Below are positions 1 to 64,000 of a DNA stretch of 64,000 nt, one piece after another. This DNA comes from an uncultured Spartobacteria bacterium (GTDB taxonomy: Bacteria; Verrucomicrobiota; Verrucomicrobiia; Chthoniobacterales; Chthoniobacteraceae). Positions within the stretch are counted from its first letter, which is position 1. Each line of letters opens with the position of its first letter. The translations under genes were made by a program, and so were the position numbers. The notes beneath the pieces were generated by a model, which was given only the letters and a program-made list of their open reading frames with translations, ran no database searches and was not told where the DNA came from. The stretch spans positions 1 to 64,000 of the forward strand of contig CAIURC010000088.1 in NCBI GenBank assembly GCA_903901425.1, given 5' to 3'.

Positions 1-1
1 T

Positions 2-553
2 CCCCGCAGGATTTATCCTCAGCGGCACCGGGGCAGTTTTGGGGAGTTTGCGCGGCAGGGCGAAGGGGTGCCGGGGAAGATTGGGCTCTGGCCGAAGCAA
101 TGGGCGGCGGCCCGGATGTTTGCGGGAACCTCGAAGGGGTTCCATATTCATCCGCCGCACATTCCCGCGGGTACGGCACCGGCCGAATGGTTCGCCCAGC
201 TGTATGTTCAAAACCCGACGGCCTATGCTCTGCGTCCGTATGATCTTGAGCAGTGGGATCTCATGTTTTTCGTTCAGGGCACTGTGGAAATGTTTCTGGT
301 GGATGAACGGGAAGGGCTGCCGCGCCGGAGGATGCGGTTCTGGATTGAGGGAGACGATCAGCGGGGCCCCGGAAACGTGGGGGTGGTGATTCCGGCCGGT
401 GTGGCCCATGCGCTGCGGGCGGATCCGTCCCGGGATGCTCTGATGGTGTACGGCACCTCCACGGTTTTTGACCCTGCAGCCGAGGGGCGGATTGCAGACG
501 GGGTGGAGCGCCAGGAGCCGCCAGAAGGCTGGGGCGACTATTTCAACGCCTGA
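2..553 (+). CDS. RmlC-like cupin (dTDP-4-dehydrorhamnose 3,5-epimerase family), 5'-truncated
   Basis: The reading frame is open to the left edge of the window, so the start lies outside; an internal GTG at 68 is possible but the residues before it read as normal protein. The visible part has the single jelly-roll of the RmlC family: a SKGFHIHPP segment matching the RGLHYQ-type strand, a central QGTVEMFLVD strand and a late IPAGVAHAL segment. Family members epimerise C3 and C5 of the dTDP-4-keto sugar on the way to dTDP-L-rhamnose. The neighbour rmlA, on the opposite strand and convergent, makes the precursor dTDP-glucose. The match is divergent, so a related sugar-nucleotide cupin is also possible. 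Confidence 0.65.
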   Translation, partial: PRRIYPQRHRGSFGEFARQGEGVPGKIGLWPKQWAAARMFAGTSKGFHIHPPHIPAGTAPAEWFAQLYVQNPTAYALRPYDLEQWDLMFFVQGTVEMFLVDEREGLPRRRMRFWIEGDDQRGPGNVGVVIPAGVAHALRADPSRDALMVYGTSTVFDPAAEGRIADGVERQEPPEGWGDYFNA

Positions 554-580
554 GACCGGGCATCCTAGGGGGGAGGCGCC

Positions 581-1453
581 TCAGAGGGCGTCGTCCGCGA
601 GGGCCTGGAGATAGGCCCGGTACTCGTTTCGCGGCAGTCCGTGGATGAGGCCTTGGAGTTCGGCCCGGTTGATGAACCCCTGTGTGTAGGCGATTTCCTC
701 CAGGCAGGCGATTTTGAGGCCCTGCCGGTTTTCGATGGCAGCGACGTAGTTGCTGGCCTCCAACAGGCTGGCCTGAGTGCCGGTGTCCAGCCAGGCCATG
801 CCGCGTCCGAGCACCTGGACCCGGAGTTTGCCCCTCCTGAGGTAGTCGAGGTTGACGTCCGTGATTTCCAGCTCCCCGCGCGCACTGGGCTTCAAATTGC
901 GGCACACGTCCACCACCTGGCCGTCGTAAAGGTACAGGCCAGGAACTGCGTACGCGCTTTTTGGCTGGGCGGGTTTCTCCTCCAGACTGAGTACCGTGCC
1001 GTCCGGAGCCATCTCGACAACGCCGTACCGTTCCGGATCCTTGACCCGGTATCCGAACACGCAGCCGCCGTCGTCGAGCTGAAGTGCCCGGCGGAAGAAA
1101 TCGAGGTTTCCGTAAAAAATGTTGTCCCCGAGGATGAGGCAGACGGGATCGCCGCCGATGAAGTCTGCGCCGATGAGGAACGCCTGGGCGATTCCGGCGG
1201 GTTTTTCTTGGGCGGCGTAAGAGAACTTCATCCCGAGCCGTGAGCCATCGCCGAGAAGTGCCTCGAACCGGGGGAGATCGGTGGGGGTGGAAATGAGGAG
1301 CACCTCCCGGATCCCGCCGAGCATGAGCGTGGCGATCGGATAATAGATCATCGGCTTGTCGTAGACCGGGAGCAGCTGTTTGCTGGCGACAAGCGAGAGC
1401 GGGTAGAGACGCGTTCCGGCGCCTCCGGCGAGGACAATGGCTTTTCGGATCAT
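581..1453 (-). CDS. rmlA: Glucose-1-phosphate thymidylyltransferase RmlA
   Basis: This cytosolic nucleotidyltransferase joins dTTP and glucose-1-phosphate to dTDP-glucose, the first step of dTDP-rhamnose and related deoxysugars. The 290-aa length is normal for RmlA. The N-terminal loop GGAGTRLYPLS (residues 10-20) followed by SKQLLPVYDKPMIYYP (about 24-39) is the family's nucleotide-binding signature, and LILGDNIFYG near residue 110 carries the metal-binding Asp. It ends 28 bp from the convergent RmlC-like gene, so the pair looks like a nucleotide-sugar locus. No odd residues were noticed. Confidence 0.97.
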   Translation of the reverse strand: MIRKAIVLAGGAGTRLYPLSLVASKQLLPVYDKPMIYYPIATLMLGGIREVLLISTPTDLPRFEALLGDGSRLGMKFSYAAQEKPAGIAQAFLIGADFIGGDPVCLILGDNIFYGNLDFFRRALQLDDGGCVFGYRVKDPERYGVVEMAPDGTVLSLEEKPAQPKSAYAVPGLYLYDGQVVDVCRNLKPSARGELEITDVNLDYLRRGKLRVQVLGRGMAWLDTGTQASLLEASNYVAAIENRQGLKIACLEEIAYTQGFINRAELQGLIHGLPRNEYRAYLQALADDAL

Positions 1454-1477
1454 GGCAAAGAGATGAACTGGTCTAGT

Positions 1478-3244
1478 TCAGGGGGTGGGGCGTCCGTAGA
1501 CCTCAGTTTCTTTGGATCTGCCCACCAGGCGGTACTGTTGCTTCAGGGAATCGTAGACCGGTGCGGCCCAGTGGCTGAACCGGGAAGCCTCGTGGGCGTT
1601 GATGGCCCGGTTGTCGATCACTATCGCCGCGGCACGCCGGCTCTCGATTTCTCTGGCCTTCTGTTCCATCCACGGTTTTCCGTGGGTGACATTGTCGACG
1701 TACAGGTCCCGCTCATAAGTCGGGCGGTTGGTCATGAGGTTGTACCCGGGCTGGTACGGGTAACAAACCACCGGTTCCCCGGCGGTGCTGCAGGCCATGA
1801 TTGCGTCTCGGACCGCCGTGAGATGCTCCAGTTCTTTCTTGGACACCAGAACTGAGACGCCGTTCTCGCCCCGGAACCAGTGTTTCCGGCCGGCTCTGGC
1901 AATGATGGTGCCGGCAGAGGGGTGATCCAGCGCCACACAGGCGTACAGGGAGCCGTGCGCGATGCAGACCAGGCCCAGAGCCCATGCCGCAATGCCGTGC
2001 CGGCCTTCCCGTGCCCGGAACACGTATGCAAGGCCGCAAATGATTAGCACCAGATGGCTCACCATGAATTCCGACAGATGCGGGCGGTCTGGCCTGAAAA
2101 AGAAAAACTGGGGGAAAGTAGCCAGTGACGCGATTGCCACGATCCCCAGCTGGGTGCTGGGGTGAGCGGTTGTCCATTCCTGTCGTCTCCATGCACCAAC
2201 CCCCCCGAGAAGCGCCATTCCCAGCCAGGCCGTGAACCCGGCTAGCGGCAGATAAGTGAGCACGAAAAGAAACCGCGCATCCCAATTCCTGCCGCGCCAA
2301 AGTTCCACGATGCTGGCGCGCGCGCGCAGTCCGGATGCTCCCTTTTCTTCCGCCGGGCCGGAGGGAGCGGTGGCGAGATCGGTCTGGCCTGATACCGGCT
2401 TGGAATTGGCGACTGAGCCCGTATGAGACCGCAGTGCGCGCGCACTTTCGAGAAGATATCGGCCCCAGCTGGCATACTGTTCAACGAACTCCCGTTCATA
2501 GCCGCGCGCTCTGGCGTGCCCGGAGGCCGGGAGATGCACGGCCCAGACGGTGCCGCTCAGGAGCAGGATCCCCGCAACCAAGCGGCCGAGTTTGCTTCCC
2601 GCCCCGAGGCGAATGTCGGCCAGTTGCACCACCAGCATCCCGAGCCAGACTGCGGAGAACAAAAATCCAAGATCGATCCGGATCAGGAAGCTGAGGCCGA
2701 GCACTAGACCCCCGAGAAGGCAGTCCCCGTAAAACTGGCTGCCGCGCCAATCACTGCCCCGAAAGCCAGCCTGAAGATCCAGCCGTCCAAAGGTCCGGAT
2801 CAGGCAGAGTAGGTTCAGCATGCCCAGCAAGGGGATGTAGTTTTTGAACTGGGACCCCGGAAACACCACGAGGAGCAATCCGGCAAAAAAACCGAGCCAG
2901 GACCGACCGGTAACCCTTTTGACGACAGCCCATCCGCCGAGAGCGGTGCCGGCGGACAGGGCGAAGAAAAAGGCCCGCATTTTGACGTAGTGAACGCCGG
3001 TCAGCTTGAAAAGCCAGACAATCGGATAGAACCAGAGGATGTTGTAGCCGAGGGCCACATCCCGGATGGGCACCTCACCCGCAAGGAGGCGTTGCGCCGT
3101 CAGCGCGGCTGTGCCGCCCTCGTCATGAGTGTTGAACCAGTAATTGAGGTAGGAGCCCCAGTAGAAAACGCCCGCCAGCAGGATCAGCCACGGCTGCAGT
3201 CCCTCCAGCAGCCCAAGCACCCCGCGCTGACGATTTTCTTGCAT
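1478..3244 (-). CDS. Multi-pass membrane protein, GT-C glycosyltransferase-like
   Basis: The start at 3244 (MQENRQRG) is chosen because a strong GGGAGGAG ribosome site lies just upstream, although the frame is open for another 61 codons. The 588-aa protein has about ten hydrophobic segments. A first outer loop reads NTHDEGGTAAL shortly after the first membrane segment, which resembles the acidic loop of GT-C enzymes of the ArnT/PMT type that use polyprenyl-phosphate sugars. The C-terminal about 150 residues are soluble and likely periplasmic. Together with rmlA this suggests a role in glycosylating lipids, polymers or proteins, but donor and acceptor cannot be read. It could also be a polymer-assembly protein without enzyme activity. 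Confidence 0.7.
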   Translation of the reverse strand: MQENRQRGVLGLLEGLQPWLILLAGVFYWGSYLNYWFNTHDEGGTAALTAQRLLAGEVPIRDVALGYNILWFYPIVWLFKLTGVHYVKMRAFFFALSAGTALGGWAVVKRVTGRSWLGFFAGLLLVVFPGSQFKNYIPLLGMLNLLCLIRTFGRLDLQAGFRGSDWRGSQFYGDCLLGGLVLGLSFLIRIDLGFLFSAVWLGMLVVQLADIRLGAGSKLGRLVAGILLLSGTVWAVHLPASGHARARGYEREFVEQYASWGRYLLESARALRSHTGSVANSKPVSGQTDLATAPSGPAEEKGASGLRARASIVELWRGRNWDARFLFVLTYLPLAGFTAWLGMALLGGVGAWRRQEWTTAHPSTQLGIVAIASLATFPQFFFFRPDRPHLSEFMVSHLVLIICGLAYVFRAREGRHGIAAWALGLVCIAHGSLYACVALDHPSAGTIIARAGRKHWFRGENGVSVLVSKKELEHLTAVRDAIMACSTAGEPVVCYPYQPGYNLMTNRPTYERDLYVDNVTHGKPWMEQKAREIESRRAAAIVIDNRAINAHEASRFSHWAAPVYDSLKQQYRLVGRSKETEVYGRPTP

Positions 3245-3414
3245 GAAACTCCTCCCGATAGCCCGTCTGCAACCCGCCCGCAATCCCAAAGCCAGCTGTT
3301 TCCAGCTCGCCGGGGGCCGCCCCGGGTCCGGCTTCCGGGTGAACGAAGGGGCCCGGGGTGCAGCCGCGCAAATCGCGCTTTGCGCCCAGGGCGCGCCGGG
3401 CCAATATCCGGCGC

Positions 3415-3873
3415 ATGCAGGAAACACCCTTCATCCAGACAGAGGTTCAGGTGATGTTTTTCGACACGGACTGCGCGGCGGTGGTGCACAACATCGCCTA
3501 TCTCCGGTTTATTGAGGTGGCGCGGACGCTTCTCGCGGAGCAGCTGGGCCTTGGCCTGGTCGGGATGGCCCAATCCCAGCTGTTTCCCGTCGTGGTCCGG
3601 ACTGAAATTGATTACCTCCGCCCTGCGCGCCTGGGGGACCGGCTCGAGGTGCACGGCTGGCTGGATTCGATTGAGCGCAGCCGGTTCTGGTGCCGGTTTG
3701 AGGTCCGGCGCCCGTCGGACCAGACGCTCGTGGTCGCCTCCCGCCAGATGCTGGCTCTGGTTCAGATGCCGCAGGGCAAACCGGTCCGGCTCCCGGCGGA
3801 TTGGGGGGGGCGGTTTGGCCATCTCCGGGCAGAAATCCCCGGCAGAACCGCAGCGGGGCCGGATACACATTAA
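3415..3873 (+). CDS. Acyl-CoA thioesterase of the YbgC/4HBT hot-dog family
   Basis: This is a 152-aa single hot-dog domain. The segment MFFDTDCAAVVHNIAYLRF near the N terminus is the 4-hydroxybenzoyl-CoA thioesterase signature: the Asp of DTD and the H-N-x-x-Y pattern match the YbgC catalytic region (usually DTDxxGVVYHxNYLxF). Family members hydrolyse acyl-CoA thioesters in the cytosol. The ATG at 3415 was preferred to a GTG at 3358, because the extra 19 residues are basic and not family-like. It diverges from the membrane protein at 1478-3244 and precedes the mla genes by about 60 bp, so it may share their transcript. Confidence 0.85.
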   Translation: MQETPFIQTEVQVMFFDTDCAAVVHNIAYLRFIEVARTLLAEQLGLGLVGMAQSQLFPVVVRTEIDYLRPARLGDRLEVHGWLDSIERSRFWCRFEVRRPSDQTLVVASRQMLALVQMPQGKPVRLPADWGGRFGHLRAEIPGRTAAGPDTH

Positions 3874-3931
3874 GGGTTGCCAACCTCCCCCGCTGCAGGC
3901 ACTTTTTGGGGTCGAGGGTATTTGAGAGGCT

Positions 3932-4195
3932 ATGATCGAACTTGAGATATACGCGCCTGGTGTGCGGCAGATGGACAAGATCCTTGCCTTGGAGATGGAA
4001 TTCAGTGCCGTGCACGGACTTCGGTATCGCGTGGACAACAACCATGACATGGTTTCCATGGAATTCGAAAACCCCTGCGTTTCAATCGAGCACATCCGGG
4101 CGATGTTCCACCGGTGCGATCTTCAGCCCCGGGTGGTGGGTGCCATTCCTGCCGAACTAAATTCGCGTTCGAAGACCCAGAGGCTGGTGCCATAA
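3932..4195 (+). CDS. Small conserved-looking protein leading the mla operon
   Basis: This 87-aa protein starts with ATG at 3932 behind a GAGAGG sequence and ends 17 bp before mlaE, so it is probably co-transcribed and possibly translationally linked. It has no signal peptide or membrane segment. The pattern of an N-terminal strand (MIELEIYAPG), a helix, the strands LRYRVDNNHDMVSMEF, a second helix (SIEHIRAMFHRCDL) and a last strand is consistent with a ferredoxin-like beta-alpha-beta fold similar to HMA or NIL domains, but without a CxxC metal site. The function is unknown; an accessory or sensory role in lipid transport is only inferred from position. Confidence 0.6.
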   Translation: MIELEIYAPGVRQMDKILALEMEFSAVHGLRYRVDNNHDMVSMEFENPCVSIEHIRAMFHRCDLQPRVVGAIPAELNSRSKTQRLVP

Positions 4196-4212
4196 GCTCC
4201 CCTTCCGGCAGG

Positions 4213-4998
4213 ATGAATGTCCAGTCGCTAGGCCGTACCGCCTTGGGTTTCATCCAGTACTTGGGTGAACTCTCCGTCCTGTTCTCGGAGACCTGCGTTT
4301 CCGTGGCATCTGCGCCGATCCGGTGGAAACTCTTCGTCCGGCAGGTGTTGGAGGTCGGGTTCCGGTCCCAACTCGTGGTGATTGTCACGGGCGGCTTTAC
4401 CGGGGCGGTGTTCGCCTACCAGACCTACCTCCAGTTCCATAAGGTCGGCATGGATTCGGCCGTGGGCGCAGTGGTGGCGGTCTCGATGTTCCGCGAACTG
4501 GGGCCGGTATTGACCGGGCTGATGGTGGCGGGCCGGGTCGGGGCGGCAATCGCGGCGGAGATTGGCACCATGAAGGTGACCGAGCAGATTGACGCGCTCC
4601 GCTCCCTGGGCGTGCATCCCATCGACTATCTCGTCGTGCCCAGAACTCTGGCTCTCCTGCTGTCCATGCCCCTGCTCGTGGCCGAATCCTGTGCCTTGGG
4701 AATTCTCGCCTCCATCTTTGTCGGGACCAAGGTTTTGGACATTTCGGAGGCGTACTTCATTTCCACAATGGTCAAGTTTGCGGGGGGCAGCGACATCAGC
4801 ATGGCCATGATCAAGGGGTTCGTATTCGCGATGATTGTTGTGTTCGTCGCCTGCCATCAGGGTCTCAACACCAAGAACGGTGCCGTCGGCGTGGGCCGCG
4901 CACCCACCGAAGCCGTGGTCATCTCTTCCCTGCTCATCCTCGTCATCAATTTCTTCCTCTCCTTTGCCCTGAACATCATTTACCCGGTCGGACGTTAA
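4213..4998 (+). CDS. mlaE: MlaE-family lipid ABC transporter permease
   Basis: This 261-aa inner-membrane permease is one subunit of the MCE/Mla transporter that moves phospholipids between the inner and outer membrane. The central FRELGPVLTGLMVAGRVGAA and GTMKVTEQIDALRSLGVHP segments are the hallmark of the MlaE (YrbE) family, flanked by five or so hydrophobic segments. The ATG at 4213 gives the usual family length; the frame is open further upstream but overlaps the preceding gene. The next gene, mlaF, starts 1 bp after the stop, so the two are tightly coupled. Confidence 0.96.
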   Translation: MNVQSLGRTALGFIQYLGELSVLFSETCVSVASAPIRWKLFVRQVLEVGFRSQLVVIVTGGFTGAVFAYQTYLQFHKVGMDSAVGAVVAVSMFRELGPVLTGLMVAGRVGAAIAAEIGTMKVTEQIDALRSLGVHPIDYLVVPRTLALLLSMPLLVAESCALGILASIFVGTKVLDISEAYFISTMVKFAGGSDISMAMIKGFVFAMIVVFVACHQGLNTKNGAVGVGRAPTEAVVISSLLILVINFFLSFALNIIYPVGR

Positions 4999-4999
4999 C

Positions 5000-5737
5000 G
5001 TGATCTCCGTACGAAACCTCCATAAAACTCTGGGTACACAGCACGTGCTCCGCGGCGTCCAGCTGGAGATCCGCAGGGGCGAAACCTGCGTCGTCCTTGG
5101 ACGGTCCGGATGCGGAAAAAGCGTGCTCCTCAAGCATTTCATCGGTCTTCTCAAACCTTCCTCCGGCCAGGTGCTCGTCGACAACGAGGACATCGGGGCC
5201 CTCCATGAACGCCAGCTCGGCGCCATCCGGAAAAAAGTCGGCATTCTCTTCCAGAGCGGTGCACTCTTCGATTCCATGACCGTCGAGGAAAACATCGCCT
5301 TCCCCCTCCGCGAAGCCGGGGTCCGTGACCGGCGCGAAATCTCGGACCGCGTGGCAGAGGCCCTTGAAATGGTGGATCTGGCTGGGGAACAGGCCAAGAT
5401 GCCGGAAAACCTGAGCGGCGGGATGCGGAAACGGGTGGGGCTGGCCCGGACGATTGTCAGCCGGCCTGCGTGCATCCTGTACGACGAACCGACCACCGGC
5501 TTGGATCCGATTGCGACGGACTCCATCAACCACCTGATCCGCCGGCTTCAGAAACGGCTCCAGGTAACCTCGGTGGTGGTCACTCACGACATGAAAACGG
5601 CCTTCCACACGGCCGACCGGATCATTTTCCTGCACGAGGGCCGCGTTTACTTTGAGGGCACGCCCGATGCGCTGCACGCCTCGGCAGACCCCGTGCTCCA
5701 GGACTTTGTCGAAGGACGCTCCGGCGAATCCGACTGA
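5000..5737 (+). CDS. mlaF: MlaF-family lipid ABC transporter ATPase
   Basis: This 245-aa cytosolic ATPase powers the MlaE permease. It has Walker A GRSGCGKS (residues 33-40), the signature LSGG (138-141) followed by MRKR, and Walker B ILYDEP (159-164) followed by TTGLDP. The LSGGMRKRVGLARTI context is specific to the MlaF/Ttg2A group. The start is a GTG at 5000, immediately after the mlaE stop; the encoded MISVRNLHKTLG start matches the family. mlaD follows 31 bp downstream, completing an EFD operon. mlaB and mlaC homologues are not visible here. Confidence 0.97.
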   Translation: MISVRNLHKTLGTQHVLRGVQLEIRRGETCVVLGRSGCGKSVLLKHFIGLLKPSSGQVLVDNEDIGALHERQLGAIRKKVGILFQSGALFDSMTVEENIAFPLREAGVRDRREISDRVAEALEMVDLAGEQAKMPENLSGGMRKRVGLARTIVSRPACILYDEPTTGLDPIATDSINHLIRRLQKRLQVTSVVVTHDMKTAFHTADRIIFLHEGRVYFEGTPDALHASADPVLQDFVEGRSGESD

Positions 5738-5768
5738 TCTCAACCCATCCCAACCCTTCCCATCTCCC

Positions 5769-6638
5769 ATGTCTCAGGAACGCAAGAATGTCGAATTCCT
5801 CGTCGGCCTCTTTCTTCTCATCGGCTTCACCGTCGTTGCGGGGTTGGTGGTCAAATTCGGCCGGGTCGGCCAGGGCCTGAACGTCTACACCCTGCGGGTC
5901 GAGTTCCCCAACGCCAGCGGCCTGGTCAAGGACTCCTACGTCCTTCTGGCCGGGGCACGAATCGGGTTTGTTGCGGCGGAACCCGTCCTCACTGAACGCA
6001 GTTCCGTCATCGTCTCCGTCAAGGTCCGGAACGAAGTCAAGATCCCGCGGAAATCCACCCTGCTGGTAGGCAGTTCCGGCCTCATGGGCGACCGGTACAT
6101 CGATGTCATTCCCTCCCCCAACGGCGATCCCAACGACTACGCGCTGCCGGACGAACTCATTCAGGGCAGCCGCGCCACCGGCCTCGATGACCTTACTGTC
6201 AAAGGCGGCGCCGTCATGGATCATCTCGTTTCCGACCTCGAACAGATCAAGACCCTCACCCAGTCCATCAACCAGCGCCTGCTGAACGAGAAAAACCTCA
6301 AAAACTTCGAGGACACCCTCGGCAACCTTAAGGCCACCTCCGACAGCCTCGCCCAGAGCGCCCGCCAGATTGAACCGGTGCTGGCTGAAGCCCAGAAAAC
6401 CGCGACGGCCGCGCGCACCCTCATCGATTCGGGCAAGCAGATGGTCGATTCCGGCAAACAGATGGTGGAGTCCGGAAAAGCCGTTCTCAAAAAGGCTCAG
6501 GACGGCCATGGCCCCCTCGGCACCCTCATCTCCGACCACGAGGCTGCTGACGATCTCAAAGCCTTCCTGTCCAACCTGCGCCGGTCCGGCCCGGTGTTCT
6601 ACAAGGACCGTTCCCCAACGCCGGCTCCAAGAAATTAA
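5769..6638 (+). CDS. mlaD: MlaD/MCE-domain lipid transport protein
   Basis: This 289-aa protein has a single N-terminal transmembrane anchor (FLVGLFLLIGFTVVAGL, about residues 10-26) and then an MCE domain (about 35-115) with the typical LRVEFPNASGLVKDSYVLLA and GSSGLMGDRYIDV segments. The C-terminal half is long, helical and repetitive (SGKQMVDSGKQMVESGK), as expected for the helices that form the central tunnel of MCE hexamers. It probably binds lipid at the periplasmic face of the MlaEF complex. The ATG at 5769 is selected because it directly precedes the anchor. Confidence 0.95.
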   Translation: MSQERKNVEFLVGLFLLIGFTVVAGLVVKFGRVGQGLNVYTLRVEFPNASGLVKDSYVLLAGARIGFVAAEPVLTERSSVIVSVKVRNEVKIPRKSTLLVGSSGLMGDRYIDVIPSPNGDPNDYALPDELIQGSRATGLDDLTVKGGAVMDHLVSDLEQIKTLTQSINQRLLNEKNLKNFEDTLGNLKATSDSLAQSARQIEPVLAEAQKTATAARTLIDSGKQMVDSGKQMVESGKAVLKKAQDGHGPLGTLISDHEAADDLKAFLSNLRRSGPVFYKDRSPTPAPRN

Positions 6639-6684
6639 CTCACTTTTTAGGGGCAATTCCGCGGGCACCGGGAGTGTACCGGTG

Positions 6685-7803
6685 ATGGACGCATCTTCTC
6701 CCACCCCCACGCGCCGCGTTTTTCTCGGCGGACTCTCTGCAGCTGCAGTTGCCTCGTTTCTGCCCCGGGCATGGGCGGTGGATTCGGCTCCCGTGATCGG
6801 GCACGGCGGGCACCGGTACGTGGTCGACACGGACTGGGGCACCCGGCATCTGCCGGCTGAAAACCGGCCCCTAGTCACCAACTGCCATGAGATGGTCCGG
6901 GACGCCGCGGGCCGGCATTACATGGTGGGGGACAACCCGGCGAACAACATTCTGGTTTACGACGAGGAGGGCCACCTTCTGGACCGCTGGGGGACGCAAT
7001 ATCCCGGGGGGCACGGTCTGACGCTTGCCCGGACGGCCGGAGGCGAGGAATGCCTTTGGATCACCGATTCTGGCTGGTACTGGCGCCGGGAAAAATGGAA
7101 CCGGCAGCAGGGGTACGTGGTGCAAACGGACCTGGAAGGGAAAGTGCTGCTCCAGATCGGGCATCCGGCCACTTATGGGGCCTATGAACCGGGCATGAAC
7201 TACATGCCTTCCGAGTCCGCTGTGGGCCCAGATGGCACCCTCTACATCGCCGACGGATACGGCTCCAACTTTGTCCTCCGGTTCGATCCGAAGGGCCGCT
7301 ACATCGGCAAGTTTGGCGGGCCGAAACCCACGGACGACGTGCCGGAATCCGCACTCAAAAATGCGCATGGCATCGCCGTCGACCTCCGCGATCCAAACAA
7401 CCCGGTCCTGATCGCCACCTCCCGGGCAGAAAACTGTTTCAAACGCTACACGCTGGAGGGCCGGTACATCGATTCGATCCCGGTGCCCGGCGCTTCCGTG
7501 TGCCGGGCCGTGATCCACGGCGAACACCTGTATGCCGGGGTCTGCTGGTCAAAGGCAAATGGGCAGGGCAAAAACCTTCCCGGCAGCGGGTTTGTAGTCG
7601 TTTTGGACCGTCAAAACCGCGTCGTCTCCGCCCCGGGCGGCACCGAGCCTCAGTACGTGGACGGCGTCCTCCAGCCCCTGAACCAAGCGCCGGAAAAGGT
7701 GTTCCAGCACGGACACGACGTCTGCCCGGATTCCAAAGGGAACCTGATTGTTTGCCAGTGGAATGCCGGCAACACGCTGCCGGTCCGGCTGCTCAAGGTC
7801 TGA
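6685..7803 (+). CDS. Tat-exported six-bladed beta-propeller (NHL-type) protein
   Basis: The 372-aa protein opens with TRRVFLGG (Arg10-Arg11) and a hydrophobic stretch ending in PRAWA, a clear twin-arginine signal peptide, so it is exported folded. The rest shows about six repeats of the NHL/SMP-30 kind, for example DGTLYIADGYGSNFVLRFDPKG and DSKGNLIVCQWNAGNT. The overall shape resembles the peptidylglycine alpha-amidating lyase-type propellers often found in verrucomicrobia and planctomycetes. The substrate is unknown; the Tat route hints at a bound cofactor or metal. It starts 46 bp after mlaD and may only be fortuitously close. Confidence 0.8.
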   Translation: MDASSPTPTRRVFLGGLSAAAVASFLPRAWAVDSAPVIGHGGHRYVVDTDWGTRHLPAENRPLVTNCHEMVRDAAGRHYMVGDNPANNILVYDEEGHLLDRWGTQYPGGHGLTLARTAGGEECLWITDSGWYWRREKWNRQQGYVVQTDLEGKVLLQIGHPATYGAYEPGMNYMPSESAVGPDGTLYIADGYGSNFVLRFDPKGRYIGKFGGPKPTDDVPESALKNAHGIAVDLRDPNNPVLIATSRAENCFKRYTLEGRYIDSIPVPGASVCRAVIHGEHLYAGVCWSKANGQGKNLPGSGFVVVLDRQNRVVSAPGGTEPQYVDGVLQPLNQAPEKVFQHGHDVCPDSKGNLIVCQWNAGNTLPVRLLKV

Positions 7804-7866
7804 CCTGCCCGGAATCCGCACCGCCAGCGGTGACAGCCACGCCGGAATCCGGCACTCTCGGGATCC

Positions 7867-9414
7867 ATGCCCGACATCGTCCTCGCCACCCTCAACGCCC
7901 GGTACATTCATGCGTCCTTTGGACTCCGGTACCTGATGGCGAATCTGGGCGAACTCCAGTCCCGGGCGTGCATCGAGGAGTTTGTGGTGCAGCAGGCGCC
8001 CTTGGAGATCGTGGAAACCCTTCTCGCCCGGGAGCCAAAGATCGTCGGGTTCGGCGTTTACATCTGGAACGTGACCCAGACCGTGGAGGTGGTGGCGCTT
8101 CTGAAACGGATCCGGCCCGGGCTGGTTGTCATCGTGGGCGGTCCGGAGGTTTCCCACGAAACCGAGGGGCAACCCATTGTGGCGCTGGCTGACCATGTCA
8201 TCACCGGCGAGGCGGATCTCAAATTCGCCGAGGTCTGCCGGACCCTGCTCGGCACGGGGGATTCAGCCAGTTCCCCGGTTCAGCCGCCGGGCCTGCCCAA
8301 GATCCTGGCGGCTGAACTGCCCAAACTCGACCAGGTCGTCACCCCGTACGACTTGTACACGGACGAGGATCTGCGAAGCCGTGTGCTGTATGTCGAGGCG
8401 TCGCGCGGGTGCCCTTTCACCTGCGAGTTCTGTCTCTCCTCGCTCGACATCCCGGTGCGGGCTTTCGCCCTGGAGCCGTTTTTGGACGGGATGCGGCGCC
8501 TGCTCGACCGCGGGGCTCGGCAGTTCAAGTTTGTCGACCGCACCTTCAACCTGCATCTCCCCACCAGCAAGGCCATCCTCCAGTTCTTCCTCGACCACTG
8601 GCGCGACGGCATGTTCCTCCATTTCGAGATGGTTCCCGACCGCCTCCCGGAACCTCTCCGCGCCTTGGTCCGGCAGTTCCCTGCTGGAGCCGTGCAGTTT
8701 GAGGTGGGGATCCAGACCCTCGACGATCTCACATCCAAGAACATCAGCCGCCGGCAGAACCTCGAACGATTGGCCGATAATTTCCGGTTTCTCCGGGAAG
8801 AAACCGGTGTCCACATCCATGCGGACCTGATTGTGGGGTTGCCGGGCGAAACCCTCGCCAGCTTCGGAGCCGGATTCGACCGGGTCCTGCAACTCGGCCC
8901 GCAGGAAATTCAGGTGGGCATCCTCAAACGCCTGAGGGGTACCCCCATCGCCCGGCATGACGCCGAATACCAGATGGTCTATTCCCCGCAGCCGCCCTAC
9001 GAAATCCTGGCCAACCGAGACATCCCGTTTCCCGACATGCAACGGATGCGCCGGTTCGCCCGGTACTGGGATCTGGTGGCCAACAACGGCCAGTTTCCCA
9101 CCACGCTTGCCCTGCTCTGGCAGGAGGCCGGTTCTCCGTTTGACGTGTTCCTCCGGTTCAGCGACTGGCTCCATGCCCGCCTGGGACGCACCCACCAAAT
9201 TGCTCTCCACACCTTGGCGCGTTCCCTGTTCGACTTTCTGACCACTGAACAACACGTCCCACCCGATCAGGCACGGACCTCCCTCCTAACCGACTGGAAC
9301 CGCGCCCCGGGCCGGGAAGCGCTCCGACTGGACGCCGCCTCCTCCGAGGCCGGGGAGGTGCTCCAACCGTCCCGAAGACAGGCGCGCCATGCCGGAGCCG
9401 CAGGCCGCTCTTGA
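7867..9414 (+). CDS. Radical SAM protein with N-terminal cobalamin-binding-type domain
   Basis: This 515-aa protein begins with a B12-binding-like Rossmann domain (about residues 1-140, with [10 protein letters not shown] and [12 protein letters not shown]). A radical SAM domain follows, whose cluster motif C182-x3-C186-x2-C189 is visible in GCPFTCEFC. The downstream [11 protein letters not shown] and [10 protein letters not shown] segments are typical of the anaerobic magnesium-protoporphyrin cyclase-like/YgiQ-like 'DUF4080' type proteins. A C-terminal extra region (about 380-500) matches such members. The reaction is unknown; members methylate or rearrange unactivated carbons. The cobalamin domain lacks an obvious DxHxxG, so cobalamin binding may be lost. 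A hairpin terminator follows. Confidence 0.85.
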
Positions 9415-9466
9415 AAAAGCGTGGCAGTGCCAGACAACTGGGGCATTTCCTTACCGTTTCCTCACA

Positions 9467-9492
9467 AAACGCCCGGCGTCTCCCGGGCGTTT
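9467..9492 (+). terminator. Hairpin terminator after the radical SAM gene
   Basis: A perfect 10-bp inverted repeat (AAACGCCCGG / CCGGGCGTTT) with a 6-nt loop lies 52 bp past the stop of the radical SAM gene and ends in TTT. It separates that gene from the peroxidase gene starting at 9522. Confidence 0.65.
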
Positions 9493-9521
9493 CCAGACAA
9501 ACCCCCGCCATCTTCAGACGG

Positions 9522-10901
9522 ATGTCTCGTTCTTCCCTCCCCAAAATCCTGTTCTGCCTCTGCGCCGTCCTCCCGGCTTACGCCGAGCTCCCCTTTGGCA
9601 CGGAAGTCCGGATCGAGCGTCCAGATGCACAGGGGACTGCGCGGCTGGAACTCCGGAATCCCGGGAACCACACCTGGGTGATCCAAGGGTCCAACGATCT
9701 CTCCGGATGGACCACCGTGGAGACGCTGAAAGTCCACAACGGGTTCCTGAGCCGGACCCTGTCTGCACCCGGGTCGACTGCCGCGCGCACCTATTACCGG
9801 TTCCTTTTTGATCCCGCGGCCCAGAACCTCACCAGCACTCTGTCCGGCGGGCTGCGTCTGCCCGAACTCCCCGCCAACTACGCCAACCCAACGCTTCCCC
9901 CAGGATTCTCGCAGCCCCCGATTTCAGGGCAGGACAACACCCCTGTCGCCAACCCGGTCACGGACGCGGCTGCGACGCTCGGGAGGGTGCTGTTTTTCGA
10001 CAAACGGCTTTCGCGGAACCAGACCGTCTCGTGTTCCTCCTGCCACCGGCCCCAGAACGGGTTTTCAGATCCGGCCCAGTTCAGCGTGGGATTCGAAGGC
10101 GGCCTCACGGACCGCAACTCGATGGGGTTAACCAATGCCCGGTGGTACCAGCGTCGTGCATTCTTTTGGGACGAACGGGCTGCAACCTTGGAAGACCAAG
10201 TCCTGCAGCCGATCCAGAACGCGGTGGAAATGGGGATGACGCTCCCGGACCTCGTGACCCGCCTGTCTGCGGAGCCCTATTACGGCCCTCTTTTCACCCA
10301 GGCCTTTGGTTCCGCCACCGTTTCCTCCGACAGGATCTCCCGGGCCCTCGCCCAGTTCGTGCGTTCCATAATTGCCACCCAGAGCAAGTTCGATTTGGGC
10401 CGCGCCGCCAACCCCCAGTTTTCCAACTTCACCGCCGAAGAAAATCTCGGCCGCACCATCTTCACCACACCCACCCTCGGGAATTGCTCAGCCTGTCACG
10501 GCTCAGACAACTTTGTTCCCGGTCCAAATGTGAACAACAACGGCCTTGAGAACCCGTATGTGGACAAGGGCCGGGGCGAGGTGACCGGCCTTGCGGCGGA
10601 CGAGGGGTTGTTCAAGGTGCCTTCGCTTCGGAACATCGAACTGACGGCGCCTTACATGCACGACGGCCGGTTTGCCACCCTTGAGCAAGTGGTGGAGTTC
10701 TACAATTCCGGCGTGGTCAATCACCCCAACCTCTCGCCGCCCCTCCGAAACCCGCCCGGGACCCCAAATGCCGGACAGCCCCGGCGCCTGAACCTGACTC
10801 AGGAACAGAAGGCCGCCCTTGTGGCATTCCTCAAAACCCTCACGGACAGGGCCATCACCACCGATGCCCGGTTTCAGGATCCATTCAACTACGGGAATTA
10901 G
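9522..10901 (+). CDS. Secreted di-heme cytochrome c peroxidase (CcpA/MauG family)
   Basis: The 460-aa protein starts with a signal peptide (MSRSSLPKILFCLCAVLPAYA). Residues about 22-105 form a small beta-rich domain with the SNDLSGWTTVETL pattern seen in many secreted verrucomicrobial proteins. The catalytic part has two c-type heme sites, C171-S-S-C-H175 and C322-S-A-C-H326, plus the PYMHDGRFATLEQVVEFY segment typical of bacterial di-heme peroxidases. It would reduce hydrogen peroxide with electrons from a periplasmic donor, or act on another substrate as MauG relatives do. It stands alone between a terminator and a convergent gene; the start at 9522 is preferred because it begins the signal peptide. 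Confidence 0.92.
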   Translation: MSRSSLPKILFCLCAVLPAYAELPFGTEVRIERPDAQGTARLELRNPGNHTWVIQGSNDLSGWTTVETLKVHNGFLSRTLSAPGSTAARTYYRFLFDPAAQNLTSTLSGGLRLPELPANYANPTLPPGFSQPPISGQDNTPVANPVTDAAATLGRVLFFDKRLSRNQTVSCSSCHRPQNGFSDPAQFSVGFEGGLTDRNSMGLTNARWYQRRAFFWDERAATLEDQVLQPIQNAVEMGMTLPDLVTRLSAEPYYGPLFTQAFGSATVSSDRISRALAQFVRSIIATQSKFDLGRAANPQFSNFTAEENLGRTIFTTPTLGNCSACHGSDNFVPGPNVNNNGLENPYVDKGRGEVTGLAADEGLFKVPSLRNIELTAPYMHDGRFATLEQVVEFYNSGVVNHPNLSPPLRNPPGTPNAGQPRRLNLTQEQKAALVAFLKTLTDRAITTDARFQDPFNYGN

Positions 10902-10946
10902 ACGGGGCACGGACCCGACTCAATCTGACAGGCCGCAAAGCGTTTC

Positions 10947-10962
10947 GCGCCGGTTCCGGCGC
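10947..10962 (+). terminator. Short hairpin between convergent genes
   Basis: A GCGCCGG/CCGGCGC inverted repeat with two bases between its arms lies 45 bp after the peroxidase stop, between convergent genes. There is no clear U tract, so it is a weak terminator call. Confidence 0.35.
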
Positions 10963-11039
10963 TTCACCGGGGACCGACGCCCCGCGAGATTAAAGAAGAG
11001 AGCGGTTTAGTGGGGGGGGCTGACGAGGGAGGGTGTGTT

Positions 11040-13508
11040 TCATGGCTTGTCGCGTTCCTTGCCATCCACGCCCATGTCCATGGTCACTTCTTGGCGCGCT
11101 CGCAAGAGCTTGACCTTCACTTTCTTTCCGGAAGCCAGAGGCTGCATCGAGCTGAAAAAGTCGCCCACATTTTTCACCGCACGGCCGTCAACGCTTTGAA
11201 TGAAGTCCTTGGAACGCATGCCCATTTTGTAGGCGGCAGTGTCCGCCGGACAGGCTGCGACAATCACACCTGTGTCACTTTCTGAAATCTGAAGTGCTGA
11301 GAACTCCATTTCCTCCAAATCCCGGAGCATGGCGCCCTTCCAGTCGCGTAATCTTTGGCCAGGTGAAGTCCGCGGCTTTTCCACATTCGGGAACTCAGGC
11401 CTGCGCGCGATGGATTTCAGGCGCGGCGAGGTGACCCCAAACTGATCCATCGGAAAGTTCCTGAAACCCAGTTTAAATGCCGGTGAACCCTCCTTTACTC
11501 GAAAGTCTCCTGTGGAAGGGTCCACAAACATGGGATCGCCGACGAGGGAATGGCCATCGCATCCATGGGCTGCGAACTTCATGCGATCCGCCTCGGATGT
11601 GGTGAACAGATTTCGGTCAATTTCTTTGCCCCACTGATTCCGATGCGCCGGATCGCCCCATAGATCGGTCTGCATGGCTGCAGGCGAGTAAGGGCGCATC
11701 ACAATGTTTTGGGTGAAGACATCGTCGCTGGAGGGATACCAGCAATGAGGATGCATCCCGCTGTTGACGATGATGTTGTTCCACACAATGCGGCGGAAGC
11801 CCTCCCGAAGTTTCAATCCACGACCCAACAGGAGGTTGTTGCTGATTTCATAGTTGGTTGAGCCATCATCCAGATCGATGTCGAACCCATAGTCGCAGCG
11901 CCACCGATTATTCCGCAAAGTGATGGGTCTTTGTGCGTCCGCAAAAGCGAGCTCTGCAATCGGTGCGACAGCATTCAGTTTCCTCAAGAACGTCTCGGAA
12001 CCAGACCAGTAACGATCCCGGCCCCACGAATTGAAGCTGCCGTGGTCCCCTGTCTCGCACACCGTGTCGAAAACATCGCAGAACTCGATCAGATGCCCTC
12101 CCCAGCAGCCATCCCCAATGTTGATCCCTGCGCGCGGCACCTCGTAGGCGGAACAGTGCCTGACCGTGATGTCCTGCGACATCGAAATCTCCACACAGGC
12201 CGACTGCTTCTCAAGTCGGCCAATGCGCGTAATCAAGCAGTCTTCCACCAGGCATTTCGCGGGATAGTCTTCCGTCAACGGCCCGGGCGTGCGGTCAATC
12301 TCCTGAGGCTCGAGTTGTGGCCTCCCGCCGCTGAACGGATTCCCCGGGCCCCACGAAAACATCGGACTGCGCACGGCTTTCGGCTCGCCCACAATCGCCA
12401 CGCCATTGGCACCGCACTCACGGATCAAGCAGCTCCGTACCACGAGATTGCGGTTGTAGCCGCTGATGAAAACGGCGTTGCCACCAATTTGCTCAAAATC
12501 GCAATTCTCAATGGAGCAATTCTCTGCGCCCCGCAGGAACACCGCGCCCCCGCGATAGATCGTCCAGTCCGACCGCAGCAACGACTCCTTGTTCTCCATA
12601 AAGGTGCGCTCCGTTCCGCAAAAAGTCAGTCCACGGAGCGAAACGGATCTCACCGGATGTTCCTTTGTGCCTGAAATCTCGATGAGATGTCGCAGCCGGA
12701 CGATCTCGAATTTCGCGGTCTTCAAATCCAGGCCGTTGGGCGGGTAGAAATAGAGAATGTTTGTTTTGGGGTTGTGAAACCATTCACCTGGCGCGTCGAG
12801 TTCCTCGAAGATGTTTTCGACAAATCGGAAATCCTTGTGTGCGCCTTTGTCCGGTCGGTTGTTCTGCCAGCCGCCTTCCAAATTAAGCGTGCCACCTGAT
12901 TTCTTGCCGAGGATCCGGTAGTGCATGCTGCCCCACAAAGCGCCCTGCATCGCATGGACATATCCGCCCGTCGGGTCGGCCCAGCGGCCTACACGTCCCG
13001 GGGCCGTCGATTCTGGTGAAGCACCATTAAACTTCGGCGCATCGGGATCGCCATTGGCACCAGCGCCAAAGCGCTTGGGCTTCGTCGCACTCGGATCGTA
13101 GTTCGGGTGGCGAGCCATTGGCTGGAACTCGCCGTTGACCAAGAGTTGGTCGAACCCAACGCCCGGCTCGGTCCTCGCCTGCAGGATGCCGCCCTGATAC
13201 GGCTCCCAATTGAGCGCGACTGGCTTCGCACCGCTGATCACAACCTTTTCGCCGTCCGCTGCGCGGAGTTCCACTCCAGAGTCTTCGCTCGTAAACACAA
13301 GTGTCTCCGGCAGATGGTAAGTGCCCGCGTGAACAATCACCGGGGCCTTGTGAGTCCGTGCCTCGCGCAACGCTTCAGAAAGCGTCCGTATCGGTCCGTC
13401 AGGATGGACATGGACTTCCGCGGCAGCTGCTGTCCATGCAACCAGTAACAAGAAAGGCATGCCTTTCTTGAATATTCGCGAAGCAATCCGACTGTTGAGA
13501 AAAAGCAT
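11040..13508 (-). CDS. Secreted right-handed beta-helix protein with C-terminal PDZ domain
   Basis: The 822-aa protein has a signal peptide (FKKGMPFLLLVAWTAAAA) and then a parallel beta-helix of the pectate-lyase/polysaccharide-lyase type. It shows short repeats such as NCSIENCDFEQIGGNAVFI and NLVVRSCLIRECGANGVAI at about residues 300-640. The last about 85 residues (ESDTGVIVAACPADTAAYKMGMRS onward, read in pieces) form a PDZ domain. A role in binding or cleaving extracellular polysaccharide is likely, but catalytic residues cannot be assigned. The start at 13508 was chosen; 13460 is an alternative giving a shorter signal peptide. Base composition is less GC-rich than genes to the left, as in the following accessory block. 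Confidence 0.8.
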   Translation of the reverse strand: MLFLNSRIASRIFKKGMPFLLLVAWTAAAAEVHVHPDGPIRTLSEALREARTHKAPVIVHAGTYHLPETLVFTSEDSGVELRAADGEKVVISGAKPVALNWEPYQGGILQARTEPGVGFDQLLVNGEFQPMARHPNYDPSATKPKRFGAGANGDPDAPKFNGASPESTAPGRVGRWADPTGGYVHAMQGALWGSMHYRILGKKSGGTLNLEGGWQNNRPDKGAHKDFRFVENIFEELDAPGEWFHNPKTNILYFYPPNGLDLKTAKFEIVRLRHLIEISGTKEHPVRSVSLRGLTFCGTERTFMENKESLLRSDWTIYRGGAVFLRGAENCSIENCDFEQIGGNAVFISGYNRNLVVRSCLIRECGANGVAIVGEPKAVRSPMFSWGPGNPFSGGRPQLEPQEIDRTPGPLTEDYPAKCLVEDCLITRIGRLEKQSACVEISMSQDITVRHCSAYEVPRAGINIGDGCWGGHLIEFCDVFDTVCETGDHGSFNSWGRDRYWSGSETFLRKLNAVAPIAELAFADAQRPITLRNNRWRCDYGFDIDLDDGSTNYEISNNLLLGRGLKLREGFRRIVWNNIIVNSGMHPHCWYPSSDDVFTQNIVMRPYSPAAMQTDLWGDPAHRNQWGKEIDRNLFTTSEADRMKFAAHGCDGHSLVGDPMFVDPSTGDFRVKEGSPAFKLGFRNFPMDQFGVTSPRLKSIARRPEFPNVEKPRTSPGQRLRDWKGAMLRDLEEMEFSALQISESDTGVIVAACPADTAAYKMGMRSKDFIQSVDGRAVKNVGDFFSSMQPLASGKKVKVKLLRARQEVTMDMGVDGKERDKP

Positions 13509-14220
13509 AGGGAACAAAATTGGATAAAACTCTGAACCCGGCCTGATGCCTCCCACTTAGGCGTAAACTCAATGGAGTGATTGGAATCCGCACTTTTTCG
13601 GCCGGTACACCGGGGCAGGGAGGGGGTGAACTGCAGCCTCTGCATTTTTTGGGGCCGGACCGGCGCCGCGGATCCATACCGCCCGAAACGGCTCCTAGAA
13701 GAGCCTCTCCCCGGCTGGCGTTGAAAGGGGGCCTGCTTCCCTCAACAGGGCGAAATTTCCTGGGCCCATTTCTGTGCCACGAGCCCGTCACCCTTTCCGT
13801 TAAAATGCACTTGAGGCGGAAGCCCCACTTTCTCGAGGGGAGGGGTGAGGCGGGGCATCCAACCAGGCCGCGGAAAAGTTGCGTGGGCATGCAATCGGCC
13901 CCTCTGGCACCGGTGTCGTGTTGTCAAAATTCGGGCGTTGCCGGACCGGAGGATGGTTCGGAATGTCGTTTTCCAACCCGGATCACTGACCGAGCGTGGA
14001 CCTCCACCAACCGCATGGAGAGGCGCCCGGCGTGTCGCTTAATTTTCCTGTGGTGTTCTTGGCGGAGGCCTTGAGTGGCCACACCGCCCGCACCACGGAA
14101 TGGCACTGGACACCATTCAGTATTTCATGATGAATGAAGGCACACGCGGGCTTAGAAAACTGAGCGATATTCAAAGCGCCCACGACGCCGGACGGTCTTT
14201 CTCCCTCCCTCATTAAGTCT
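13509..14220. other. Gene-poor intergenic stretch before the accessory block
   Basis: About 700 bp without a convincing gene. Open frames on both strands are short, overlap one another and give low-complexity proteins rich in Arg, Pro and Gly. The region should contain the divergent promoters of the beta-helix gene and of the barrel-protein gene at 14221. No repeat, tRNA or IS end was recognised. Confidence 0.5.
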
Positions 14221-14718
14221 ATGACAATCACTACCATGCAAAATTTCCTCACAGGAACTCTGTTGCTCGCCACGTGTGCTCTATCCAGCACTGCAGCGGC
14301 CGAAGATTTGAAGATCTATGCAAACATTGTCACGCATGTGGATGCCCACAACGACGCAAAGGATTTCGGCGTGGGGCATCGACGGATTCGCGAGAATGAA
14401 ATCCGGCTTTCTGAGGACGGGAAGGTCGTTGGTAAGTCCTACTCGATCTCTTCCGTGGTGGATGTGAACCACAAGGAAGGTACAGGCTCACGGGTTGCTC
14501 TGGGTGTGACGGAACTTCCCAAGGGCACCATATGGACTGAGGCCAAGGCGGCCAACATGCCTCACAAGGCCACCATCCAGCTGGGCCACCAACATGCTGG
14601 CATCATCCTCGGTGGAACCCGAGATTACGAGGGGGTGAAGGGCACCTACGATTTTGAGGTCCGCAAGGACGGGAAACATGTGGTAACCGTTTTCCACATC
14701 GTGCGGGAAAAAAAATAA
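14221..14718 (+). CDS. Secreted allene-oxide-cyclase-like (dirigent-type) barrel protein
   Basis: This 165-aa protein has an N-terminal signal peptide ending near STAAAED, so it is exported. The mature part is all-beta and carries the GGTRDYEGVKGTYDFEV segment, which matches the GGTGxYxGAxG strand-turn motif of the allene oxide cyclase/dirigent barrel superfamily. Plant members cyclise or guide reactive small molecules; the function of bacterial members is mostly unknown. ATG codons at 14221 and 14236 are both possible. It precedes the FAAL-P450 operon by 196 bp on the same strand, with a hairpin in between, so it may be functionally linked but is probably transcribed separately. Confidence 0.7.
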   Translation: MTITTMQNFLTGTLLLATCALSSTAAAEDLKIYANIVTHVDAHNDAKDFGVGHRRIRENEIRLSEDGKVVGKSYSISSVVDVNHKEGTGSRVALGVTELPKGTIWTEAKAANMPHKATIQLGHQHAGIILGGTRDYEGVKGTYDFEVRKDGKHVVTVFHIVREKK

Positions 14719-14741
14719 AGAGGCCGTGCGGCCAGCCTCTT
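14718..14741 (+). terminator. Hairpin after the barrel-protein gene
   Basis: AAGAGGC and GCCTCTT form a 7-bp stem directly at the stop codon of the barrel-protein gene, with a nested GGCC/GGCC pair in the loop. There is no U tract, so it may be partial or factor-dependent. Confidence 0.45.
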
Positions 14742-14914
14742 GAGGCGACAAGGGGCGAATCAAGGTTCGTTGTATCGTTTTGGATGGGGGGCTCCCCCTC
14801 CGAAATCTGTTAAGGGTTTGGTTTGTGGTATTTGGCCAAAACAGCGCTTGAGTGCCACCGTGGAACACCTGCAATTGACTGTTCAACACACATGTGGGGT
14901 GAATTTCCGCCGGC

Positions 14915-17900
14915 ATGGAATCTTCTCATATGCGTCCCTTCTCCCTTTCGCCCTTCTGTCTTTTTAGCGAGATCCTTCCTGCGCATGCCTTGGTAAAGCC
15001 AAATGCAAAGGCCTATACATTTCTGAAAGATGACACGCAGGCGGTTTCCATTTCCTATCTTGAACTTGAGTTGGCTGCGTCCCGGATCGCCACAGAATTG
15101 CTCAGGAGGAGGAACGGAAATGGGAGTGTTCTTTTACTTTTTCCACCGGGGCTTGATTTCATAAAGGCATTTGTCGCCTGTGCACTGGCAGGCTCCCCCT
15201 CTGTTCCGCTCAGCGTCCCGAGGGCAAGGCAGTCCCTTTCTGGGTTGGAAAACATTGCCAGGGATTGCGGCGCCAACGTGGTCCTCTGCACCCAAGCAAT
15301 TTCCGGGACTGTGAAAAGCCGGATTCCTGAGGGCTCATTTCTCAATCAGCTGCAATGGATCGATGTCAGCGAGCTCGATTATTCTGAGTACAAACCCTTC
15401 AGGGCTTCTCCTTCCCACCCTTCCGCCCCTGTTTTTCTACAATACACATCAGGCTCAACGGGCCGCCCAAAAGGCGTGGAGGTCTCCAATCAGAACCTCC
15501 TGCACAACCTCCGCAATATTGCCTCAATCTTCAACTTTACAGAAGGTGCCAAAACGGTTTCATGGCTCCCTCATTTCCACGACATGGGTCTTGTGGGCTC
15601 GATTTTAACCAGCCTCTACGCGGGAGTCCCATGCATTCTACTCTCCCCAAACGACTTCATTCAGAAGCCCTATCGTTGGCTCAAAGCGATCAGCGAGTAC
15701 GGAGGAACACTCGCGGGAGCACCGAACTTCGCTTACGACCTGTGTGTTTCTAAAATCCCTGAGGAGGAGATCGGGACCATTGATCTTGGGAGTTGGAGGG
15801 TTGCCTGGAACGGAGCAGAAACGATCCGCGCCTCGACCCTCTCGGCATTCGCACAACGCTTCCGCAAAGTGGGCTTCAGCGAGAAGGCTTTCGCTCCCTG
15901 CTACGGATTGGCGGAAGCAACCTTGATGGTCACTGGGTGCGGACCACACAGCGAAAACAGCATCATTAGCATTACGCGTTCAAGTCACCTGAGCGGCGAA
16001 TCGGTAGAAGTGGTTGCAATGCCCTCCTCAGAAACTAACGAACTCGTAGGATGCGGAAAAAGTTTCCCAGATCAAAGTGTGCGAATCGCGCATGCCAACT
16101 CGTTGATTTCACTTCCCGATCGGCAGGTCGGTGAGATTATGGTGAAGGGGCCCAGCATTTCCAAAGGCTATTGGAACAACAAAGAGACATCCGCACCCGT
16201 TTTTGACCACATCCTGGACGGCGAAACAGGATTTCTTCGAACCGGGGATTTGGGTTTTCTCCACGAAGGGGAGCTTTTCGTGGTAGGCCGGGTCAAGGAG
16301 ACGATGAAGCTCAATGGAAAAACCTTCTACCCTTATGACATCGAGTTTACAGCGTTTGAGTCGAGCCCATGCCTGAAAAAGAATGGTGCCGCTGCATTCT
16401 CGATCCAAGGAGACGACGGTGAGTTGCTTGTAGTGGTATGTGAAATCCGGAGAGACCGCCTGAAAGTCTTTGATGGGGAAGCAATTCGCAAGGCGGTTGC
16501 GAAGGCGCTGTTCGATGAGCATAATGTACCTGTCCACGACTTTGTTCTCATCGGGCCAGCCCTGATGCCAACCACCTCCAGCGGCAAGATCAAGCGGATC
16601 GAATGCCGCCAGCTCTATTTGCAAAAGTCGCTGGAAACCCTTTACAGCTCCCGGTCCCTGCTTATGAAGCAAAACTCAAACCCTGCCGCCTTGACCCATC
16701 AGGCCCTTGTGGATCTGCCCCCTTCTCTCCGCCTGAAGAGTCTTCTTGCCAACCTCAAACTTGAGGCGGCTTCGTTGGCCGCATGCGACCCACTCATGAT
16801 TGATGCCTCGCAGAATCTCCACCACGACATCGGTCTTGATTCCATCCGTTTGATCGAATTGAAGGTCCACCTCGATCTTTTGCTGGGAAACGAGTTTCCG
16901 CTTGAGAAGTTTGCGGCTGTGGAAACCCTCGGAGATCTGGCGAGGGAGTCTATCGGATATCTAAACCTCGAGAGAACGCCATCGACGGTTTTGCAGGAAA
17001 TCTGCCCTGGGCCGTCCTATCCGCAGGATTTGGTTGTCCTTGAGAAGATGCAAAATGGCTTTTTCGACTACCTTCTGCAACTCCGGGAGGAATATGGCAG
17101 GGTCGTCCGATTTGTGTGGGGTTCAAAGACGTTTTACATGCTCAGCGAACCGGAGGATGTGAGGGAGATCTTCGTCAAAAGGACGGACGAGTTCATCCGC
17201 GGCGATGTCTTTATTGGGATCCGTTTGACATCGGACCTTCAAAACCTCTTCTCCACGGAAGGCGCGGAGTGGAAGGTGCAGCGCGATATTGCGCAACCAC
17301 TCTTTACCCGCGCTGCGATCGAACCCTTCTGTGATTCGATTCCGAGGCGCGTCCTCGATTGCCTTTATGATGAGCACGGGCGAAAAGTAACCAGGGAAGT
17401 GGATCTCGCGAATGCCACGAAGGAAATTACTCTGCACATTATACTTGGAAAGCTGCTTAGTATAACGGATCGCAATCGATCCCAACGGATTCTCGAAAGC
17501 CTGATCGATGTCGACAACTTTCCGGTTCCTTACTTTTACATTTTTCCGCACGAAATCCAAAATGCGCCGCTCTATAATGAGAAGCGGCGGCTATCTTTTG
17601 ATCCGCTCGTCTATGAGCATATTGATCAGCATCTCGACCATCCGGATCAATACCAGGACATTCTCGCCTCATATGTGGCAACCGACTTTGTGAAGGCCAT
17701 GCCAAGAGCGGAGCAGCGTGTTTACCTGAGAAGTATGGTGTTTACGCTCATTCTGGCGGGGGTGGAATCAACCGGTAGCGGACTTTTTTCGATTCTTTTT
17801 CTTCTGGCTACCCATCAGGAAAAGCTCCGAAAAGTCCGGGAGGAGGTTCTTTCGGTCTTCCCAGATTCCCAGTGCAATTCGCAGGATCTTCTCTCGAAGC

Positions 17901-18322
17901 TTCCATATACCTATGCAGCAGTGAACGAGGCCCTCCGTCTCTATCCCCCGGTTTGGTTCAATGGTCGGGAGGCCACCTTGGACACGACCTTCCGCGGAAT
18001 CCCCATCCGGAAAGGTGATTTTATGCTCACCTCGCCTTACGTGATCCAACGGAATCCCAAATATTGGGAAAATCCCTCCGATTTTATTCCTGAACGGTTC
18101 CTCGAAAAAAATGTCCCCATGGGTGCTTATGTTCCCTGGGGCTCGGGGCCAAGGCTCTGTGCCGGAAAGTGGCTTGCGCTTTTTGAACTCATCCTTGCAA
18201 CGGCGACCATTGTGAAGGACTACGAGCTCACTGTAATGCAGGAGGGCGAATTCTCACTCGGCACATTCTTCACATTGAGACCGAAAAACACTTTCCGGGC
18301 CACACTTACGCCACTTTCATAA
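14915..18322 (+). CDS. FAAL - acyl carrier protein - cytochrome P450 three-domain fusion
   Basis: The 1135-aa protein has three domains. Residues about 5-575 form a fatty-acyl-AMP ligase: YTSGSTGRPKG (177-187), CYGLAEATLMV, the FAAL-type CGKSFPDQSVRI segment, RTGDLGF (near 442-448) and NGKTFYPYDIE. Residues about 600-690 are a carrier domain with the phosphopantetheine site GLDS (Ser643). Residues about 700-1135 are a cytochrome P450 with I-helix AGVEST (948-953), ExxR at 1005-1008 and the heme loop WGSGPRLCAG (Cys1082; Trp replaces the usual Phe). It should adenylate a fatty acid, load it on its own carrier and oxidise it there. The start may be 14915 or 14930. The stop overlaps the next start by one base. 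GC is clearly lower than in flanking genes. Confidence 0.93.
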   Translation: MESSHMRPFSLSPFCLFSEILPAHALVKPNAKAYTFLKDDTQAVSISYLELELAASRIATELLRRRNGNGSVLLLFPPGLDFIKAFVACALAGSPSVPLSVPRARQSLSGLENIARDCGANVVLCTQAISGTVKSRIPEGSFLNQLQWIDVSELDYSEYKPFRASPSHPSAPVFLQYTSGSTGRPKGVEVSNQNLLHNLRNIASIFNFTEGAKTVSWLPHFHDMGLVGSILTSLYAGVPCILLSPNDFIQKPYRWLKAISEYGGTLAGAPNFAYDLCVSKIPEEEIGTIDLGSWRVAWNGAETIRASTLSAFAQRFRKVGFSEKAFAPCYGLAEATLMVTGCGPHSENSIISITRSSHLSGESVEVVAMPSSETNELVGCGKSFPDQSVRIAHANSLISLPDRQVGEIMVKGPSISKGYWNNKETSAPVFDHILDGETGFLRTGDLGFLHEGELFVVGRVKETMKLNGKTFYPYDIEFTAFESSPCLKKNGAAAFSIQGDDGELLVVVCEIRRDRLKVFDGEAIRKAVAKALFDEHNVPVHDFVLIGPALMPTTSSGKIKRIECRQLYLQKSLETLYSSRSLLMKQNSNPAALTHQALVDLPPSLRLKSLLANLKLEAASLAACDPLMIDASQNLHHDIGLDSIRLIELKVHLDLLLGNEFPLEKFAAVETLGDLARESIGYLNLERTPSTVLQEICPGPSYPQDLVVLEKMQNGFFDYLLQLREEYGRVVRFVWGSKTFYMLSEPEDVREIFVKRTDEFIRGDVFIGIRLTSDLQNLFSTEGAEWKVQRDIAQPLFTRAAIEPFCDSIPRRVLDCLYDEHGRKVTREVDLANATKEITLHIILGKLLSITDRNRSQRILESLIDVDNFPVPYFYIFPHEIQNAPLYNEKRRLSFDPLVYEHIDQHLDHPDQYQDILASYVATDFVKAMPRAEQRVYLRSMVFTLILAGVESTGSGLFSILFLLATHQEKLRKVREEVLSVFPDSQCNSQDLLSKLPYTYAAVNEALRLYPPVWFNGREATLDTTFRGIPIRKGDFMLTSPYVIQRNPKYWENPSDFIPERFLEKNVPMGAYVPWGSGPRLCAGKWLALFELILATATIVKDYELTVMQEGEFSLGTFFTLRPKNTFRATLTPLS

Positions 18323-19311
18323 TGCCCAACGGCCTGCCATCAGAAAGCTCAGACGAGGCCCATCTCTGTAGACTGGGCGCACTCCCTGACCGGTTAATTT
18401 TCATTCTTGGCCCCCACAGGTCGGGAACCACATACCTCCATCAGGCGCTTGTTGATACAACAGCTTTTGACTACATTTCTTATTATGACGCGGTCGAAAG
18501 CGACCGATTGATTGTCAACCATGAAGCCGGGCGCAGGGAAGCTGTGATCCGAGCGCTTGCGGAGGAAATGGAGAGCTTTGGCCCAACCCGGGGCATCGAC
18601 CACATGCCAATCAACCCCCTCCACGCAGAGGAATACGGTTTTCTCCTGGAGAAGCGCTATCATACCCTTCAACAGGCCGCGGACATTTCGAATACCAACT
18701 TCGAACCTTTGAAAATTCTCTGCCGTAAAAAGCGATTCCTGTCCCGTGAGCCGAAGCCTTTGATATTGAAAAACCCGATAGATTTCTATGATGGGTTCAT
18801 CCGGATTGCCGAAACATTTGAAGGCTGCCAGTTTATCTTCATCCACAGGCATCCCTTGAGTGTCTTTAACTCGCACATCCTGCTTTGGAGAAAGCTGATC
18901 CAGAGTAAAAACTGTTTTCTGGCCAAGATCGATCGTTCATACGATGCGGTTTTCGATTCGCCCCAGACGCTCCAGGCCATCCATCTTTCGACCCTCAGCC
19001 CGCGGGGGTTGCAATTGGCTTTTGAAAAGTTCTGCAACGCATACGAGTTTTATATTAGCCACATCCATAAGCTAGCTTCTGAGCGTATGGTGAGTATTCG
19101 CTACGAGGATCTGTGCAAAACCCCGGCGGATGTGTTGCGGCGGATCATTGACAAGCTGGCGTTGCCTGTCGCTGAGGAAAACCTCAACGCCCGACCAGCG
19201 CCCCGAAAGATCGCAATCCTGCCTGAGGTCGAGCGCGTCTACCGGGCCAATGCGAACCGCATCGAGCCGTATTTGAGTCACATGGGCTTCGGCCTTATGC
19301 CCCATGATTAA
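18322..19311 (+). CDS. PAPS-dependent sulfotransferase
   Basis: The 329-aa protein contains the two PAPS-binding elements of sulfotransferases: the 5'-phosphosulfate loop GPHRSGTTYLH (residues 30-40) and the 3'-phosphate element IHRHPLSVFNS, in which Arg176 and Ser184 have the canonical 8-residue spacing. It would transfer sulfate from PAPS to a hydroxyl group. Its ATG shares a base with the TAA of the FAAL-ACP-P450 gene and its end overlaps the reductase start by 8 bp, so the three proteins are made together. The acceptor is therefore probably the hydroxylated lipid or the alcohol released by the reductase. No PAPS synthesis genes are visible in the window. Confidence 0.92.
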   Translation: MPNGLPSESSDEAHLCRLGALPDRLIFILGPHRSGTTYLHQALVDTTAFDYISYYDAVESDRLIVNHEAGRREAVIRALAEEMESFGPTRGIDHMPINPLHAEEYGFLLEKRYHTLQQAADISNTNFEPLKILCRKKRFLSREPKPLILKNPIDFYDGFIRIAETFEGCQFIFIHRHPLSVFNSHILLWRKLIQSKNCFLAKIDRSYDAVFDSPQTLQAIHLSTLSPRGLQLAFEKFCNAYEFYISHIHKLASERMVSIRYEDLCKTPADVLRRIIDKLALPVAEENLNARPAPRKIAILPEVERVYRANANRIEPYLSHMGFGLMPHD

Positions 19312-20422
19312 CGCCAAGCACCTCACCGTTGCCTCCTCCGGAGTAAGAAATATCTTGTTAACCGGGGGCAGCGGTTTTGTGGGGGTGCATCTTTTGGCAA
19401 GCATTTTGAACCACACGGATTCGAGGGTCCTTTGCCTGATGCTCGGCGGTTCAACGTCTGAGGCGTCTCAGCGGCTCGCCAGCGGCCTTGAGAGGCACCA
19501 GCTCGTGATTGACTGGAGCAGGGTCGAAATCCTACTGGGAGACCTGTCGAAACCCCGACTGGGACTGGAGGACAGTCACTACAGGGAACTTCAGCAGTCG
19601 CTCGACTTGATCATCCATGCAGCCGCCGATGTTTCGCTCTTCAGCAAATACGAACAACTGAAAGAGGTGAATGTCGACGGCGTGGGCCAGATGTTGGAAA
19701 TGGCAAACGGAACAAGGCGCATCCCGTTCACCCATATCTCCTCCTACTCTGTCTTTAACGAGGTTTCGTATCGTCAAGAACAGGTGGTCTTCGAGGAGCC
19801 CCTCCCGGTCAGGGAGCCTGTATTCCGGAACGGATATGCGGAATCAAAATGGAGGGCTGAGCGTATTTGCAATGAAGCCAATGCCTCTGGCGCTCCCGTC
19901 AAGATACTCCGCCTGCCCTATATCCTCGGAGCAGCATCCTCCGGAACATGCAACCCGCAGGGATATATAGAGCTGATCTCGAAGGCAATGCTTCTTGTTT
20001 CCGTGGCGCCGGACTTGGATTTTAATCTGACTTCCCTGCCAGTCGACATCTGCGCCGATCTCGTCGTCCAGGTTGCACTGGGGACTCCAGCGCAATCGGG
20101 AATTTTTCATCTCACACCCTTCGCGCCATTTCACTGGTCTGCAATCTGCGAAGCGGCGAGCAATTATGTTCACGAATTGGAGCTTCTGCCTGCCCTCGAA
20201 TGGTACCAACACATCAAGAAATGCGCCTTGACCCATCGCGAGCTTTTTCCGGTCGTGGCTCTTCTGGCAAAAGATCCAGCATTGACGCAATTCCAGTCGA
20301 ATATCCATCGGCTGCGCTTTGATATCAGTAAACTGACCGACTGCCTTGGTGAATCCCCTGCGTTTCCTGAAAATCGTTCAGCCTATTTGAGGCGCTACAT
20401 TCAATGTGTCGGAAAAATTTGA
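19304..20422 (+). CDS. Stand-alone thioester reductase (R-domain, extended SDR)
   Basis: The 372-aa protein matches the terminal reductase domains of NRPS, Lys2 and carboxylic acid reductases. It has the NADP-binding loop TGGSGFVG (Gly21/24/27), the GDLSKPRLGL segment, the HISS catalytic Ser at 146-147 and Tyr178-x3-Lys182 in GYAESKW. Such domains release a carrier-bound acyl chain as aldehyde and often reduce it further to alcohol. Being free-standing, it would have to dock on the ACP of the upstream fusion. It overlaps the sulfotransferase gene by 8 bp. The C-terminal part (about 270-370) is less conserved and may recognise the chain or the carrier. Confidence 0.9.
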   Translation: MINAKHLTVASSGVRNILLTGGSGFVGVHLLASILNHTDSRVLCLMLGGSTSEASQRLASGLERHQLVIDWSRVEILLGDLSKPRLGLEDSHYRELQQSLDLIIHAAADVSLFSKYEQLKEVNVDGVGQMLEMANGTRRIPFTHISSYSVFNEVSYRQEQVVFEEPLPVREPVFRNGYAESKWRAERICNEANASGAPVKILRLPYILGAASSGTCNPQGYIELISKAMLLVSVAPDLDFNLTSLPVDICADLVVQVALGTPAQSGIFHLTPFAPFHWSAICEAASNYVHELELLPALEWYQHIKKCALTHRELFPVVALLAKDPALTQFQSNIHRLRFDISKLTDCLGESPAFPENRSAYLRRYIQCVGKI

Positions 20423-20435
20423 AGCCTTGATCACT

Positions 20436-21584
20436 TCAGTCGGCACTGTAAATCGCATCGACCAAGTCGGTGCAACGTTTCCGGGGAAGAACTCCTGCCT
20501 CCCAATTATTCATCAGATAGGCAAACCCGGTCCTTCTTTCTGGATCGGCAAACCCAAGGCTGCCACCCAGGCCGATATGGCCGAAAGCGGATCCGGAGGC
20601 CCCAAATAGAGAACGGATTTTTTGACCGCTGGAATCTAGAGGGTCCATCATGAACCCGGCCGAGAACGCCATGTCGCATTGCAGGACAAGATCGAAACCC
20701 TGTGTCAACCTGGTGGACATCCAATCTAAGGTTTGTTGTTTGAAGAAAGTGGTGCCGTTCTGTACGCCGCCATTGGCAAGCAGGGCATAAAATTTTGCCA
20801 GACCCTCCGCGGAGGCGATGCCCCCAACGGAGGGGAGTGAGGAAGCCCAGATGGGTGGCGTATTCCATTCTGCAATTCCGCCTGGAAGGTTGGCGGGCCT
20901 AGTGAATGCTTTGTGGACCAGTGAGTCCGGATCGGCAAATGCGCGGGCGAAAATCAATTCACAGCCATCCAGCATGCCCCGTTCCGGAGCGCGGAGTGTG
21001 GCCACGCGATCATTTTCTGACTCTGGGAGACCGATCCACAGATCGATGCCGAGTGGCCCGCCAAAAACCCGGCGCCAATACTCCGAGAGTGCCTCGCCGC
21101 CCGTCAGACGCCGGAGTATCTCTTCCAAGGCATAAGCAAAAAGGTGGGGGCTATATGCGGATCCGGAGCGGGGGAGTGGCAGCGGGTCCTGTTTTTCAAT
21201 CGATCGGACAATGCCTTCCTTATCAAGAATCTTAAGATGGATATCGTTCGGGGCACAGAGTCCCGAGCGGTGCGAGAGCAGTTGGCCAAGCGTCATTGCG
21301 CGCTTTCCGCCCTGCGCGAATGCCGGCCAAAGGTCTGATATGTGGGAATCGAGATTCACCCCCGCCTCTTGCATCGCATGGAGCAGGCAGGCCACGACAA
21401 CGCCCTTCGTTCCGGACCCTATTCCAACAAGCGTCTCCTCTTTCCATGGCCGCTGGCAATCGGCATCGAGAAAACCCCCATAAAGCGAAATCAGCTTCTC
21501 TTCGCCCCGCAAGACACACATCCCGCTTCCTGAATCACGCCCTGCAGAAAAATTTCCTCTAAACCTTTCCTCAGCTTCCTTCAT
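20436..21584 (-). CDS. Beta-lactamase-fold serine hydrolase or transacylase
   Basis: The 382-aa protein has the class C beta-lactamase/EstB fold with no signal peptide. The nucleophile motif S57-G-T-K60 is present, Tyr144 of YSP stands in the YxN position, and FGHIGLGG late in the chain corresponds to the third (HxG/KTG) motif. Cytosolic members include esterases and the LovD-type acyltransferases that take acyl chains from carrier proteins. It faces the reductase gene with only 13 bp between the stops, and its base composition is like that of the lipid operon, so it may belong to the same acquired block. Its role in that pathway is inference only. Confidence 0.85.
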   Translation of the reverse strand: MKEAEERFRGNFSAGRDSGSGMCVLRGEEKLISLYGGFLDADCQRPWKEETLVGIGSGTKGVVVACLLHAMQEAGVNLDSHISDLWPAFAQGGKRAMTLGQLLSHRSGLCAPNDIHLKILDKEGIVRSIEKQDPLPLPRSGSAYSPHLFAYALEEILRRLTGGEALSEYWRRVFGGPLGIDLWIGLPESENDRVATLRAPERGMLDGCELIFARAFADPDSLVHKAFTRPANLPGGIAEWNTPPIWASSLPSVGGIASAEGLAKFYALLANGGVQNGTTFFKQQTLDWMSTRLTQGFDLVLQCDMAFSAGFMMDPLDSSGQKIRSLFGASGSAFGHIGLGGSLGFADPERRTGFAYLMNNWEAGVLPRKRCTDLVDAIYSAD

Positions 21585-22353
21585 AGTTTTCCAACGGGTA
21601 TCTCCGTACTCCTTTTAACCATGTCAAGGATGGGTTGGCATGAGCTTCACCTCTTCGTGGGCCAAGCAACGGTTGTGTTTCCGAGAACTGCGACGCAGCC
21701 AGTCCGGAGGTCAGGAGTGAGGCCCTCGGCCCGCCCTCGCCCCTGTCTTGTCTTTTGTCGCCAGTGTTGGTGGCGCTCTGCGCCTGGAGCATGCTGGTCG
21801 CTGCCCAGGCCGCGACGGCGGGCGCGGAAAGGCTTTCGCATATCGCGAGAGCTTGGTCGGAGAACGGCACCTCAGGGCGCGCCGGCTCCGCCTCGGGCCC
21901 GGAATCTGCGAGGAAACCAGCGGTGTTCCAAATGCCTTCCTGCCAAGGCTTCGCCCGTATGTCATGCTGTGGGCGGTGGCCGGCAGACCAGCGCAGCGTG
22001 GCGGCTTCCCAAGGCAGGCCGGGCGAGGGCTGCAGGCCCCTTCGGAGATCTGCCGCGCAACGCTTCGGTAGCCGGTGGGTTGGCTGGCAATCACGTCCTC
22101 GCGGCCGGGGTGGGCCAGATCGTTGCCTGCCAGATGTCAGGGGACGGTCAAAGTGCACCAGCGAGGGGCGAAATAGGAGGGGGAAAAATACACCACGTTG
22201 AGGGGCGGAAAACGCTCGGAGTCTGCCGTGGTGAGGCGGCAAGTCTGAGCGCTGGCGAACCTCCTCAAAGTGAGCATCCGAGAAACAATCCGACGTATTG
22301 CCCGTGAACTGAGGCGGAACCGCCGAACGGGGGCGCGCGATGCCGAGCCGGGC
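21585..22353. other. Gene-poor stretch with no recognised feature
   Basis: About 770 bp with long but unconvincing open frames on both strands that mirror one another. Their translations are rich in Pro, Arg, Ser and Gly and have no domain character. A 12-bp GGCGG-AA-CCGCC palindrome lies near 22314. The stretch separates the GC-poorer accessory block from the GC-rich genes to the right. It may be a decayed mobile element or a structured repeat, but nothing recognisable remains. Confidence 0.4.
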
Positions 22354-23190
22354 TCAGATTAGCTTCTGCCCAACGTCGCGGACAGGGAGCCATGTTTGGT
22401 CCAGATTTTTGATCTGCATGACAAGGTCCTGAAGCGGCCAGATGGTGACCCGGGCGTGGTGGACAGACATGCGGACGACATGGCCGCCCTGTTTGCGGTG
22501 GGCGCAGAAGCCGTGGAGGTGGAGGGGAAGACCTTCGACGGAGATCATGCGCTGGAGGGTGGGGTTGGCTGCGTAGACGCCGCTCACCTCCCAGCTGCCC
22601 CCGGAGTAATCTGCAAGTTTCAGGTTGTTGGATGCGTCATAGCCGTGCGAGAGGTCGAGTCCCTCGAGAGGCAGGTAGAATGCCGCGGCAGCTGTGACGT
22701 CGATTGCGCCGGCCTCGATGTGGACACCGGCAAGGCCAATGTTTTCCGCGGCCATGCGTTCCTGAATCCATGGGTGGATGGATGCGACATCGCGGCATTC
22801 CCACACCCGGGCGTGAGCCGGGTCACAGACACCCACCGCGAGGAAGGGCATGGGCGGGGATTCGCCAACGTCAGTCAAGGACGGGGTGACAAGGGCGGTG
22901 CCAGTGGTGGGAAGCTTTTCCCGGAGAAGGTCGAGGATCTCCATGGGCTTTGCGCCTTCGGGATCGGCCCAGAGCAGGCGCGGTTCCGCGACGGTGCCGC
23001 CCACAATGGTCTCCCCGTTGCGGCGGAACCAGTTGGTGGTGCCGATGCCAACAATGGGCCAGTGGGGGGGGCACGGCGAAATATCGGCGGCGACGGAGTC
23101 CCACGTGACGGTGTGGAAGAAGTCGCCCTTGAGCATGCGCTCGACAGTGTTGTAGCACAGGAGGGCGGAGCGGTTTGGAGAAAGGCGCAT
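22354..23190 (-). CDS. Acetolactate-decarboxylase-like (BudA family) protein
   Basis: The 278-aa protein shows the metal site of alpha-acetolactate decarboxylase: H224-L-H226 and H237 in HLHGFCAHRKQGGH, with the same 2- and 13-residue spacing as His194/196/207 in the Bacillus enzyme, followed by the AxVxI strand. The N-terminal half keeps a two-domain layout with a DVTAAAAFYLPL strand. BudA makes acetoin from acetolactate, but overall similarity looks weak, and relatives of this fold occur in siderophore-like or antibiotic clusters. The start at 23190 (MRLSPNRS) is preferred to 23229. It diverges from the transporter at 23353. Confidence 0.6.
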   Translation of the reverse strand: MRLSPNRSALLCYNTVERMLKGDFFHTVTWDSVAADISPCPPHWPIVGIGTTNWFRRNGETIVGGTVAEPRLLWADPEGAKPMEILDLLREKLPTTGTALVTPSLTDVGESPPMPFLAVGVCDPAHARVWECRDVASIHPWIQERMAAENIGLAGVHIEAGAIDVTAAAAFYLPLEGLDLSHGYDASNNLKLADYSGGSWEVSGVYAANPTLQRMISVEGLPLHLHGFCAHRKQGGHVVRMSVHHARVTIWPLQDLVMQIKNLDQTWLPVRDVGQKLI

Positions 23191-23352
23191 TGGGCAAACA
23201 AGACGGATGACAGCGGAGCCGGCAAGCAAATGTCAGTGCGGCATGCCTGTGGCCTTCGTCCTTCCCTTTTCCATCGGCCGGGGCTTAATCAGGCGCATTT
23301 TTCCCGGCCCGCATCACAGCCCCATGACCTCCGTCCAAGGACTTTCACCGCT

Positions 23353-24651
23353 TTGAAAACGACCGCCACCCCGGAGCAATCCCGGAAAGCCCCTGTGGTC
23401 CGGCCCGTAGTGATCATGGCGGGCATGGCTGGGAACACCATGGAATGGTTCGATTTCGGGTTGTACGGGGTTCTCGCGCCAACCCTGGGAAAGCTTTTCT
23501 TTCCCGAGGGAAACCAGCTCGTGTCGATCCTCGCCGTGTTCGGGGTTTTTGCGGCGGGTTATTTGATGCGGATGGCGGGTGGGGCGATTTTCGGGCACAT
23601 CGCGGATCATCAGGGAAGACGGCGGGTGCTGCTGCTCTCCGCGGGACTCATGGCGGTGACGACCGCGCTGTGCGGCATGCTGCCGGTGTATGCCAGCATT
23701 GGGATTGCGGCCCCGATTCTTTTCACGATCCTGCGTCTGCTGCAGGGGTTGTCGGTGGGGGGTGAATTCATCACGTCACTGATTTACCTGCTTGAAAATG
23801 CGCCGCCGCACAGGCGGGCACTTTTTGGAAGTCTAGCGGGATCTTCTGCGACCGTGGGGCTTCTGATGGGCTCCGGGTTTGGGGTGGCGCTCTTCACGGT
23901 TTTCACAAACGAGCAGGTGCTGCAGTGGGCCTGGAGGCTGCCGTTCCTGCTGTCCATTCCGCTCGGCCTTGCGATCGCGGTGCTGCGCACATTCCTGCCT
24001 GCCGAGGAGGCGCCGGAGCGGCACGTTGGAACCAGGGAGCGGCACTCCAGTGTCTTCCATGCCTTTTCCGAGTACCCGATGGTGATCCTGAAGACTGCGA
24101 TAGCGGGTTGGGCGACGCAGACCGGGTTTTACATCGTGGCCATTTTCATGCCGTCCTACCTTGTGAGCGGGCACCTTTTCCCGCAGTCCACCGCGCTGGC
24201 GTTTCAGGCTGCCTGCATGGGGCTGGTTGTGATCCTCAACCCGCTGGGCGGGTATCTTGCGGACAAGATCGGGCGCAAGACCATGGTGCTGGTTTCCTCG
24301 GCGGGGTGTGCGGTCGCAGCCGTGCCGCTCCTGATGATGGTCAACACGGGGGTGCACGCCTATGCGCTGTCCGCGCTGCTTGGGTTCTCGCTGATTGTCG
24401 GGCCCGGGAATGCGTGTTACTCGGTGTGGGCGGCGGAGAGGTTTCCGAGGTCGCTGCGCGCGAGTGGGCTGGGCCTCTCCTACAACATTGCGGCCGGCAT
24501 CATGGGGGGCATGACGCCCCTGATTTGCACGAGCCTGATGGCGGCCACGCACAACAGGATCGCCCCGGCCGGGTTGGTCATCCTCGCCTCGGCAATCACG
24601 ATCCTCACCAGCTTGCGCGTGAAGGAAACGGGCGACAAACCCCTCCGGTAG
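23353..24651 (+). CDS. MHS-family (ProP-like) metabolite:H+ symporter
   Basis: This 432-aa MFS transporter of the metabolite:H+ symporter family has about 12 membrane segments. GNTMEWFDFGLYGVLAPTLGK near the N terminus (in pieces) is the MHS hallmark, DHQGRRRVL and DKIGRKTMVL are the two loop 2-3/8-9 motifs, and RLLQGLSVGGEF is the conserved fourth helix. Substrates in the family include citrate, alpha-ketoglutarate, shikimate and proline/betaine; this one cannot be assigned. No in-frame ATG gives the usual N terminus, so a TTG at 23353 behind AAGGA is proposed; ATG 23416 would remove the first 21 residues. Confidence 0.88.
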   Translation: MKTTATPEQSRKAPVVRPVVIMAGMAGNTMEWFDFGLYGVLAPTLGKLFFPEGNQLVSILAVFGVFAAGYLMRMAGGAIFGHIADHQGRRRVLLLSAGLMAVTTALCGMLPVYASIGIAAPILFTILRLLQGLSVGGEFITSLIYLLENAPPHRRALFGSLAGSSATVGLLMGSGFGVALFTVFTNEQVLQWAWRLPFLLSIPLGLAIAVLRTFLPAEEAPERHVGTRERHSSVFHAFSEYPMVILKTAIAGWATQTGFYIVAIFMPSYLVSGHLFPQSTALAFQAACMGLVVILNPLGGYLADKIGRKTMVLVSSAGCAVAAVPLLMMVNTGVHAYALSALLGFSLIVGPGNACYSVWAAERFPRSLRASGLGLSYNIAAGIMGGMTPLICTSLMAATHNRIAPAGLVILASAITILTSLRVKETGDKPLR

Positions 24652-24710
24652 AACGCGGGCGCCTCCACGAAAAAACCGCGGGGCCGCTCCTGTGCCGCCC
24701 CCTTTGAACC

Positions 24711-24733
24711 GCGGGCCATTTTGGTGGGCCCGC
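24711..24733 (+). terminator. Possible hairpin after the transporter gene
   Basis: GCGGGCC and GGCCCGC form a 7-bp stem with a 9-nt loop, 59 bp past the transporter stop. There is no U tract. Confidence 0.35.
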
Positions 24734-24860
24734 TGCCATTTGAAACTCCGCGCCCCGCCCCGCCTGGGGTGCGCCGGGCTCAAAAGAGGCGTCAAAGCGG
24801 CATCCTGACCACGGATGGAAGGAGTGTTGCCCCCCGCCGGGGAGAGGGCATCATCGGGGC

Positions 24861-25535
24861 ATGGCTGCCCTGCTCCGATCCCCGATTTTTCGCCTGCTGC
24901 GCGCCCGGCCCCGCATCTTCGTGGCGGCGGCGGTGGGCCTGTTGATGGGCGTGTTCACGCCGCTTCAATGGGCCAGCCATGTCGTCACCCGCATGCTCAT
25001 CGGCTGGAATGTGGGGGCCCTGCTGTATGTCGTGCTGGCCGCGGTGATGATGGTGCGCTCCTCTCCGCAGCACATGCGCCAGCGGGCGCAGTTGCAGGAC
25101 GATGGCCAATTGGTGGTCCTCTTTCTGGCTGCACTTTCCACGGTAGCCAGCTTGGTGGCCATCGCAGGGCAGTTGTTGGTGGTAAAAGACTTGCACGGTT
25201 TTTTGCGTGTAGCCCATATCGCACTGGCCGGGTTCACGGTTTTAAGCTCCTGGGGCTTTATTCAAGTCATGTTCACCCTGCACTACGCACACGACTATTA
25301 CGCAGATCTGTCCAAGGGCCGCTCTGCCCCGCTGACCTTCCCGGATGCTGAGCCTCCCACCTATGGGGACTTCTTCTATTTCGCCGCCGTGATCGGCACC
25401 TCGGGCCAGACTGCGGACGTGTCATTTGCTTCCAAACCGTTGCGCCGTCTGGGCACGGCGCATTGCATTCTGGCCTACGTGTTTAACACCACGGTGTTGG
25501 CGATGCTCATCAATATCGGGGCGGGTTTGCTGTAA
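24861..25535 (+). CDS. DUF1345 integral membrane protein
   Basis: This 224-aa protein has five or six hydrophobic segments and the conserved DUF1345 features: WNVGALLYVVLA early on, then the FTLHYAHDYYAD motif after the fourth segment and the GDFFYFAAVIGTSGQTADV segment before the last helices. Members are ion-channel-like membrane proteins of unknown function. The sequence looks proteobacterial, and its neighbours are unrelated. It is flanked by a possible hairpin and by stem-loop repeats, so lateral acquisition is plausible. The ATG at 24861 starts before the first hydrophobic segment. Confidence 0.88.
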   Translation: MAALLRSPIFRLLRARPRIFVAAAVGLLMGVFTPLQWASHVVTRMLIGWNVGALLYVVLAAVMMVRSSPQHMRQRAQLQDDGQLVVLFLAALSTVASLVAIAGQLLVVKDLHGFLRVAHIALAGFTVLSSWGFIQVMFTLHYAHDYYADLSKGRSAPLTFPDAEPPTYGDFFYFAAVIGTSGQTADVSFASKPLRRLGTAHCILAYVFNTTVLAMLINIGAGLL

Positions 25536-25667
25536 GACGCCGGTGCCGGGGTTTGGGGGACCTTCCGGTGTGGAGGAAATCCGCCATCCCTGTCTGGCGC
25601 GAGTTGCCTTTTCTCCAACGGGTTCTGATGATGGCGGTTTGATTCTTGAAGGGAACCCCGCCGGGGT

Positions 25668-25776
25668 GTGGCTGTCTGGTTCCCGGAGGGAACAAAGATG
25701 TTAGCCGGGCGGTGACGCGGAGCACCACCCCCGGTCGATCGAAGAAAGAGCCATGCACCCCGGTGTGCCAGAGGGC
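25668..25776. repeat. Stem-loop repeat, copy 1
   Basis: This copy contains the palindromic GGTTCCCGGAGGGAAC element, TTAGCCGGGCGGTG and the CACCCCCGGT and ATGCACCCCG segments in the same order as copy 2 (25911-26033). It lies in a gene-free 640-bp region (25536-26174) together with the second copy. It resembles dispersed GC-rich intergenic repeats of PVC bacteria, but its family is not known to me. Confidence 0.6.
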
Positions 25777-25910
25777 AGGAATGCAAACGGTGCGTCCGTC
25801 AGGAACTTCTCGCCTCTGTCACCCCTTCAGGGTGAGGGCCCTTTTTGCGCCCGAATCCGGTGGTGTCGCCACACACCGGCTACCGGCTGGGTTCCATCCG
25901 GGAACCGGGT

Positions 25911-26033
25911 GGTGGCTGCTTGGCTTCCCCGAGGGAACCAAGAGGGTAGCCGGGCGGTGGCGCTCACGCGCCACCCCCGTTCAGCCGGAAAAAAGCGATG
26001 CACCCCGTGAGGGAGTGCCAGAGGGGTGCATCG
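25911..26033. repeat. Stem-loop repeat, copy 2
   Basis: This copy has TTCCCCGAGGGAA and TAGCCGGGCGGTGGCGC followed by GCGCCACCCCCG, then a perfect 11-bp stem CGATGCACCCC (25996-26006) / GGGGTGCATCG (26023-26033). Order and spacing follow copy 1, with about 70 percent identity by eye. The remaining gene-free bases 25536-26174 show nothing else that I can name. Confidence 0.6.
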
Positions 26034-26174
26034 GTCATTTTCCGGCTGACCGGGTGCGGCTTTGGGGACAGATCTCCACATCTCAGCCAATCGCAATCCG
26101 CAGGTGCCCATCCGCACCGGCGCGCCTCACGCCGGGCTTTGGCGAGATTGCGCCCCCCCCCACAGGAACAACCC

Positions 26175-27029
26175 CTAAGGATTTCCCGCGCCGAGGCTGC
26201 CTGAAGTCCAGCGTTCCCCGCAGTTCAGGGTCTGGAACCGCAGACCAAGGCTGCGGCATTCCGATTCAAAGACCGCCGGATCAGCCGTGTTGAACTCGAA
26301 CATGTTGAAATGATGCGGGATCGCGAGCCGGGCACCGCATTCCTTCGCCAACCGGGCCGCCTCGCGGCCGTCGAGGTTTCCCGCCACGCGCCCGTTTTTC
26401 GCGCCATTGATGGGCAGCAAAACCACATCCGGCTGCGCCGCCCGAAGCAGCCCGGGCAACGCCTCGTGCCAGCAGGTGTCGCCGCTGTGGTAAAGCGTCC
26501 ATGGGCCAAACCGGATCAGATACCCAAGAAACCGGCACCGTCCATTCTCGTCCCGTTCCACGGTGTTGTGGGCGGCCGGGATGCCCGTCAGCTCGAATCC
26601 GGCAATCTCCACCCGGGTTCCCGCATCCATCCCATGATACTGCACCGCCCCCGCAGAAAGGCGTTGCCGGGCCACAGACACCGTGGCCTCCGGAAGCACC
26701 AGCGGCAACGGCATGGACCGCGCCAAAGACATCGGCACCAGCGTGTCCGCATCCAAATGGTCCGTGTGCGCGTGGCTCGACACCGCCACATCCACAAATC
26801 CCAGCCCGGCCGGATCCAGACACCGTTCTGTCATTCGCACGTGCTCCAGATCCGTTCCGGCATACTTCCGGGTCAGCGAATCGGACAGGTACGGGTCCAC
26901 CACCAAACACCGGTCCTGCCACCGAAGCACAAACCCGCTCTGGCCAAGCCACCACAGCCCAAACCCCGACCCCGCGCCGGACCGGATATCGGCCAGTAGT
27001 TCCGCATCCCGCTGCACCGGTGGAATCAT
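26175..27029 (-). CDS. Metallo-beta-lactamase-fold hydrolase, UlaG-like
   Basis: This 284-aa cytosolic protein has the HxHxDH zinc motif (H86-A-H88-T-D90-H91-L-D) and later GDT and PHHFNMFEFNTADP segments that supply further metal ligands. The FGLWWLGQSGFVLRW start and YHSGDTCWHEALP segment match the UlaG/L-ascorbate-6-phosphate lactonase group, so hydrolysis of a sugar lactone or sugar phosphate is likely. Its ATG overlaps the stop of the ThuA-like gene by 4 bp (ATGA). It is the last gene of a minus-strand group. Confidence 0.85.
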   Translation of the reverse strand: MIPPVQRDAELLADIRSGAGSGFGLWWLGQSGFVLRWQDRCLVVDPYLSDSLTRKYAGTDLEHVRMTERCLDPAGLGFVDVAVSSHAHTDHLDADTLVPMSLARSMPLPLVLPEATVSVARQRLSAGAVQYHGMDAGTRVEIAGFELTGIPAAHNTVERDENGRCRFLGYLIRFGPWTLYHSGDTCWHEALPGLLRAAQPDVVLLPINGAKNGRVAGNLDGREAARLAKECGARLAIPHHFNMFEFNTADPAVFESECRSLGLRFQTLNCGERWTSGSLGAGNP

Positions 27030-27946
27030 CGTCCCCCTCCGTTGCCCGATTCACCGCTGGTGCCAGGCCGTTTTGCAAGCGCCTCAAGGATGTCCGCTCG
27101 CTCCACATACTCCGCCTCGACGCCGCTGGGCGGCACCTCGAGGCGCGCCGTCCATGCAATCGCGTTCAGCAGGAGCTTCCGGAATCCGTCGTTTTTCCAA
27201 TTGTTGTAGAAGTGTCCACACGAGGTGCCGAAGCCGCGCCCGCCGTCCTCCCGTTCCACAGCCCATGCCACCCAGCGCCCGTCCGGTTCACGACCGTCCA
27301 ACTGCGGCACAGCCAGCAGGGGCACTACCCGGCCCGGTGCCTCCGCGAACCGGAGGTTGTAATAAAACTCGTCCCGCAACCGGAAGGGTTTCACGCCCCG
27401 GACCACGGGATGCTCGGGCCTCGGCAATTGAAGGTCGTCTTCCACGACCCGGATGGCGGAGTGCCATTTCCGGGCTCCGCCGGTTTCCCACTGAAAATAG
27501 CCGCCGCTCCAGCGCAGGACTTGGTCACGGAACGCCTCGGGCGCGAACACGGAGAAATGGAACGTCACAAGGCCGCAGCCCCGTTGGATTTGGCGTTCCA
27601 TGAGAGCCCGGCGTTCTTCTGTGGCCAGATGCGGCGCTTCCTCGCCGATGTGTCCGTCCCGGCCATCCGAGATCAACACCACTGTGTCCGCGCTCTCGAG
27701 GGTACCCGGGTTTTTCGGCCATCCGTCAAAGTGGGTTTCCACCTGCACCTGCTCCCGGACATTCGAGCGTTCGAAGAGCACCTGCAGCAACCGGACCGAC
27801 CACGGGTAATCATGAATGCCGTTCCCCTCAGGGCCGTGGCTTTTTGTTCCTGCAATGAGCACCAGCTTTTTCGGCCCGCCCGTGCCTGGCGCTGCGAACG
27901 CTGCGGAATGCAGGAGCAGGAGACCGGCAAGAAGGAGCGCTTTCAT
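27026..27946 (-). CDS. Secreted ThuA-like protein
   Basis: The 306-aa protein carries a signal peptide (MKALLLAGLLLLHSAAFA). A ThuA/trehalose-utilisation glutamine-amidotransferase-like domain follows with LVLIAGTKSHG, ADTVVLISDGRDGH and a GLVTFHFS segment. These domains occur with Gfo/Idh proteins in sugar-degrading clusters of Verrucomicrobiota and Planctomycetes, where they are thought to act on trehalose- or glycoside-derived sugars, but the reaction is not settled. A PVVRGVKPFRLRDEFYYNLRF segment is typical of the secreted ThuA subgroup. It overlaps the downstream MBL gene by 4 bp and lies 41 bp downstream of the isomerase-like gene. Confidence 0.85.
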   Translation of the reverse strand: MKALLLAGLLLLHSAAFAAPGTGGPKKLVLIAGTKSHGPEGNGIHDYPWSVRLLQVLFERSNVREQVQVETHFDGWPKNPGTLESADTVVLISDGRDGHIGEEAPHLATEERRALMERQIQRGCGLVTFHFSVFAPEAFRDQVLRWSGGYFQWETGGARKWHSAIRVVEDDLQLPRPEHPVVRGVKPFRLRDEFYYNLRFAEAPGRVVPLLAVPQLDGREPDGRWVAWAVEREDGGRGFGTSCGHFYNNWKNDGFRKLLLNAIAWTARLEVPPSGVEAEYVERADILEALAKRPGTSGESGNGGGR

Positions 27947-27987
27947 GGGGGAAATGGGAGCTTGGGGGGGCTAGGTGCGGGGATCTT

Positions 27988-29313
27988 TTACGTTACCGCA
28001 TGGATTCGGATGCCGAACACGGCCCCGACCGACTCCAATGCCGCCAGATGATGGCCGGTCATCAGCAAATAATGGTGCGAGGCAAGCTGCGTCATCATCC
28101 GGTGCCCGTCTGGAACCCGGATCACGCCGCCGTTTACGCAATCCGAGTCGGGGTCACCCCAGTAGCCGGTGAGTTCGCCCTCGATGACCGTCATGGTGCC
28201 CATGTCTGGATGGAGTTTGGCCAGCGTGACCGGTCCCTCGGGCAACCGGGCATCAATCGCGTGCGCGTTTTCGTCTACGATCGCCAACACCTTTTTCCGG
28301 AGGGTCCACTGGGTTGCAAAGGACTTCGGCACGACACCAAGGAAACCGCAATGCGCCACAAGGATATAGTTGCGCGGATCGCCCGGCACTTCCGGGAACG
28401 CAGCAATCCGTTCGTGCTTGAGTGCCGCCTGCCCCATGAGGAAGGGGTACAGGTTGGTCATCATGATGGGCGCTCCAAGGGACCGGTGCAGGATTAGCTT
28501 GCTGAGCATCGCCATCACGTCCGCTTCGCACCCCCAGATCAGGCGCCTTTCCTCGTAGAGGAGGTTCCACGCCAGACACGGCGTGCAATCCGAGAACGCG
28601 GACTCATTCAGGCAGTTGATCCCCACCCCCTGCACGCCGCCGTCCTCTCCGATGTCGCGCCGGATCGCCAAGTACATTTTGATCGCAGACAACAACCCCT
28701 TCTCAGGCAGGCCCGAGCTGATTTCACGTCCTGCCAGCGCCTCCCGAGCTTCCGCGTCCGGCACCGCCTTGGCCTCCGCCCCGAGCTTCTTGAAGCTCCT
28801 CTTTTCGATCCCGATCCCGAACTTGGCCAGGATCCGGTTCACACACTCGCTTTCCCACCAGTAGAACCGTTTGAAAATCGGGGCCTGCATTCCTTCCCCC
28901 GGGTTGTCCTGGTAAACGACAAACTTCTGGTGACCCAGCTCACGCCGGACCGCGAGCGCGCGCAACACGGCCCGCGTGTGCTCCCCGCTGTAAGGCGCAA
29001 GAATACGGTCTCCCGCCCCTTCACCCCTGAGATACGTGATGATTTCCCAGTCCCACATCGAAAGCGTTCCGAATTCCGAGGTGAGCACCAGCACCGGGAC
29101 ATTCAATGCCCGGAAATCGGCTACCCGCCGGTACGCTTCGCCGAGCAGTTGGGGAAACACCACCGCATCGCAGGACGGCAATGGCGTGCCCAACGCCACC
29201 GGCTCGAGGAATTCCGCTTCGTGGCCAAACAACTCATTCAAAGCCAACAACTGACGATCGAAGCCGGCATCCCGGCCCGGCTCAAAGTAGAGGGGGAGCA
29301 ACTGTGTTTTCAT
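27988..29313 (-). CDS. L-fucose/L-arabinose isomerase-fold protein
   Basis: The 441-aa protein has the three-domain L-fucose isomerase architecture: an N-terminal Rossmann-like part (SCDAVVFPQLLGEAY), a middle domain with AGREISSGLPEKGLLSAIK, and a C-terminal part with CEADVMAMLSKLIL and GHHLAAL. Glu, Asp and His ligands of the metal-dependent isomerases are likely (NESAFSDC, GCEADV) but cannot be assigned exactly. It would interconvert an aldose and a ketose in the catabolic cluster. The start at 29313 overlaps the stop of the upstream oxidoreductase by 4 bp, which supports it over an ATG at 29373. Confidence 0.8.
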   Translation of the reverse strand: MKTQLLPLYFEPGRDAGFDRQLLALNELFGHEAEFLEPVALGTPLPSCDAVVFPQLLGEAYRRVADFRALNVPVLVLTSEFGTLSMWDWEIITYLRGEGAGDRILAPYSGEHTRAVLRALAVRRELGHQKFVVYQDNPGEGMQAPIFKRFYWWESECVNRILAKFGIGIEKRSFKKLGAEAKAVPDAEAREALAGREISSGLPEKGLLSAIKMYLAIRRDIGEDGGVQGVGINCLNESAFSDCTPCLAWNLLYEERRLIWGCEADVMAMLSKLILHRSLGAPIMMTNLYPFLMGQAALKHERIAAFPEVPGDPRNYILVAHCGFLGVVPKSFATQWTLRKKVLAIVDENAHAIDARLPEGPVTLAKLHPDMGTMTVIEGELTGYWGDPDSDCVNGGVIRVPDGHRMMTQLASHHYLLMTGHHLAALESVGAVFGIRIHAVT

Positions 29314-30467
29314 ACAAGTTCGCGTTTGCCTGTTTCCGCCGAACGCAGCCCGGCTTCCAAAACCCGGATGCATTTCAGGCCATCCCGGAAATCAGGATCG
29401 ATGGGCGTGCCGTTTGCCACGGCTGCGACAAAGTCCGCCACCGCGTGCACAAACCCGTGCTCGTACCCGATCGTGTGCCCGGGCGGCCACCAGTGCTGGA
29501 TGTAGGGATGACAGGGCTCGGTCGCCAAGATGGTCCGGAACCCCTGTGCATGGACCGGATCCTGTCTGGAATGCAGCTCCAATTCGTTCATCCGTTCGAG
29601 GTTGAAACAGAGTGCGCCTTCGCTGCCGTAAATCTCGAATGTGTTGCGGTTCTTCCGGCCCGTGGCAAACCGGGTGGCCTCAAACGAACCCACGGCACCG
29701 GACGCAAACTCGACGTGCATCAGCGAGGCGTCCTCGACGGTCACCCGGCCTTTGCCCGCCGCACCCGTTCCGGCGCTGAATGTCGCAGCCCCCTCTCCCG
29801 GAAGCGGCCGCTCCGCAATGAACTGCGCGGTCAGACACGAGACGCTCCGGATGTCGCCCACCAGATAGTGCGCAAGATCCACGCTGTGCGAGTTCAAGTC
29901 CCCGTGCGGGCCGCTCCCGGCGGTTTCTTTCTGCAGATGCCAGGTCAACGGGAACTCCGGATCCACGATCCAGTCCTGCTGATAGGCGCCGCGCCAGTGA
30001 AAGATCCGGCCGATCCTTCCCTCGTCGATGATCTGACGGGCGAGGCGCACGGCGGGCGTCCGGCGGTAGTTGTGGTTCACATAATGCCGGATACCTGCGG
30101 CCTCGGCGGCCGCCAGCATGGACTCGGCGTCCGACGCCCGCAGCGCCATGGGTTTTTCGCAGAACAAATGTTTTCCGGCGCGCGCGGCGGCGATTGCCAC
30201 CTCATGGTGGAGATGCTGCGGAAGCGAAATATCGACCACGTCCACGTCGTCCCGTTCGAGAACCTTTCGCCAGTCCGTTTCGACGTCTTTCCAGCCCCAG
30301 GTGTCGGCAAAGGCGCGGACTGCTTTTTCGTTCCGGCCGCAGGCGACCTGCAGGACAGGCCGGACTGGCAGGTCAAAAAAGCGCGACGCCTGAAGCCAGG
30401 CGTTGCTGTGTGCCTTGCCCATGAACTGATGCCCAAGGATCGCGATTCGCAGTTCGTTGTTTTTCAT
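29310..30467 (-). CDS. Gfo/Idh/MocA-family oxidoreductase
   Basis: The 385-aa protein begins with an NAD(P)-binding Rossmann fold (RIAILGHQFMGKAHSNAW), has the family's HLFCEKPMAL segment with the conserved Lys, and the C-terminal alpha/beta domain with GPHGDLNSHSVDLAHYLVGD. Members oxidise or reduce sugars and inositols. The alternative GHQFMG loop replaces the more usual GCGxxG, so cofactor preference may differ. The gene is within the minus-strand operon and overlaps the isomerase by 4 bp; the TIM-barrel gene starts 4 bp upstream of its start on the same strand. Confidence 0.93.
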   Translation of the reverse strand: MKNNELRIAILGHQFMGKAHSNAWLQASRFFDLPVRPVLQVACGRNEKAVRAFADTWGWKDVETDWRKVLERDDVDVVDISLPQHLHHEVAIAAARAGKHLFCEKPMALRASDAESMLAAAEAAGIRHYVNHNYRRTPAVRLARQIIDEGRIGRIFHWRGAYQQDWIVDPEFPLTWHLQKETAGSGPHGDLNSHSVDLAHYLVGDIRSVSCLTAQFIAERPLPGEGAATFSAGTGAAGKGRVTVEDASLMHVEFASGAVGSFEATRFATGRKNRNTFEIYGSEGALCFNLERMNELELHSRQDPVHAQGFRTILATEPCHPYIQHWWPPGHTIGYEHGFVHAVADFVAAVANGTPIDPDFRDGLKCIRVLEAGLRSAETGKRELV

Positions 30468-30470
30468 GGT

Positions 30471-31331
30471 TCAGTTCAGGTCCGCCGCCACACGTTTCAA
30501 GTACGCCACACTCTTCGCGACCATCTCATCCTCGCGCCCAGTCCAGTCCGGATGCGGCATGTCCGTCTCGAATGCCAGGAAGCCTTTGTATCCGGCGTCT
30601 TTCAGCACCTGGGCAATCTTCGGGATCTCCACCAAACCTTCCCCGGCGGGTACGCAGGCAAAATAACACCATTCCCGCACATCCACCCCCTTGACCGGCC
30701 GGAGATCTTTCACGTGGGTTGCGTAGACGTGCTTGGCTAGCTTCCGCGTGGCCTCCACAGGATCGTCGAGCACCCGGAGGAAGTTGGCCGTGTCCAAGTT
30801 CACTCCGAAATATTCCGAGCCCACCTGTTCCACGAGCCACAGAATCTCGTCTGCGTTGTAGTCGATGTGATTCTCCACCGCCAACCGGATCCCGGCCCGG
30901 GCCGCCACCTCCGTGGCTTCCCGAAACCATGCCGCAAGTGTCGCCAATTGGGGCTCATGGGGCCCGAACCGGAACCGGAGGCTGCTCCCCACCACCCGCA
31001 TCACTGGTGCTCCGATCCGTTTCGCGTACTCGATGTGCCGGATCATCTCGTCCCGCGCCGCCAGATTGCCACCCGCCTCCAGCCCATCGGGATGCCCCCA
31101 GGCATACACCCGGTCCATCCCCAGTGCGTCCAGACGCCGTCTCAACCCCTCCAAATAGTCCGGACTGAATTCCGGGAAAAAACAGGACTCCAGCGAGATC
31201 CCGTCGCACCCCATTTCCTTGGCCCGCTCCAGGATGGAATCCATGGTGTGGGGGGTTGGGGCGGGGATTTGACCGGGATACACTTCACCGAGGAACCGGT
31301 GGTAACAGTAGCTGTCGATGCCGACTTTCAT
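30471..31331 (-). CDS. Sugar phosphate isomerase/epimerase (xylose-isomerase-like TIM barrel)
   Basis: The 286-aa protein is an AP endonuclease family 2-type TIM barrel as found in IolE, IolI and related sugar isomerases: MRVVGSSLRF, RLAVENHIDYNADEILWLV (Glu and His metal ligands), GVNLDTANF and ATHVKDLRP. A divalent-metal aldose-ketose isomerase or epimerase activity is likely. It is the first gene of the operon 31331-26175. The identical upstream motif at 31434-31449 is shared with the second operon. The ATG at 31331 begins at MKVGIDSYCYHR, typical for this family. Confidence 0.92.
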   Translation of the reverse strand: MKVGIDSYCYHRFLGEVYPGQIPAPTPHTMDSILERAKEMGCDGISLESCFFPEFSPDYLEGLRRRLDALGMDRVYAWGHPDGLEAGGNLAARDEMIRHIEYAKRIGAPVMRVVGSSLRFRFGPHEPQLATLAAWFREATEVAARAGIRLAVENHIDYNADEILWLVEQVGSEYFGVNLDTANFLRVLDDPVEATRKLAKHVYATHVKDLRPVKGVDVREWCYFACVPAGEGLVEIPKIAQVLKDAGYKGFLAFETDMPHPDWTGREDEMVAKSVAYLKRVAADLN

Positions 31332-31433
31332 AAAAGGGGATGGGGGAGGGGCGCGTGCCGGAGCTTTAGGCCTCTGACACTCCTGACAGTAGATCCCGAA
31401 CTCATCCGGGGAAAGGCACTGAAAGGGATTCCT

Positions 31434-31449
31434 CTTATACTTTTGCGCA
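31434..31449 (-). promoter_or_regulatory. Candidate operator shared with the second sugar operon
   Basis: On the minus strand this reads TGCGCAAAAGTATAAG. The same 16 bases occur at 40389-40404. Both copies lie upstream of the first gene of a catabolic operon (102 bp from the start at 31331 and 55 bp from the start at 40333). The only regulator in the two clusters is the XylR-like protein at 32357-33532, which is the obvious candidate binder. Confidence 0.6.
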
Positions 31450-31852
31450 CGCTGTGCCCTTCCATCCCGAAGGGCCGTGGACGCTTTTTCAAGACCCCGG
31501 TTTCCCGCCAGAAATGCCCTGATATTTGACCCAAAGGCTGTCCAGTCGTTGCCCTGCCAGATCGGCCTACACGGGCGCCGTATTTTTTCTTGCCCGTGCG
31601 GAAAGCATTCTCCGAAAGACCACAGAATTGCACGGTTGCGTTCGGATCCTTGTCCTGTGCGGGACCGGGCGGGCCTGCTGATGGGTCAGGTCTGGGGGGA
31701 GCGGCAGCAGCGGTCGTTGGATGCCGGAGCGGTCTCATCACCTCGAGGGGAATCCAGCCCATACCCCGCCCTGACACAGACCACTGGCACCGGGGATCTG
31801 TGGATGTTTTGGAAGCTGAGACTGATCCAAACCTGCCGGAATCCGGGGCGTT

Positions 31853-31995
31853 CTATCGACCCGCTATTGGCCGGAAGCGAAAATTCGGTGGGCGATAGGA
31901 TTCTAGGTTTTATGCGGGTTGGCGGGCGATATTGCAGCCTTTCTATCGCCCATCTATCGCCCTTTTTGAGCGATAGGCGGGCGCTTGTCCGATAG
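31853..31995. repeat. Cluster of CTATCG/CGATAG hexamers
   Basis: Six copies of CTATCG or its complement lie in 143 bp (31853, 31893, 31943, 31954, 31971, 31990), most extended to CTATCGCC. Two of them form a hairpin, CTATCGC-loop-GCGATAG at 31954-31976. The rest of the 31332-31997 region holds only weak, overlapping open frames with no domain character, plus the shared motif at 31434. Confidence 0.55.
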
Positions 31996-31999
31996 CCTG

Positions 32000-32378
32000 T
32001 CATGGGACCGCCCAGTACCGTCGCCAGCGTTTGCTGCCCTGAATGCGCACCTGGCCACGCACGATCAAGTCGTCCAATGCCCGTTTGACTTGCTTGGGAT
32101 GGATCTCGTCACCGATGCGCTGATGAATATCGCTGATGGCTGACTCGGGGTAGCGCTGAAGGTCTTCGAGCAGCAGCGCTGCCAAGCGGTGCGGTTCAAT
32201 GCGCTTGAGCGTGGTCTCACCGGCCCATCGTCTGAATCGCCGCCCAACTCAGCGCAGTCTTCCAGACAGTCGGTATTCCATCTGTCCCAAGCATACGCTT
32301 TGTCCCCTGCGCGTTTAGGAACGGCCTGAACTCTGCAACGCATTCCCGAAGCTCGCTCAGGTCTGGTGGAAGCTGCGG
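32000..32378 (-). pseudogene. Decayed gene remnant ending in a winged-helix domain
   Basis: On the minus strand a protein-like frame starts inside the 3' end of the XylR-like gene (SELRECVAEFRPFLNAQ), runs to IQTMGR and stops at about 32219. The adjacent frame then continues with GETTLKRIEPHRLAALLLED and ends with a winged-helix-like segment, AISDIHQRIGDEIHPKQVK, and RIQGSKRWRRYWAVP. Joining the two requires one frameshift near 32220. No start codon context or promoter is apparent. The parent family is not recognised; the tail resembles winged-helix C termini of AAA/AlbA-type DNA-binding proteins. The CTATCG cluster directly follows it. Confidence 0.5.
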
Positions 32379-33532
32379 CGGTAATCGCCGGGCGTCTGGC
32401 CCGTGTGCTTTTTAAAGAAACGGGACATGTACTCGTGGTAGGCGAATCCGCATTGTTCCGCGATAACAGGAAGGATACAGGACGTTTCGGACAGCAACTG
32501 TTTCACCCGGCGGAGACGGAGCGCGTTGACTTCCTCCATTGGCGTTCGGCCGGTGCAGAATCGGAACCGTTTTTCCAATGCCCGTCTGGAGAGACCAGCT
32601 GCGCGCGCAATCGCGGCGCTGCCGATGTCCGTGTATGCGTTTTCACGGATGTACCGGATGGCTTTGGCGACATTTGGGTCCCGCACCGCGATGATGTCCG
32701 AGGACTGGCGCGTCACCACCTCGCCGGGCTCAAGAAAGATGTTCTGGGGCGCCACCTTTTCCCCGCGCATCATGCGGTCCAGCAATGCGGCGGCCTCAAA
32801 GCCGAGTTGCTGCGCGTTCTGGTCAAGGCTCGAAAGTGCCGGCGTCGACAGCTCACAGAGCACACGGTCGTTGTCCACACTCACCACCGCGACCTCGTCT
32901 GGCACAGGAATCCCGGCCCGGGAACACGCATCCAGCACCTGAACCCCCTGGCTGTCGTGCGCCGTCATGATGGCCACGGGCTTCGGCAAACCCTCCAGCC
33001 ACTCCACCATGGCTTCCTGCTCCTTCTCCCAGTTTCTTTCGGCGTCCACCATGTAGGTGGGCTTGTATTCCGCACAGTCTCCGCCGTTTTCCTCCACAGT
33101 CCGGAGAAAGGCTGCGTGCCGACGGCGCTCCCAGAGCTTGTTCCCTGCGATCCCGCAGTAGCCGAAATGGCGGAAACCGCGGCTCAAAAAATGGGTGGCA
33201 ATCCGCTCAGCGATCAGGCGCTGGTCAGGGAAGAGCGTTGGAAACTCCGGCTTGTCGTGCAGATGCCGGAGACTGACAACGGCCAAGCCTCGCTTCTGTG
33301 CTCTGCGGCAGAGCTTGAAGTCGAAACTCCGCGTGATGATGCCGTCCCCTTCCCAACGCGCAAGCCATGGGGGATCCGGATCGTTCTGGCCGCGCTCGTG
33401 GATGAATACGTTCCATGGCCCGTGCAACGTGAGGTACCGGCTGATTCCCAGCAGAATCTCGCGCCCGTACACCTTCGAAGTCTCCACAATCAACGCCACC
33501 CGCGGCTTCCGCTTCCGATTCTGGGCGTTCAT
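32357..33532 (-). CDS. XylR-type hybrid regulator (LacI-like sensor + AraC HTH)
   Basis: The 391-aa protein has an N-terminal periplasmic-binding-like sugar sensor (VALIVETSKVYGREILLGI to SRAGIPVPDEVAVVSVDND, about residues 10-270). A C-terminal AraC HTH pair follows (ADIGSA-type first helix pair near 290-310, then VIAEQCGFAYHEYMSRFFKKH near 360-380). This is the arrangement of the xylose regulator XylR, and DAC-like residues bind a sugar or sugar derivative. It is the last gene of the operon 40333-32357 and would control both operons through the shared motif. Start 33532 (MNAQNRKRK) is preferred; the open frame extends 42 codons further without family character. Confidence 0.9.
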   Translation of the reverse strand: MNAQNRKRKPRVALIVETSKVYGREILLGISRYLTLHGPWNVFIHERGQNDPDPPWLARWEGDGIITRSFDFKLCRRAQKRGLAVVSLRHLHDKPEFPTLFPDQRLIAERIATHFLSRGFRHFGYCGIAGNKLWERRRHAAFLRTVEENGGDCAEYKPTYMVDAERNWEKEQEAMVEWLEGLPKPVAIMTAHDSQGVQVLDACSRAGIPVPDEVAVVSVDNDRVLCELSTPALSSLDQNAQQLGFEAAALLDRMMRGEKVAPQNIFLEPGEVVTRQSSDIIAVRDPNVAKAIRYIRENAYTDIGSAAIARAAGLSRRALEKRFRFCTGRTPMEEVNALRLRRVKQLLSETSCILPVIAEQCGFAYHEYMSRFFKKHTGQTPGDYRRSFHQT

Positions 33533-33551
33533 CACGGAAATTCGTCGAACC

Positions 33552-34223
33552 TTAAGACTGCATCCCGCTCCGCTCGATGTCCCGGACCCGGATGGCGTTC
33601 CGGGCTGCTGCTGTAATGCCGGCCCAGTTGCCTGAGAGAATCGCGTCTCTGGGCGCAATCCAGGAGCCGCCGATCCCGCCGACTGCGGGTTCCCGGAGGT
33701 AGTCGGCGAGGTTGTTCTGGCTCAACCCACCCAGCGGAATGTAGCGGACACCCAGATGCGCATACGGAGCCGCCACCGTCTTGAGATACGTCAGGCCGCC
33801 ACTCGGTTCTGCCGGGAAAAGTTTCAAAAGCTTCCGGTCAAATTCCAGTGCCCGCTCAATGTCGCTTGGTGTGCAAACACCCGGCGCAAACGGCAGGCCC
33901 GCGTTCAGCGCCGCCTCCACCACACGCGGATTCATCCCGGGCGCGACTCCAAATTCGGCCCCGTGCTCGAGCACCTGCAGCGCCTGTTCCGGGGTCAGCA
34001 CGGTGCCAACACCGGTCAGCATTTGAGGCGCGTCCCGGCGCAACAACCGGAGCGCCTCAAGGGCAGCCGGGGTGCGCAGCGTGAGTTCCATGGCTGTCAC
34101 GCCGCCCTCCATAAGCGCCTCCGCGAGGGGTACGGCGTCCTCCGGACGATCCACCACAGTGACCGCCACGATGCAGGCCCGGCTCAATTTCCCAAACACT
34201 TCCTGCTCCTTGGACTGGCTCAT
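33552..34223 (-). CDS. eda: KDPG/KHG aldolase family protein
   Basis: The 223-aa class I aldolase has the Schiff-base lysine K134 in KLFPAEPSGG (family KFFPAE) and the acid/base segment MELTLRTPAAL near residue 45. It would cleave a 2-keto-3-deoxy-6-phosphosugar acid to pyruvate and glyceraldehyde-3-phosphate, or a related substrate. A GGAGGAGCGC ribosome site precedes the start at 34223. The start overlaps the stop of the hydroxyacid dehydrogenase by 4 bp. Its presence shows that the operon feeds a keto-deoxy acid into central metabolism. Confidence 0.9.
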   Translation of the reverse strand: MSQSKEQEVFGKLSRACIVAVTVVDRPEDAVPLAEALMEGGVTAMELTLRTPAALEALRLLRRDAPQMLTGVGTVLTPEQALQVLEHGAEFGVAPGMNPRVVEAALNAGLPFAPGVCTPSDIERALEFDRKLLKLFPAEPSGGLTYLKTVAAPYAHLGVRYIPLGGLSQNNLADYLREPAVGGIGGSWIAPRDAILSGNWAGITAAARNAIRVRDIERSGMQS

Positions 34224-35179
34224 GCGCTCCTCCTCTCCATGCCGGAACACTCGGTCGAACGCAATCCGGCAATCAGGTTGTCCACAGCCTGGCTCATCGC
34301 GCGGTCAATGCTCTCCTGAGTGTACCCGCCCGTATGCGGTGTCGCCACCACCCGCGGATGCTTTACCAACCGCCAGTCCGCGGGCGGCTCCGAGTCAAAG
34401 ACGTCCAGCGCGAGTCCGCCCAGTTGCCCGCTTTCCAACGCCTCCAAAACCGCCTCCGCCTCCATGACATCGTACCGCGCCGTGTTTACCACACGCGCAC
34501 CCTGCCGCATTTTTCCCACGGCCTCCCGGTTCAATACTGGTGTGCCGTCCGGGCGCGGAGGACAGTGCAGGCTCAGAAAATCCGACTCCGCCAACACCTC
34601 CTCCCATCCCGCATACCGAAACCCCGCGCCCGGATGGAACTCCGGGTCTGGAAACTGTTCGAAGGCCAGCACACGCATCCCGAGCCCGAGCGCCATCCGT
34701 GTGACGAGCTTGCCGATCCGTCCGCATCCGAGGATTCCAAGGGTGCGCCCCTCGATTTCAATGCCCGGACTGGTGCGTTTCCAAAGACCGGCCTTGAGCG
34801 TGGCGTCGGAGGAAGCGCAGGACCGTGCCAACCCGAGAATCTGGCTGATGGCCAGTTCCGCAACACCCCGCGCATTCGCACCCTCAGCGCGCACCACCAG
34901 AATTCCGCGCTCTCGGGCAGCCTCAACGTCCACGGTGTCGGTCCCGGTGCCGTTCCGGCTGATCACCCGGAGATCCGATGCCTCTTCAAGGACTGCGGCG
35001 GTGACAGGCTCGACGCCCGCAAGATAACCGACACAACCTGGGAGAAGGGTGCGCAGTTCGTTTTCGCCCGGCTGTTCGCCTGGGGTTGGGAAGACGACCC
35101 GGTACCCGGCCTGCTCCAGGCGCTGGAGCGACGGATGCCCGGAGCGGGTCACGGAACGGGGTGTGACGAGGATTTTCAT
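34220..35179 (-). CDS. 2-hydroxyacid dehydrogenase (PGDH-like)
   Basis: The 319-aa protein is a D-isomer-specific 2-hydroxyacid dehydrogenase: a catalytic-domain start, the NAD loop GILGCGRIGK, the ISRNGTGTDTVD segment, NTARYDV and the PHTGGYTQES segment with the catalytic His. In NTARYDV the usual NxARG has Tyr in place of Gly after the catalytic Arg. In this operon it could oxidise or reduce a sugar acid. It starts 3 bp after the upstream cupin gene's stop (35183) and overlaps the aldolase by 4 bp. Confidence 0.92.
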   Translation of the reverse strand: MKILVTPRSVTRSGHPSLQRLEQAGYRVVFPTPGEQPGENELRTLLPGCVGYLAGVEPVTAAVLEEASDLRVISRNGTGTDTVDVEAARERGILVVRAEGANARGVAELAISQILGLARSCASSDATLKAGLWKRTSPGIEIEGRTLGILGCGRIGKLVTRMALGLGMRVLAFEQFPDPEFHPGAGFRYAGWEEVLAESDFLSLHCPPRPDGTPVLNREAVGKMRQGARVVNTARYDVMEAEAVLEALESGQLGGLALDVFDSEPPADWRLVKHPRVVATPHTGGYTQESIDRAMSQAVDNLIAGLRSTECSGMERRSA

Positions 35180-35182
35180 GGA

Positions 35183-35764
35183 TTATTCCACGTGGATCTT
35201 GCCGTTCCTGAGAAACACCCGGCGCGGGAACCCCTCGCGTTCGATGTCACCGTAGTTGTGTCCGGCGTCGCCGGGATAGACGCAGAACGAGATCAGCGGT
35301 TCGGACCCGGTGTTGATGCTGCGATGCCCCCAGTACGGCGGCACATAAACCATCCGGCCCGGCGCGAACTCTTCGTACCGGCATTTGCCGTCGTTGGTTT
35401 TCATCATCATGTAGCCCCGGCCACGCAGCGCCAAATAGATCTCACCGGTATTCAGGCGGGTGTGGTAGTGCCCTTTGGTCATGAAACATTCTTCGCCCAC
35501 CGTGCCGGGCCGCAGATCGCTGATACAGAACATCAGGTGACCGTACTGCTCCGGAACAGGCCGCTCATAAACCTCGTAATGCACCGGGTTTCCGGTATCG
35601 ATCAACTGCTGGAGCGCAGCCGCATCCCGGTAATGCCCGCGCATGTCTGAGGCGCGACGGACCAGATGGTTCGTGGGGTTTTTCATCGCACCCTCCACGA
35701 GGTCGTAGTCGACCGAGAAAGGCTCGATGAATGTCGTCTCTTGGGCTTCCAGTGTGCTGTTCAT
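35183..35764 (-). CDS. Cupin-type glucose-6-phosphate isomerase
   Basis: The 193-aa single-cupin protein has the metal site of archaeal-type phosphoglucose isomerase. His99, His101 and Glu108 in GHYHTRLNTGE and His147 in YWGHRS reproduce the +2, +9 and +48 spacing of His88/His90/Glu97/His136 in the Pyrococcus enzyme. It interconverts aldose-6-phosphate and ketose-6-phosphate using Fe or another metal. The MFCISDLRPGTVG and FMTKGHYH segments also match. In this operon it likely handles the product of the FGGY kinase. The start lies 27 bp downstream of the AroE-like gene. Confidence 0.88.
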   Translation of the reverse strand: MNSTLEAQETTFIEPFSVDYDLVEGAMKNPTNHLVRRASDMRGHYRDAAALQQLIDTGNPVHYEVYERPVPEQYGHLMFCISDLRPGTVGEECFMTKGHYHTRLNTGEIYLALRGRGYMMMKTNDGKCRYEEFAPGRMVYVPPYWGHRSINTGSEPLISFCVYPGDAGHNYGDIEREGFPRRVFLRNGKIHVE

Positions 35765-35791
35765 AATGAGTGTGTTCCCTTCGGGTGGCGT

Positions 35792-36736
35792 TTAGCGGGT
35801 CGACGCGGCAATCTCCGAGAGCTTTTCAAATGCCGGGCCCCGGGTCGGAATCTCCACGTTGAACACGTCTGAAATCACCCGGGTCCACCCATGCAGAAAA
35901 TAGTTCCAGCCGTCCTCCACGTGGAGGCCCGAGGCGGCCTGTTGCGCCTTTGCCTGCTCCATAAAAAGCAGGTCGCCCCGGTAGTTGAACTCCCACACCT
36001 GCGCGTTCTTGGGAAACCGCGCGCTGTCCGTCAGCGGCGATCCTGGCGCGTCCTTCCCAAGTCCCGTAGCGTTCACCACCAACGATCCGGGCGGCAAGGA
36101 TGCCAGGACACGGTCCGCGAGTGCGGGCTCGGGCACATGGTGCGTCTCCAGCGGAATCCCGGTGGCCCAGTCGGCATGCAGCTTCCGGAGATGATCCAGC
36201 CGCGGTGTGCTCCGGTTGGCCACGTGCACCCGGCTCGGGCGGTTGCTGCCGTGCTCGGCCTTGGTCAGATGCCATGCCAGCGCCATTGCGGATCCGCCTG
36301 CGCCGAGGATTAACGCTTCCGCGCCAGTCTTGCTCCAGTGGTCGGCGGGCAGAAACGCTTCCAGCGAGTATCCGACAGTCCATGGATCCGCCGCTCGCGC
36401 ATGGAGCCTTCCGTTTCGTTTGTAAATGCTGCTGAGCTCGCCCATCGCGCCGGACAACGGCTCGAGTTCATCAAACTGGTCCCGGCACGCGGCGCACAAA
36501 TCGATCTTGTGCGTGGTGACAAGCGCGCCGAGCGCCAACGGATCGTTTCGGAGGTACTCGACGGCCTCCCGGTACCGGGCAGGCTCGGCGTGCAACGGGA
36601 AATCCATCCCGCGGAGCTCGCAGGGTCCGAGGCCGAGATGCGCAGCCCAACGGGGAAAGACTTTGTTGATGGACGACTTTGCGGTCGTCACGCCGATGAA
36701 AAACATCGTTGGTTGTGTGCAGGGTGTGTATGACAT
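35792..36736 (-). CDS. Shikimate-dehydrogenase-fold (AroE-like) protein
   Basis: The 314-aa protein has the AroE two-domain layout: ALVTTHKIDLC (with the catalytic Lys of VTxPHK), a NADP loop LILGAGGSAMALAWHL and the VNATGLGKDAPGSPL segment, and a C-terminal DGWNYFLHGW instead of the shikimate-type DGxxMLVxQ. The shikimate-pocket GAVNT and NTD segments are replaced (GAMGELSS, AADPWTVG), so the substrate is probably not shikimate but another polyol acid in the catabolic pathway. The start is 36736; MFFIGV at 36706 is an alternative. It is within the minus-strand operon between cupin isomerase and kinase. Confidence 0.8.
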   Translation of the reverse strand: MSYTPCTQPTMFFIGVTTAKSSINKVFPRWAAHLGLGPCELRGMDFPLHAEPARYREAVEYLRNDPLALGALVTTHKIDLCAACRDQFDELEPLSGAMGELSSIYKRNGRLHARAADPWTVGYSLEAFLPADHWSKTGAEALILGAGGSAMALAWHLTKAEHGSNRPSRVHVANRSTPRLDHLRKLHADWATGIPLETHHVPEPALADRVLASLPPGSLVVNATGLGKDAPGSPLTDSARFPKNAQVWEFNYRGDLLFMEQAKAQQAASGLHVEDGWNYFLHGWTRVISDVFNVEIPTRGPAFEKLSEIAASTR

Positions 36737-36745
36737 GGGAAATTC

Positions 36746-38230
36746 TCAGGAGTCGCGCCGTGCCCAGCCCGTCAGGGCCTCCAGCAGCGCCTCATACCGT
36801 TCCAGACGCGCCCGGTAATGCGCGCCCCGGGTGGTGTCCGGTTCGAACCGTCTGCCGAGGCGCACCCAGCGCTCCGCCGCCTCGCTGACGCCGGACAAAA
36901 CTCCAACCCCGACACCCGCAAGCATCGCCACTCCCATCGGCGCCCCGCCTCCATCCTGGATTTGAACAATCGGGATCCCGAGCACATCGGCTTTGATCTG
37001 ATTCCAAACCGCGCTCTTCTCGCCGCCCCCTGTGATCCGGAGTTCACGCAGGTCGAGATCCGGCAGCAGCCGGGAAAGCGCTTTTCGGTACACCGCGTAC
37101 TCGAGTGCAACCGACTCGAGCACGGCGCGGTACATATCGGCGCGGGTGTGGTCCCACCCGAGTCCCGCCCATGCTCCTCGCAACTCGGGTACCGCTGGCG
37201 ATACACGCCCACCGAGATGGGGCAGAAAAAATGGCAGATCTTCCCGAGTCGACTCCGCCTGGCTGTTGAGTTCCTCAAAAGTTTGTCCGGGTCCACCCAT
37301 CTCGCGACGGAACCATTCAAGATTCATTCCGCCCCCGTTGATGTACGCGTAGGAATGCCACAGGTCGGCTGTGGCTGCGCGCCCGCACCCAAGCGTTCCT
37401 CCGTGGATATCCGGCGCGAACGCCCCAGTGGTGGCCGCAAACACCGAGGCTGTCCCCGCCACATCCACGCAGACACCCGGCTGGGTTGCGCCGCACGAAA
37501 GGAAGCTGGCTGCCGTGTCACCGCATCCTGCCACCACCGGCGTTCCCGACCGGAGCCCGCATCGCGCCGCCATCCCAGCCGAGACGGCGCCGATGATGTC
37601 GGTGGGCTGCACAATGCTCGGAAGCAGAGTCGGGTTGATGCCGAACCGCTGGCAGAGTCCGGACTCCCACTTCATGGACCGGTTGTCTGCAAACCCTGAG
37701 AAATGCAGGTAGGTGGTGTCGATGAACGGTTCGGGATTTCCGCAGAGCCGGAGTGCCACGTAGCCCGCCGGCTGCACAAACTTGGCAATCTGGGCGTACT
37801 CAGCGGGCCGCTCGTTCCGCCACCACAGGATTTTCGGGCCGTGGTTGAAGCTGGGCGCGTTCCCGGTGGCGCGGAGAACCTGTTCGCCGGCACCCTCTGC
37901 CATTTGGACGATCTGCGGGGCACACCGCTTGTCGAGCCAGGAGTCGTACGGGGTCACTGCATGACCGGTCCGGTCGATCCCGATCACACCTGCCATCTGC
38001 CCGGTGATGCCCACTGCCGCCACGTCGCAGGCACCCGCTTTTTCGAGGCAGATCTGGATGACCCGGCAGGCCGACTCCAGATGAAACTCCGGATTCTCCT
38101 CCACCGCACCGGGTTCGGGCCGGAGCAGACGGGACGGTTCAAACGCCTCCGAGATGCAAAGTCCTTCTACCGTGTACAAGGCGGCTTTCACGCCTTGGGT
38201 TCCGATATCGATGCCAAGCAGGTGCGACAT
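36746..38230 (-). CDS. FGGY-family carbohydrate kinase (xylulokinase-like)
   Basis: The 494-aa kinase begins with MSHLLGIDIGTQGVKAALYT, the phosphate-1 motif of the actin-like sugar kinase fold. It has AVGITGQMAGVIGID and CGDTAASFLSCGA (phosphate 2 and adenosine regions) and ITGGGEKSAVWNQIKADVLG near the C terminus, the xylulokinase-type nucleotide site. It phosphorylates a ketose or polyol. The start at 38230 is used because upstream residues are low-complexity. It is 9 bp upstream of the AroE-like gene and follows the Zn-alcohol dehydrogenase by 17 bp. Confidence 0.93.
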   Translation of the reverse strand: MSHLLGIDIGTQGVKAALYTVEGLCISEAFEPSRLLRPEPGAVEENPEFHLESACRVIQICLEKAGACDVAAVGITGQMAGVIGIDRTGHAVTPYDSWLDKRCAPQIVQMAEGAGEQVLRATGNAPSFNHGPKILWWRNERPAEYAQIAKFVQPAGYVALRLCGNPEPFIDTTYLHFSGFADNRSMKWESGLCQRFGINPTLLPSIVQPTDIIGAVSAGMAARCGLRSGTPVVAGCGDTAASFLSCGATQPGVCVDVAGTASVFAATTGAFAPDIHGGTLGCGRAATADLWHSYAYINGGGMNLEWFRREMGGPGQTFEELNSQAESTREDLPFFLPHLGGRVSPAVPELRGAWAGLGWDHTRADMYRAVLESVALEYAVYRKALSRLLPDLDLRELRITGGGEKSAVWNQIKADVLGIPIVQIQDGGGAPMGVAMLAGVGVGVLSGVSEAAERWVRLGRRFEPDTTRGAHYRARLERYEALLEALTGWARRDS

Positions 38231-38247
38231 GGGGGGAACAGGTTGGT

Positions 38248-39291
38248 TCAGGCGCCAATCTGGAGACTGGTCTTCAGTCCGCGGGCACTGGCCATCGCTG
38301 CAATCGCGTCTGTGGTGTTTTCGAGGCTGTACGTCGCTGTCACGAGATCCTCCAGCCGCAGAACCCCCTCGGTGACCAACTCCAAACACGCTTGGAACTG
38401 GCGCAGACTCTGGCGTGTGGTGCCCGTCACCATGAGTTGGCGGTAGTGAATCAGGTTCGTGTCCAACGGCACGAGGGCGCGGTCCTTGGGCAGGCCACCG
38501 AAAAACACGACCCGCCCGTTGACTGCCGCAATCTCCACCGCAAGAGTCTGCGCCTCGGGCGCCGGACATGCCGTGATGACCACGTCCGGGCCGCGTCCAC
38601 CGGTCATCTCCAAGATGCCGGCGCGCACATCCCCCTGAATGGTCAGGAACATCGGATCGAGACTCCGCGCCATCTCCAGCCGTTCCGCGTGGAAATCGTT
38701 GATCACGACTTTGGCTGCGCCCGCCAAGCGCGAGATCTTTGCGTGCATCACCCCAATCGGTCCGCCTCCGATGATCAGCACCGTGTCGCCTGGTCGGGTG
38801 CCCGCCTTCTCGTAGGCGTTGTAGACGCAGGACATCGGCTCAATCAGCGCCGCCTCTTTGAACGAGACATGGTCGGCAATCGGGAACACGTTTCCTTGCG
38901 CCACCGCGTCCGCCGGGATCCGGACAAACTCGGCAAATGCGCCGTCTTCATGAATTCCCAATGCCCGGTAATCCGGATCCAGATGTCCGTCCCCGGCCAC
39001 CACGAGCCGAGACCGGCGCGGGTTGTAGTTTGGCGCGACACAGACCCGCTGGCCCACTGCGTAACCCGCGACGCCCTCGCCCAATTTCTCAATCGTGCCG
39101 GACAACTCATGTCCGATCACCAGCGGGTTCTCCTCGGTTGCGTACGCGTGCCCGTGTTTGAGCATCCGAATATCGGTCCCACAGATGCTTGCCACCGCGG
39201 TGCGGAGCAGGATTTCCCCGGGCAAAACCACAGGCACCGGGATGTCTTGAATTCGAAGGTCGTTTTTTCCGAAGAGTCGTGCGGCTTTCAT
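38248..39291 (-). CDS. Zinc-type polyol/sorbitol-like dehydrogenase (MDR family)
   Basis: The 347-aa medium-chain dehydrogenase has a catalytic zinc site (Cys37 of CGTD, His61-Glu62 of GHELSG), the GDTVLIIGGGPIGVMHAKI cofactor loop and a FVRIPADAV segment. The loop between that normally carries four structural-zinc cysteines (here NYNPRRSRLVVAGDGHLDP) has none, so it probably lacks structural zinc. It likely oxidises a polyol to the ketose that the neighbouring FGGY kinase phosphorylates. The start at 39291 begins MKAARLFGK; upstream Ser/Pro-rich codons are excluded. Confidence 0.92.
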   Translation of the reverse strand: MKAARLFGKNDLRIQDIPVPVVLPGEILLRTAVASICGTDIRMLKHGHAYATEENPLVIGHELSGTIEKLGEGVAGYAVGQRVCVAPNYNPRRSRLVVAGDGHLDPDYRALGIHEDGAFAEFVRIPADAVAQGNVFPIADHVSFKEAALIEPMSCVYNAYEKAGTRPGDTVLIIGGGPIGVMHAKISRLAGAAKVVINDFHAERLEMARSLDPMFLTIQGDVRAGILEMTGGRGPDVVITACPAPEAQTLAVEIAAVNGRVVFFGGLPKDRALVPLDTNLIHYRQLMVTGTTRQSLRQFQACLELVTEGVLRLEDLVTATYSLENTTDAIAAMASARGLKTSLQIGA

Positions 39292-39310
39292 AAAGAATGG
39301 AGGCGGGGTT

Positions 39311-40333
39311 TCAGGTGAGCTGGATGGGTTTGCGCTCGAGGATGGATTGGTTTCCGGCATTCACCACGGCCACAGCGGCCCTGCCGTCCCGGCCGTTCAC
39401 AGAGGCAGACCGCTCCGAGCGGATCGCGTCGATGAACTCGCAGTCTTCCGCGAGGTAAGCGTCCCGGTACAAACCCGTCCATGAGACGATCGCCGGCTGG
39501 CGCAGCTCCTTGTCCCGTGTGCAGACGACCGCTGCGCCGGCATTGAGCCTGCCAATGGTGATCAGCCCGTGTGTGCCCACGATCTCCACCCGGGAGTCGT
39601 ATGCATACTGCACACCCTGCGCCCCCGTGATGCTCCCCTGCGCGCCGTTGTTGAACCGGGCGGTCAGAAGGACTTGGTCGTAAAAGTCTGGGAATTCTGC
39701 CCGCGCCTCCGGGGTCCGGTAATTGCCCGCGATGGCGTACACCTCCTGGAACTCGCTTCCGGTGAACCAGCGGAGTGTGTCGATGTCATGGCTGCACACC
39801 TCTGCGAGCGGTCCGTTGCTCAGGCGGAGATCGAACATCCAGGGCTTTGGATAGGTCGGCCCATGGGTGCAGGATTTCACGAGGACCACCTCACCGATCT
39901 CGCCGGCCTGAACGCGTTCCCGGGCTTGGCGGAACCCTTCGTCGAACCGGCGCATAAACCCAATCTGGAGAACGATCCCGGCCTTGTCGGCTGCAGCCAC
40001 CATGCGGTCGCATTCCGCCGGATTCATGGCCATGGGCTTCTCACAGAAGACATGCTTGCCGCGCTCGGCTGCCGCAACTGCGATCTCACAGTGCAGGGCC
40101 GTGGGAGCGGCAATCAGGATCGCGTTCACCTTCGGGTCATCCAACAATGCCCGGTAATCTTCGTACTGGGCAACGCCACCCAATGCCTCCGAGGCCGATG
40201 CCCGCGTGGCGGCCACAGGATCGGAGACCGCGGCCACACCGGCTCCCGGAACCAAACGTGCAAAGTTTTGCGCATGGATCATTCCAGCCCGGCCGGAACC
40301 GACAATACCGACGTGAACGAGGGGTTTCTGCAT
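39311..40333 (-). CDS. Gfo/Idh/MocA oxidoreductase (inositol-dehydrogenase-like)
   Basis: The 340-aa protein has the N-terminal NAD fold HVGIVGSGRAGMIHAQNFA, the KHVFCEKPMAMNP segment and the catalytic C-terminal half with GPLAEVCSHDIDTLRWFTG, in which His is the likely proton relay. IQIGFMRRFDEGF resembles myo-inositol 2-dehydrogenase and related sugar dehydrogenases. It is the first gene of the 40333-32357 operon. The shared motif lies 55 bp upstream, and the gene is preceded by about 190 bp without other coding. Confidence 0.93.
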   Translation of the reverse strand: MQKPLVHVGIVGSGRAGMIHAQNFARLVPGAGVAAVSDPVAATRASASEALGGVAQYEDYRALLDDPKVNAILIAAPTALHCEIAVAAAERGKHVFCEKPMAMNPAECDRMVAAADKAGIVLQIGFMRRFDEGFRQARERVQAGEIGEVVLVKSCTHGPTYPKPWMFDLRLSNGPLAEVCSHDIDTLRWFTGSEFQEVYAIAGNYRTPEARAEFPDFYDQVLLTARFNNGAQGSITGAQGVQYAYDSRVEIVGTHGLITIGRLNAGAAVVCTRDKELRQPAIVSWTGLYRDAYLAEDCEFIDAIRSERSASVNGRDGRAAVAVVNAGNQSILERKPIQLT

Positions 40334-40388
40334 GGGCCGAATCTAGCGGGCATCCCACGCCTGGGGCCATGACCACTGTCGCAAGAAA

Positions 40389-40404
40389 CTTATACTTTTG
40401 CGCA
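40389..40404 (-). promoter_or_regulatory. Candidate operator, second copy
   Basis: The minus-strand sequence TGCGCAAAAGTATAAG is identical to that at 31434-31449. A partial second copy, AAAAGTATC, lies at 40465-40473 in the same orientation about 70 bp away. No clear -35/-10 pair was recognised between the motif and the start at 40333. Confidence 0.6.
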
Positions 40405-40525
40405 TAGCCCCGGGGCCCGGATCCACCCAGGACACGCGCACCGCGGCAGATCTCGGGTCAGGATGATACTTTTCCCCTTCCCGCTCCGCCGGCTGGCAGA
40501 ATCTCCTGCGGCCCGGAGCAACCGC

Positions 40526-41365
40526 TCACTGCGCGGGTCCGGGCGGCGCAGGATTTCCGATCCGCAGGATGGAGCGGAGCAGATCGATGCCAAGGTATGA
40601 GAAGATGTAGGCGAGGTAGAGCCAGACGGGCGCGAGTGCGGCGCCAAAAACGAGGATCAAGCCTCCTGTGCCCGCCACTCCAGCGGCACCCAAATCGGGG
40701 AGTTCCTCGCCTGGCCCCAGAAGTTTTACCAGTCCAAAACCAATCGCGAGATTTCCCAGTAGCATGCCCAAGCCGAAAAGGATCCGGTGCAACCGGATGA
40801 AACTGGCGAGTGCGAACACATAAAACGCAAGGGCGTCGTTGCCGGGTGTTGTGCCGGGCTCCTCTCTGAGCCCGACAAGGGATGGATTCAAAAGAAACCA
40901 GACGGAAAAGCCGCAGGTGAGCGCGAGGCCAAGCGGAATCAAAAGCGGATTCAGGTCGGAGAGTTTGATGACCAGATAAACGGTGAAGAGGATCAGGCCG
41001 AGGAAACCCACTGTGGCGAAAAGCGCCAGCACCCGGAACACCTTGAAACTGCTGATTGCGGCTGAACTGTTGGCCACGGCTCCATCACAACTGGGCATCA
41101 GGGCCCGGCCACACCAGTGCGCAACAAAAAGGGCAACGATCAGACCCAGGCTCGAGGCGAATGCGATGAAGCTGTCCAGCTTGATGCCGGCCACGATCCC
41201 TGACAGCAGGAAAAGAAGCGCGGCGATGGGCGCCATCAAAGCCCCCACGCGCCCAAAAAAGGCGTCCACCGCGTGGAACCGTTCTACGGTCAGGAGTGTT
41301 GTGGAACCGGAAGCAAGCGCATCGATCTGATCTGAAGCAAAATCGTTGATCCGGTCCAATATCAT
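40526..41365 (-). CDS. Integral membrane protein of unknown function
   Basis: The 279-aa protein begins MILDRINDFASDQIDALASG and has six hydrophobic segments (about 45-60, 68-85, 108-130, 135-160, 190-215 and 225-260). Between them are short polar loops; one (LVGLREEPGTTPGNDAL) is likely cytoplasmic. No motif or family was recognised. It is 31 bp downstream of the stop of the large secreted protein (41397) on the same strand and may be in one transcript with it. Confidence 0.65.
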   Translation of the reverse strand: MILDRINDFASDQIDALASGSTTLLTVERFHAVDAFFGRVGALMAPIAALLFLLSGIVAGIKLDSFIAFASSLGLIVALFVAHWCGRALMPSCDGAVANSSAAISSFKVFRVLALFATVGFLGLILFTVYLVIKLSDLNPLLIPLGLALTCGFSVWFLLNPSLVGLREEPGTTPGNDALAFYVFALASFIRLHRILFGLGMLLGNLAIGFGLVKLLGPGEELPDLGAAGVAGTGGLILVFGAALAPVWLYLAYIFSYLGIDLLRSILRIGNPAPPGPAQ

Positions 41366-41396
41366 GCCGGACAGCTACACAAACCTGCCAGCCCCA

Positions 41397-44138
41397 TCAA
41401 GGCGACAAACCCGTGCTGCTGGCTCCTCGAACACCATGTGCGGACTGCCATTCCCACTCGACCTTCACGGATTCGCCGCGGCGGACCCCTGGCACATGAA
41501 ACTCGAAGGGATACGCGTCGTCTGTGGACACGGATTCCTGGCCCCCACGGCGCATTCGAAGCCGCACGTTTTTCACGCTTCCTTCCGCGCAATCCAGATA
41601 TCCATAGAGCCAGGTCAAGTCTTCGCCAAACGAGAGCTGCAGAAGATGCGCAGGACCAACAGGCGTTGCGACCGTGGTGGCACTTGATCCCTTCCACCCC
41701 GGGGTCTTGTTGTGCAGTTTCGTCTGGAAGAGCGGCTTCGGCGTCAGGCCGCGGAATTTGAGTGCCGTGATGCCCTGTGGACTCACAGGCACAGTCACTG
41801 TACCTCCAACCACCGGGCTCCGTTCACCGACGCGTTCCCCGTCCCGCCACACCTCCACCTCGACGGGGCCGGCAACGGAATCAAACCGGGATAGGTCCAG
41901 TTGCACACGCACCGCTTCGAGAGGCCGGTTGCACTGGTTCATCAACGCCACGCACAGTCCCTGTCCGGTACGGGCGGCAACAAAATTGACTTGGAGATTG
42001 TCTGTTTTCACAAGCCCGGCTGGCATCCATGGCACCGCCTCGGTGTCCCCATAGAACACGCCGGGCCTGCCATACACGCGGGTCGCAAGGTACGCGTAAC
42101 CCTCGGCGTACTCGGCTGGGAATTCGATCGCGCCTTTTGAGCGCGCATAGGCATCCGCACAAAGATAGTCCACCACCAGAGCAGCCATCGGCAGGCTGTG
42201 GTTGTAGTGCATCGATGTTGTCTGGCGCAGATCCTCAAAAGGGTGCCATGCAAACTCCGCCTTTTCCTGGGCAGTGGAATACTGCGTGTTGAAGTGGTAC
42301 CCGGGGAATCCTGCAAACCTCCCTACCATTGCGGAGCGCGCAATGTCGCGAAGGAAGGGATCGGACGCATCGTGGGACAGGCGGAGGAAAAGTGGTGCGT
42401 GCGTAGCAAGATAGATCGCCAGACGCGCGACGGTTCCGTTTCCTTCGCAGATCAATCCCTGCTCCGAGACCCGCCATGCCGGAACGGTTTCGCGGGGAGC
42501 CGGCACCCCACTTGGCTCACCAGGCCGCCCCCGGCGCGGAGCAAATCCCGTGGAATTCACCTCCACGTCCCTCTCAGGCGGTCCGGGATAAAACCAGACC
42601 ATCTGGGCGTACTGCCATGCAGCCTTGTGAGCTGCGGCCAAATGCTTGGGCTCCCGGGTCTCCATCCACAGTTCGTACAGCTCTCGCCAGGGGGGGAGCA
42701 TGTAATCGAAAAATGTCCCGGTTCCGGCCTCGGCGAAATCGGTGGGCTGCTGATCCAGACGCTTCTGGATTGCATGGTTTGCCTTCGCACCCGCGGCGGC
42801 CAGGCGTGCGGGATCCCCGGTTGCCCGGTACAACCACAGGTCGTTCTGCCAGGAACCCGCCGGACTCACCCACTCCATGTTGAGCATCCGATCCTGAGCC
42901 TGCAGTCGTTCCGCGCTCAACCGGAAATGAGGTGTTGCGCCCTGCGTCAGACGTTCCAGAGCGGCCAGTTCCGACACAGGCATTGCCGGTCCCGCGAGCC
43001 GGCGCGAAGGCGTCTGCGAGCTTTGGATGTCCGCGCTCAGCGCGAACAGAAACTTTTCCCGCGAAAGCAGGAACTCGAGGATGGGCACGGCTTGGTTCCA
43101 GAACAGCCCCTCGTCGTCGGTTACTGTCGCGAGGCTCAATGGATGCAGCGCGCTCACATTCTTCACGGTTCCCGCAGAGTCGGGATATGCGAATGCCCGG
43201 TTCGCGGCATCGAACTGACCGGCAGGGCTCTGCGCGAAACGGAGGATGTTCTCGAGCGCCTGATTCAGGCTGTTCAGCGTATTTTCACGGCGGTCCCGGA
43301 ATCCGCAGACGTCGCGGGCCACGGTCTCGAATGCCGTGCTGAGCCCGGCAGATTCATCGACCAGCACCAGTTGGAACGATCGTGAATCCCCCGAAGCAAG
43401 CTGGCTCTCTGGCGTGCCAGGAAATGGGAGAAACACCAATGGCTGGGCGTGGCCTTCCCGGTTGCGTACCGTGACTCCGAACCGCCGGTTTCTGCCATTC
43501 GGCATCTCGAATGGGAACTGGGCTGGATCCGCCATGACTCCCACCGTGCCTAACCCTGTTTCCACAAGGCAGCCGGGAATGGAGCAGAGGTCGTCTGGAA
43601 TCAAAAAACTGGATTCCGGCAGGCGACGCCCATTCCACACCAGCGGCTGGAAAAGCTCGCGGACCTGAGGGAACGGAGCCGCGGGTGCGCCGGCGTACGC
43701 AACGGTCCATTGTCCGGGGCGTCGGGCGGTCCATGAGTACTCTAGGCGCCTTCCGTTCCTCCGCGCCTCCAGTTCGATCTCGGGGTGTGTGAACTCCCAG
43801 CGGACATCTTCTCCCGTTGCACGCACCACGGGCTGGTCCAGCAGAAGGACGTCCCCCAGAGCGAACACGTCGTTCACCACCCGCCCATCCGCTGTTTTCC
43901 AGCCCGTGAGGTTGTACAGAGGGTTTTCCCATTTCACGGGGACAGGAGCCATGGCTTCCGAGGATCGGATTGCGATAAATACCGGTTTAAATTCCGCGGC
44001 GGCCTCGCTGGGCAACGGCCCGTGGAGCATCGCCAAGAGCATGCAGAGCATGGAAAGAAGAGCGCGCGGCCTCCATCCATTTTCGGTCCGACAGGAATAG
44101 GGGGTCACACAGGGACAGGGGGCACAATCCGTTTTCAC
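41397..44138 (-). CDS. Large secreted protein with (alpha/alpha)-toroid character
   Basis: The 913-aa protein starts with a long signal-like region (RALLSMLCMLLAMLHGPLPSEA, read in pieces). An N-terminal beta domain follows, then a helical central part (about 300-700; WQNDLWLYRATGDPARLAAAG, LPPWRELYELWMETREPKHL) resembling helical-toroid glycosidases and lyases, and a C-terminal beta-sandwich. Catalytic residues cannot be named, and the family was not recognised. A role in polysaccharide breakdown is inferred from the shape, the secretion and the neighbouring sugar operons. An internal ATG at 44051 would shorten the signal region. It diverges from the lectin-like gene at 44267. Confidence 0.7.
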   Translation of the reverse strand: MKTDCAPCPCVTPYSCRTENGWRPRALLSMLCMLLAMLHGPLPSEAAAEFKPVFIAIRSSEAMAPVPVKWENPLYNLTGWKTADGRVVNDVFALGDVLLLDQPVVRATGEDVRWEFTHPEIELEARRNGRRLEYSWTARRPGQWTVAYAGAPAAPFPQVRELFQPLVWNGRRLPESSFLIPDDLCSIPGCLVETGLGTVGVMADPAQFPFEMPNGRNRRFGVTVRNREGHAQPLVFLPFPGTPESQLASGDSRSFQLVLVDESAGLSTAFETVARDVCGFRDRRENTLNSLNQALENILRFAQSPAGQFDAANRAFAYPDSAGTVKNVSALHPLSLATVTDDEGLFWNQAVPILEFLLSREKFLFALSADIQSSQTPSRRLAGPAMPVSELAALERLTQGATPHFRLSAERLQAQDRMLNMEWVSPAGSWQNDLWLYRATGDPARLAAAGAKANHAIQKRLDQQPTDFAEAGTGTFFDYMLPPWRELYELWMETREPKHLAAAHKAAWQYAQMVWFYPGPPERDVEVNSTGFAPRRGRPGEPSGVPAPRETVPAWRVSEQGLICEGNGTVARLAIYLATHAPLFLRLSHDASDPFLRDIARSAMVGRFAGFPGYHFNTQYSTAQEKAEFAWHPFEDLRQTTSMHYNHSLPMAALVVDYLCADAYARSKGAIEFPAEYAEGYAYLATRVYGRPGVFYGDTEAVPWMPAGLVKTDNLQVNFVAARTGQGLCVALMNQCNRPLEAVRVQLDLSRFDSVAGPVEVEVWRDGERVGERSPVVGGTVTVPVSPQGITALKFRGLTPKPLFQTKLHNKTPGWKGSSATTVATPVGPAHLLQLSFGEDLTWLYGYLDCAEGSVKNVRLRMRRGGQESVSTDDAYPFEFHVPGVRRGESVKVEWEWQSAHGVRGASSTGLSP

Positions 44139-44266
44139 AGGAGCCGGATACCGGATCCATCGGAAACCTTAGCAACACCCCGAGTTTGACTGCGCCAACC
44201 GACACATTCTGTTCCAGCTAAGAAATCGCGGGGTTCGATGCTTGTCCTGTGTGACTCCCTGATTTT

Positions 44267-45106
44267 ATGCGCACCCTTCTTTCAGCTCTCATGGCCGTTT
44301 GCGCGGCGCTCCAGGCCCAGGCCGATCCCGCTCTGCCCGGCGGAGTCGTAGTCGACCTCGATGCGGACAAAGGTCTCGACCTTGCCCAAGACCAGACTGT
44401 CCGCTGTTGGACCAGCCAGACCCCGGGTGCACCGGTACAGTTTGTCAACAGGGACGAGGGCCGCAAGGCACCAGGCTCCGGCCAGCCCGCGGTTCGGATC
44501 CAAGTGGCAGAACTGGGTGGGGCCAGTGCCCTCGTATTTCGGCAACAGGAACTGGTTTGCATGGACGAGGATCGGTTCGATTTCCTGACCCAGGGCGGCG
44601 GCTGCACGTGGTTCGCGGTTCTTGCAACGCATGAGCAACGAGTCGGCCTCAAGGATGTGAACTCGTTCTTTGGCAACCTCAAAAACGGCGGCTATTTCGA
44701 GGGACTCTGGGGCTGCTTTACAGACGACAACAGGATCTGGTGGGGGCCACGCAACGGGCTGTCTTTCGGGAGGTTCGACGCAAACAATCCGCAGCTTCTG
44801 GGGCCGGTTATTGTGCCTGGGAAATTCCATGTTTTTGCGGGCCGGATGGGCGCGGGCGTGGAACGCGCCACGGCCGAGTTGTTCGTGGACACGACCGAAC
44901 CGGCTGCAGGCGCCGAGCTCCCGGTCAACCCAAAGGCGAATCCTTCCAAGCTCGCCATCGGTCAGGAACGGGACGCGATCAATCATCCCGGCCACGAATC
45001 TTTCGACGGCGAGATCGCGCGTTTTCTGGTCTTTGGCCGGGCACTGGATTCCAGCGAGTTGCGTGCAGTTTTTCAGGTGCTGAAGACCCGGTACAAACTT
45101 CCCTGA
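44267..45106 (+). CDS. Secreted LamG/concanavalin-A-like lectin-domain protein
   Basis: The 279-aa protein has a signal peptide (MRTLLSALMAVCAALQAQA). A single beta-sandwich of the LamG/ConA type follows: VVVDLDADKGLDLAQDQTV near the start, CTWFAVLATHEQ, and FDGEIARFLVFGRALDSSELRAV at the end, the typical closing strand of such domains. It likely binds carbohydrate or a protein partner outside the cell. It stands alone, divergent from the large secreted protein, and is followed by about 155 bp of intergenic sequence before the convergent glycosyltransferase gene. Confidence 0.75.
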   Translation: MRTLLSALMAVCAALQAQADPALPGGVVVDLDADKGLDLAQDQTVRCWTSQTPGAPVQFVNRDEGRKAPGSGQPAVRIQVAELGGASALVFRQQELVCMDEDRFDFLTQGGGCTWFAVLATHEQRVGLKDVNSFFGNLKNGGYFEGLWGCFTDDNRIWWGPRNGLSFGRFDANNPQLLGPVIVPGKFHVFAGRMGAGVERATAELFVDTTEPAAGAELPVNPKANPSKLAIGQERDAINHPGHESFDGEIARFLVFGRALDSSELRAVFQVLKTRYKLP

Positions 45107-45261
45107 AGGTGACCTTCCTTGCGGTCACGGGAAGAAACCGCCCATGCGTGAATGCGACCGGTGGATTTCCAGGGGTTGGCCTGCCGCCATTCGGATTGGC
45201 GCCTGGAATGGGTTTAAGACCGGGAGGGGAACGCCCCGCCGTCGGCTCTCAGGCCCGGCGC

Positions 45262-46080
45262 TTAGTCGCCGGAAGGGGCCGTTGTCGGGTTGAGGAATTC
45301 GTCCAGGAATTGGAGGATGAACAGCGTGTTGTATTTTGCGTAACGCCCGGTCATACGGGCCGGCGCATGGGCCCACCGGTGAACCCATGAGAGGCCGGCC
45401 TTCTGCATCCATCCGGGAGGAATCGGCTGAAGCCCGGCCAGCATGTCGAGGGCACAGCCCACGCCGAGCCACACCCCGAAGTCGGACCGTTGACGCATCC
45501 GCGCAAGGAGCGCGTTTTGGCGAGCCTCGCCCATTCCGATCCAGATCCAGTCCGGACGCAGGGCGTCCAGTTCGCGGAGCACACGGTCCTCCTCCTCCTT
45601 GGAGTCCCCGAGGCGGCCATCCTCACTGCATCGGCCGTGGTACGATCCCACAAACCGCGCGGCCGGCCATTCGTTCGCGGCGCGATGGAGCAGTCTGGCG
45701 CCGCATTCGGACGTGCCACCCAGAATGTAATGGGTCCGGGTACCGTCCTCAGTTTCTAGCGCGCGCCTCATGAATTCGGGTCCGAAGACGCGGTCTTCAA
45801 GATCTGCCCCGGCGCGATTCATGCACCAGACCAGCGGCATGCCATCTGGAATGAAGAGGTCGATGTCGCGGGTGAGCGCTTGGAATTCCGGGTGCGCACG
45901 GCGATGGCTGACGATCTGGGTGTTGACGAACGAAACGGCCACGGGCGGAGCGTCCTTGGCACGCCCCCGAAGGCTGGCAATCAACCCATGGTAGGTGGTC
46001 GGAATCAAGGGGGTGCCCAGCACTGGCACCGGGGCAGGCAGCCCCAAGACTTCCCGAGTGTCCGGAGCATATGGTTTCAT
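45262..46080 (-). CDS. WecG/TagA/CpsF-family glycosyltransferase
   Basis: The 272-aa GT26 enzyme has the family's VSFVNTQIVSHRRAHPEF (Asn/Asp pocket), LFIPDGMPLVW and LRPDWIWIGMGEARQN segments. It would transfer a sugar (ManNAc or a uronic acid in known cases) to an undecaprenyl-linked acceptor in exopolysaccharide or wall polymer synthesis. The start at 46080 (MKPYAPDT) is chosen; 46182 would overlap the upstream gene. It follows a second glycosyltransferase gene by 67 bp and points away from the exosortase genes at 47269. Confidence 0.88.
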   Translation of the reverse strand: MKPYAPDTREVLGLPAPVPVLGTPLIPTTYHGLIASLRGRAKDAPPVAVSFVNTQIVSHRRAHPEFQALTRDIDLFIPDGMPLVWCMNRAGADLEDRVFGPEFMRRALETEDGTRTHYILGGTSECGARLLHRAANEWPAARFVGSYHGRCSEDGRLGDSKEEEDRVLRELDALRPDWIWIGMGEARQNALLARMRQRSDFGVWLGVGCALDMLAGLQPIPPGWMQKAGLSWVHRWAHAPARMTGRYAKYNTLFILQFLDEFLNPTTAPSGD

Positions 46081-46147
46081 TCCGGGCTTGAGAGTGACAG
46101 GTCCGGGCTTTAGCAAACAGCGCAAAGCCGTTTCCAAGAACGGTTTT

Positions 46148-47179
46148 TCAGCGAGGGAACACAGGGTTAGCGGTTCCAGCAAGGATCCGCTCCATCGTCT
46201 CGAGCCGGTTTGACCACTGGTGGTTCAGGCGGACATGCTCAAAGTTCCGCTCGAGCAGGGGGAGGTATCGCTCGTATTCGGCCAGGATTTGAGCGAGTTG
46301 CTGCGTCGGGCGGTTCATGTCGATTTCCACGATCGGTTCGTAGTCGAACAGTGCGCGCATCTCGGCGGGCATTCGTCCGAGGATCAGGCACCCGGAAGCC
46401 ATGGACTGGAGGTAGCGCCAGGTCATCGTTTCGATTGCACCGGACCTGCCGGGATGGGTGAGGCTGGAAGGCACGCACAGGGAGATCCGGGCATCGGCAA
46501 GGCCTTCGACAAACTCCTGCCGGGTCGGGTAGATGATCCGGCCCGGCACAGCCTCGTAAAGGTAGCGGTGCCCGGCCGCCGTGCAGAACGGTTCGATCGC
46601 CGCATGGTAGGCGCTCCATCGGCGTCCGAGCTGAAGGACGGCCGTACCCCGTTCCTGCCAGGGTTTTCGGCGGTGGGCTTCTACGGAAACCGCCTCTGGA
46701 ACCCAGTGGGCTTGAAAGCCGGGCAGGCCCGCGGTGTTCAGCCAATCTGCTGCTTGGCGGCTCGAAACAAAGGCCCATCGGACCCGCCATGCCCGCAGGG
46801 TGCGCGCAATCACAGGCAGATCTTTTTCCCATGCGTCATAAAGCCAGACCGCACGGCGGCTGCCCGGCATCAGGAAATGCGGAAACGTCTTGTGCGCAAA
46901 GTAATGGGGGGCGAGGTAACCGACGGAGAGGTACGTGCGGCCTTGAGTTTGGCCGCCAAACCGGTGCAGGACCGGCTCAAGGAGTCGGGCGCAGCCGGCA
47001 ACGACGCGGGCGCCCACTTTGAAGAAAGGCAGGCGGGGCAACCCTCGGACCACGTCCCAGCGCCCCGAATCGAGGATGACCCGCTCGAATTCATGGATCT
47101 CCTCGATCGGTTGGTATACCCGGTCAAAGGCAGTCTGGATGAGCGTCAGGCGCCCTGCGCTGGAGCCGGTCTCAGGCAT
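46148..47179 (-). CDS. GT-B-like glycosyltransferase
   Basis: The 343-aa protein has two Rossmann-like halves: an N-terminal half with WRVRWAFVSSRQAADWLN and a C-terminal half with SYLQSMASG-type donor-site features (RYLQSMASGCLILGRMPAEMRALF), typical of retaining GT-B glycosyltransferases. It lacks the usual EX7E written cleanly; MRALFDYEPIVEIDM contains the acidic pair. It is 89 bp divergent from the exosortase gene. It likely adds a sugar to an exopolysaccharide or glycolipid made at this locus. Confidence 0.75.
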   Translation of the reverse strand: MPETGSSAGRLTLIQTAFDRVYQPIEEIHEFERVILDSGRWDVVRGLPRLPFFKVGARVVAGCARLLEPVLHRFGGQTQGRTYLSVGYLAPHYFAHKTFPHFLMPGSRRAVWLYDAWEKDLPVIARTLRAWRVRWAFVSSRQAADWLNTAGLPGFQAHWVPEAVSVEAHRRKPWQERGTAVLQLGRRWSAYHAAIEPFCTAAGHRYLYEAVPGRIIYPTRQEFVEGLADARISLCVPSSLTHPGRSGAIETMTWRYLQSMASGCLILGRMPAEMRALFDYEPIVEIDMNRPTQQLAQILAEYERYLPLLERNFEHVRLNHQWSNRLETMERILAGTANPVFPR

Positions 47180-47268
47180 GGACGTATCCTTGCCGACATC
47201 CGGCGGACCGGCAACCGGGTTCTGTGCGGGCTTCCCATCGATGCCGGCTCCCGGCTATCGTCTGAGGC

Positions 47269-48213
47269 ATGGCCGTGTCCCCTGTTCCAGATGACGCACC
47301 GCGCCGGACTGCACTGGTTGCGGCCTGCTGGATCGGGATCGTGGGCATCCTTTTTTATTTTCTTTGTGCGCTGCCTCTTTTTGTCGGAGGGACGCAATCT
47401 CTGGGGCGTTGGTTGTGGCAGGCATGGAATCCGATGAACCACCAGGAGCATTCCCGGTTCGTGCTGCCCATTTGTGCCGGTCTTCTGTGGTGGCACCGAC
47501 ACAAACTGGCAGAGGCACCGCGGTCGCCTTCCATCGCCGGGCTGGTTCCTGTGGTATTGGGGATCGCGTGTTTTCTGGCAGCCGTCCGGACAGGACAGCC
47601 GCGGCTGGCGGTGTTGACACTGCCGCTGGTTTGCTGGGGTGGGACAGTGTTTGTCTGGGGCAGGCAGGTTGCGGCGGTGTGCCGGTTCCCATTTGGTTTT
47701 CTGCTGATGATGATGCCGCTTGGAAACTATGTGCAGGGCACGGTTTCGCTCCAGTTGCTGGTCTCCAGCGCCTGCAACCTGCTCGCTCCTCTGGCCGGAC
47801 TCCGGATCGAGGTCGCGGGCACGACGATTCGCTCCCTGGACGGGGCGTTTCATTTCGAAATTGCTGAGGGCTGCAGCGGTGTCCGTTCGCTCATGAGCAT
47901 CCTGATGCTGGCTGCGCTCTACGTCCATTTCGCGCAGCCTGTGCTCTGGAAGAAATTCGCAGTGTTCTGCGGTTCACTGCTTTTCTCCGTGGTCGGCAAC
48001 ATTGCCCGGATTTTCAGCGTGCTGGTGGTGGCACGGGTGTTTGGCCCGGAGTGGGCCGGCGGTCTGTACCATGACTACTCCGACTTTGTTTTTTTCCCGG
48101 CGGCAGTCGGGGCGATGATGGGCTTTAACAAATGGATCAGCCGGGATTGGAGCACGCTCGCACCGCAACCTGCAGCGGAGTCTGCCCCGGCGGGTACCCC
48201 GTATGACTATTAG
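47269..48213 (+). CDS. Exosortase/archaeosortase-family transpeptidase
   Basis: The 314-aa membrane protein has about eight hydrophobic segments and the catalytic triad of exosortases: Cys202 in AEGCSGVRS, Arg247 in GNIARIF and His268 in YHDYSDFVFF. Exosortases cut PEP-CTERM-type sorting signals in the inner membrane, in parallel with exopolysaccharide export. The stop overlaps the epsI start by 11 bp. The divergent glycosyltransferases fit a PEP-CTERM/exopolysaccharide locus. No PEP-CTERM tail was seen on the secreted proteins of the window, so substrates must lie elsewhere. Confidence 0.95.
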   Translation: MAVSPVPDDAPRRTALVAACWIGIVGILFYFLCALPLFVGGTQSLGRWLWQAWNPMNHQEHSRFVLPICAGLLWWHRHKLAEAPRSPSIAGLVPVVLGIACFLAAVRTGQPRLAVLTLPLVCWGGTVFVWGRQVAAVCRFPFGFLLMMMPLGNYVQGTVSLQLLVSSACNLLAPLAGLRIEVAGTTIRSLDGAFHFEIAEGCSGVRSLMSILMLAALYVHFAQPVLWKKFAVFCGSLLFSVVGNIARIFSVLVVARVFGPEWAGGLYHDYSDFVFFPAAVGAMMGFNKWISRDWSTLAPQPAAESAPAGTPYDY

Positions 48214-48898
48214 CCGTGTCTCAAGTCTTTTGGCGCTGCTTGCGGCCGGGTTCAGCACGGTATTTCTGATCCCGAAATCGCCGCCTCAGAACCCTGCATC
48301 GGTACGGACCACGTTGCCGGAATCGCTGCCGGGCTGGACCTCGCGGGAACTGGCGGTAAGTGCGTACGAGCAGCAGAGCCTTGGCCTGGAGACACGGTTT
48401 GCCAAGCGGGCCTACCGGAACCCGGCAGGGGACGAAGTTCAGGTGATTGTGGTGTTTTCGGGTTCAGACATGAACACGAGTATTCACCGGCCCGAACGCT
48501 GCCTTCCCGCGCAGGGCTGGACGATCATTCAGAACACACCGGCGGAAGTCCCGCTTCCAGACCAGACGCGCCTTGCGGTGACGCGCCTGAAAAACCTGCG
48601 GTCAATTCAGGATGCCTCCGGGAGGCCGTTTCTGGTGTCTAACATCGCCTACTACTGGTTTGTCGGCCACAAGAACGTCACCCGGAGCCATCTGGCGCGG
48701 AGCTGGATGGATATCCGGGACCGGATCCTGCGCAACAGCGACCAGCGCTGGGCGTATCTGACGGCTTCGGCGGTGGTGACAGCGGGCTTGCAGCCGGGAG
48801 GGAAGGACGAGGCGGCCACAGACACACTTCTCGCCGGGTTTTTGGCGGCACTTTGGCCCGAGATTTCTCTGCTCCCCGGGAACTCCGGGCCGGAATGA
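48203..48898 (+). CDS. epsI: EpsI-family exosortase-associated protein
   Basis: The 231-aa protein has an N-terminal membrane anchor (SLLALLAAGFSTVFLIP) and then the EpsI domain with the signature HRPERCLPAQGW near residue 95. It is found fused to, or directly after, exosortases. Its exact activity is unknown; it may assist substrate processing or attach a lipid or sugar in the periplasm. It overlaps the exosortase gene by 11 bp and is followed by a strong hairpin. Confidence 0.93.
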   Translation: MTISRVSSLLALLAAGFSTVFLIPKSPPQNPASVRTTLPESLPGWTSRELAVSAYEQQSLGLETRFAKRAYRNPAGDEVQVIVVFSGSDMNTSIHRPERCLPAQGWTIIQNTPAEVPLPDQTRLAVTRLKNLRSIQDASGRPFLVSNIAYYWFVGHKNVTRSHLARSWMDIRDRILRNSDQRWAYLTASAVVTAGLQPGGKDEAATDTLLAGFLAALWPEISLLPGNSGPE

Positions 48899-48901
48899 AA
48901 A

Positions 48902-48934
48902 ACGGGGCGCCCCGGTTTTCCCAGGGCGCCCCGT
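48902..48934. terminator. Perfect 11-bp hairpin between convergent genes
   Basis: ACGGGGCGCCC (48902-48912) and GGGCGCCCCGT (48924-48934) with an 11-nt loop lie just after the epsI stop and 33 bp from the transaldolase stop. The element could act on both strands. Confidence 0.7.
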
Positions 48935-48966
48935 CCAAAGGTCACGCGGCCAAGCCGCGCAGCGGA

Positions 48967-49929
48967 TCAAAGTTTGCCTGCGATGAACTTCTCGAGCTTG
49001 ACGATGTCCGCCGCAAATTTCCGGATCCCTTCCGCAGTTTTTTCCGTGGCCATGGCGTCCTCGTTGAGGAGGAACCGGAACGCCTTCTCATCCAACGCCA
49101 GAGGCTGGATGTTCTGGTTTGCTGCGGCAGCCGCATCCAGCTTGCAGACCACGGGTTCGGTGCTTTCGGCGAGTTTGGCGAGGAGATCTGGGCTGATGGT
49201 GAGCAGGTCGCATCCGGCCAGTTCAATGATCTGGCTGGTGTTGCGGAAGCTGGCGCCCATCACCTCGGTCTTGTGGCCGAACTTCTTGTAGTAGTTGTAA
49301 ATGGCGGTGACGGACTGCACCCCGGGATCCTCGGCACCGGTGAAGTCGCGTTTCTGGCTGGTTTTGTACCAGTCGTAAATGCGGCCGACGAAGGGCGAGA
49401 TGAGCTGGACGCGTGCATCCGCGCAGGCCACCGCCTGCGCGAGCGAGAACAGGAGCGTCAGGTTGCACCGGATGCCCTCTTTCTCAAGGATTTCCGCCGC
49501 CTTGATCCCCTCCCAGGTGGAGGCGATTTTGATCAGAACGCGGTCCCGGGAGATGCCGTTCTTTTCGTAGAGGGCGATCAACTGGCGGCCCTTGGCCACG
49601 GAACCGGCGACATCGAAGGAAAGGCGGGCATCCGTCTCGGTCGAGACGCGGCCGGGCACGATCTTGAGGATCTCCATCCCGAACGCAACCAGCACATGGT
49701 CAATGATGTCCTCGACCTGAGCAGCGCCGGTGAGCCCAGAGCCCTTGCGATCGTCAACCACGCGGTCCACGATAAAAGCGTACTCTGGCTTGGTCGCCGC
49801 CTGCAGGATCAGGCTCGGATTGGTGGTGGCGTCCTGCGGGTTGAACGCGCGCATGGACTCGAAGTCGCCGGTATCCGCGACAACCTTGGTGAACTGCTTG
49901 AGCTGGTCGAGCTGAGTGGCTTGGGACAT
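48967..49929 (-). CDS. tal: Transaldolase
   Basis: The 320-aa protein has the TalB-type active site [11 protein letters not shown] with the Schiff-base Lys134 and the [13 protein letters not shown] start. It moves a dihydroxyacetone unit between sedoheptulose-7-phosphate and glyceraldehyde-3-phosphate in the pentose phosphate pathway. The length equals that of E. coli TalB. The start at 49929 (MSQATQL) is used; a much longer upstream frame is rejected. Convergent with epsI, it appears monocistronic. Confidence 0.97.
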
Positions 49930-50049
49930 AAGTGTTGAAGCCCGGATACTAGGGCGATTCCCCCCTCTTGCAAGGTCCGGCTTCGGAGCTGCGCAGGGCC
50001 GGGCTTTCCCGCTTGCCTTGCAGAAAGCCTCCGGGGAGAGTTCCGCGCC

Positions 50050-50550
50050 ATGAACGACATCCGGATACGCATGAAAACCTCCCGCGGCGAGATCGCGGCG
50101 ACCCTCTTTGCCAGCAAGGTCCCCATGACCGTTGCCAACTTCCTGAATCTTTGCAGCTCCGGATACTACAACGGCGTGACATTCCATCGGGTCATTCAGG
50201 ATTTCATGATCCAAGGCGGCGACCCCACTGGGACGGGCCGGGGCGGCCCGGGCTACCGGTTCGCCGATGAATTCGACCGGAGCCTCCGCCACAGCAAGCC
50301 CGGCATTTTTTCGATGGCCAATGCCGGTCCCGGCACCAATGGCAGCCAGTTTTTCATCACCCATGTCCCCTGCCCTCACCTTGATGGACGCCACTCTGTG
50401 TTCGGCGAAGTCACTGCGGGACAGGACGTCGTGAACGCCGTCCGGCAAGGGGACAAAATCGAGGGCGTCGAGATCTTGGATCCGACGGAGGAACTGTTCA
50501 CGGCCCAGAAGGAAAACATCGCCTCCTGGAACCGCCAGTTGCGGAAATAG
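50050..50550 (+). CDS. Cyclophilin-type peptidyl-prolyl cis-trans isomerase
   Basis: The 166-aa protein is a single cyclophilin domain without signal peptide: [20 protein letters not shown], with the catalytic Arg in [20 protein letters not shown] and [20 protein letters not shown]. It catalyses proline isomerisation in the cytosol during folding. A GGGGAGAG sequence lies upstream of ATG 50050; 50080 (MKTSRGEI) is an alternative. It diverges from the transaldolase gene with 120 bp between. Confidence 0.95.
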
Positions 50551-50589
50551 CGGAACCGCGGGGGTCTGGCGCCTTTTCTTCTGTCTCCC

Positions 50590-50620
50590 CAGAGGTGGAA
50601 GAGCCGGCTATCCACCTCTG
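50590..50620. terminator. 10-bp hairpin between cyclophilin and rcnA
   Basis: CAGAGGTGGA and TCCACCTCTG form a perfect 10-bp stem with an 11-nt loop, 40 bp after the cyclophilin stop and 33 bp before the rcnA GTG. It is either a terminator or part of the rcnA leader. Confidence 0.5.
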
Positions 50621-50652
50621 AGATCCGGCGGTTTCAAGGCAGGGATTGCGTC

Positions 50653-51477
50653 GTGGACGTTGCTGGAATCATCGAGTCGGGCCAGTCGAGCGCATGGCTG
50701 TATCTCCCCGTGGCCATGCTTTTGGGCGCGTTGCACGGCCTGGAACCTGGCCATTCCAAGACCATGATGGCCGCGTTCATCGTGGCGATCCGGGGCACCG
50801 TTTTGCAGGCCGTGCTCCTCGGCCTTTCCGCGGCGGTGTCGCACTCGGCGCTCATTGCTGTGCTCGCCGTGGGCGCGCTCCGGTTCGGCACCGGATGGAC
50901 TGCGGAGAAAGTTGCGCCCTACCTTGAAACGGTTTCGGGCGCCTGCATCGCACTCCTGTCGCTCTGGATGCTAGCCCGAGCCCGGCGAGAACTGCATCCG
51001 CCCGACCATGGGCATCACCACCATGGGCATCACCACCATGGGCATCATCACGGACATGGGGATCACCACGGGCATGGCGGCGAGGACAGGGAATTTCAGG
51101 ACGCCCATGAACGCGAGCATGCCGCGGAAATCGCGGCCCGGTTCGCAGGTCGGACCGTCACGACTCCCCAAATTCTCCTGTTCGGGCTCACGGGCGGACT
51201 GATGCCGTGTCCGGCGGCTTTCTCGGTCTTTCTGATCTGTCTGCAACTCAAACGCGTGACACTCGGCGTGGCCATGGTTGCCGCGTTCAGCGTGGGTCTG
51301 GCGCTGACCATGGTTGCGGCGGGGGTCGCTGCTGCCTGGGGGGTCCGCCATGCCGGCAGCCGTTTTGCCGGGTTCGGCACTTGGGCGCGACGTGCACCGC
51401 TGGTTTCGGCCGGCCTGATGCTGTGCGCCGGACTGGCCATGCTGGTGCACGGGGTGCAGGCGTTGGGCAGGCTTTGA
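50653..51477 (+). CDS. rcnA: RcnA-like nickel/cobalt exporter
   Basis: The 274-aa membrane protein starts with GTG at 50653. GALHGLEPGHSKTMMAAF (residues about 22-39) is the NiCoT/RcnA HxxxxEPGHxK motif in the first helices. A cytoplasmic loop (about 117-145) contains some 17 His residues in GHHHHG repeats, typical of the Ni/Co-binding loop of RcnA. The later helix has GLTGGLMPCPAAFSVF. The family exports Ni2+ and Co2+ across the inner membrane. It follows the cyclophilin gene and a hairpin; no RcnR-like regulator was seen nearby. Its stop is 4 bp from that of the convergent MBL-fold gene. Confidence 0.92.
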   Translation: MDVAGIIESGQSSAWLYLPVAMLLGALHGLEPGHSKTMMAAFIVAIRGTVLQAVLLGLSAAVSHSALIAVLAVGALRFGTGWTAEKVAPYLETVSGACIALLSLWMLARARRELHPPDHGHHHHGHHHHGHHHGHGDHHGHGGEDREFQDAHEREHAAEIAARFAGRTVTTPQILLFGLTGGLMPCPAAFSVFLICLQLKRVTLGVAMVAAFSVGLALTMVAAGVAAAWGVRHAGSRFAGFGTWARRAPLVSAGLMLCAGLAMLVHGVQALGRL

Positions 51478-51481
51478 GCCT

Positions 51482-52267
51482 TCAGCCCACCAGCATCCGC
51501 GGGCTGATTTCCGAGGGACCGGCGCAGAAGACCTCGACGCTTTCCCGGCCGTTCTGTTCAAGAACCTGCCGTACGGCGCCCACAGCCAGTTCAGGGGTGT
51601 TGCAATCCCTGCTCAGGTGGCCGAGCACGGCACGTTGGAGGCCGTCTGCGAGCACCTCTCCGATGACTGCTGCAGCGGCAGCGTTGGAGAGGTGCCCGTG
51701 CCGCGACATGATCCGCTGTTTGACGGACCAGGGACGCCGGGTGTCCTCCTGAAGGAGGCGTTCGTCGTGGTTGGTTTCGACAAAAAGCGTATGGACGCCG
51801 CGCACCCGCTCGTAGACGAGCTTGGTGGCTGCGCCAAGGTCTGTGAGCAGGCCCAGCCTCGCGCCGCTGTGCTCCAGTACAAAACCAGCCGGATCCACGG
51901 CATCGTGCGGCACGGGGAAACTCCGGATCCGAACATCTTGGATCTCAAAATCGGCGCCGGTCTGGAACAGGCGCCAGTTCCGCACCGCATCGCACCCCTC
52001 TTTTTGAAGAATCTGTGCCGTGAGCCGGCTGCAGTAAACCGGGGTTCCGTACTGTTTGCACCAGACTTGGACTCCGCCGGAATGGTCGCCGTGCTCATGG
52101 GTCAGGACGATGGCGTCCAACCGGTCCGGTTCCACGCCGCATTCCGCCAAGCGCTTTTTGAGTTGGCGCGCGCTCAATCCCGCATCCAGAAGCAGGCGCG
52201 TTCCGGCCGTTTCGACCAGTGCGCTGTTTCCGGTGCTGCCACTCCCAAGTACGGTCACGTGAAACAT
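51482..52267 (-). CDS. MBL-fold protein, WalJ/YycJ-like
   Basis: The 261-aa metallo-beta-lactamase-fold protein opens with the LGSGSTGNSALVE segment typical of YycJ/WalJ-type proteins, has THEHGDHSGGV (HxHxDH) near residue 60 and ETNHD and LSRD segments with further metal ligands. WalJ-like proteins are linked to DNA repair or cell-wall control; a phosphodiesterase activity is likely. The start at 52267 (MFHVTVLG) is used, as 7 further upstream codons are not conserved in kind. It is convergent with rcnA and divergent from the NagB-like gene. Confidence 0.9.
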   Translation of the reverse strand: MFHVTVLGSGSTGNSALVETAGTRLLLDAGLSARQLKKRLAECGVEPDRLDAIVLTHEHGDHSGGVQVWCKQYGTPVYCSRLTAQILQKEGCDAVRNWRLFQTGADFEIQDVRIRSFPVPHDAVDPAGFVLEHSGARLGLLTDLGAATKLVYERVRGVHTLFVETNHDERLLQEDTRRPWSVKQRIMSRHGHLSNAAAAAVIGEVLADGLQRAVLGHLSRDCNTPELAVGAVRQVLEQNGRESVEVFCAGPSEISPRMLVG

Positions 52268-52487
52268 GTGGGCTGTCACTCTGCCCACGCGAGGCCTCGC
52301 GGCAAATCCAAATCCGATTTGAAACGGGTCTGCCCCGTCCGGAGCGGGTTGCCGGATTTCCGCCTTTTGCTGTCTTTTTCTGGCGGCGCCCTAGGGAATG
52401 GTCAGCGCCAACCGTGGGGTGCGGGCTTTTGCCGTTGTGAGCGTTTTCGGTTCGGGGGAAAGTGGTGCCGGATTCACCCCGAACGTT

Positions 52488-53426
52488 ATGCCGCGAAAAC
52501 CCAGCCACATTGCACCCGACTGGTGGGACTATACCACCCTGGACTCCGAACTGATTCAAGATGCCGCGCGGCTCAGCGAGCGCGATCTGCGGCAACTGGC
52601 GCGGCCCGGGTTTCAGATTTCGTTTCACGACACACTTGAGGAGTTTTACCTGGCAGAAGCCCTAGAGTACATCGGGGCTTGGCGCGAGGCCACCGCGGAC
52701 AACCCGGTCGGCATCTGTGGCCCGATCGGTCCCACCGAACAGCTGCCCCTCGTCGCGCGCTTGGTCAATGAACTGGGATTGTCCCTCCGTCATGCCCACT
52801 TCTGGGGGATGGACGAGTGGTACGACGAGGAGACCGGGGGCTCCGTACCGGTCGCGCACCCGTTGTCGTTTGAACGGGCGGACCGGGAGCTCTGTTTCAA
52901 CCGGATTCAGCGGAAGCTTCGGATTCCGGAGGCGCAACTCCATTTTCCGGCCGGCGATGTCCGTGCCTACACTGGATCTTGGGATGCCGGTGTGCGGTGC
53001 GCCGTGATGCAGGGCGGTCAGGGCGACATCAAGCACTGGGCGTTCAACGACCCGGTACGACGCGCTGGCAAGTACAAGGACCAGCCACCGACACCTGCCG
53101 AGTACCGGCGGCTCGGGACACGGGTAGTGGAGCTGCATCCGGTCACGCTGGCCCAGAACGCCCGGACCAGTGGGGGCGGTAATGTGACGTTGGTCCCAAG
53201 GAAAGCCATCACGGTCGGGCCCGTTGAGACATGGAAAGCGGAGAAGGTGAGCATCTGGCACGCGGGCAAACATGACAATCCGCTGGGTCAGCGGCTGACA
53301 GCGCTGATGATTTCCAAAGGTATCCCTGACAGCGCGGTGCCCATGTCTCTGCTGGCGGATCATCCGAATGTCCATTTCCATTACTTCCGGGGCGGCCTCG
53401 GATCCTGCGCCGTAGAGATGCACTGA
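52488..53426 (+). CDS. NagB-like sugar-phosphate isomerase/deaminase
   Basis: The 312-aa protein follows the glucosamine-6-phosphate deaminase fold. [10 protein letters not shown] near 106-114 corresponds to the FNMDEY catalytic acid segment (Asp109, Glu110), and [14 protein letters not shown] corresponds to GIGxDGHIAFNEP with its catalytic His. The substrate-binding start is altered ([13 protein letters not shown] instead of LxTGxTP), so a different amino- or keto-sugar phosphate is likely. The start at 52488 (MPRKPSH) is preferred over an earlier ATG. It is followed 9 bp later by an AraC-type regulator. Confidence 0.85.
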
Positions 53427-53435
53427 GACAGCCGC

Positions 53436-54320
53436 ATGGAGTTGGTCGTCGAACATCCCTCTCCGATTTCCGCAGGGGAACTTGTCGCCTGCGAACGCGT
53501 TCAGGGAACAGATTTCGGCTGCGTTTGGCACCGGCATCCGGAATTTGAGATCACGTGGGTTCGGGCCGGAGGATCCCACCGCTGGGTGGGCGACCGTGTC
53601 ACGCCTCTGAGCGGGAACGACCTTGTCCTGCTCGGGCCGAACCTCCCACACGATTTCCGCAACGAACCCGGTCCGGGCAGGCCTTTGTGCGAGGTAGACG
53701 CGCTGGTGGTCCAGTTCCCGGAAAACCTCCTCGGCCCCGGCTGGATGGCGTCCATGGAACCCGTCCGGGCGCTTCTGTTGAAGGCAAGGGTCGGCCTTTC
53801 CGTGTCCGGCCGGACCCGGCAACAGGCCTTGCTCTGGCTTCAACGGATGCCCGAGACCCGCGGGCTCCGGCGGGTGATCCTTCTGTTGGAACTGCTGGAC
53901 CTGTTTTCCCAGTCCACGGAACTCGAGCCGATCGCTTCACCCGGTTTCGATCCAGCAGCCACGCCGCCGTGCTCAGACCGGCTGGAAGGGGTTTTGCGGC
54001 ACATAGAAAGCCACCTGTCCGAACCGCTGTATGTGGAGGAACTCGCGCGCCAAGCCGGCCTGAGCCAGAGCGCGTTCACCCGGCTTTTCCAAAAGGCCAC
54101 CCTGAGGACAGTCCCACGGTACTTGAACGAAATCCGGATCGCGCACGCGTGCCGGCTGCTGGCCGAGACGGACAAGACGGTGGGCGAGATTGCAGCTGCG
54201 TGCGGTTACCCCTCAGCACCGTACTTTCAACGGCAGTTTCAGAGGCTGCACGGGTGTTCACCGGTGGGGTACAGGAGCCGGGTCCGCTCGGGTCAGGCGC
54301 AGTCTGGCGGAGGTCGTTGA
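53436..54320 (+). CDS. AraC-family transcriptional regulator
   Basis: The 294-aa protein has an N-terminal cupin-like sensor (HRHPEFEITWVRAGGSHRWVG) and two C-terminal HTH motifs: YVEELARQAGLSQSAFTRLF (about 213-232) and TVGEIAAACGYPSAPYFQRQF (about 261-281). It presumably senses a sugar derivative and controls the NagB-like gene and the serine hydrolase on either side. It begins 9 bp after the NagB-like stop, so the pair is probably one transcript. Confidence 0.93.
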   Translation: MELVVEHPSPISAGELVACERVQGTDFGCVWHRHPEFEITWVRAGGSHRWVGDRVTPLSGNDLVLLGPNLPHDFRNEPGPGRPLCEVDALVVQFPENLLGPGWMASMEPVRALLLKARVGLSVSGRTRQQALLWLQRMPETRGLRRVILLLELLDLFSQSTELEPIASPGFDPAATPPCSDRLEGVLRHIESHLSEPLYVEELARQAGLSQSAFTRLFQKATLRTVPRYLNEIRIAHACRLLAETDKTVGEIAAACGYPSAPYFQRQFQRLHGCSPVGYRSRVRSGQAQSGGGR

Positions 54321-54415
54321 AAGCCCCCGGCACGGACAGGGTGTTCTCCGGGAGGCTGCGGAGTGGGCTCGACGCCCACTTGTCCGACGGCGCGGAATAC
54401 GCTTCCTTAGCAGGC

Positions 54416-55519
54416 ATGATCCGTCTGCTCAGGATTCTTGTGTTCATTGCATGGGCGCCGTTGTGCGCCGCACAGCCGGCGGATTGTTCGGAATTGCTGG
54501 AGTCCATCCGGGCGGAACGCAGGATCCCGGCGATCGCTGCGGCGGTGGTGGACGACGGGCGACTGGTGGCTCTGGGGGCGTCTGGCACGCGGCGAGCGGG
54601 ATCGGATTTCCTGGTATCCCCGGAGGACGTCTGGGAGGTGGCGTCGTGCACAAAGTCAATGACGGCCTCGGTTGCCGCGATGCTGGTAGAGGAAGGCCTC
54701 TTGAGCTGGGACTCGACCGTGGGCGAGGTTCTGGGTGCGGTGGTTCCAGACATGGATCTGGACTGGCGGAAAGCGACGCTCGAACAGCTGCTGCTGCATC
54801 TGGGGGGCGCACCGCAGGAACCGCCAGCGGGCCTTTGGAAAACGGCGCGGGAACGGTCCGGCCCACCGCGGCGGCAGCGGCTGGAATTTGTCCGAGGATT
54901 GATTCGTCGGGATCCCGCGTTTTACCCTGGCTCGCACTGGGCCTACTCGGACTGCGGATACGCGATTGTAGGTACGATGATGGAACAGGCGTCTTGTCGG
55001 AGTTGGGAGGATCTTTTGCAGGAACGGCTGTTTGTTCCGCTGGGCATGGCCTCGGCCGGGTTTGGCGTGGCGGGCGGGACTGACGGCGTGGATCAACCGC
55101 TCGGGCATCTCGGCTACAACCCGCCTTACATGCCGACACCGGCAGTGCCTGGATCCACGCTTCCTCCGGCTGTTGCCCCGGCGGCTGCGGTTTACTGCAG
55201 CATGGCAGACCTTGCCCGGTACGCGGCATGGCATCTGGACGGCGCGAATGGCCGGGCATGGCTGTTGTCTGCCGAATCCTTTGAAAAGCTGCACACTCCG
55301 CCGCCGGGCGAGGAGTACGCTCTGGGTTGGGCGGTCACCAAGCGCAGCTGGGCGGGTGGCACGGCGCTGATGCACAATGGCGACAACGACCGTTTTTATT
55401 CTGAAATGTGGCTGGGCCTTTCGGCGGACACCGCATTTCTGGTCGCGGCCAATTCGACCAGCCGCTCAGCCAAGAGCGCCTGCCAGAAGGTGATCCGGGC
55501 GCTCATCAACGCCTACTGA
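54416..55519 (+). CDS. Exported beta-lactamase-fold serine hydrolase
   Basis: The 367-aa protein has a signal peptide (MIRLLRILVFIAWAPLCAA) and the class C/EstB catalytic set: Ser77-Cys-Thr-Lys80, Tyr177-Ser-Asp179 (YxN position) and LMHNGDND near 320. It is likely an esterase, D-peptidase or lactamase-like enzyme in the periplasm. The frame is open far upstream over the AraC gene, but the signal peptide fixes the start at 54416. It is 95 bp behind the regulator and may be its target. Confidence 0.9.
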   Translation: MIRLLRILVFIAWAPLCAAQPADCSELLESIRAERRIPAIAAAVVDDGRLVALGASGTRRAGSDFLVSPEDVWEVASCTKSMTASVAAMLVEEGLLSWDSTVGEVLGAVVPDMDLDWRKATLEQLLLHLGGAPQEPPAGLWKTARERSGPPRRQRLEFVRGLIRRDPAFYPGSHWAYSDCGYAIVGTMMEQASCRSWEDLLQERLFVPLGMASAGFGVAGGTDGVDQPLGHLGYNPPYMPTPAVPGSTLPPAVAPAAAVYCSMADLARYAAWHLDGANGRAWLLSAESFEKLHTPPPGEEYALGWAVTKRSWAGGTALMHNGDNDRFYSEMWLGLSADTAFLVAANSTSRSAKSACQKVIRALINAY

Positions 55520-55543
55520 GAACCGGCTCTGCGGCCCGGCGGG

Positions 55544-56218
55544 TTACACGGTTTCGCGCAGGGGCTCGAAACTGAGGTCGAACAGGTTTACGGCGTTTTC
55601 CATCATGGTGAGGAAACTGCCAAGGAATGTTTCCCAATGCTGGTTGTTGTCGTATTGGGTGTCCCAAGAGACAAACACACAGCCCGGGATCGCATGCGAC
55701 TTTTCGATCAGGACCCGGATTTCCTTTTCCCACTCCACGATCTGGACGAATCCAAGGCCTGCGGGCCGGGCGATCAGGCTGCTGTACGCAAACCGCTGCA
55801 GGTAAGCGTCCCGGTCCGCTTCCGAGTGGAAACGTCCATGGACGTGCGTGGAGAGCACCGTGGTGCTCTTGGGATCCATCCGCAGGATCCCGTACAACCG
55901 CTGCAAGAGTTGCAGGATCACGTTCCAGTCCGCAACGGTGCGCCCATTCCGGACGCCAAACTTGACGCGGTCCGCGGTCCGGACGAGCCAGCCGTTCTCG
56001 CCAAAAAACTGGGCGCTCAGTTCGTACTGGTACAGGTCGTCCGTGCGCCGGAGCCGGATCTGGTCCGGACGGAGGCTAAGCCCGTCCTGTGCGTCACAGA
56101 GCCGGCCACTGAATTCCTCAAGCCGGGACTGGGTAAAGCCCAAAGGCCGTGAAAACAGGATCTCCACGGCGACGCCAAAGTTTTCAACCGGAACGATTTC
56201 CATGGTCGGCCAAGTCAT
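55544..56218 (-). CDS. Protein of unknown function downstream of lpdA
   Basis: The 224-aa protein starts near 56218 (MTWPTMEIVPV), with 56203 as an alternative. It has no signal peptide or membrane segment. Its sequence is well-mixed and looks genuine, for example FGVRNGRTVADWNVILQLLQRLYGIL and GCVFVSWDTQYDNNQHWETFL, but no family was recognised. A strong hairpin lies between it and lpdA on the same strand, directly abutting this start, so its expression may be read-through or initiated in that gap. Confidence 0.6.
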   Translation of the reverse strand: MTWPTMEIVPVENFGVAVEILFSRPLGFTQSRLEEFSGRLCDAQDGLSLRPDQIRLRRTDDLYQYELSAQFFGENGWLVRTADRVKFGVRNGRTVADWNVILQLLQRLYGILRMDPKSTTVLSTHVHGRFHSEADRDAYLQRFAYSSLIARPAGLGFVQIVEWEKEIRVLIEKSHAIPGCVFVSWDTQYDNNQHWETFLGSFLTMMENAVNLFDLSFEPLRETV

Positions 56219-56258
56219 CCCGCGAAACACCCGGATGTGGCCGGGAGTGTTTCGCGGG
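56219..56258 (-). terminator. 12-bp perfect hairpin after lpdA
   Basis: CCCGCGAAACAC (56219-56230) and GTGTTTCGCGGG (56247-56258) form a perfect stem with a 16-nt loop containing CCGG repeats. It lies 10 bp past the lpdA stop and immediately precedes the start of the next minus-strand gene. No U tract is present, so it may act as terminator, attenuator or RNA-stabilising element. Confidence 0.6.
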
Positions 56259-56268
56259 CAAAACTGGT

Positions 56269-57654
56269 TCAGATGTGGATCGCGGCGCCGTAGGCCTGGC
56301 CGACGGCTTCATGCACGGCCTCGCTTAGGGTGGGATGCGCATGGATGGTGGCCTCGATCTCCTCGTGGGTGGCCTCCATAGTGATGGCGAGACCGAGTTC
56401 GGCAATCATCTCGGTGGCCTCTGGCCCAATGATGTGGGCCCCGAGGATTTCGCCGTGTGGTTCGCCAAGGATGAGTTTGACGAAGCCGTCCACCTCGCCC
56501 ACGGCGCGGGCCTTGCCGCTGGCCATGAACGGGAACTTGCCGACCTTGAATTTCAGGCCCTTTTCCTTGGCGGCCCGCTCGGTGAGACCGACGCTTGCGA
56601 CCTGCGGGTGGCAGTAGGTGCAGCCCGGGAACACGGATACTTTCTTGGGCTTGTGTCCCGTGAACATCCCTTCCACGGCCTGAATCGCCTCGAAGCTGGC
56701 CACGTGCGCGAGCCACGGCGGCCCAATGATGTCTCCCGCGGCGTACACACCAGGAACGTTGGTTTCGTAACGGTCGTTTGTTTTGAGGTAACCGCGGTCG
56801 GTCAGTTCCAACTTCAAGCCGCCCGCCGGAAGCAGAGGCTGTACCCCAATTGCCACGAGGCAAACGTCCGCCTCGAGTACCTGCTCCGCGCCCTTCGCAT
56901 CGGCAACCGTGATCCGCACTCCGCCGGCGTGCGCTTCGGTCTTTGTGGTTTTCGTCCCAGTCAGCACCTTGATGCCCTGCTTGGTGAGCGATTTTTCGAG
57001 GGTCTGAGAAACCTCGGTGTCCTCGACGGGGAGGATGTTGGGCTGCATTTCGACCACGGTGACCTTGGTGCCGAAAGCATTGTAGAAATAGGCGAACTCG
57101 ATCCCGATGGCGCCGGCCCCGATGATCACCATGCTCTTTGGCTGCTCAGCCAAAACCATGGCTTCCCGGCTCCCAATCACCGTTTTTCCATTGAACGGAA
57201 AGCCCGGCATGGGCCGCGAAACAACCCCGGTGCTGACGAGGATCTTGGCCGCATGATGGACTTCCTCTTTCCCGTCCGCGGCACGGACTTTGACCGCACC
57301 TGCCTTTTCCAAAATCGCCTCGCCCCGGATGTAATCCACCTTGTTCTTCTTGAACAGAAACTCGATCCCAGCGGCGTTTTTGTCCGAGACATCCCGTGAA
57401 CGGCGGATGATTTTGCTCCAGTCGTAGCGGAGATTGTCGAACTCGAATCCGAACTCAGCCGCGCGGTGGGCCATGAGATGGTAGAGCTCTGCGTTGCGCA
57501 GAAGCGACTTGGTCGGAATGCAGCCCCAGTTCAGGCAGGTGCCGCCCGCCCGCTCCTTCTCGACACACGCCACCTTCTTGCCGAGCTGCGCCGCCTTGAT
57601 TGCCCCGACATATCCGGCAGGACCGCCGCCAACAACGATGAGGTCGTAGTTCAT
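56269..57654 (-). CDS. lpdA: Dihydrolipoamide dehydrogenase (E3)
   Basis: The 461-aa flavoprotein has the FAD loop VVGGGPAGYVGAIKAAQLG, the redox-active disulfide C40-LNWG-C45 in GGTCLNWGCIP, the NAD loop IGAGAIGIEF and the C-terminal HAHPTLSE with the catalytic His-Glu pair. It re-oxidises the lipoyl groups of the pyruvate dehydrogenase E2. The pdhABC genes lie nearby on the same strand (63207-59780), separated by an oxidoreductase gene on the plus strand, so lpdA has its own promoter. Confidence 0.97.
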   Translation of the reverse strand: MNYDLIVVGGGPAGYVGAIKAAQLGKKVACVEKERAGGTCLNWGCIPTKSLLRNAELYHLMAHRAAEFGFEFDNLRYDWSKIIRRSRDVSDKNAAGIEFLFKKNKVDYIRGEAILEKAGAVKVRAADGKEEVHHAAKILVSTGVVSRPMPGFPFNGKTVIGSREAMVLAEQPKSMVIIGAGAIGIEFAYFYNAFGTKVTVVEMQPNILPVEDTEVSQTLEKSLTKQGIKVLTGTKTTKTEAHAGGVRITVADAKGAEQVLEADVCLVAIGVQPLLPAGGLKLELTDRGYLKTNDRYETNVPGVYAAGDIIGPPWLAHVASFEAIQAVEGMFTGHKPKKVSVFPGCTYCHPQVASVGLTERAAKEKGLKFKVGKFPFMASGKARAVGEVDGFVKLILGEPHGEILGAHIIGPEATEMIAELGLAITMEATHEEIEATIHAHPTLSEAVHEAVGQAYGAAIHI

Positions 57655-57771
57655 AGAAAGCCCAAGGATGCGGGGGCCACTGCCAAAGCGTCAAAAACAA
57701 ACTCGGCGGATTTTGGTGTCCCGGGGTCCAAACTCCTTGCCGCCCTGCGCCACACCCGCTAGCCGGGGGGT

Positions 57772-59739
57772 GTGCGTCCCCCCACCCTTCTCCTCCTTGC
57801 ATTTACCGCCATCTGCAGGATGGCGGTCCACCCGGCCATGGCTTCCGAGTACGATGTGCTTGTCTATGGGGCAACCCCAGCTGGCATCAGTGCCGCTCTG
57901 GCAGCCGGCCGCGCCGGGAATCGGGTGCTCTTGGTGGAACCGGGCACCCGGCTGGGAGGGAGGCTTTCCCAGGGGATCGCACACCCAGGATTCACTTCCT
58001 TTGAGGCACGCTCGGGGCTGTATCTGGAGTTTTGCCGCCGGGTGAGTGCTCACTACGCACATGCATTCGGCGGGAAGTCGGCCCAGTTGCGCGCCTGCCA
58101 GCAGGGTAGTCTGGGCGAGCCCGGAGTGAACCTTGCGGTGCTCGAGCAAATGCTGGCGGAAGTTCCCGCAGTCGAGATCCGCCGGCTTTGGAGCCTCGAA
58201 GCCCTGAAGTGCAGCACCAATGCACCTCAAGATCAGCCTGACCCAGACCGCTCAGCCGAGGTGGCGGTGTTTGTCGACGATTCCGGCACCAAGCACACCC
58301 TGGCCGCCCATTATTTCATCGACGCCACCTACGAAGGCGATCTTCTGGCGGCAGCCAAGGTTCCGTACAGGGTCGGCCGCGAGGCTCAGACCGAGTTTTC
58401 TGAGTCGCTCGCCCCAGAAAAGGCGGATGATGCGATGCAGGCCATCTACTTCCAGCCCGTGCTCACGAACGAGCCGGGCAACCGGCTTCCGGTGCCGGCT
58501 CCCGAACGCTATCAGCGGAAAGAGTTTGTCCCGATTCTGGGCCTGCTCAAAGAGGGACGGATTCGGCATCCGTTTGGGACCGGCCCAGACGCCGCGTTCC
58601 AAACCGGGACCGCCCCGCTCCCGAATCATAAACTGGTCCTGACGGATGGGTTTGAAGGGCTGGTCCGGCTGTCGCTGCCGGGAACGCAGGCAGGCTGGGC
58701 AGACGGCGACGGGGGCGTGGCAATCCGGGGCGGGGTGGAACGCGACACACTGGTCGCGCCATTCTCCCGGCTCGGTCTTTCCATTCCAAGGGATCGGATT
58801 CGGACTGAACACCGGAACTGGACCCTGGGGCTCCTTTTTTTCCTTCAAACCGACTCGGCGGTTCCCGCCGCATTCCGCACGGAGCTCGCTGGATGGGGCT
58901 TTCCAGCGGACGAATTCCGCGATTCCGTCCATTTCCCCGAACAACCGGTGGTCCGTGAAGCGCGGCGGATGGTGGGATTCCGCGTGTTCACCCAGCGCGA
59001 CACGGAGTGCGGTGAGAATGATGCGCGCTCGGTGTTCTCTCAGCAGTCGGTGGCGGTCAGCGACGCCTCGCTTTCCAGCCATTTCACACAGCTGGATGGC
59101 TCAAGGTTTGGAGGGCGAGTTTCCGGCGGATTTTCGGTTGTGGTGCCGCCGGTCCAGATCCCGGCAGGGGTTTTGTTTCCGCGGCATGTGGACAACCTTC
59201 TTGTGGCGTGCGCCGTGGGGGCCTCGCACGTGGGCTTCGGCATGGTGAACCATGAATCCGTTTGGATGTCGCTGGGCGAAGCAGCAGGACACATCGCCCA
59301 TCTCGCAAACACGCGGAAGCGGAGTATCCACAGAGTGTCGATCGCGGCAGTTCAAAGGCGGTTGCATGCCACTGGTTCAGCGACCCTTTACGTGAGCGAC
59401 GTGCCGCCCGGGCATCCCCAGTTTGAAGCTGTCCAGTGGTGGGGAAGCGTCGGCGGATTCCACGGACTCGAACACGCCCCACAGGAAGGAAAAAACCGTG
59501 GCATCCGCGGAGCGGCTCTTTCCGCACAGGGAGGGGGCCTGTTTTTCGAGGCGTTTCCCGGGCATGCCGCCCGAACAGAGACCGTTTTGGATGCCGGGCT
59601 CGCCGGGCGCTGGGCGCTGGTGGCCCAAGCATCCGGAATCGAGTCCGGAAAGCTCCCGCGCCCAGACGGTTCTCTGACCCGCGGGGCGTGGATCCTGTCG
59701 GCGTATAAGCTTGCGCTGGAGTTGCCGGTGGACCGCTAG
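57772..59739 (+). CDS. Exported FAD-dependent oxidoreductase
   Basis: The 655-aa protein starts at GTG 57772, which gives a signal peptide (MRPPTLLLLAFTAICRMAV). It continues with the FAD-binding fold EYDVLVYGATPAGISAALAAGRAGNRVLLVEP and a GGRLSQGI loop. Later segments (IDATYEGDLLAAAKVPYRVGREA and VACAVGASHVGFGMVNHESVW) match the secreted 'FAD_oxidored' proteins often annotated near xanthan lyases in PVC bacteria and Bacteroidetes. The substrate is unknown, probably a sugar or polysaccharide unit. It lies between lpdA and pdhC in the opposite orientation. Confidence 0.88.
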   Translation: MRPPTLLLLAFTAICRMAVHPAMASEYDVLVYGATPAGISAALAAGRAGNRVLLVEPGTRLGGRLSQGIAHPGFTSFEARSGLYLEFCRRVSAHYAHAFGGKSAQLRACQQGSLGEPGVNLAVLEQMLAEVPAVEIRRLWSLEALKCSTNAPQDQPDPDRSAEVAVFVDDSGTKHTLAAHYFIDATYEGDLLAAAKVPYRVGREAQTEFSESLAPEKADDAMQAIYFQPVLTNEPGNRLPVPAPERYQRKEFVPILGLLKEGRIRHPFGTGPDAAFQTGTAPLPNHKLVLTDGFEGLVRLSLPGTQAGWADGDGGVAIRGGVERDTLVAPFSRLGLSIPRDRIRTEHRNWTLGLLFFLQTDSAVPAAFRTELAGWGFPADEFRDSVHFPEQPVVREARRMVGFRVFTQRDTECGENDARSVFSQQSVAVSDASLSSHFTQLDGSRFGGRVSGGFSVVVPPVQIPAGVLFPRHVDNLLVACAVGASHVGFGMVNHESVWMSLGEAAGHIAHLANTRKRSIHRVSIAAVQRRLHATGSATLYVSDVPPGHPQFEAVQWWGSVGGFHGLEHAPQEGKNRGIRGAALSAQGGGLFFEAFPGHAARTETVLDAGLAGRWALVAQASGIESGKLPRPDGSLTRGAWILSAYKLALELPVDR

Positions 59740-59779
59740 GAAGGGCACTCTGCGAGAGGCCCGTGCGGGCAGGCGCGGA

Positions 59780-61039
59780 CTAGAGCAGCATGAGGGCCGG
59801 TTGCTCCAGAAGACGGCGGAGTTCCGCAAGGTACTGTGCACCCACGGCGCCATCCACTACCCGGTGGTCTGCACTGAGTCCCACGGACATGCGTTGTCCC
59901 ACCACGATTTGGTCGCCAAGTCCCACGACGGGTTTTTTCACGATGGCCCCCACACTGACAATGATTGCCTGCGGCGGGTTCACGATGGCTGCAAACGAGT
60001 CGATTCCGTAGCTGCCGAGGTTCGAGACCGTGATGGTGCCCCCTTGGTATTCCTCCGGCTTGAGCTTTTTCCCGCGGGCACGGGTGGCAAGGTCTTTCAC
60101 CTCGGTGCTGATCTGGCCGAGAGACTTTTTCTGGGCATCGCGGACAACCGGGGTCACCAGACCATCGTCCACCGCCACTGCAACGCTCAAGTTCACGCTG
60201 CCGTACTGGATGATGGAATCCCCGGCGAAACTGGCGTTGACGGCAGGCACCTTCACGGCTGCTGCAATCACGGCTTTCAGGACAAAATCGTTCACGGTGA
60301 GCTTCGGACCACCCACTGCTTCCGAAGCGGCGTTCACCTGCGCCCGGGTTTTCATGAGCGGAGCCGCGTCGACCTCTATGTTCAGATAGAAGTGCGGGAT
60401 GGTGGTCTTGCTGGTCAACAGACGGTCAGCAATGACCCGTCGCATTCCACTCAGCGGAAGTGTCTGGTCGTTGGGTCCTGCAGGCGTGGGTGGAATTGCG
60501 ACTGCCGCCGGCGCCGTTCCGCGCGCCGCGGGAGCGGCGGGGGCTGACTTCGCAGACAACACGTCAGCGGAGACAATCCTCCCGCCAGGGCCAGTGCCGG
60601 CGATTGTCGCAAGGTCGATGCCTTTTTCCGCAGCCAGTTTTTTCGCGTAGGGAGACACTTTGATCCGTGCCCCCGGCTCGCGGACCGGCGCAGCCGGCGC
60701 CGCGGGAGCCGAAGCAGCGGCGGCAGGTGCAGCGGCGGAAGCGGCCGGCGCCTTGGCGGAAACGGGTGGCGGCAGTTCACCTGGGGCGGGTGGTTTTTCG
60801 CCTTTTTTCAAGAGCAACCCGATCTGTGCACCAATGGCGACCTTGCCGCCCTCTTTGACGAGGTGCTGATGAAGGAGGCCGCTGTCGAAGGCTTCCATTT
60901 CCATCGTGGCTTTGTCGGTCTCGACCTCCGCGATCACGTCGCCCACCTCCACGACATCTCCCTCTTTCTTGCGCCACTTCACCAGCGTGCCTTCGGTCAT
61001 GGTGTCGCTCAGCTTGGGCATTTCAATGTAGATGGGCAT
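59780..61039 (-). CDS. pdhC: Dihydrolipoamide acetyltransferase (pyruvate dehydrogenase E2)
   Basis: The 419-aa E2 has one N-terminal lipoyl domain with the lipoylation Lys in VETDKATME (about residue 42). A flexible Ala/Pro linker follows (about 80-125), then the E1/E3-binding domain (ARIKVSPYAKKLAAEKGIDL, about 125-165), another linker and the catalytic acetyltransferase domain with the C-terminal HRVVDGAVGAQYLAEL (His-Asp-Gly motif). The lipoyl domain carries the acetyl group from E1 to coenzyme A. It follows pdhB by 105 bp on the same strand. Confidence 0.96.
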   Translation of the reverse strand: MPIYIEMPKLSDTMTEGTLVKWRKKEGDVVEVGDVIAEVETDKATMEMEAFDSGLLHQHLVKEGGKVAIGAQIGLLLKKGEKPPAPGELPPPVSAKAPAASAAAPAAAASAPAAPAAPVREPGARIKVSPYAKKLAAEKGIDLATIAGTGPGGRIVSADVLSAKSAPAAPAARGTAPAAVAIPPTPAGPNDQTLPLSGMRRVIADRLLTSKTTIPHFYLNIEVDAAPLMKTRAQVNAASEAVGGPKLTVNDFVLKAVIAAAVKVPAVNASFAGDSIIQYGSVNLSVAVAVDDGLVTPVVRDAQKKSLGQISTEVKDLATRARGKKLKPEEYQGGTITVSNLGSYGIDSFAAIVNPPQAIIVSVGAIVKKPVVGLGDQIVVGQRMSVGLSADHRVVDGAVGAQYLAELRRLLEQPALMLL

Positions 61040-61144
61040 GGCAAGGGGCGGGTTGGGCGTTCGATCCGGATGATTGAGTGTTTGAGGGTGCAGAGGGAAA
61101 CAAAATTTCCCGCGGGCTGCACCGGACTGGGAATGGAAGGTTGT

Positions 61145-62122
61145 TTAGGAAAACAGGCTGAGCACTTTGGGCACGATGTCCTCGGGCCTCGGCAACTGTT
61201 TGACCTCGATTTTCGGGCTGTAGAATGCCGGGGCGTCGATCGCGCTGACCCGGAGGACAGGGGCGTCGAGCTCGTCGAACGCTTTCTCCATGAGGATCGA
61301 GGAAATCTGGGCGTCTACGCCGCAGAACGGTTTGTTTTCCTCCACCAGAACAGCGCGGTGGGTTTTGCGGACGGTCCGAAGGATCGCCTCCTCGTCCAAA
61401 GGCCGGATGCTGCGCAGGTCCAGCACGTCCGCCTGAATGCCGTGCTCGGCGGCAAGGATTTCCGCGGCCTTGAGGCAGGTGAGCGCGGCGCGACCGTGCG
61501 CGATCAGGCTGACGTCGGATCCCTCACGCTTGAGGTCGGCGACACCGAGCGGGATGAGGTATTCCTCATCAGGCACCTCCCATTTTTCACCGTACAAAAG
61601 CGTGTTCTCCATGAACATGACCGGATCGTTGTCACGGATCGCAGTCTTCATGAGTCCCTTGGCATCATACGCAGTGGCCGGGCAGACCACCTTGAGGCCG
61701 GGGATGTTGGCCAGCATGTTTTCGGGCGTATGGCTGTGCGTGGCTCCAACGTTTGTGCCACCGTTTGCAGGGCCGCGGATCACGATGGGGCAGTTGATCA
61801 AGCCGCCGCTCATGTAGCGGACAAAGCCCGCGTTGTTGACGATCTGGTCCCATGCCACGGTGGCAAAGCTCCAGAACATCAGCTCCATCACGGGGCGCAG
61901 TCCAAGCATGGAGGCGCCGATGCCCATTCCGATGAACGCAGCCTCGCTGATCGGGGTGTCAACCACCCGCTTGTCACCAAATTTTTTCCAGAGACCCTCG
62001 GTGACCTTGTAGGCGCCGTCGTACTCGGCCACTTCCTCGCCGAGGATGACCACATTTTCGTCTCGCTGGATCTCTTCGGAGAGGGCGTGGCGGAGCGCTT
62101 CGCGATAAGTAATCAGTGGCAT
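61145..62122 (-). CDS. pdhB: Pyruvate dehydrogenase E1 beta subunit
   Basis: The 325-aa transketolase-like subunit has MPLITYREALRHALSEEI at the start, ILGEEVAEYDGAYKVTEGL, TPISEAAFIGMGIGASMLGL and the C-terminal VLRVSAIDAPAFYSPKIEV. With E1 alpha it decarboxylates pyruvate using thiamine diphosphate and acetylates the lipoyl group of E2. It starts 5 bp after the pdhA stop, so the two subunits are made from one transcript, and pdhC follows. Confidence 0.97.
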   Translation of the reverse strand: MPLITYREALRHALSEEIQRDENVVILGEEVAEYDGAYKVTEGLWKKFGDKRVVDTPISEAAFIGMGIGASMLGLRPVMELMFWSFATVAWDQIVNNAGFVRYMSGGLINCPIVIRGPANGGTNVGATHSHTPENMLANIPGLKVVCPATAYDAKGLMKTAIRDNDPVMFMENTLLYGEKWEVPDEEYLIPLGVADLKREGSDVSLIAHGRAALTCLKAAEILAAEHGIQADVLDLRSIRPLDEEAILRTVRKTHRAVLVEENKPFCGVDAQISSILMEKAFDELDAPVLRVSAIDAPAFYSPKIEVKQLPRPEDIVPKVLSLFS

Positions 62123-62127
62123 AGGGG

Positions 62128-63207
62128 TCAGTTGTTGAAGAAGTGCCGGCCGGTGGTTCCTGCGGCGGTGCCATGGTCGACCTCGTAATAGACGTCCTCG
62201 AGGATACTGGCCTCGGAGGGCAGCGGACTGCTTTCGGCAAACTGGACACTGGCCTCGGCCTCCTGCTGGGCAGCGATGTCGATTTCGTCGTACTGGGCTT
62301 CCGTGAGGACCCCTTCGCCGAGCAGCTGTTTTTTCCAGCGCTGGATGGGATCATGGTTCTGCTTGTAGCGTTCGATCTCCTCCTCGCTGCGGTAGACCTT
62401 ATGCTTGGCATCGGCCACGGAGTGTCCGTAGTAGCGGTAGGTTTCGATCTCGAGGACGGTGGGCCTGGAATTCTGGTGAGCCCGTTCAATCGCTTCCTGA
62501 GTTTTGGCGCGGACGGTGTAGATGTCCTCCCCGTTGCAGAGGTCCCAGTCGATGGCGAATCCTTCGGCGCGCTCTGCGAGGCAGCTCTTGAAAGCGCTGG
62601 AACGGTTGAGGCTGGTGCCCATGGAATAGTGGTTGTTCTCGATGATGTAGATCACCGGGAGGCTCCACAGGGAGGCGAGGTTGAGGGATTCGTAGAAGCA
62701 GCCCTGGTTGACCGCTCCGTCGCCCATGAAACAGAGGGCAGCGCCTTTCAGGCCTTTGTACTTCAGGCCGTAGGCAAGACCGAGGCCAAGGGGGGTCTGG
62801 CCAGCAACGATCCCGTGGCCGCCCCAGTAATTTTTGTCGGGGGCGAAATAATGCATGGAACCGCCCTTGCCCTTGGAACATCCGGTGGCCTTGCCGAAAA
62901 GTTCTGCCATGCACTCGTTCATGCCCATGCCGACGGCGAGGGCATGGCCATGGTCCCGGTAGGCGGTGATGACATGGTCATTGGGCCCCATGAGGGAGAC
63001 GGTGCCGATTGCGACGCTCTCCTGGCCGATGTAGAGGTGGAGAAAGCCGCCCATTTTTCCACCGGAATACTGTTTGAGGGCAGCCTGTTCGAAGCGGCGG
63101 ATGCGCAGCATGTCGCTCAGAAAACGGCGCTTCTGCTCGGGGCTCAGCGACCGGTTGACGGGCGCGGAGGCGTGGTCGGGGGTGGATTCTGGCGTTTCCA
63201 TAGGCAT
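62128..63207 (-). CDS. pdhA: Pyruvate dehydrogenase E1 alpha subunit
   Basis: The 359-aa subunit has the thiamine diphosphate motif GDGAVNQGCFYESLNLASLW (GDG to the later NN of IIENN) and the HLYIGQESVAIG and GGSMHYF segments of the family. Phosphorylation-type serine loops of mitochondrial homologues are reduced, as in most bacteria. The start at 63207 (MPMETPES) is used; 63201 is also possible, while the open frame extends 27 codons more without family character. It diverges from mnmG with about 190 bp between. Confidence 0.96.
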   Translation of the reverse strand: MPMETPESTPDHASAPVNRSLSPEQKRRFLSDMLRIRRFEQAALKQYSGGKMGGFLHLYIGQESVAIGTVSLMGPNDHVITAYRDHGHALAVGMGMNECMAELFGKATGCSKGKGGSMHYFAPDKNYWGGHGIVAGQTPLGLGLAYGLKYKGLKGAALCFMGDGAVNQGCFYESLNLASLWSLPVIYIIENNHYSMGTSLNRSSAFKSCLAERAEGFAIDWDLCNGEDIYTVRAKTQEAIERAHQNSRPTVLEIETYRYYGHSVADAKHKVYRSEEEIERYKQNHDPIQRWKKQLLGEGVLTEAQYDEIDIAAQQEAEASVQFAESSPLPSEASILEDVYYEVDHGTAAGTTGRHFFNN

Positions 63208-63395
63208 CGTTCCGACTCTTCTAGCGGGGGAGTTGGCGGCTGTGCAACCCCCAAGGCTGGGTGCGGCGCAATTTCGGGCGTCGGGCATGCCCGGCCGGGC
63301 GCAAAAAACGTTCGTTTGACATCTGATGATGCCGGCACAACCCCATGGACAGCCGGGCGGCTTTCGGCGAGGATTCCCTCGGTTCCACGTAGAAC

Positions 63396-64000
63396 ATGTT
63401 TGTCCATCCCTGCATTTTTGACGTCCTTGTGATTGGCGCCGGCCATGCCGGAATTGAGGCGGCGCACGCCGCCGCGCGGCTCGGGGCCCGCACCCTGCTG
63501 CTCACCCAAAATTTGGACTCGGTCGGCCAGATGTCCTGCAACCCGGCGATCGGCGGCCAGGCGAAGGGCCAGATGGTCCGGGAGATCGACGCCCTCGGAG
63601 GCCTGATGGGGCTCAACACCGACGCCACGGCGATCCAGTACCGGATGCTGAACGCCACCAAGGGACCGAGCGTCCGCTCCCCCCGGGCGCAGTGCGACAA
63701 GAAGGCGTACCAGTTCCGGGCAAAGGTGGAACTGGAGCGGACCCCGAATTTGGAGATGCACCAAGGCAACGCCAGCCGGATCCTCCTCGACGCGGATGGC
63801 GCTGCCGGGGTGGAGACCAACCTGGGGCTCCGGGTCCGCGCCCGGAGCGTGGTGGTGACCACGGGGACCTTCCTCCGAGGCCTGCTGCACGTGGGCCTGA
63901 ACAACCAGCCGGGGGGCCGGATGGGGGACGCCTCCTCCACCCTGAGCGACTGGCTGAGGGAGCAGGGGTTCGAGGTGGGCCGGTTCAAGACCGGGACCCC
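63396..64000 (+). CDS. mnmG: tRNA uridine-5-carboxymethylaminomethyl modification enzyme MnmG, 3'-truncated
   Basis: About 201 codons are visible before the right edge. The sequence starts MFVHPCIFDVLVIGAGHAGI, the FAD-binding loop, followed by the MnmG signatures QMSCNPAIGGQAKGQMVREI and MLNATKGPSVRSPRAQCDK, and GTFLRGLLHVG. MnmG with MnmE installs the carboxymethylaminomethyl group on U34 of several tRNAs. The open frame continues beyond the window. Confidence 0.96.
   Translation, partial: MFVHPCIFDVLVIGAGHAGIEAAHAAARLGARTLLLTQNLDSVGQMSCNPAIGGQAKGQMVREIDALGGLMGLNTDATAIQYRMLNATKGPSVRSPRAQCDKKAYQFRAKVELERTPNLEMHQGNASRILLDADGAAGVETNLGLRVRARSVVVTTGTFLRGLLHVGLNNQPGGRMGDASSTLSDWLREQGFEVGRFKTGT

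Follow-up and report, generated by a model that had tools for sequence, protein, structure and literature searches.

A mobile FAAL-ACP-P450, sulfotransferase and thioester reductase cassette of Spartobacteria that may produce a sulfated lipid

In the olefin synthase (Ols) pathway a chain is loaded by a FAAL-ACP unit, and PKS sulfotransferases of the CurM/Ols type sulfonate the beta-hydroxyl of a carrier-bound chain; KS, AT, KR and TE define Ols (PMC3903477). In the CARs (adenylation-carrier-R), a single polypeptide adenylates a fatty acid, loads it on the carrier and releases it reductively, and R domains are known to give an aldehyde or an alcohol when they free a carrier-bound chain (PMC12783407). 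The FAAL-ACP didomains HapA and NocH, which belong to lipopeptide/polyketide clusters, pass their chain to a PKS/NRPS. P450s that act on ACP-bound fatty acyl chains are also known, for example P450BioI (PMC10741444), and FAAL, ACP and P450 occur together in one cluster on a plasmid of Gloeothece PCC 7822 (L023) and on Diaphorobacter pDCB2 (L024).

The locus compared here to these systems lies in a 64,000-nucleotide stretch of DNA (the window) from an uncultured Spartobacteria bacterium. An earlier note on this DNA had placed three frames at 14915-20422, overlapping by 1 and 8 bp, and had assigned FAAL, ACP, P450, sulfotransferase and thioester reductase domains to them; the ORFs were found at those coordinates, with 1 bp shared by the fusion and sulfotransferase (ST) frames and 8 bp by the ST and thioester reductase (TR) frames, and every domain assignment holds in profile searches. 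All active-site motifs that were checked are intact, both in the window copy and in the other copies described below. The small secreted-protein gene, the convergent hydrolase, the low-GC island and the horizontal spread, all treated below, go beyond what the note had described. The features of the locus are the following.

14155..21584, no strand: transferred low-GC island enclosing all cassette parts; limits set by GC and DNA similarity
14221..14718, plus strand: gene of a small secreted protein of 165 aa that has a hydrophobic N-terminus; a conserved neighbour
14777..14806, plus strand: stable hairpin in the interval from the small gene to the operon, kept in four copies
14915..18322, plus strand: FAAL-ACP-P450 fusion (1135 aa, ATG start)
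14948..16639, plus strand: FAAL domain of the fusion (residues 12-575)
16769..16945, plus strand: ACP domain of the fusion (phosphopantetheine serine is residue 643, codon 16841-16843)
17039..18250, plus strand: cytochrome P450 domain of the fusion (heme cysteine is residue 1082, codon 18158-18160)
18322..19311, plus strand: PAPS-type sulfotransferase, ST, PF13469 (329 aa, ATG start)
19304..20422, plus strand: free-standing thioester reductase, TR, R domain (372 aa, ATG start)
20436..21584, minus strand: convergent serine hydrolase/esterase of the beta-lactamase fold, optional member (PF00144, 2.8e-47; LipL-like)

The first protein of the trio has an AMP-binding domain at residues 24-420 (2.4e-56) followed by a DIP2-like C-terminal subdomain at 461-575, and a PP-binding domain at 619-677 that scores above the cut-off (2.7e-6). 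The motifs of the ANL fold, together with a preference for the FAAL models PRK09192 and PRK05850 (about 378 bits, below their curated cut-offs of 600 and 775) over the FACL model PRK06187 (131 bits), place the adenylating domain among the FAALs. Among solved structures it is closest to the FAAL domain from a PKS of PCC 7002 (7r7e-g, E 2e-122), presumably the olefin synthase, judging by the work on Ols in PCC 7002 (PMC3903477). The FAAL-specific insertion region aligns to 7r7g without a large gap, a comparison made with a FAAL structure only. The motifs YTSGSTG.PKG and SGKI.R of the FAAL, with the adenylation loop and the C-terminal lysine, and GLDSI of the ACP are conserved in all four complete copies of the fusion. 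The didomain thus resembles HapA and NocH in the way it would load a chain, but it is fused to a P450 and is accompanied by neither PKS nor NRPS. Searches of 388 genomes of the phylum (a sample without the other carriers) and of plasmids returned no further FAAL-ACP-P450 fusion; in those genomes FAALs stand alone, with or without an ACP, form part of long multidomain proteins, or are joined with their ACP to an alpha-oxoamine synthase-like domain. One protein of the latter kind (L044 217-3576, G591:C15), in which the FAAL-ACP is fused to an apparent PLP alpha-oxoamine synthase domain as read from its sequence, may be another loading unit placed on a tailoring enzyme, possibly in a sphingoid-like lipid route.

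The C-terminal domain of the fusion (residues 709-1112, PF00067, 2.3e-66) is a P450 monooxygenase, with the (F/W)G.GPR.C.G, ExxR, PERF and AG.(D/E)ST motifs present in 5 of 5 copies; in the last of these, which is the acid-alcohol pair of the I-helix, the alcohol residue is a Ser and the next residue a Thr. No redox partner of the P450 was found in the cassette. A reading of this domain as an allene oxide synthase, with the small secreted protein as the cyclase, was considered and dropped, as the usual monooxygenase motifs are kept and the likeness to a cyclase is below any cut-off. The clusters of Gloeothece and Diaphorobacter mentioned above, unlike the cassette, have unfused genes with the P450 upstream, and no ST or stand-alone TR is annotated in the stretches shown. 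In a family relative (L011 11322-15893, G010:C41), genes for a P450, a FAAL and an ACP-condensation-domain protein are consecutive; this is an unrelated, lipopeptide-type FAAL cluster. The term P450 was not found in a 2025 review of FAALs.

ST matches Sulfotransfer_3 (PF13469) at 4.5e-17 (63.5 bits, cut-off 27), and its GPHRSGTTYL, HRHPL.VFNS and RYEDL motifs are found in each of the five copies. Both PAPS-binding motifs, that is the 5'-phosphosulfate loop and the 3'-phosphate motif, are present, which together with the score above the cut-off identifies it as a PAPS sulfotransferase. A structural model of ST reached a pLDDT of 38, from a shallow alignment of few homologues. In profile searches of the PDB the only matches were the CurM ST (4gbm, 2e-8) and a PKS sulfotransferase (4gox, 6e-4), both over short stretches, and the choice of nearest solved structures is biased by what has been solved. 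We take 4gox to be OlsST.

The nearest solved relatives of both FAAL and ST point to Ols and CurM, with which the cassette shares FAAL-ACP loading (Ols) and a PAPS ST of the same broad kind. On this logic, which the earlier note had put forward as its alternative, the P450 would produce a beta-hydroxyacyl-ACP, ST would sulfonate it, and loss of CO2 and sulfate would yield a terminal alkene; with TR, a 3-sulfooxy aldehyde would instead give an enal. We consider such a route quite improbable, and the terminal alkene fits poorly. The cassette consists of three short proteins rather than a PKS, it includes a P450 and a TR, and of the components of an olefin synthase or CurM only FAAL, ACP and ST are present in the trio and its scanned neighbours. 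The absence of ketosynthase, AT, ketoreductase and thioesterase (KS, AT, KR and TE) means that the cassette is not an Ols pathway, and reductive release would leave no carboxylate for decarboxylation.

TR is a thioester reductase by the curated cut-off of TIGR01746 (231.5 bits against 213.35) and by its Rossmann (TGxxGxxG) and S-Y-K motifs; it also matches NAD_binding_4 at 2.9e-51, and the TG..GF.G, SSYS and GYA.SKW motifs occur in 5/5 copies. Its closest solved structure is the R domain of MxaA (4u7w, 1e-37), followed by those of CARs. Like a CAR, the cassette would adenylate a fatty acid, load a carrier and release the chain by reduction, but its R domain is separate and nearer to that of MxaA, its adenylation domain is of the FAAL type, a P450 is fused to the loading unit and an ST is added. 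It is accordingly not a single-polypeptide CAR, the R domain being a protein of its own and the NF041592 score 95 bits against a cut-off of 1300.

We propose the following pathway, in which the individual reactions, their order and the product are all predictions. The FAAL domain would make an acyl-AMP from a fatty acid and load the adjacent ACP. The fused P450 would then oxidise the tethered chain, the simplest outcome being a hydroxyacyl-ACP, and ST would transfer a sulfonate group from PAPS to the hydroxyl made by the P450, probably while the chain is still on the ACP, because its closest solved relatives act on ACP-bound hydroxyls. The separate TR, with NAD(P)H, would finally free the chain as an aldehyde or a primary alcohol, so that a sulfooxy fatty aldehyde or alcohol is the expected class of product. 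It is the relatives of ST, FAAL and TR, together with the fusion of the P450, that suggest this order of loading, oxidation, sulfonation and release. The cassette would thus be a mobile, single-module, non-elongating lipid-tailoring line, in effect a split CAR in which oxidation and sulfonation take place after loading and before release, a reading to which we give about an even chance. A sulfated long-chain alcohol or hydroxy-lipid, the product named in the earlier note, is a reasonable prediction. The host encodes the necessary inputs: a phosphopantetheinyl transferase for carrier proteins and, for PAPS, a fusion of CysN with APS kinase.

The sequence itself does not impose this order of steps, and TR could act before ST. 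The primary alcohol made by TR would then be the group that is sulfonated and the product would be the alkyl sulfate of a modified fatty alcohol, the P450 carrying out another chemistry such as epoxidation, desaturation, in-chain or terminal oxidation, or C-C cleavage like that of P450BioI, which cleaves ACP-bound chains (PMC10741444). The proximity of TR to the R domain of MxaA is in line with this, as R domains can yield alcohols (PMC12783407). We find it doubtful, albeit far from negligible: the nearest solved relatives of ST work on carrier-bound hydroxyls, and TR would have to give an alcohol rather than an aldehyde.

A search for ST in 213 genomes of the order revealed five carriers, so that the order recurs in four genomes besides that of the window. 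These are G099 (locus L013), a Terrimicrobiaceae bacterium HJW.13; G056 (L010/L014), a MAG named Chthoniobacter flavus MiE-14oct19-38; G105 (L019); and G207 (L020). The order P450, ST, TR is common to all five, the contig of L020 ending inside the P450. The overlap of 1 bp between fusion and ST is found in all four complete copies, and in the same four ST and TR overlap by 8-11 bp; in L020 ST and TR are 18 bp apart. Identities to the window proteins are 81, 80 and 60% for the complete fusions, 81, 78, 57 and 53% for ST, and 73, 65, 65 and 52% for TR. Pairwise dN/dS of the three core genes is 0.08-0.38, one comparison with saturated synonymous sites being uninformative, and each core gene is under purifying selection. 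The recurrence of gene order and overlaps across genomes and the low dN/dS make a chance origin of the trio unlikely, and the conservation of the trio supports the participation of its members in what would be one shared pathway. Among 384 genomes drawn from the class, close matches were found in the window genome and G056 only, with a single remote match (3e-9).

Two neighbours travel with the trio to different extents. The gene of the small secreted protein lies about 200 bp upstream of the operon in 4/4 copies where the region is visible, with 64-69% identity in the four carriers. Of 210 genomes of the order, five contain it, namely four carriers and the relic genome G071 described below; a Fisher test of its association with the cassette gives 3e-7 (rounded counts). 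Two of the four members match DUF3224 weakly (0.006), with no match above the cut-off, and a beta-barrel of the DUF3224 type is a possible fold; the structural model of the protein, built on a shallow alignment, reached a pLDDT of 33. The conserved hairpin that separates this gene from the operon (-17.8 to -24.9 kcal/mol in four copies, with a U-rich tail in some) is probably a terminator or attenuator belonging to the small gene, which thus need not be co-transcribed with the operon.

The convergent hydrolase is 81% identical between the window and L013, with a dN/dS of 0.13 and an intact SGTK motif in both copies. L010 retains only its 3' remnant, in L019 it is matched in part only, the contig ending there, and in L020 it was not seen beside the trio. 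In L013, the Terrimicrobiaceae copy, and only there, an asparagine synthetase-like gene (1733-3781) is found directly upstream of the cassette. These neighbours bear on a further reading, in which the trio would make a lipid intermediate that is completed elsewhere, by reaction of the aldehyde with an amine or by acyl transfer through the hydrolase, to give a larger membrane or signalling lipid. The conservation of the hydrolase in two copies and the position of the asparagine synthetase-like gene would fit; the reduction of the former in L010, the lack of a copy seen beside the trio in L020 and the restriction of the latter to one locus make this reading very unlikely in our opinion. The load-oxidise-sulfonate-release model that we prefer assigns no role to either the small secreted protein or the hydrolase.

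Several lines of evidence indicate that the cassette has been acquired by horizontal transfer, with repeated transfer and recombination. GC is 0.52-0.54 at 14-20 kb and 0.567 at 20-22 kb, against about 0.62 elsewhere in the window. DNA similarity to the carriers spans 14266-21584 (L021), 14155-20437 (L019) and 14278-20645 (L010) of the window, and the flanks are unrelated. Synonymous sites of rpoC are saturated when the window genome is compared with G056 or G099 (pS 0.79 and 0.76), whereas the small gene and the trio of these two closest copies diverge by 0.48-0.59; likewise, G056 and G099 are saturated in rpoC (0.75) and differ at 0.28-0.37 in the small gene and the trio. Conversely, rpoC of G099 and G105 is 97% identical, yet their fusions are only 63% identical. 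L019 is a mosaic, of which the P450 and residues 1-240 of ST resemble L020 (G207), while the remainder of ST and TR resemble L010 and L013. In G071 (L064 9445-10304, G071:C18) the small gene is followed, after 10 bp, by residues 301-372 of TR within a local dip in GC; the alignment to the window starts at 14156 and ends at 20439. This locus is thus a relic of the cassette that lost the fusion, ST and most of TR through an internal deletion.

The scanned neighbours of the trio mostly belong to sugar metabolism and transport or encode MauG and radical SAM proteins; none could be recognised as a PKS, NRPS, thioesterase or other biosynthetic gene. A B12-binding radical SAM protein (DUF4080) at 7867-9414 overlaps by 4 bp a MauG-type di-heme peroxidase frame at 9411-10901, whose start was set at the first TTG and is uncertain. 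On the other side, a weakly acetolactate decarboxylase-like gene (22357-23229, minus strand) lies on the opposite strand across the initial third of a long open frame (22396-24651, plus strand), in which the real gene is an MFS transporter with a later start, matching from about residue 338. Flanking synteny with a same-genus genome, G002, is limited to the gene at 22375-23233; sharing of this gene argues that the window contig belongs to its genome. Contamination as the source of the segment was considered and is unlikely, given this right-hand flank gene and the 80-kb contig.

The cassette is real and under selection, and it moves horizontally; the chemistry proposed for it is plausible. In open-access papers we found no described pathway with its gene set, and none that combines sulfotransferase, fatty acyl-AMP ligase, thioester reductase and P450, so that the earlier statement that no pathway with exactly these genes has been described stands within that literature. 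The FAAL products listed in the 2025 review include none from Verrucomicrobiota. We tentatively suggest, as a possibility and with little confidence, that the locus stands for an undescribed class of bacterial sulfated lipids, made from ordinary fatty acids without elongation by a mobile line of three proteins, in which the P450 contained in the loading enzyme would oxidise the tethered chain, sulfonated before reductive release, and served by the secreted protein as carrier, receptor or processing partner. If this is true, very few steps would lead from an unmodified fatty acid to a lipid that is both sulfated and reduced; the trio is compact enough to be expressed as a whole. The unusual FAAL-ACP-P450 fusion and the shortness of the route would be useful for surfactant-like molecules and for the handling of carrier-bound chains by P450s. 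The repeated transfer, mosaicism and loss of the cassette suggest a product with a niche-dependent benefit in Verrucomicrobiota, which may be a signal, a defence or a surface lipid.

Follow-up and report, generated by a model that had tools for sequence, protein, structure and literature searches.

The repeated 16-mer

In a 64,000-nucleotide stretch of DNA from an uncultured Spartobacteria bacterium (contig CAIURC010000088.1; "the window"), two exact copies of the sequence TGCGCAAAAGTATAAG precede two catabolic operons, which raises the question of whether they mark one regulon and which protein would bind them. Both copies lie on the minus strand, at 31434-31449 and 40389-40404, as placed by the original prediction, and the distances of 102 and 55 bp to the first genes (ATG at 31331 and 40333) agree with it as well. 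Judging from the sequence, the two 16-mers are very probably the strong upstream half-sites of operators for an XylR-type, inducer-dependent class II activator of both operons and of itself.

The two copies are the sole matches in the window at up to three mismatches (shuffle mean 0.15). The genome-wide motif search that the original prediction had called for returned only these two exact copies in the 5.1-Mb genome, none at one or two mismatches and seven further matches at three, a level at which the reversed control pattern gave 21 matches versus 7 for the motif. The window contains 22 repeated 16-mers (overlapping), against a first-order Markov null with a mean of 3.5 and a range of 1-11 in 20 runs. 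Since this null itself yields repeated 16-mers, significance from exact identity alone was dropped. At the level of sequence comparison, it is conservation in relatives, not the identity of the 16-mers, that proves a regulatory element. The 16-mer is a real motif, but it represents only the upstream half-site of a 38-bp element.

Architecture of the element

Site conservation, repeat geometry, −10 spacing and co-occurrence with the regulator were computed. The element consists of two direct half-sites with a period of 21 bp and a total length of 38 bp, the upstream half being the stronger. The candidate operator of the iolG/kinase operon (40367..40404, minus strand) combines TGCGCAAAAGTATAAG (40389-40404) with TTGCGACAGTGGTCATGG (40367-40384), 21 bp apart, and ranks 1/127,926 with a profile trained without its own genome (genome-wide E 1.6e-5). 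The candidate operator of the TIM-barrel operon (31412..31449, minus strand) has the same upstream half-site (31434-31449) and a degenerate downstream one; it ranks 2/127,926, with a score of 20.1 versus a permuted maximum of 18.2 and a genome-wide E of 0.016.

The first alignment register was chosen visually, with five genomes already under inspection. Over 18 sites, direct-repeat identity is 0.40 at offset 21 versus 0.19-0.29 at other offsets (z 6.1), which fits an XylR-type operator, a pair of direct repeats separated by roughly two helical turns, although the column-profile test is weaker on this point (P 0.13 for the direct repeat). An inverted repeat, GCAA-N13-TTGC, is still favoured by that column test (P 0.03); it was judged the less likely architecture because it leaves GKTCATTG unexplained and because offset 21 is prominent in individual sites.

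Downstream of the element, a TAnnnT hexamer occurs 20-22 bp away at 9 of 14 sites (0.66 expected), or at 9 of 18 in a larger site set. The −10-like hexamer of the TIM-barrel operon is TACTGT (31386..31391, minus strand), 21 bp past the operator, and that of the kinase operon is TAGATT (40340..40345, minus strand), only 6 bp before the iolG ATG, which predicts a leaderless start. In G250, a genome of another family, three of the four sites have CAnnnT instead of TAnnnT, and the −10-like hexamer is absent in the remaining one. A site adjoining a −10 box at the class II position, as in XylR-type systems, was found in silico.

The original prediction also named a third, partial copy, AAAAGTATC, at 40465-40473 (minus strand). 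It is present and unique in the window, but it is a weak, lone half-site that is unconserved in relatives. The corresponding upstream half-site-like sequence, AGGGGAAAAGTATCAT (40463..40478, minus strand), lies 74 bp from the iolG operator and ranks 16/127,970 in the half-site profile. A comparable upstream half-site on the same strand was absent at ten other sites scanned, save the TIM site of L072 (8.4 at −155). As part of an operator, the third copy is merely suggestive. In L072, the iolG and TIM promoters are situated such that each other's sites are detected on the opposite strand.

Conservation in related genomes

Across seven genomes, 18 copies of the element were found in total, each ahead of genes of this same pathway. 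Profiles trained without the genome under study rank the sites 1-2 in the window, 1-3 in G003, 1-2 in G022, 1 in G065 and 1-3 in L072 (29,440-127,926 positions); the L072 scores of 12.8 and 11.6 lie barely above and below the permuted maximum of 12.4. Sites outside the training set were recovered before the TIM operon of G022, on a separate contig (E 2.8e-4), and before iolG of G088 (E 1.6e-4). A profile trained without G250, from which the sulfatase site of the window's own genome had been dropped, found four sites in G250, before the iolG, MBL, AroE-like and KDPG-aldolase genes, with scores of 39.0, 26.4, 24.1 and 20.3; the next score is 8.0 and the maximum of 100 permutations 17.5.

A TIM candidate site in G065 (L043 8461) scored 14.9, under the permuted maximum of 18.0, and was left out of the 18. 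Weak model matches in G075, G174 and G077 (E 0.065-0.093) were read as chance from the bare sequence, without gene calls. Because scoring in the genome scans was limited to the top candidates of a first look at each genome (up to 150, 31 or 17, depending on the scan), weak sites may have been missed; of the three sites in the window's own genome, the element scan of 384 genomes at E<=0.01 recovered just one.

Genes of the two operons

All genes described here are on the minus strand. The kinase operon begins with an IolG-like Gfo/Idh/MocA dehydrogenase (39311..40333; PF01408), followed by an IolM/Tdh-like zinc alcohol dehydrogenase (38248..39360; PF08240/PF00107; IolM model E 8.6e-50). Neither protein reaches the curated cut-off of its myo-inositol pathway model, with 272.3 bits against 355 for IolG (TIGR04380) and 169.5 against 450 for IolM. 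The FGGY carbohydrate kinase (36746..38350, start approximate; PF00370/PF02782) resembles XylB below the cut-off (259 vs 380 bits). Next come an AroE-like (shikimate dehydrogenase-like) oxidoreductase (35792..36736; best NCBIfam aroE E 1.6e-11, far under cut-off; Pfam E 0.022), a cupin-type phosphoglucose isomerase family protein (35183..35764; PF06560), a D-2-hydroxyacid dehydrogenase (34220..35179; PF02826) and a KDPG/KHG aldolase (33552..34250; PF01081; TIGR01182 over cut-off).

The TIM-barrel operon starts with a xylose-isomerase-like TIM barrel (30471..31331; PF01261) that matches IolE and L-ribulose-5-phosphate 3-epimerase models and no xylose isomerase model. It is followed by a levoglucosan-dehydrogenase-like Gfo/Idh/MocA oxidoreductase (29310..30467; NF052479, 380 bits vs cut-off 650) and a conserved 461-aa protein (27988..29373), which is 60-74% identical in G003, G065, L072 and G250, has no match in Pfam or NCBIfam and is presumably FucI-like. 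A ThuA-domain protein (27026..27946; PF06283) and a metallo-beta-lactamase-fold hydrolase (MBL, 26175..27029; PF12706) complete the list; the MBL homologue in G250 has an operator of its own.

The regulator and its mode of action

The kinase operon ends with the gene of an XylR-type regulator (32357..33532, minus strand; PF13377, PF12833, PF22177), and this position makes self-activation probable. As in XylR-type proteins, a PBP1_XylR/Peripla_BP_3 ligand domain, LacI-like, is fused to a C-terminal AraC-type HTH_18 domain, and E. coli XylR (4fe7) is matched over the full length (E 1.2e-53).

In the mechanism that we infer, which comprises binding, activation, autoregulation and a pathway-derived inducer, a dimer of this regulator would occupy the half-sites GCGCAA..GTATAA and TTRCSGC..GKTCATTG, whose spacing of 21 bp, two helical turns, would bring both to the same side of the helix. 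With the element extending from about −71 to −32, the −10-like hexamer would lie at the RNA polymerase position, and the weak downstream half-site would stand in for the −35 box. This arrangement would make the protein an inducer-dependent class II activator. With an inducer drawn from the pathway, it would turn on the operon from iolG to the regulator gene, hence itself, and the TIM-barrel operon.

Alternatively, the XylR-like protein may be a repressor at the element, with TATAA(T) in the upstream half serving as the −10 box and polymerase being blocked. Several upstream half-sites do have a perfect TATAAT, and the ligand domain is LacI-like, but by eye no −35 box is present 17 bp upstream of TATAA(T) in the sites viewed, the downstream −10-like hexamer keeps a constant spacing, and characterised XylR-type proteins, as far as described in the available text of sources including PMC12125979, are activators. 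Repression is therefore unlikely.

Slightly less probable still is binding by a different factor, such as a second AraC-type protein encoded in this bacterium. Searching its genome with the regulator gives 26 places, nearly all through the AraC-type domain, and in G088, which is 95% complete, the element precedes iolG, yet a regulator homologue is absent at E<=1e-20. Across 384 genomes of the class, however, the regulator tracks the element: the element is present in four of four genomes with the orthologous regulator (three being training genomes) and, besides these, in G088. A smaller scan gave no match to the element in six genomes that lack the orthologous regulator, four of which have paralogues of 40-44%. 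In all six genomes possessing the regulator, the orthologue is inside the gene cluster. The XylR-like protein is accordingly the best reading of the binder, while its earlier description as the only plausible one is too strong, because another AraC-type regulator is encoded at 53436-54320. The proposed joining of the TIM-barrel and FGGY-kinase operons into one regulon is supported by the presence of the element ahead of the corresponding operons in relatives and by this co-occurrence.

A chance repeat or a common promoter with no dedicated regulator is scarcely credible: a window of 64 kb should by itself contain some exactly repeated 16-mers, but position-specific conservation in seven genomes refutes chance, unless the alignment were an artefact, and the element is not a general promoter, as its model has only three own-genome matches at E<=10.

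Comparison with known systems

For a so far uncharacterised XylR-type regulon in Verrucomicrobiota, the analysis names an operator, a regulator and a set of target genes, all of them open to testing. The comparison of relatives turned a lone repeated 16-mer into a well-supported regulon, and joining the two operons as one pathway narrows the search for their substrate.

A tentative joint reading, somewhat less likely than not, is that the regulon runs a catabolic route not yet described. The IolG-like and IolM-like dehydrogenases might feed the FGGY kinase, AroE-like oxidoreductase, cupin-type phosphosugar isomerase, 2-hydroxyacid dehydrogenase and KDPG aldolase, and the iolG messenger might be leaderless in several lineages. 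Co-activation might extend to the TIM-barrel/levoglucosan-dehydrogenase-like operon, to an MFS carrier and to secreted proteins, in the window's own genome perhaps a sulfatase; the substrate would then probably be an unusual sugar or a cyclitol, set free from a larger glycan that may be sulfated. IolG and IolM of Thermotoga belong to an inositol pathway. The first two dehydrogenases resemble these enzymes, though below the curated cut-offs; the operon differs in continuing with the kinase, the AroE-like oxidoreductase, the cupin-type isomerase and the KDPG aldolase.

The Luteolibacter lgu cluster for L-glucose/L-galactose is likewise verrucomicrobial, with a terminal KDPG aldolase and an activator (annotated Btr there), but differs, compared by its description in PMC12632266, in having an altronate dehydratase, a tagaturonate reductase and a PPi-using KDG kinase. 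With this difference in the described gene set, the Luteolibacter L-glucose pathway was rejected. The abstract, first part of the Results and Discussion of PMC12632266 give no operator motif, and no description of the operator or regulon was found in the literature searched (mainly titles and abstract openings).

The closest parallels in regulation are E. coli XylR and Vibrio XylRA, which share the LacI-type ligand and AraC-type DNA-binding domains and, according to the available part of PMC12125979, activate sugar operons via two direct repeats, as XylR-type activators do. Unlike those systems, the operator sequence is a different one, the host belongs to Verrucomicrobiota rather than Gammaproteobacteria, and the inducer is probably different, judged by gene content; the NCBIfam search gave no match to a xylose isomerase model in either operon. 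In the AraC/XylS family, the portion of PMC4514859 available describes a half-site period of 21 bp for XylS and MekR, the same as here, and for MtlR a strong upstream and a weak downstream half-site at −72 to −36, similar to the arrangement near −70 to −35 proposed for this element. XylS, MekR and MtlR differ from the present system in the letters of their half-sites, and the ligand domain here is LacI-like.

The two operons and their proposed regulator

Both operons lie on the minus strand. The kinase operon (40333 to 32357) comprises eight genes encoding, in order, an IolG-like dehydrogenase, an IolM/Tdh-like zinc dehydrogenase, an FGGY kinase, an AroE-like protein, a cupin-type phosphoglucose isomerase, a 2-hydroxyacid dehydrogenase, a KDPG aldolase and, at its end, the XylR-type regulator, whose gene starts 19 bp past the aldolase gene. 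E. coli XylR (PDB 4fe7) is matched by this regulator across residues 8–385 (E 1.2e-53). The TIM-barrel operon, from 31331 downwards, encodes a TIM-barrel protein, a levoglucosan-dehydrogenase-like oxidoreductase, a conserved protein of 461 aa that matches no Pfam family, a ThuA-domain protein and a metallo-beta-lactamase-fold hydrolase (MBL). About 0.9 kb without a convincing gene (31450–32350) separates the regulator from the site of the latter operon; in the relatives G003 and G022, the gene after the regulator instead encodes a secreted protein and has an element of its own.

The AroE-like oxidoreductase (35792–36736) recurs in 15 of the 213 genomes searched in the order, mostly adjoining genes for a KDPG aldolase, a 2-hydroxyacid dehydrogenase or an MBL, and a PDB sequence search at E ≤ 0.01 returned no relative. 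It is a possible marker of an undescribed pathway. Elsewhere in the window (14915–20422), a gene for a fused AMP-binding/carrier/cytochrome P450 protein precedes those for a sulfotransferase and a male-sterility-type reductase, an array resembling a small cluster for a lipid or natural product.

A 38-bp element upstream of both operons

The original prediction held that an identical 16-bp motif, TGCGCAAAAGTATAAG, precedes both operons and unites them in one regulon. Both copies are exact (31434–31449 and 40389–40404, minus strand), 102 and 55 bp before the start codons at 31331 and 40333, respectively. No further match occurs in the window with up to three mismatches (0.15 expected from shuffles). 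In the genome (5.1 Mb, 224 contigs), the motif is not widespread: these are the only exact copies, none has one or two mismatches, and seven more have three, versus 21 matches for the reversed control pattern. Taken alone, the exact repeat is not surprising, because the window contains 22 overlapping repeated 16-mers, against an average of 3.5 under a first-order Markov null. The same repeat count also picked up, at 51005–51045, a short run of tandem direct repeats whose period is 15 bp.

Reading the promoters of this genome and its relatives revealed a common 38-bp element (consensus of 14 sites, ggCGCAAtTGTATAAnTTttTTgCcGcannGtTCATTg; window copies at 31412–31449 and 40367–40404), of which the 16-mer is the strong upstream half-site. 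When the own genome was left out of profile training, the two sites of the window ranked first and second of 127,926 positions, scoring 37.2 and 20.1 ahead of 10.8 for the next position; 30 runs with permuted profiles peaked at 18.2. Sites in the relatives ranked 1–3 of 55,854 (G003), 1–2 of 29,440 (G022), 1 of 61,754 (G065) and 1–3 of 42,242 in the contig L072, where two scores (12.8, 11.6) are close to the permuted maximum of 12.4.

A model built from 11 sites was then run on whole genomes. With a cut-off of E ≤ 10 it gave three matches in the own genome, namely the two window sites and a weaker one on another contig (C197:22013–22048, plus strand, corresponding to L090 1501–1538 and L101; E 0.088). 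The latter, with TAGTGT 21 bp past the element, lies about 127 bp upstream of a gene for a secreted-type sulfatase (PF00884), which may also belong to the regulon. In G022, a site outside the training set, on another contig, stands right before the TIM/levoglucosan-dehydrogenase-like operon (E 2.8e-4). Six of the ten genomes scanned, all six lacking an orthologous regulator, gave no match, and four of them (G001, G002, G018, G107) carry regulator paralogues at 40–44% identity.

Distribution of element and regulator

Regulator homologues at E ≤ 1e-60 occur in 34 of 117 genomes searched, including the own genome; outside it, identity exceeds 46% only in G003 (74%), G022 (76%) and G065 (61%). A 69% identical regulator was found in a named collection, on the MAG contig L072 (CAMAUV010000011.1). 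This contig is labelled Akkermansia muciniphila, probably wrongly, since its regulator and operons match Chthoniobacterales. Conserved gene sets surround the regulator in all four relatives.

Among 213 genomes of the order, eight have matches to the 11-site model at E ≤ 0.1; those below 1e-3 fall in the four regulator genomes and in G088. Across 384 genomes of the class, the element (E ≤ 0.01) occurs in five, namely the own genome (G000), G003, G065, G250 and G088, and a regulator orthologue (E ≤ 1e-110) in the first four of these, three of which had been used in training. The one that had not, G250, is a single contig from another family; almost all of the gene set is present there, and the regulator is 61% identical. 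Its top four of 55,852 positions score 39.0, 26.4, 24.1 and 20.3, compared with 8.0 for the fifth and at most 17.5 in 100 permuted runs. These four lie directly upstream of the iolG, MBL, AroE-like and KDPG aldolase genes, all in the right orientation.

G088 is a real exception to this pairing. Its element precedes an 81% identical iolG (element and gene at L107 2676–3768) adjoining an alpha-L-rhamnosidase-like gene; the remainder of the kinase operon is absent from the fetched stretch, and a search of the genome at E ≤ 1e-20 found no homologue of the regulator. The arrangement looks like transfer or loss. Either the regulator was lost or escaped assembly, or another protein may use the site.

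Architecture and proposed promoter position of the element

Over 18 sites (own genome 3, G003 3, G022 3, G065 1, L072 3, G088 1, G250 4), self-identity at a 21-bp offset is 0.40, versus 0.19–0.29 at the remaining offsets between 12 and 26 (z 6.1, which is not a probability, as the sites are related). One G250 site contains a direct repeat of 9 bp without mismatches, the copies being offset by 21 bp. A column-profile test was less decisive, giving P 0.13 for the direct repeat at 21 over all offsets and P 0.03 for an inverted repeat, GCAA-N13-TTGC. We prefer a putative direct-repeat architecture because it explains both conserved blocks and fits published sites: those of the AraC/XylS proteins XylS and MekR have a 21-bp period in the account of PMC4514859, and the operator of a XylR homologue is described in PMC12125979 as two direct repeats.

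A partial third copy had also been proposed. AAAAGTATC is indeed present at 40465–40473, within a half-site-like stretch (rank 16 of 127,970) that has the same orientation and lies 74 bp, or about seven turns, further upstream. Scanning upstream of other sites revealed no conserved counterpart, so that this copy may be either an auxiliary half-site or a product of chance.

Nine of 14 sites have a TAnnnT hexamer 20–22 bp past the element, where 0.66 would be expected; neighbouring offsets excepted, no other offset within the first 60 bp shows it in more than four sites. Including the four G250 sites, three of which have CAnnnT instead, the count is 9 of 18, and (T/C)AnnnT occurs in 16 of 18 as counted by eye. 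From this spacing, the element would span about −71 to −32. Of the six iolG promoters, all but that of G250 have the ATG 6 bp past the hexamer, which is poor in L072 (TAGCGG); a leaderless iolG messenger is therefore predicted for these five.

Proposed function and comparison with known systems

Most likely, an inducer-bound dimer of the XylR-type protein would activate both operons and, with the kinase operon, its own gene. The IolG- and IolM-like first steps suggest a cyclitol or aldonate-like substrate, although both proteins score under curated cut-offs. An MFS gene and the TIM operon diverge in G003 and, reading the reverse strand, probably also in G022; the element also precedes secreted-protein genes in G003, G022 and L072. 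The original observation is real, and the proposed regulon of both sugar operons is well supported in silico.

The MtlR site, placed at −72 to −36 with a strong upstream and a weak downstream half in the account of PMC4514859, is a close parallel to both the position and the layout of the element. Judged by its published description (PMC12632266), the L-glucose cluster of Luteolibacter has another gene set. The pathway behind the two operons is uncharacterised, and the regulator and its putative operator add to a known kind.
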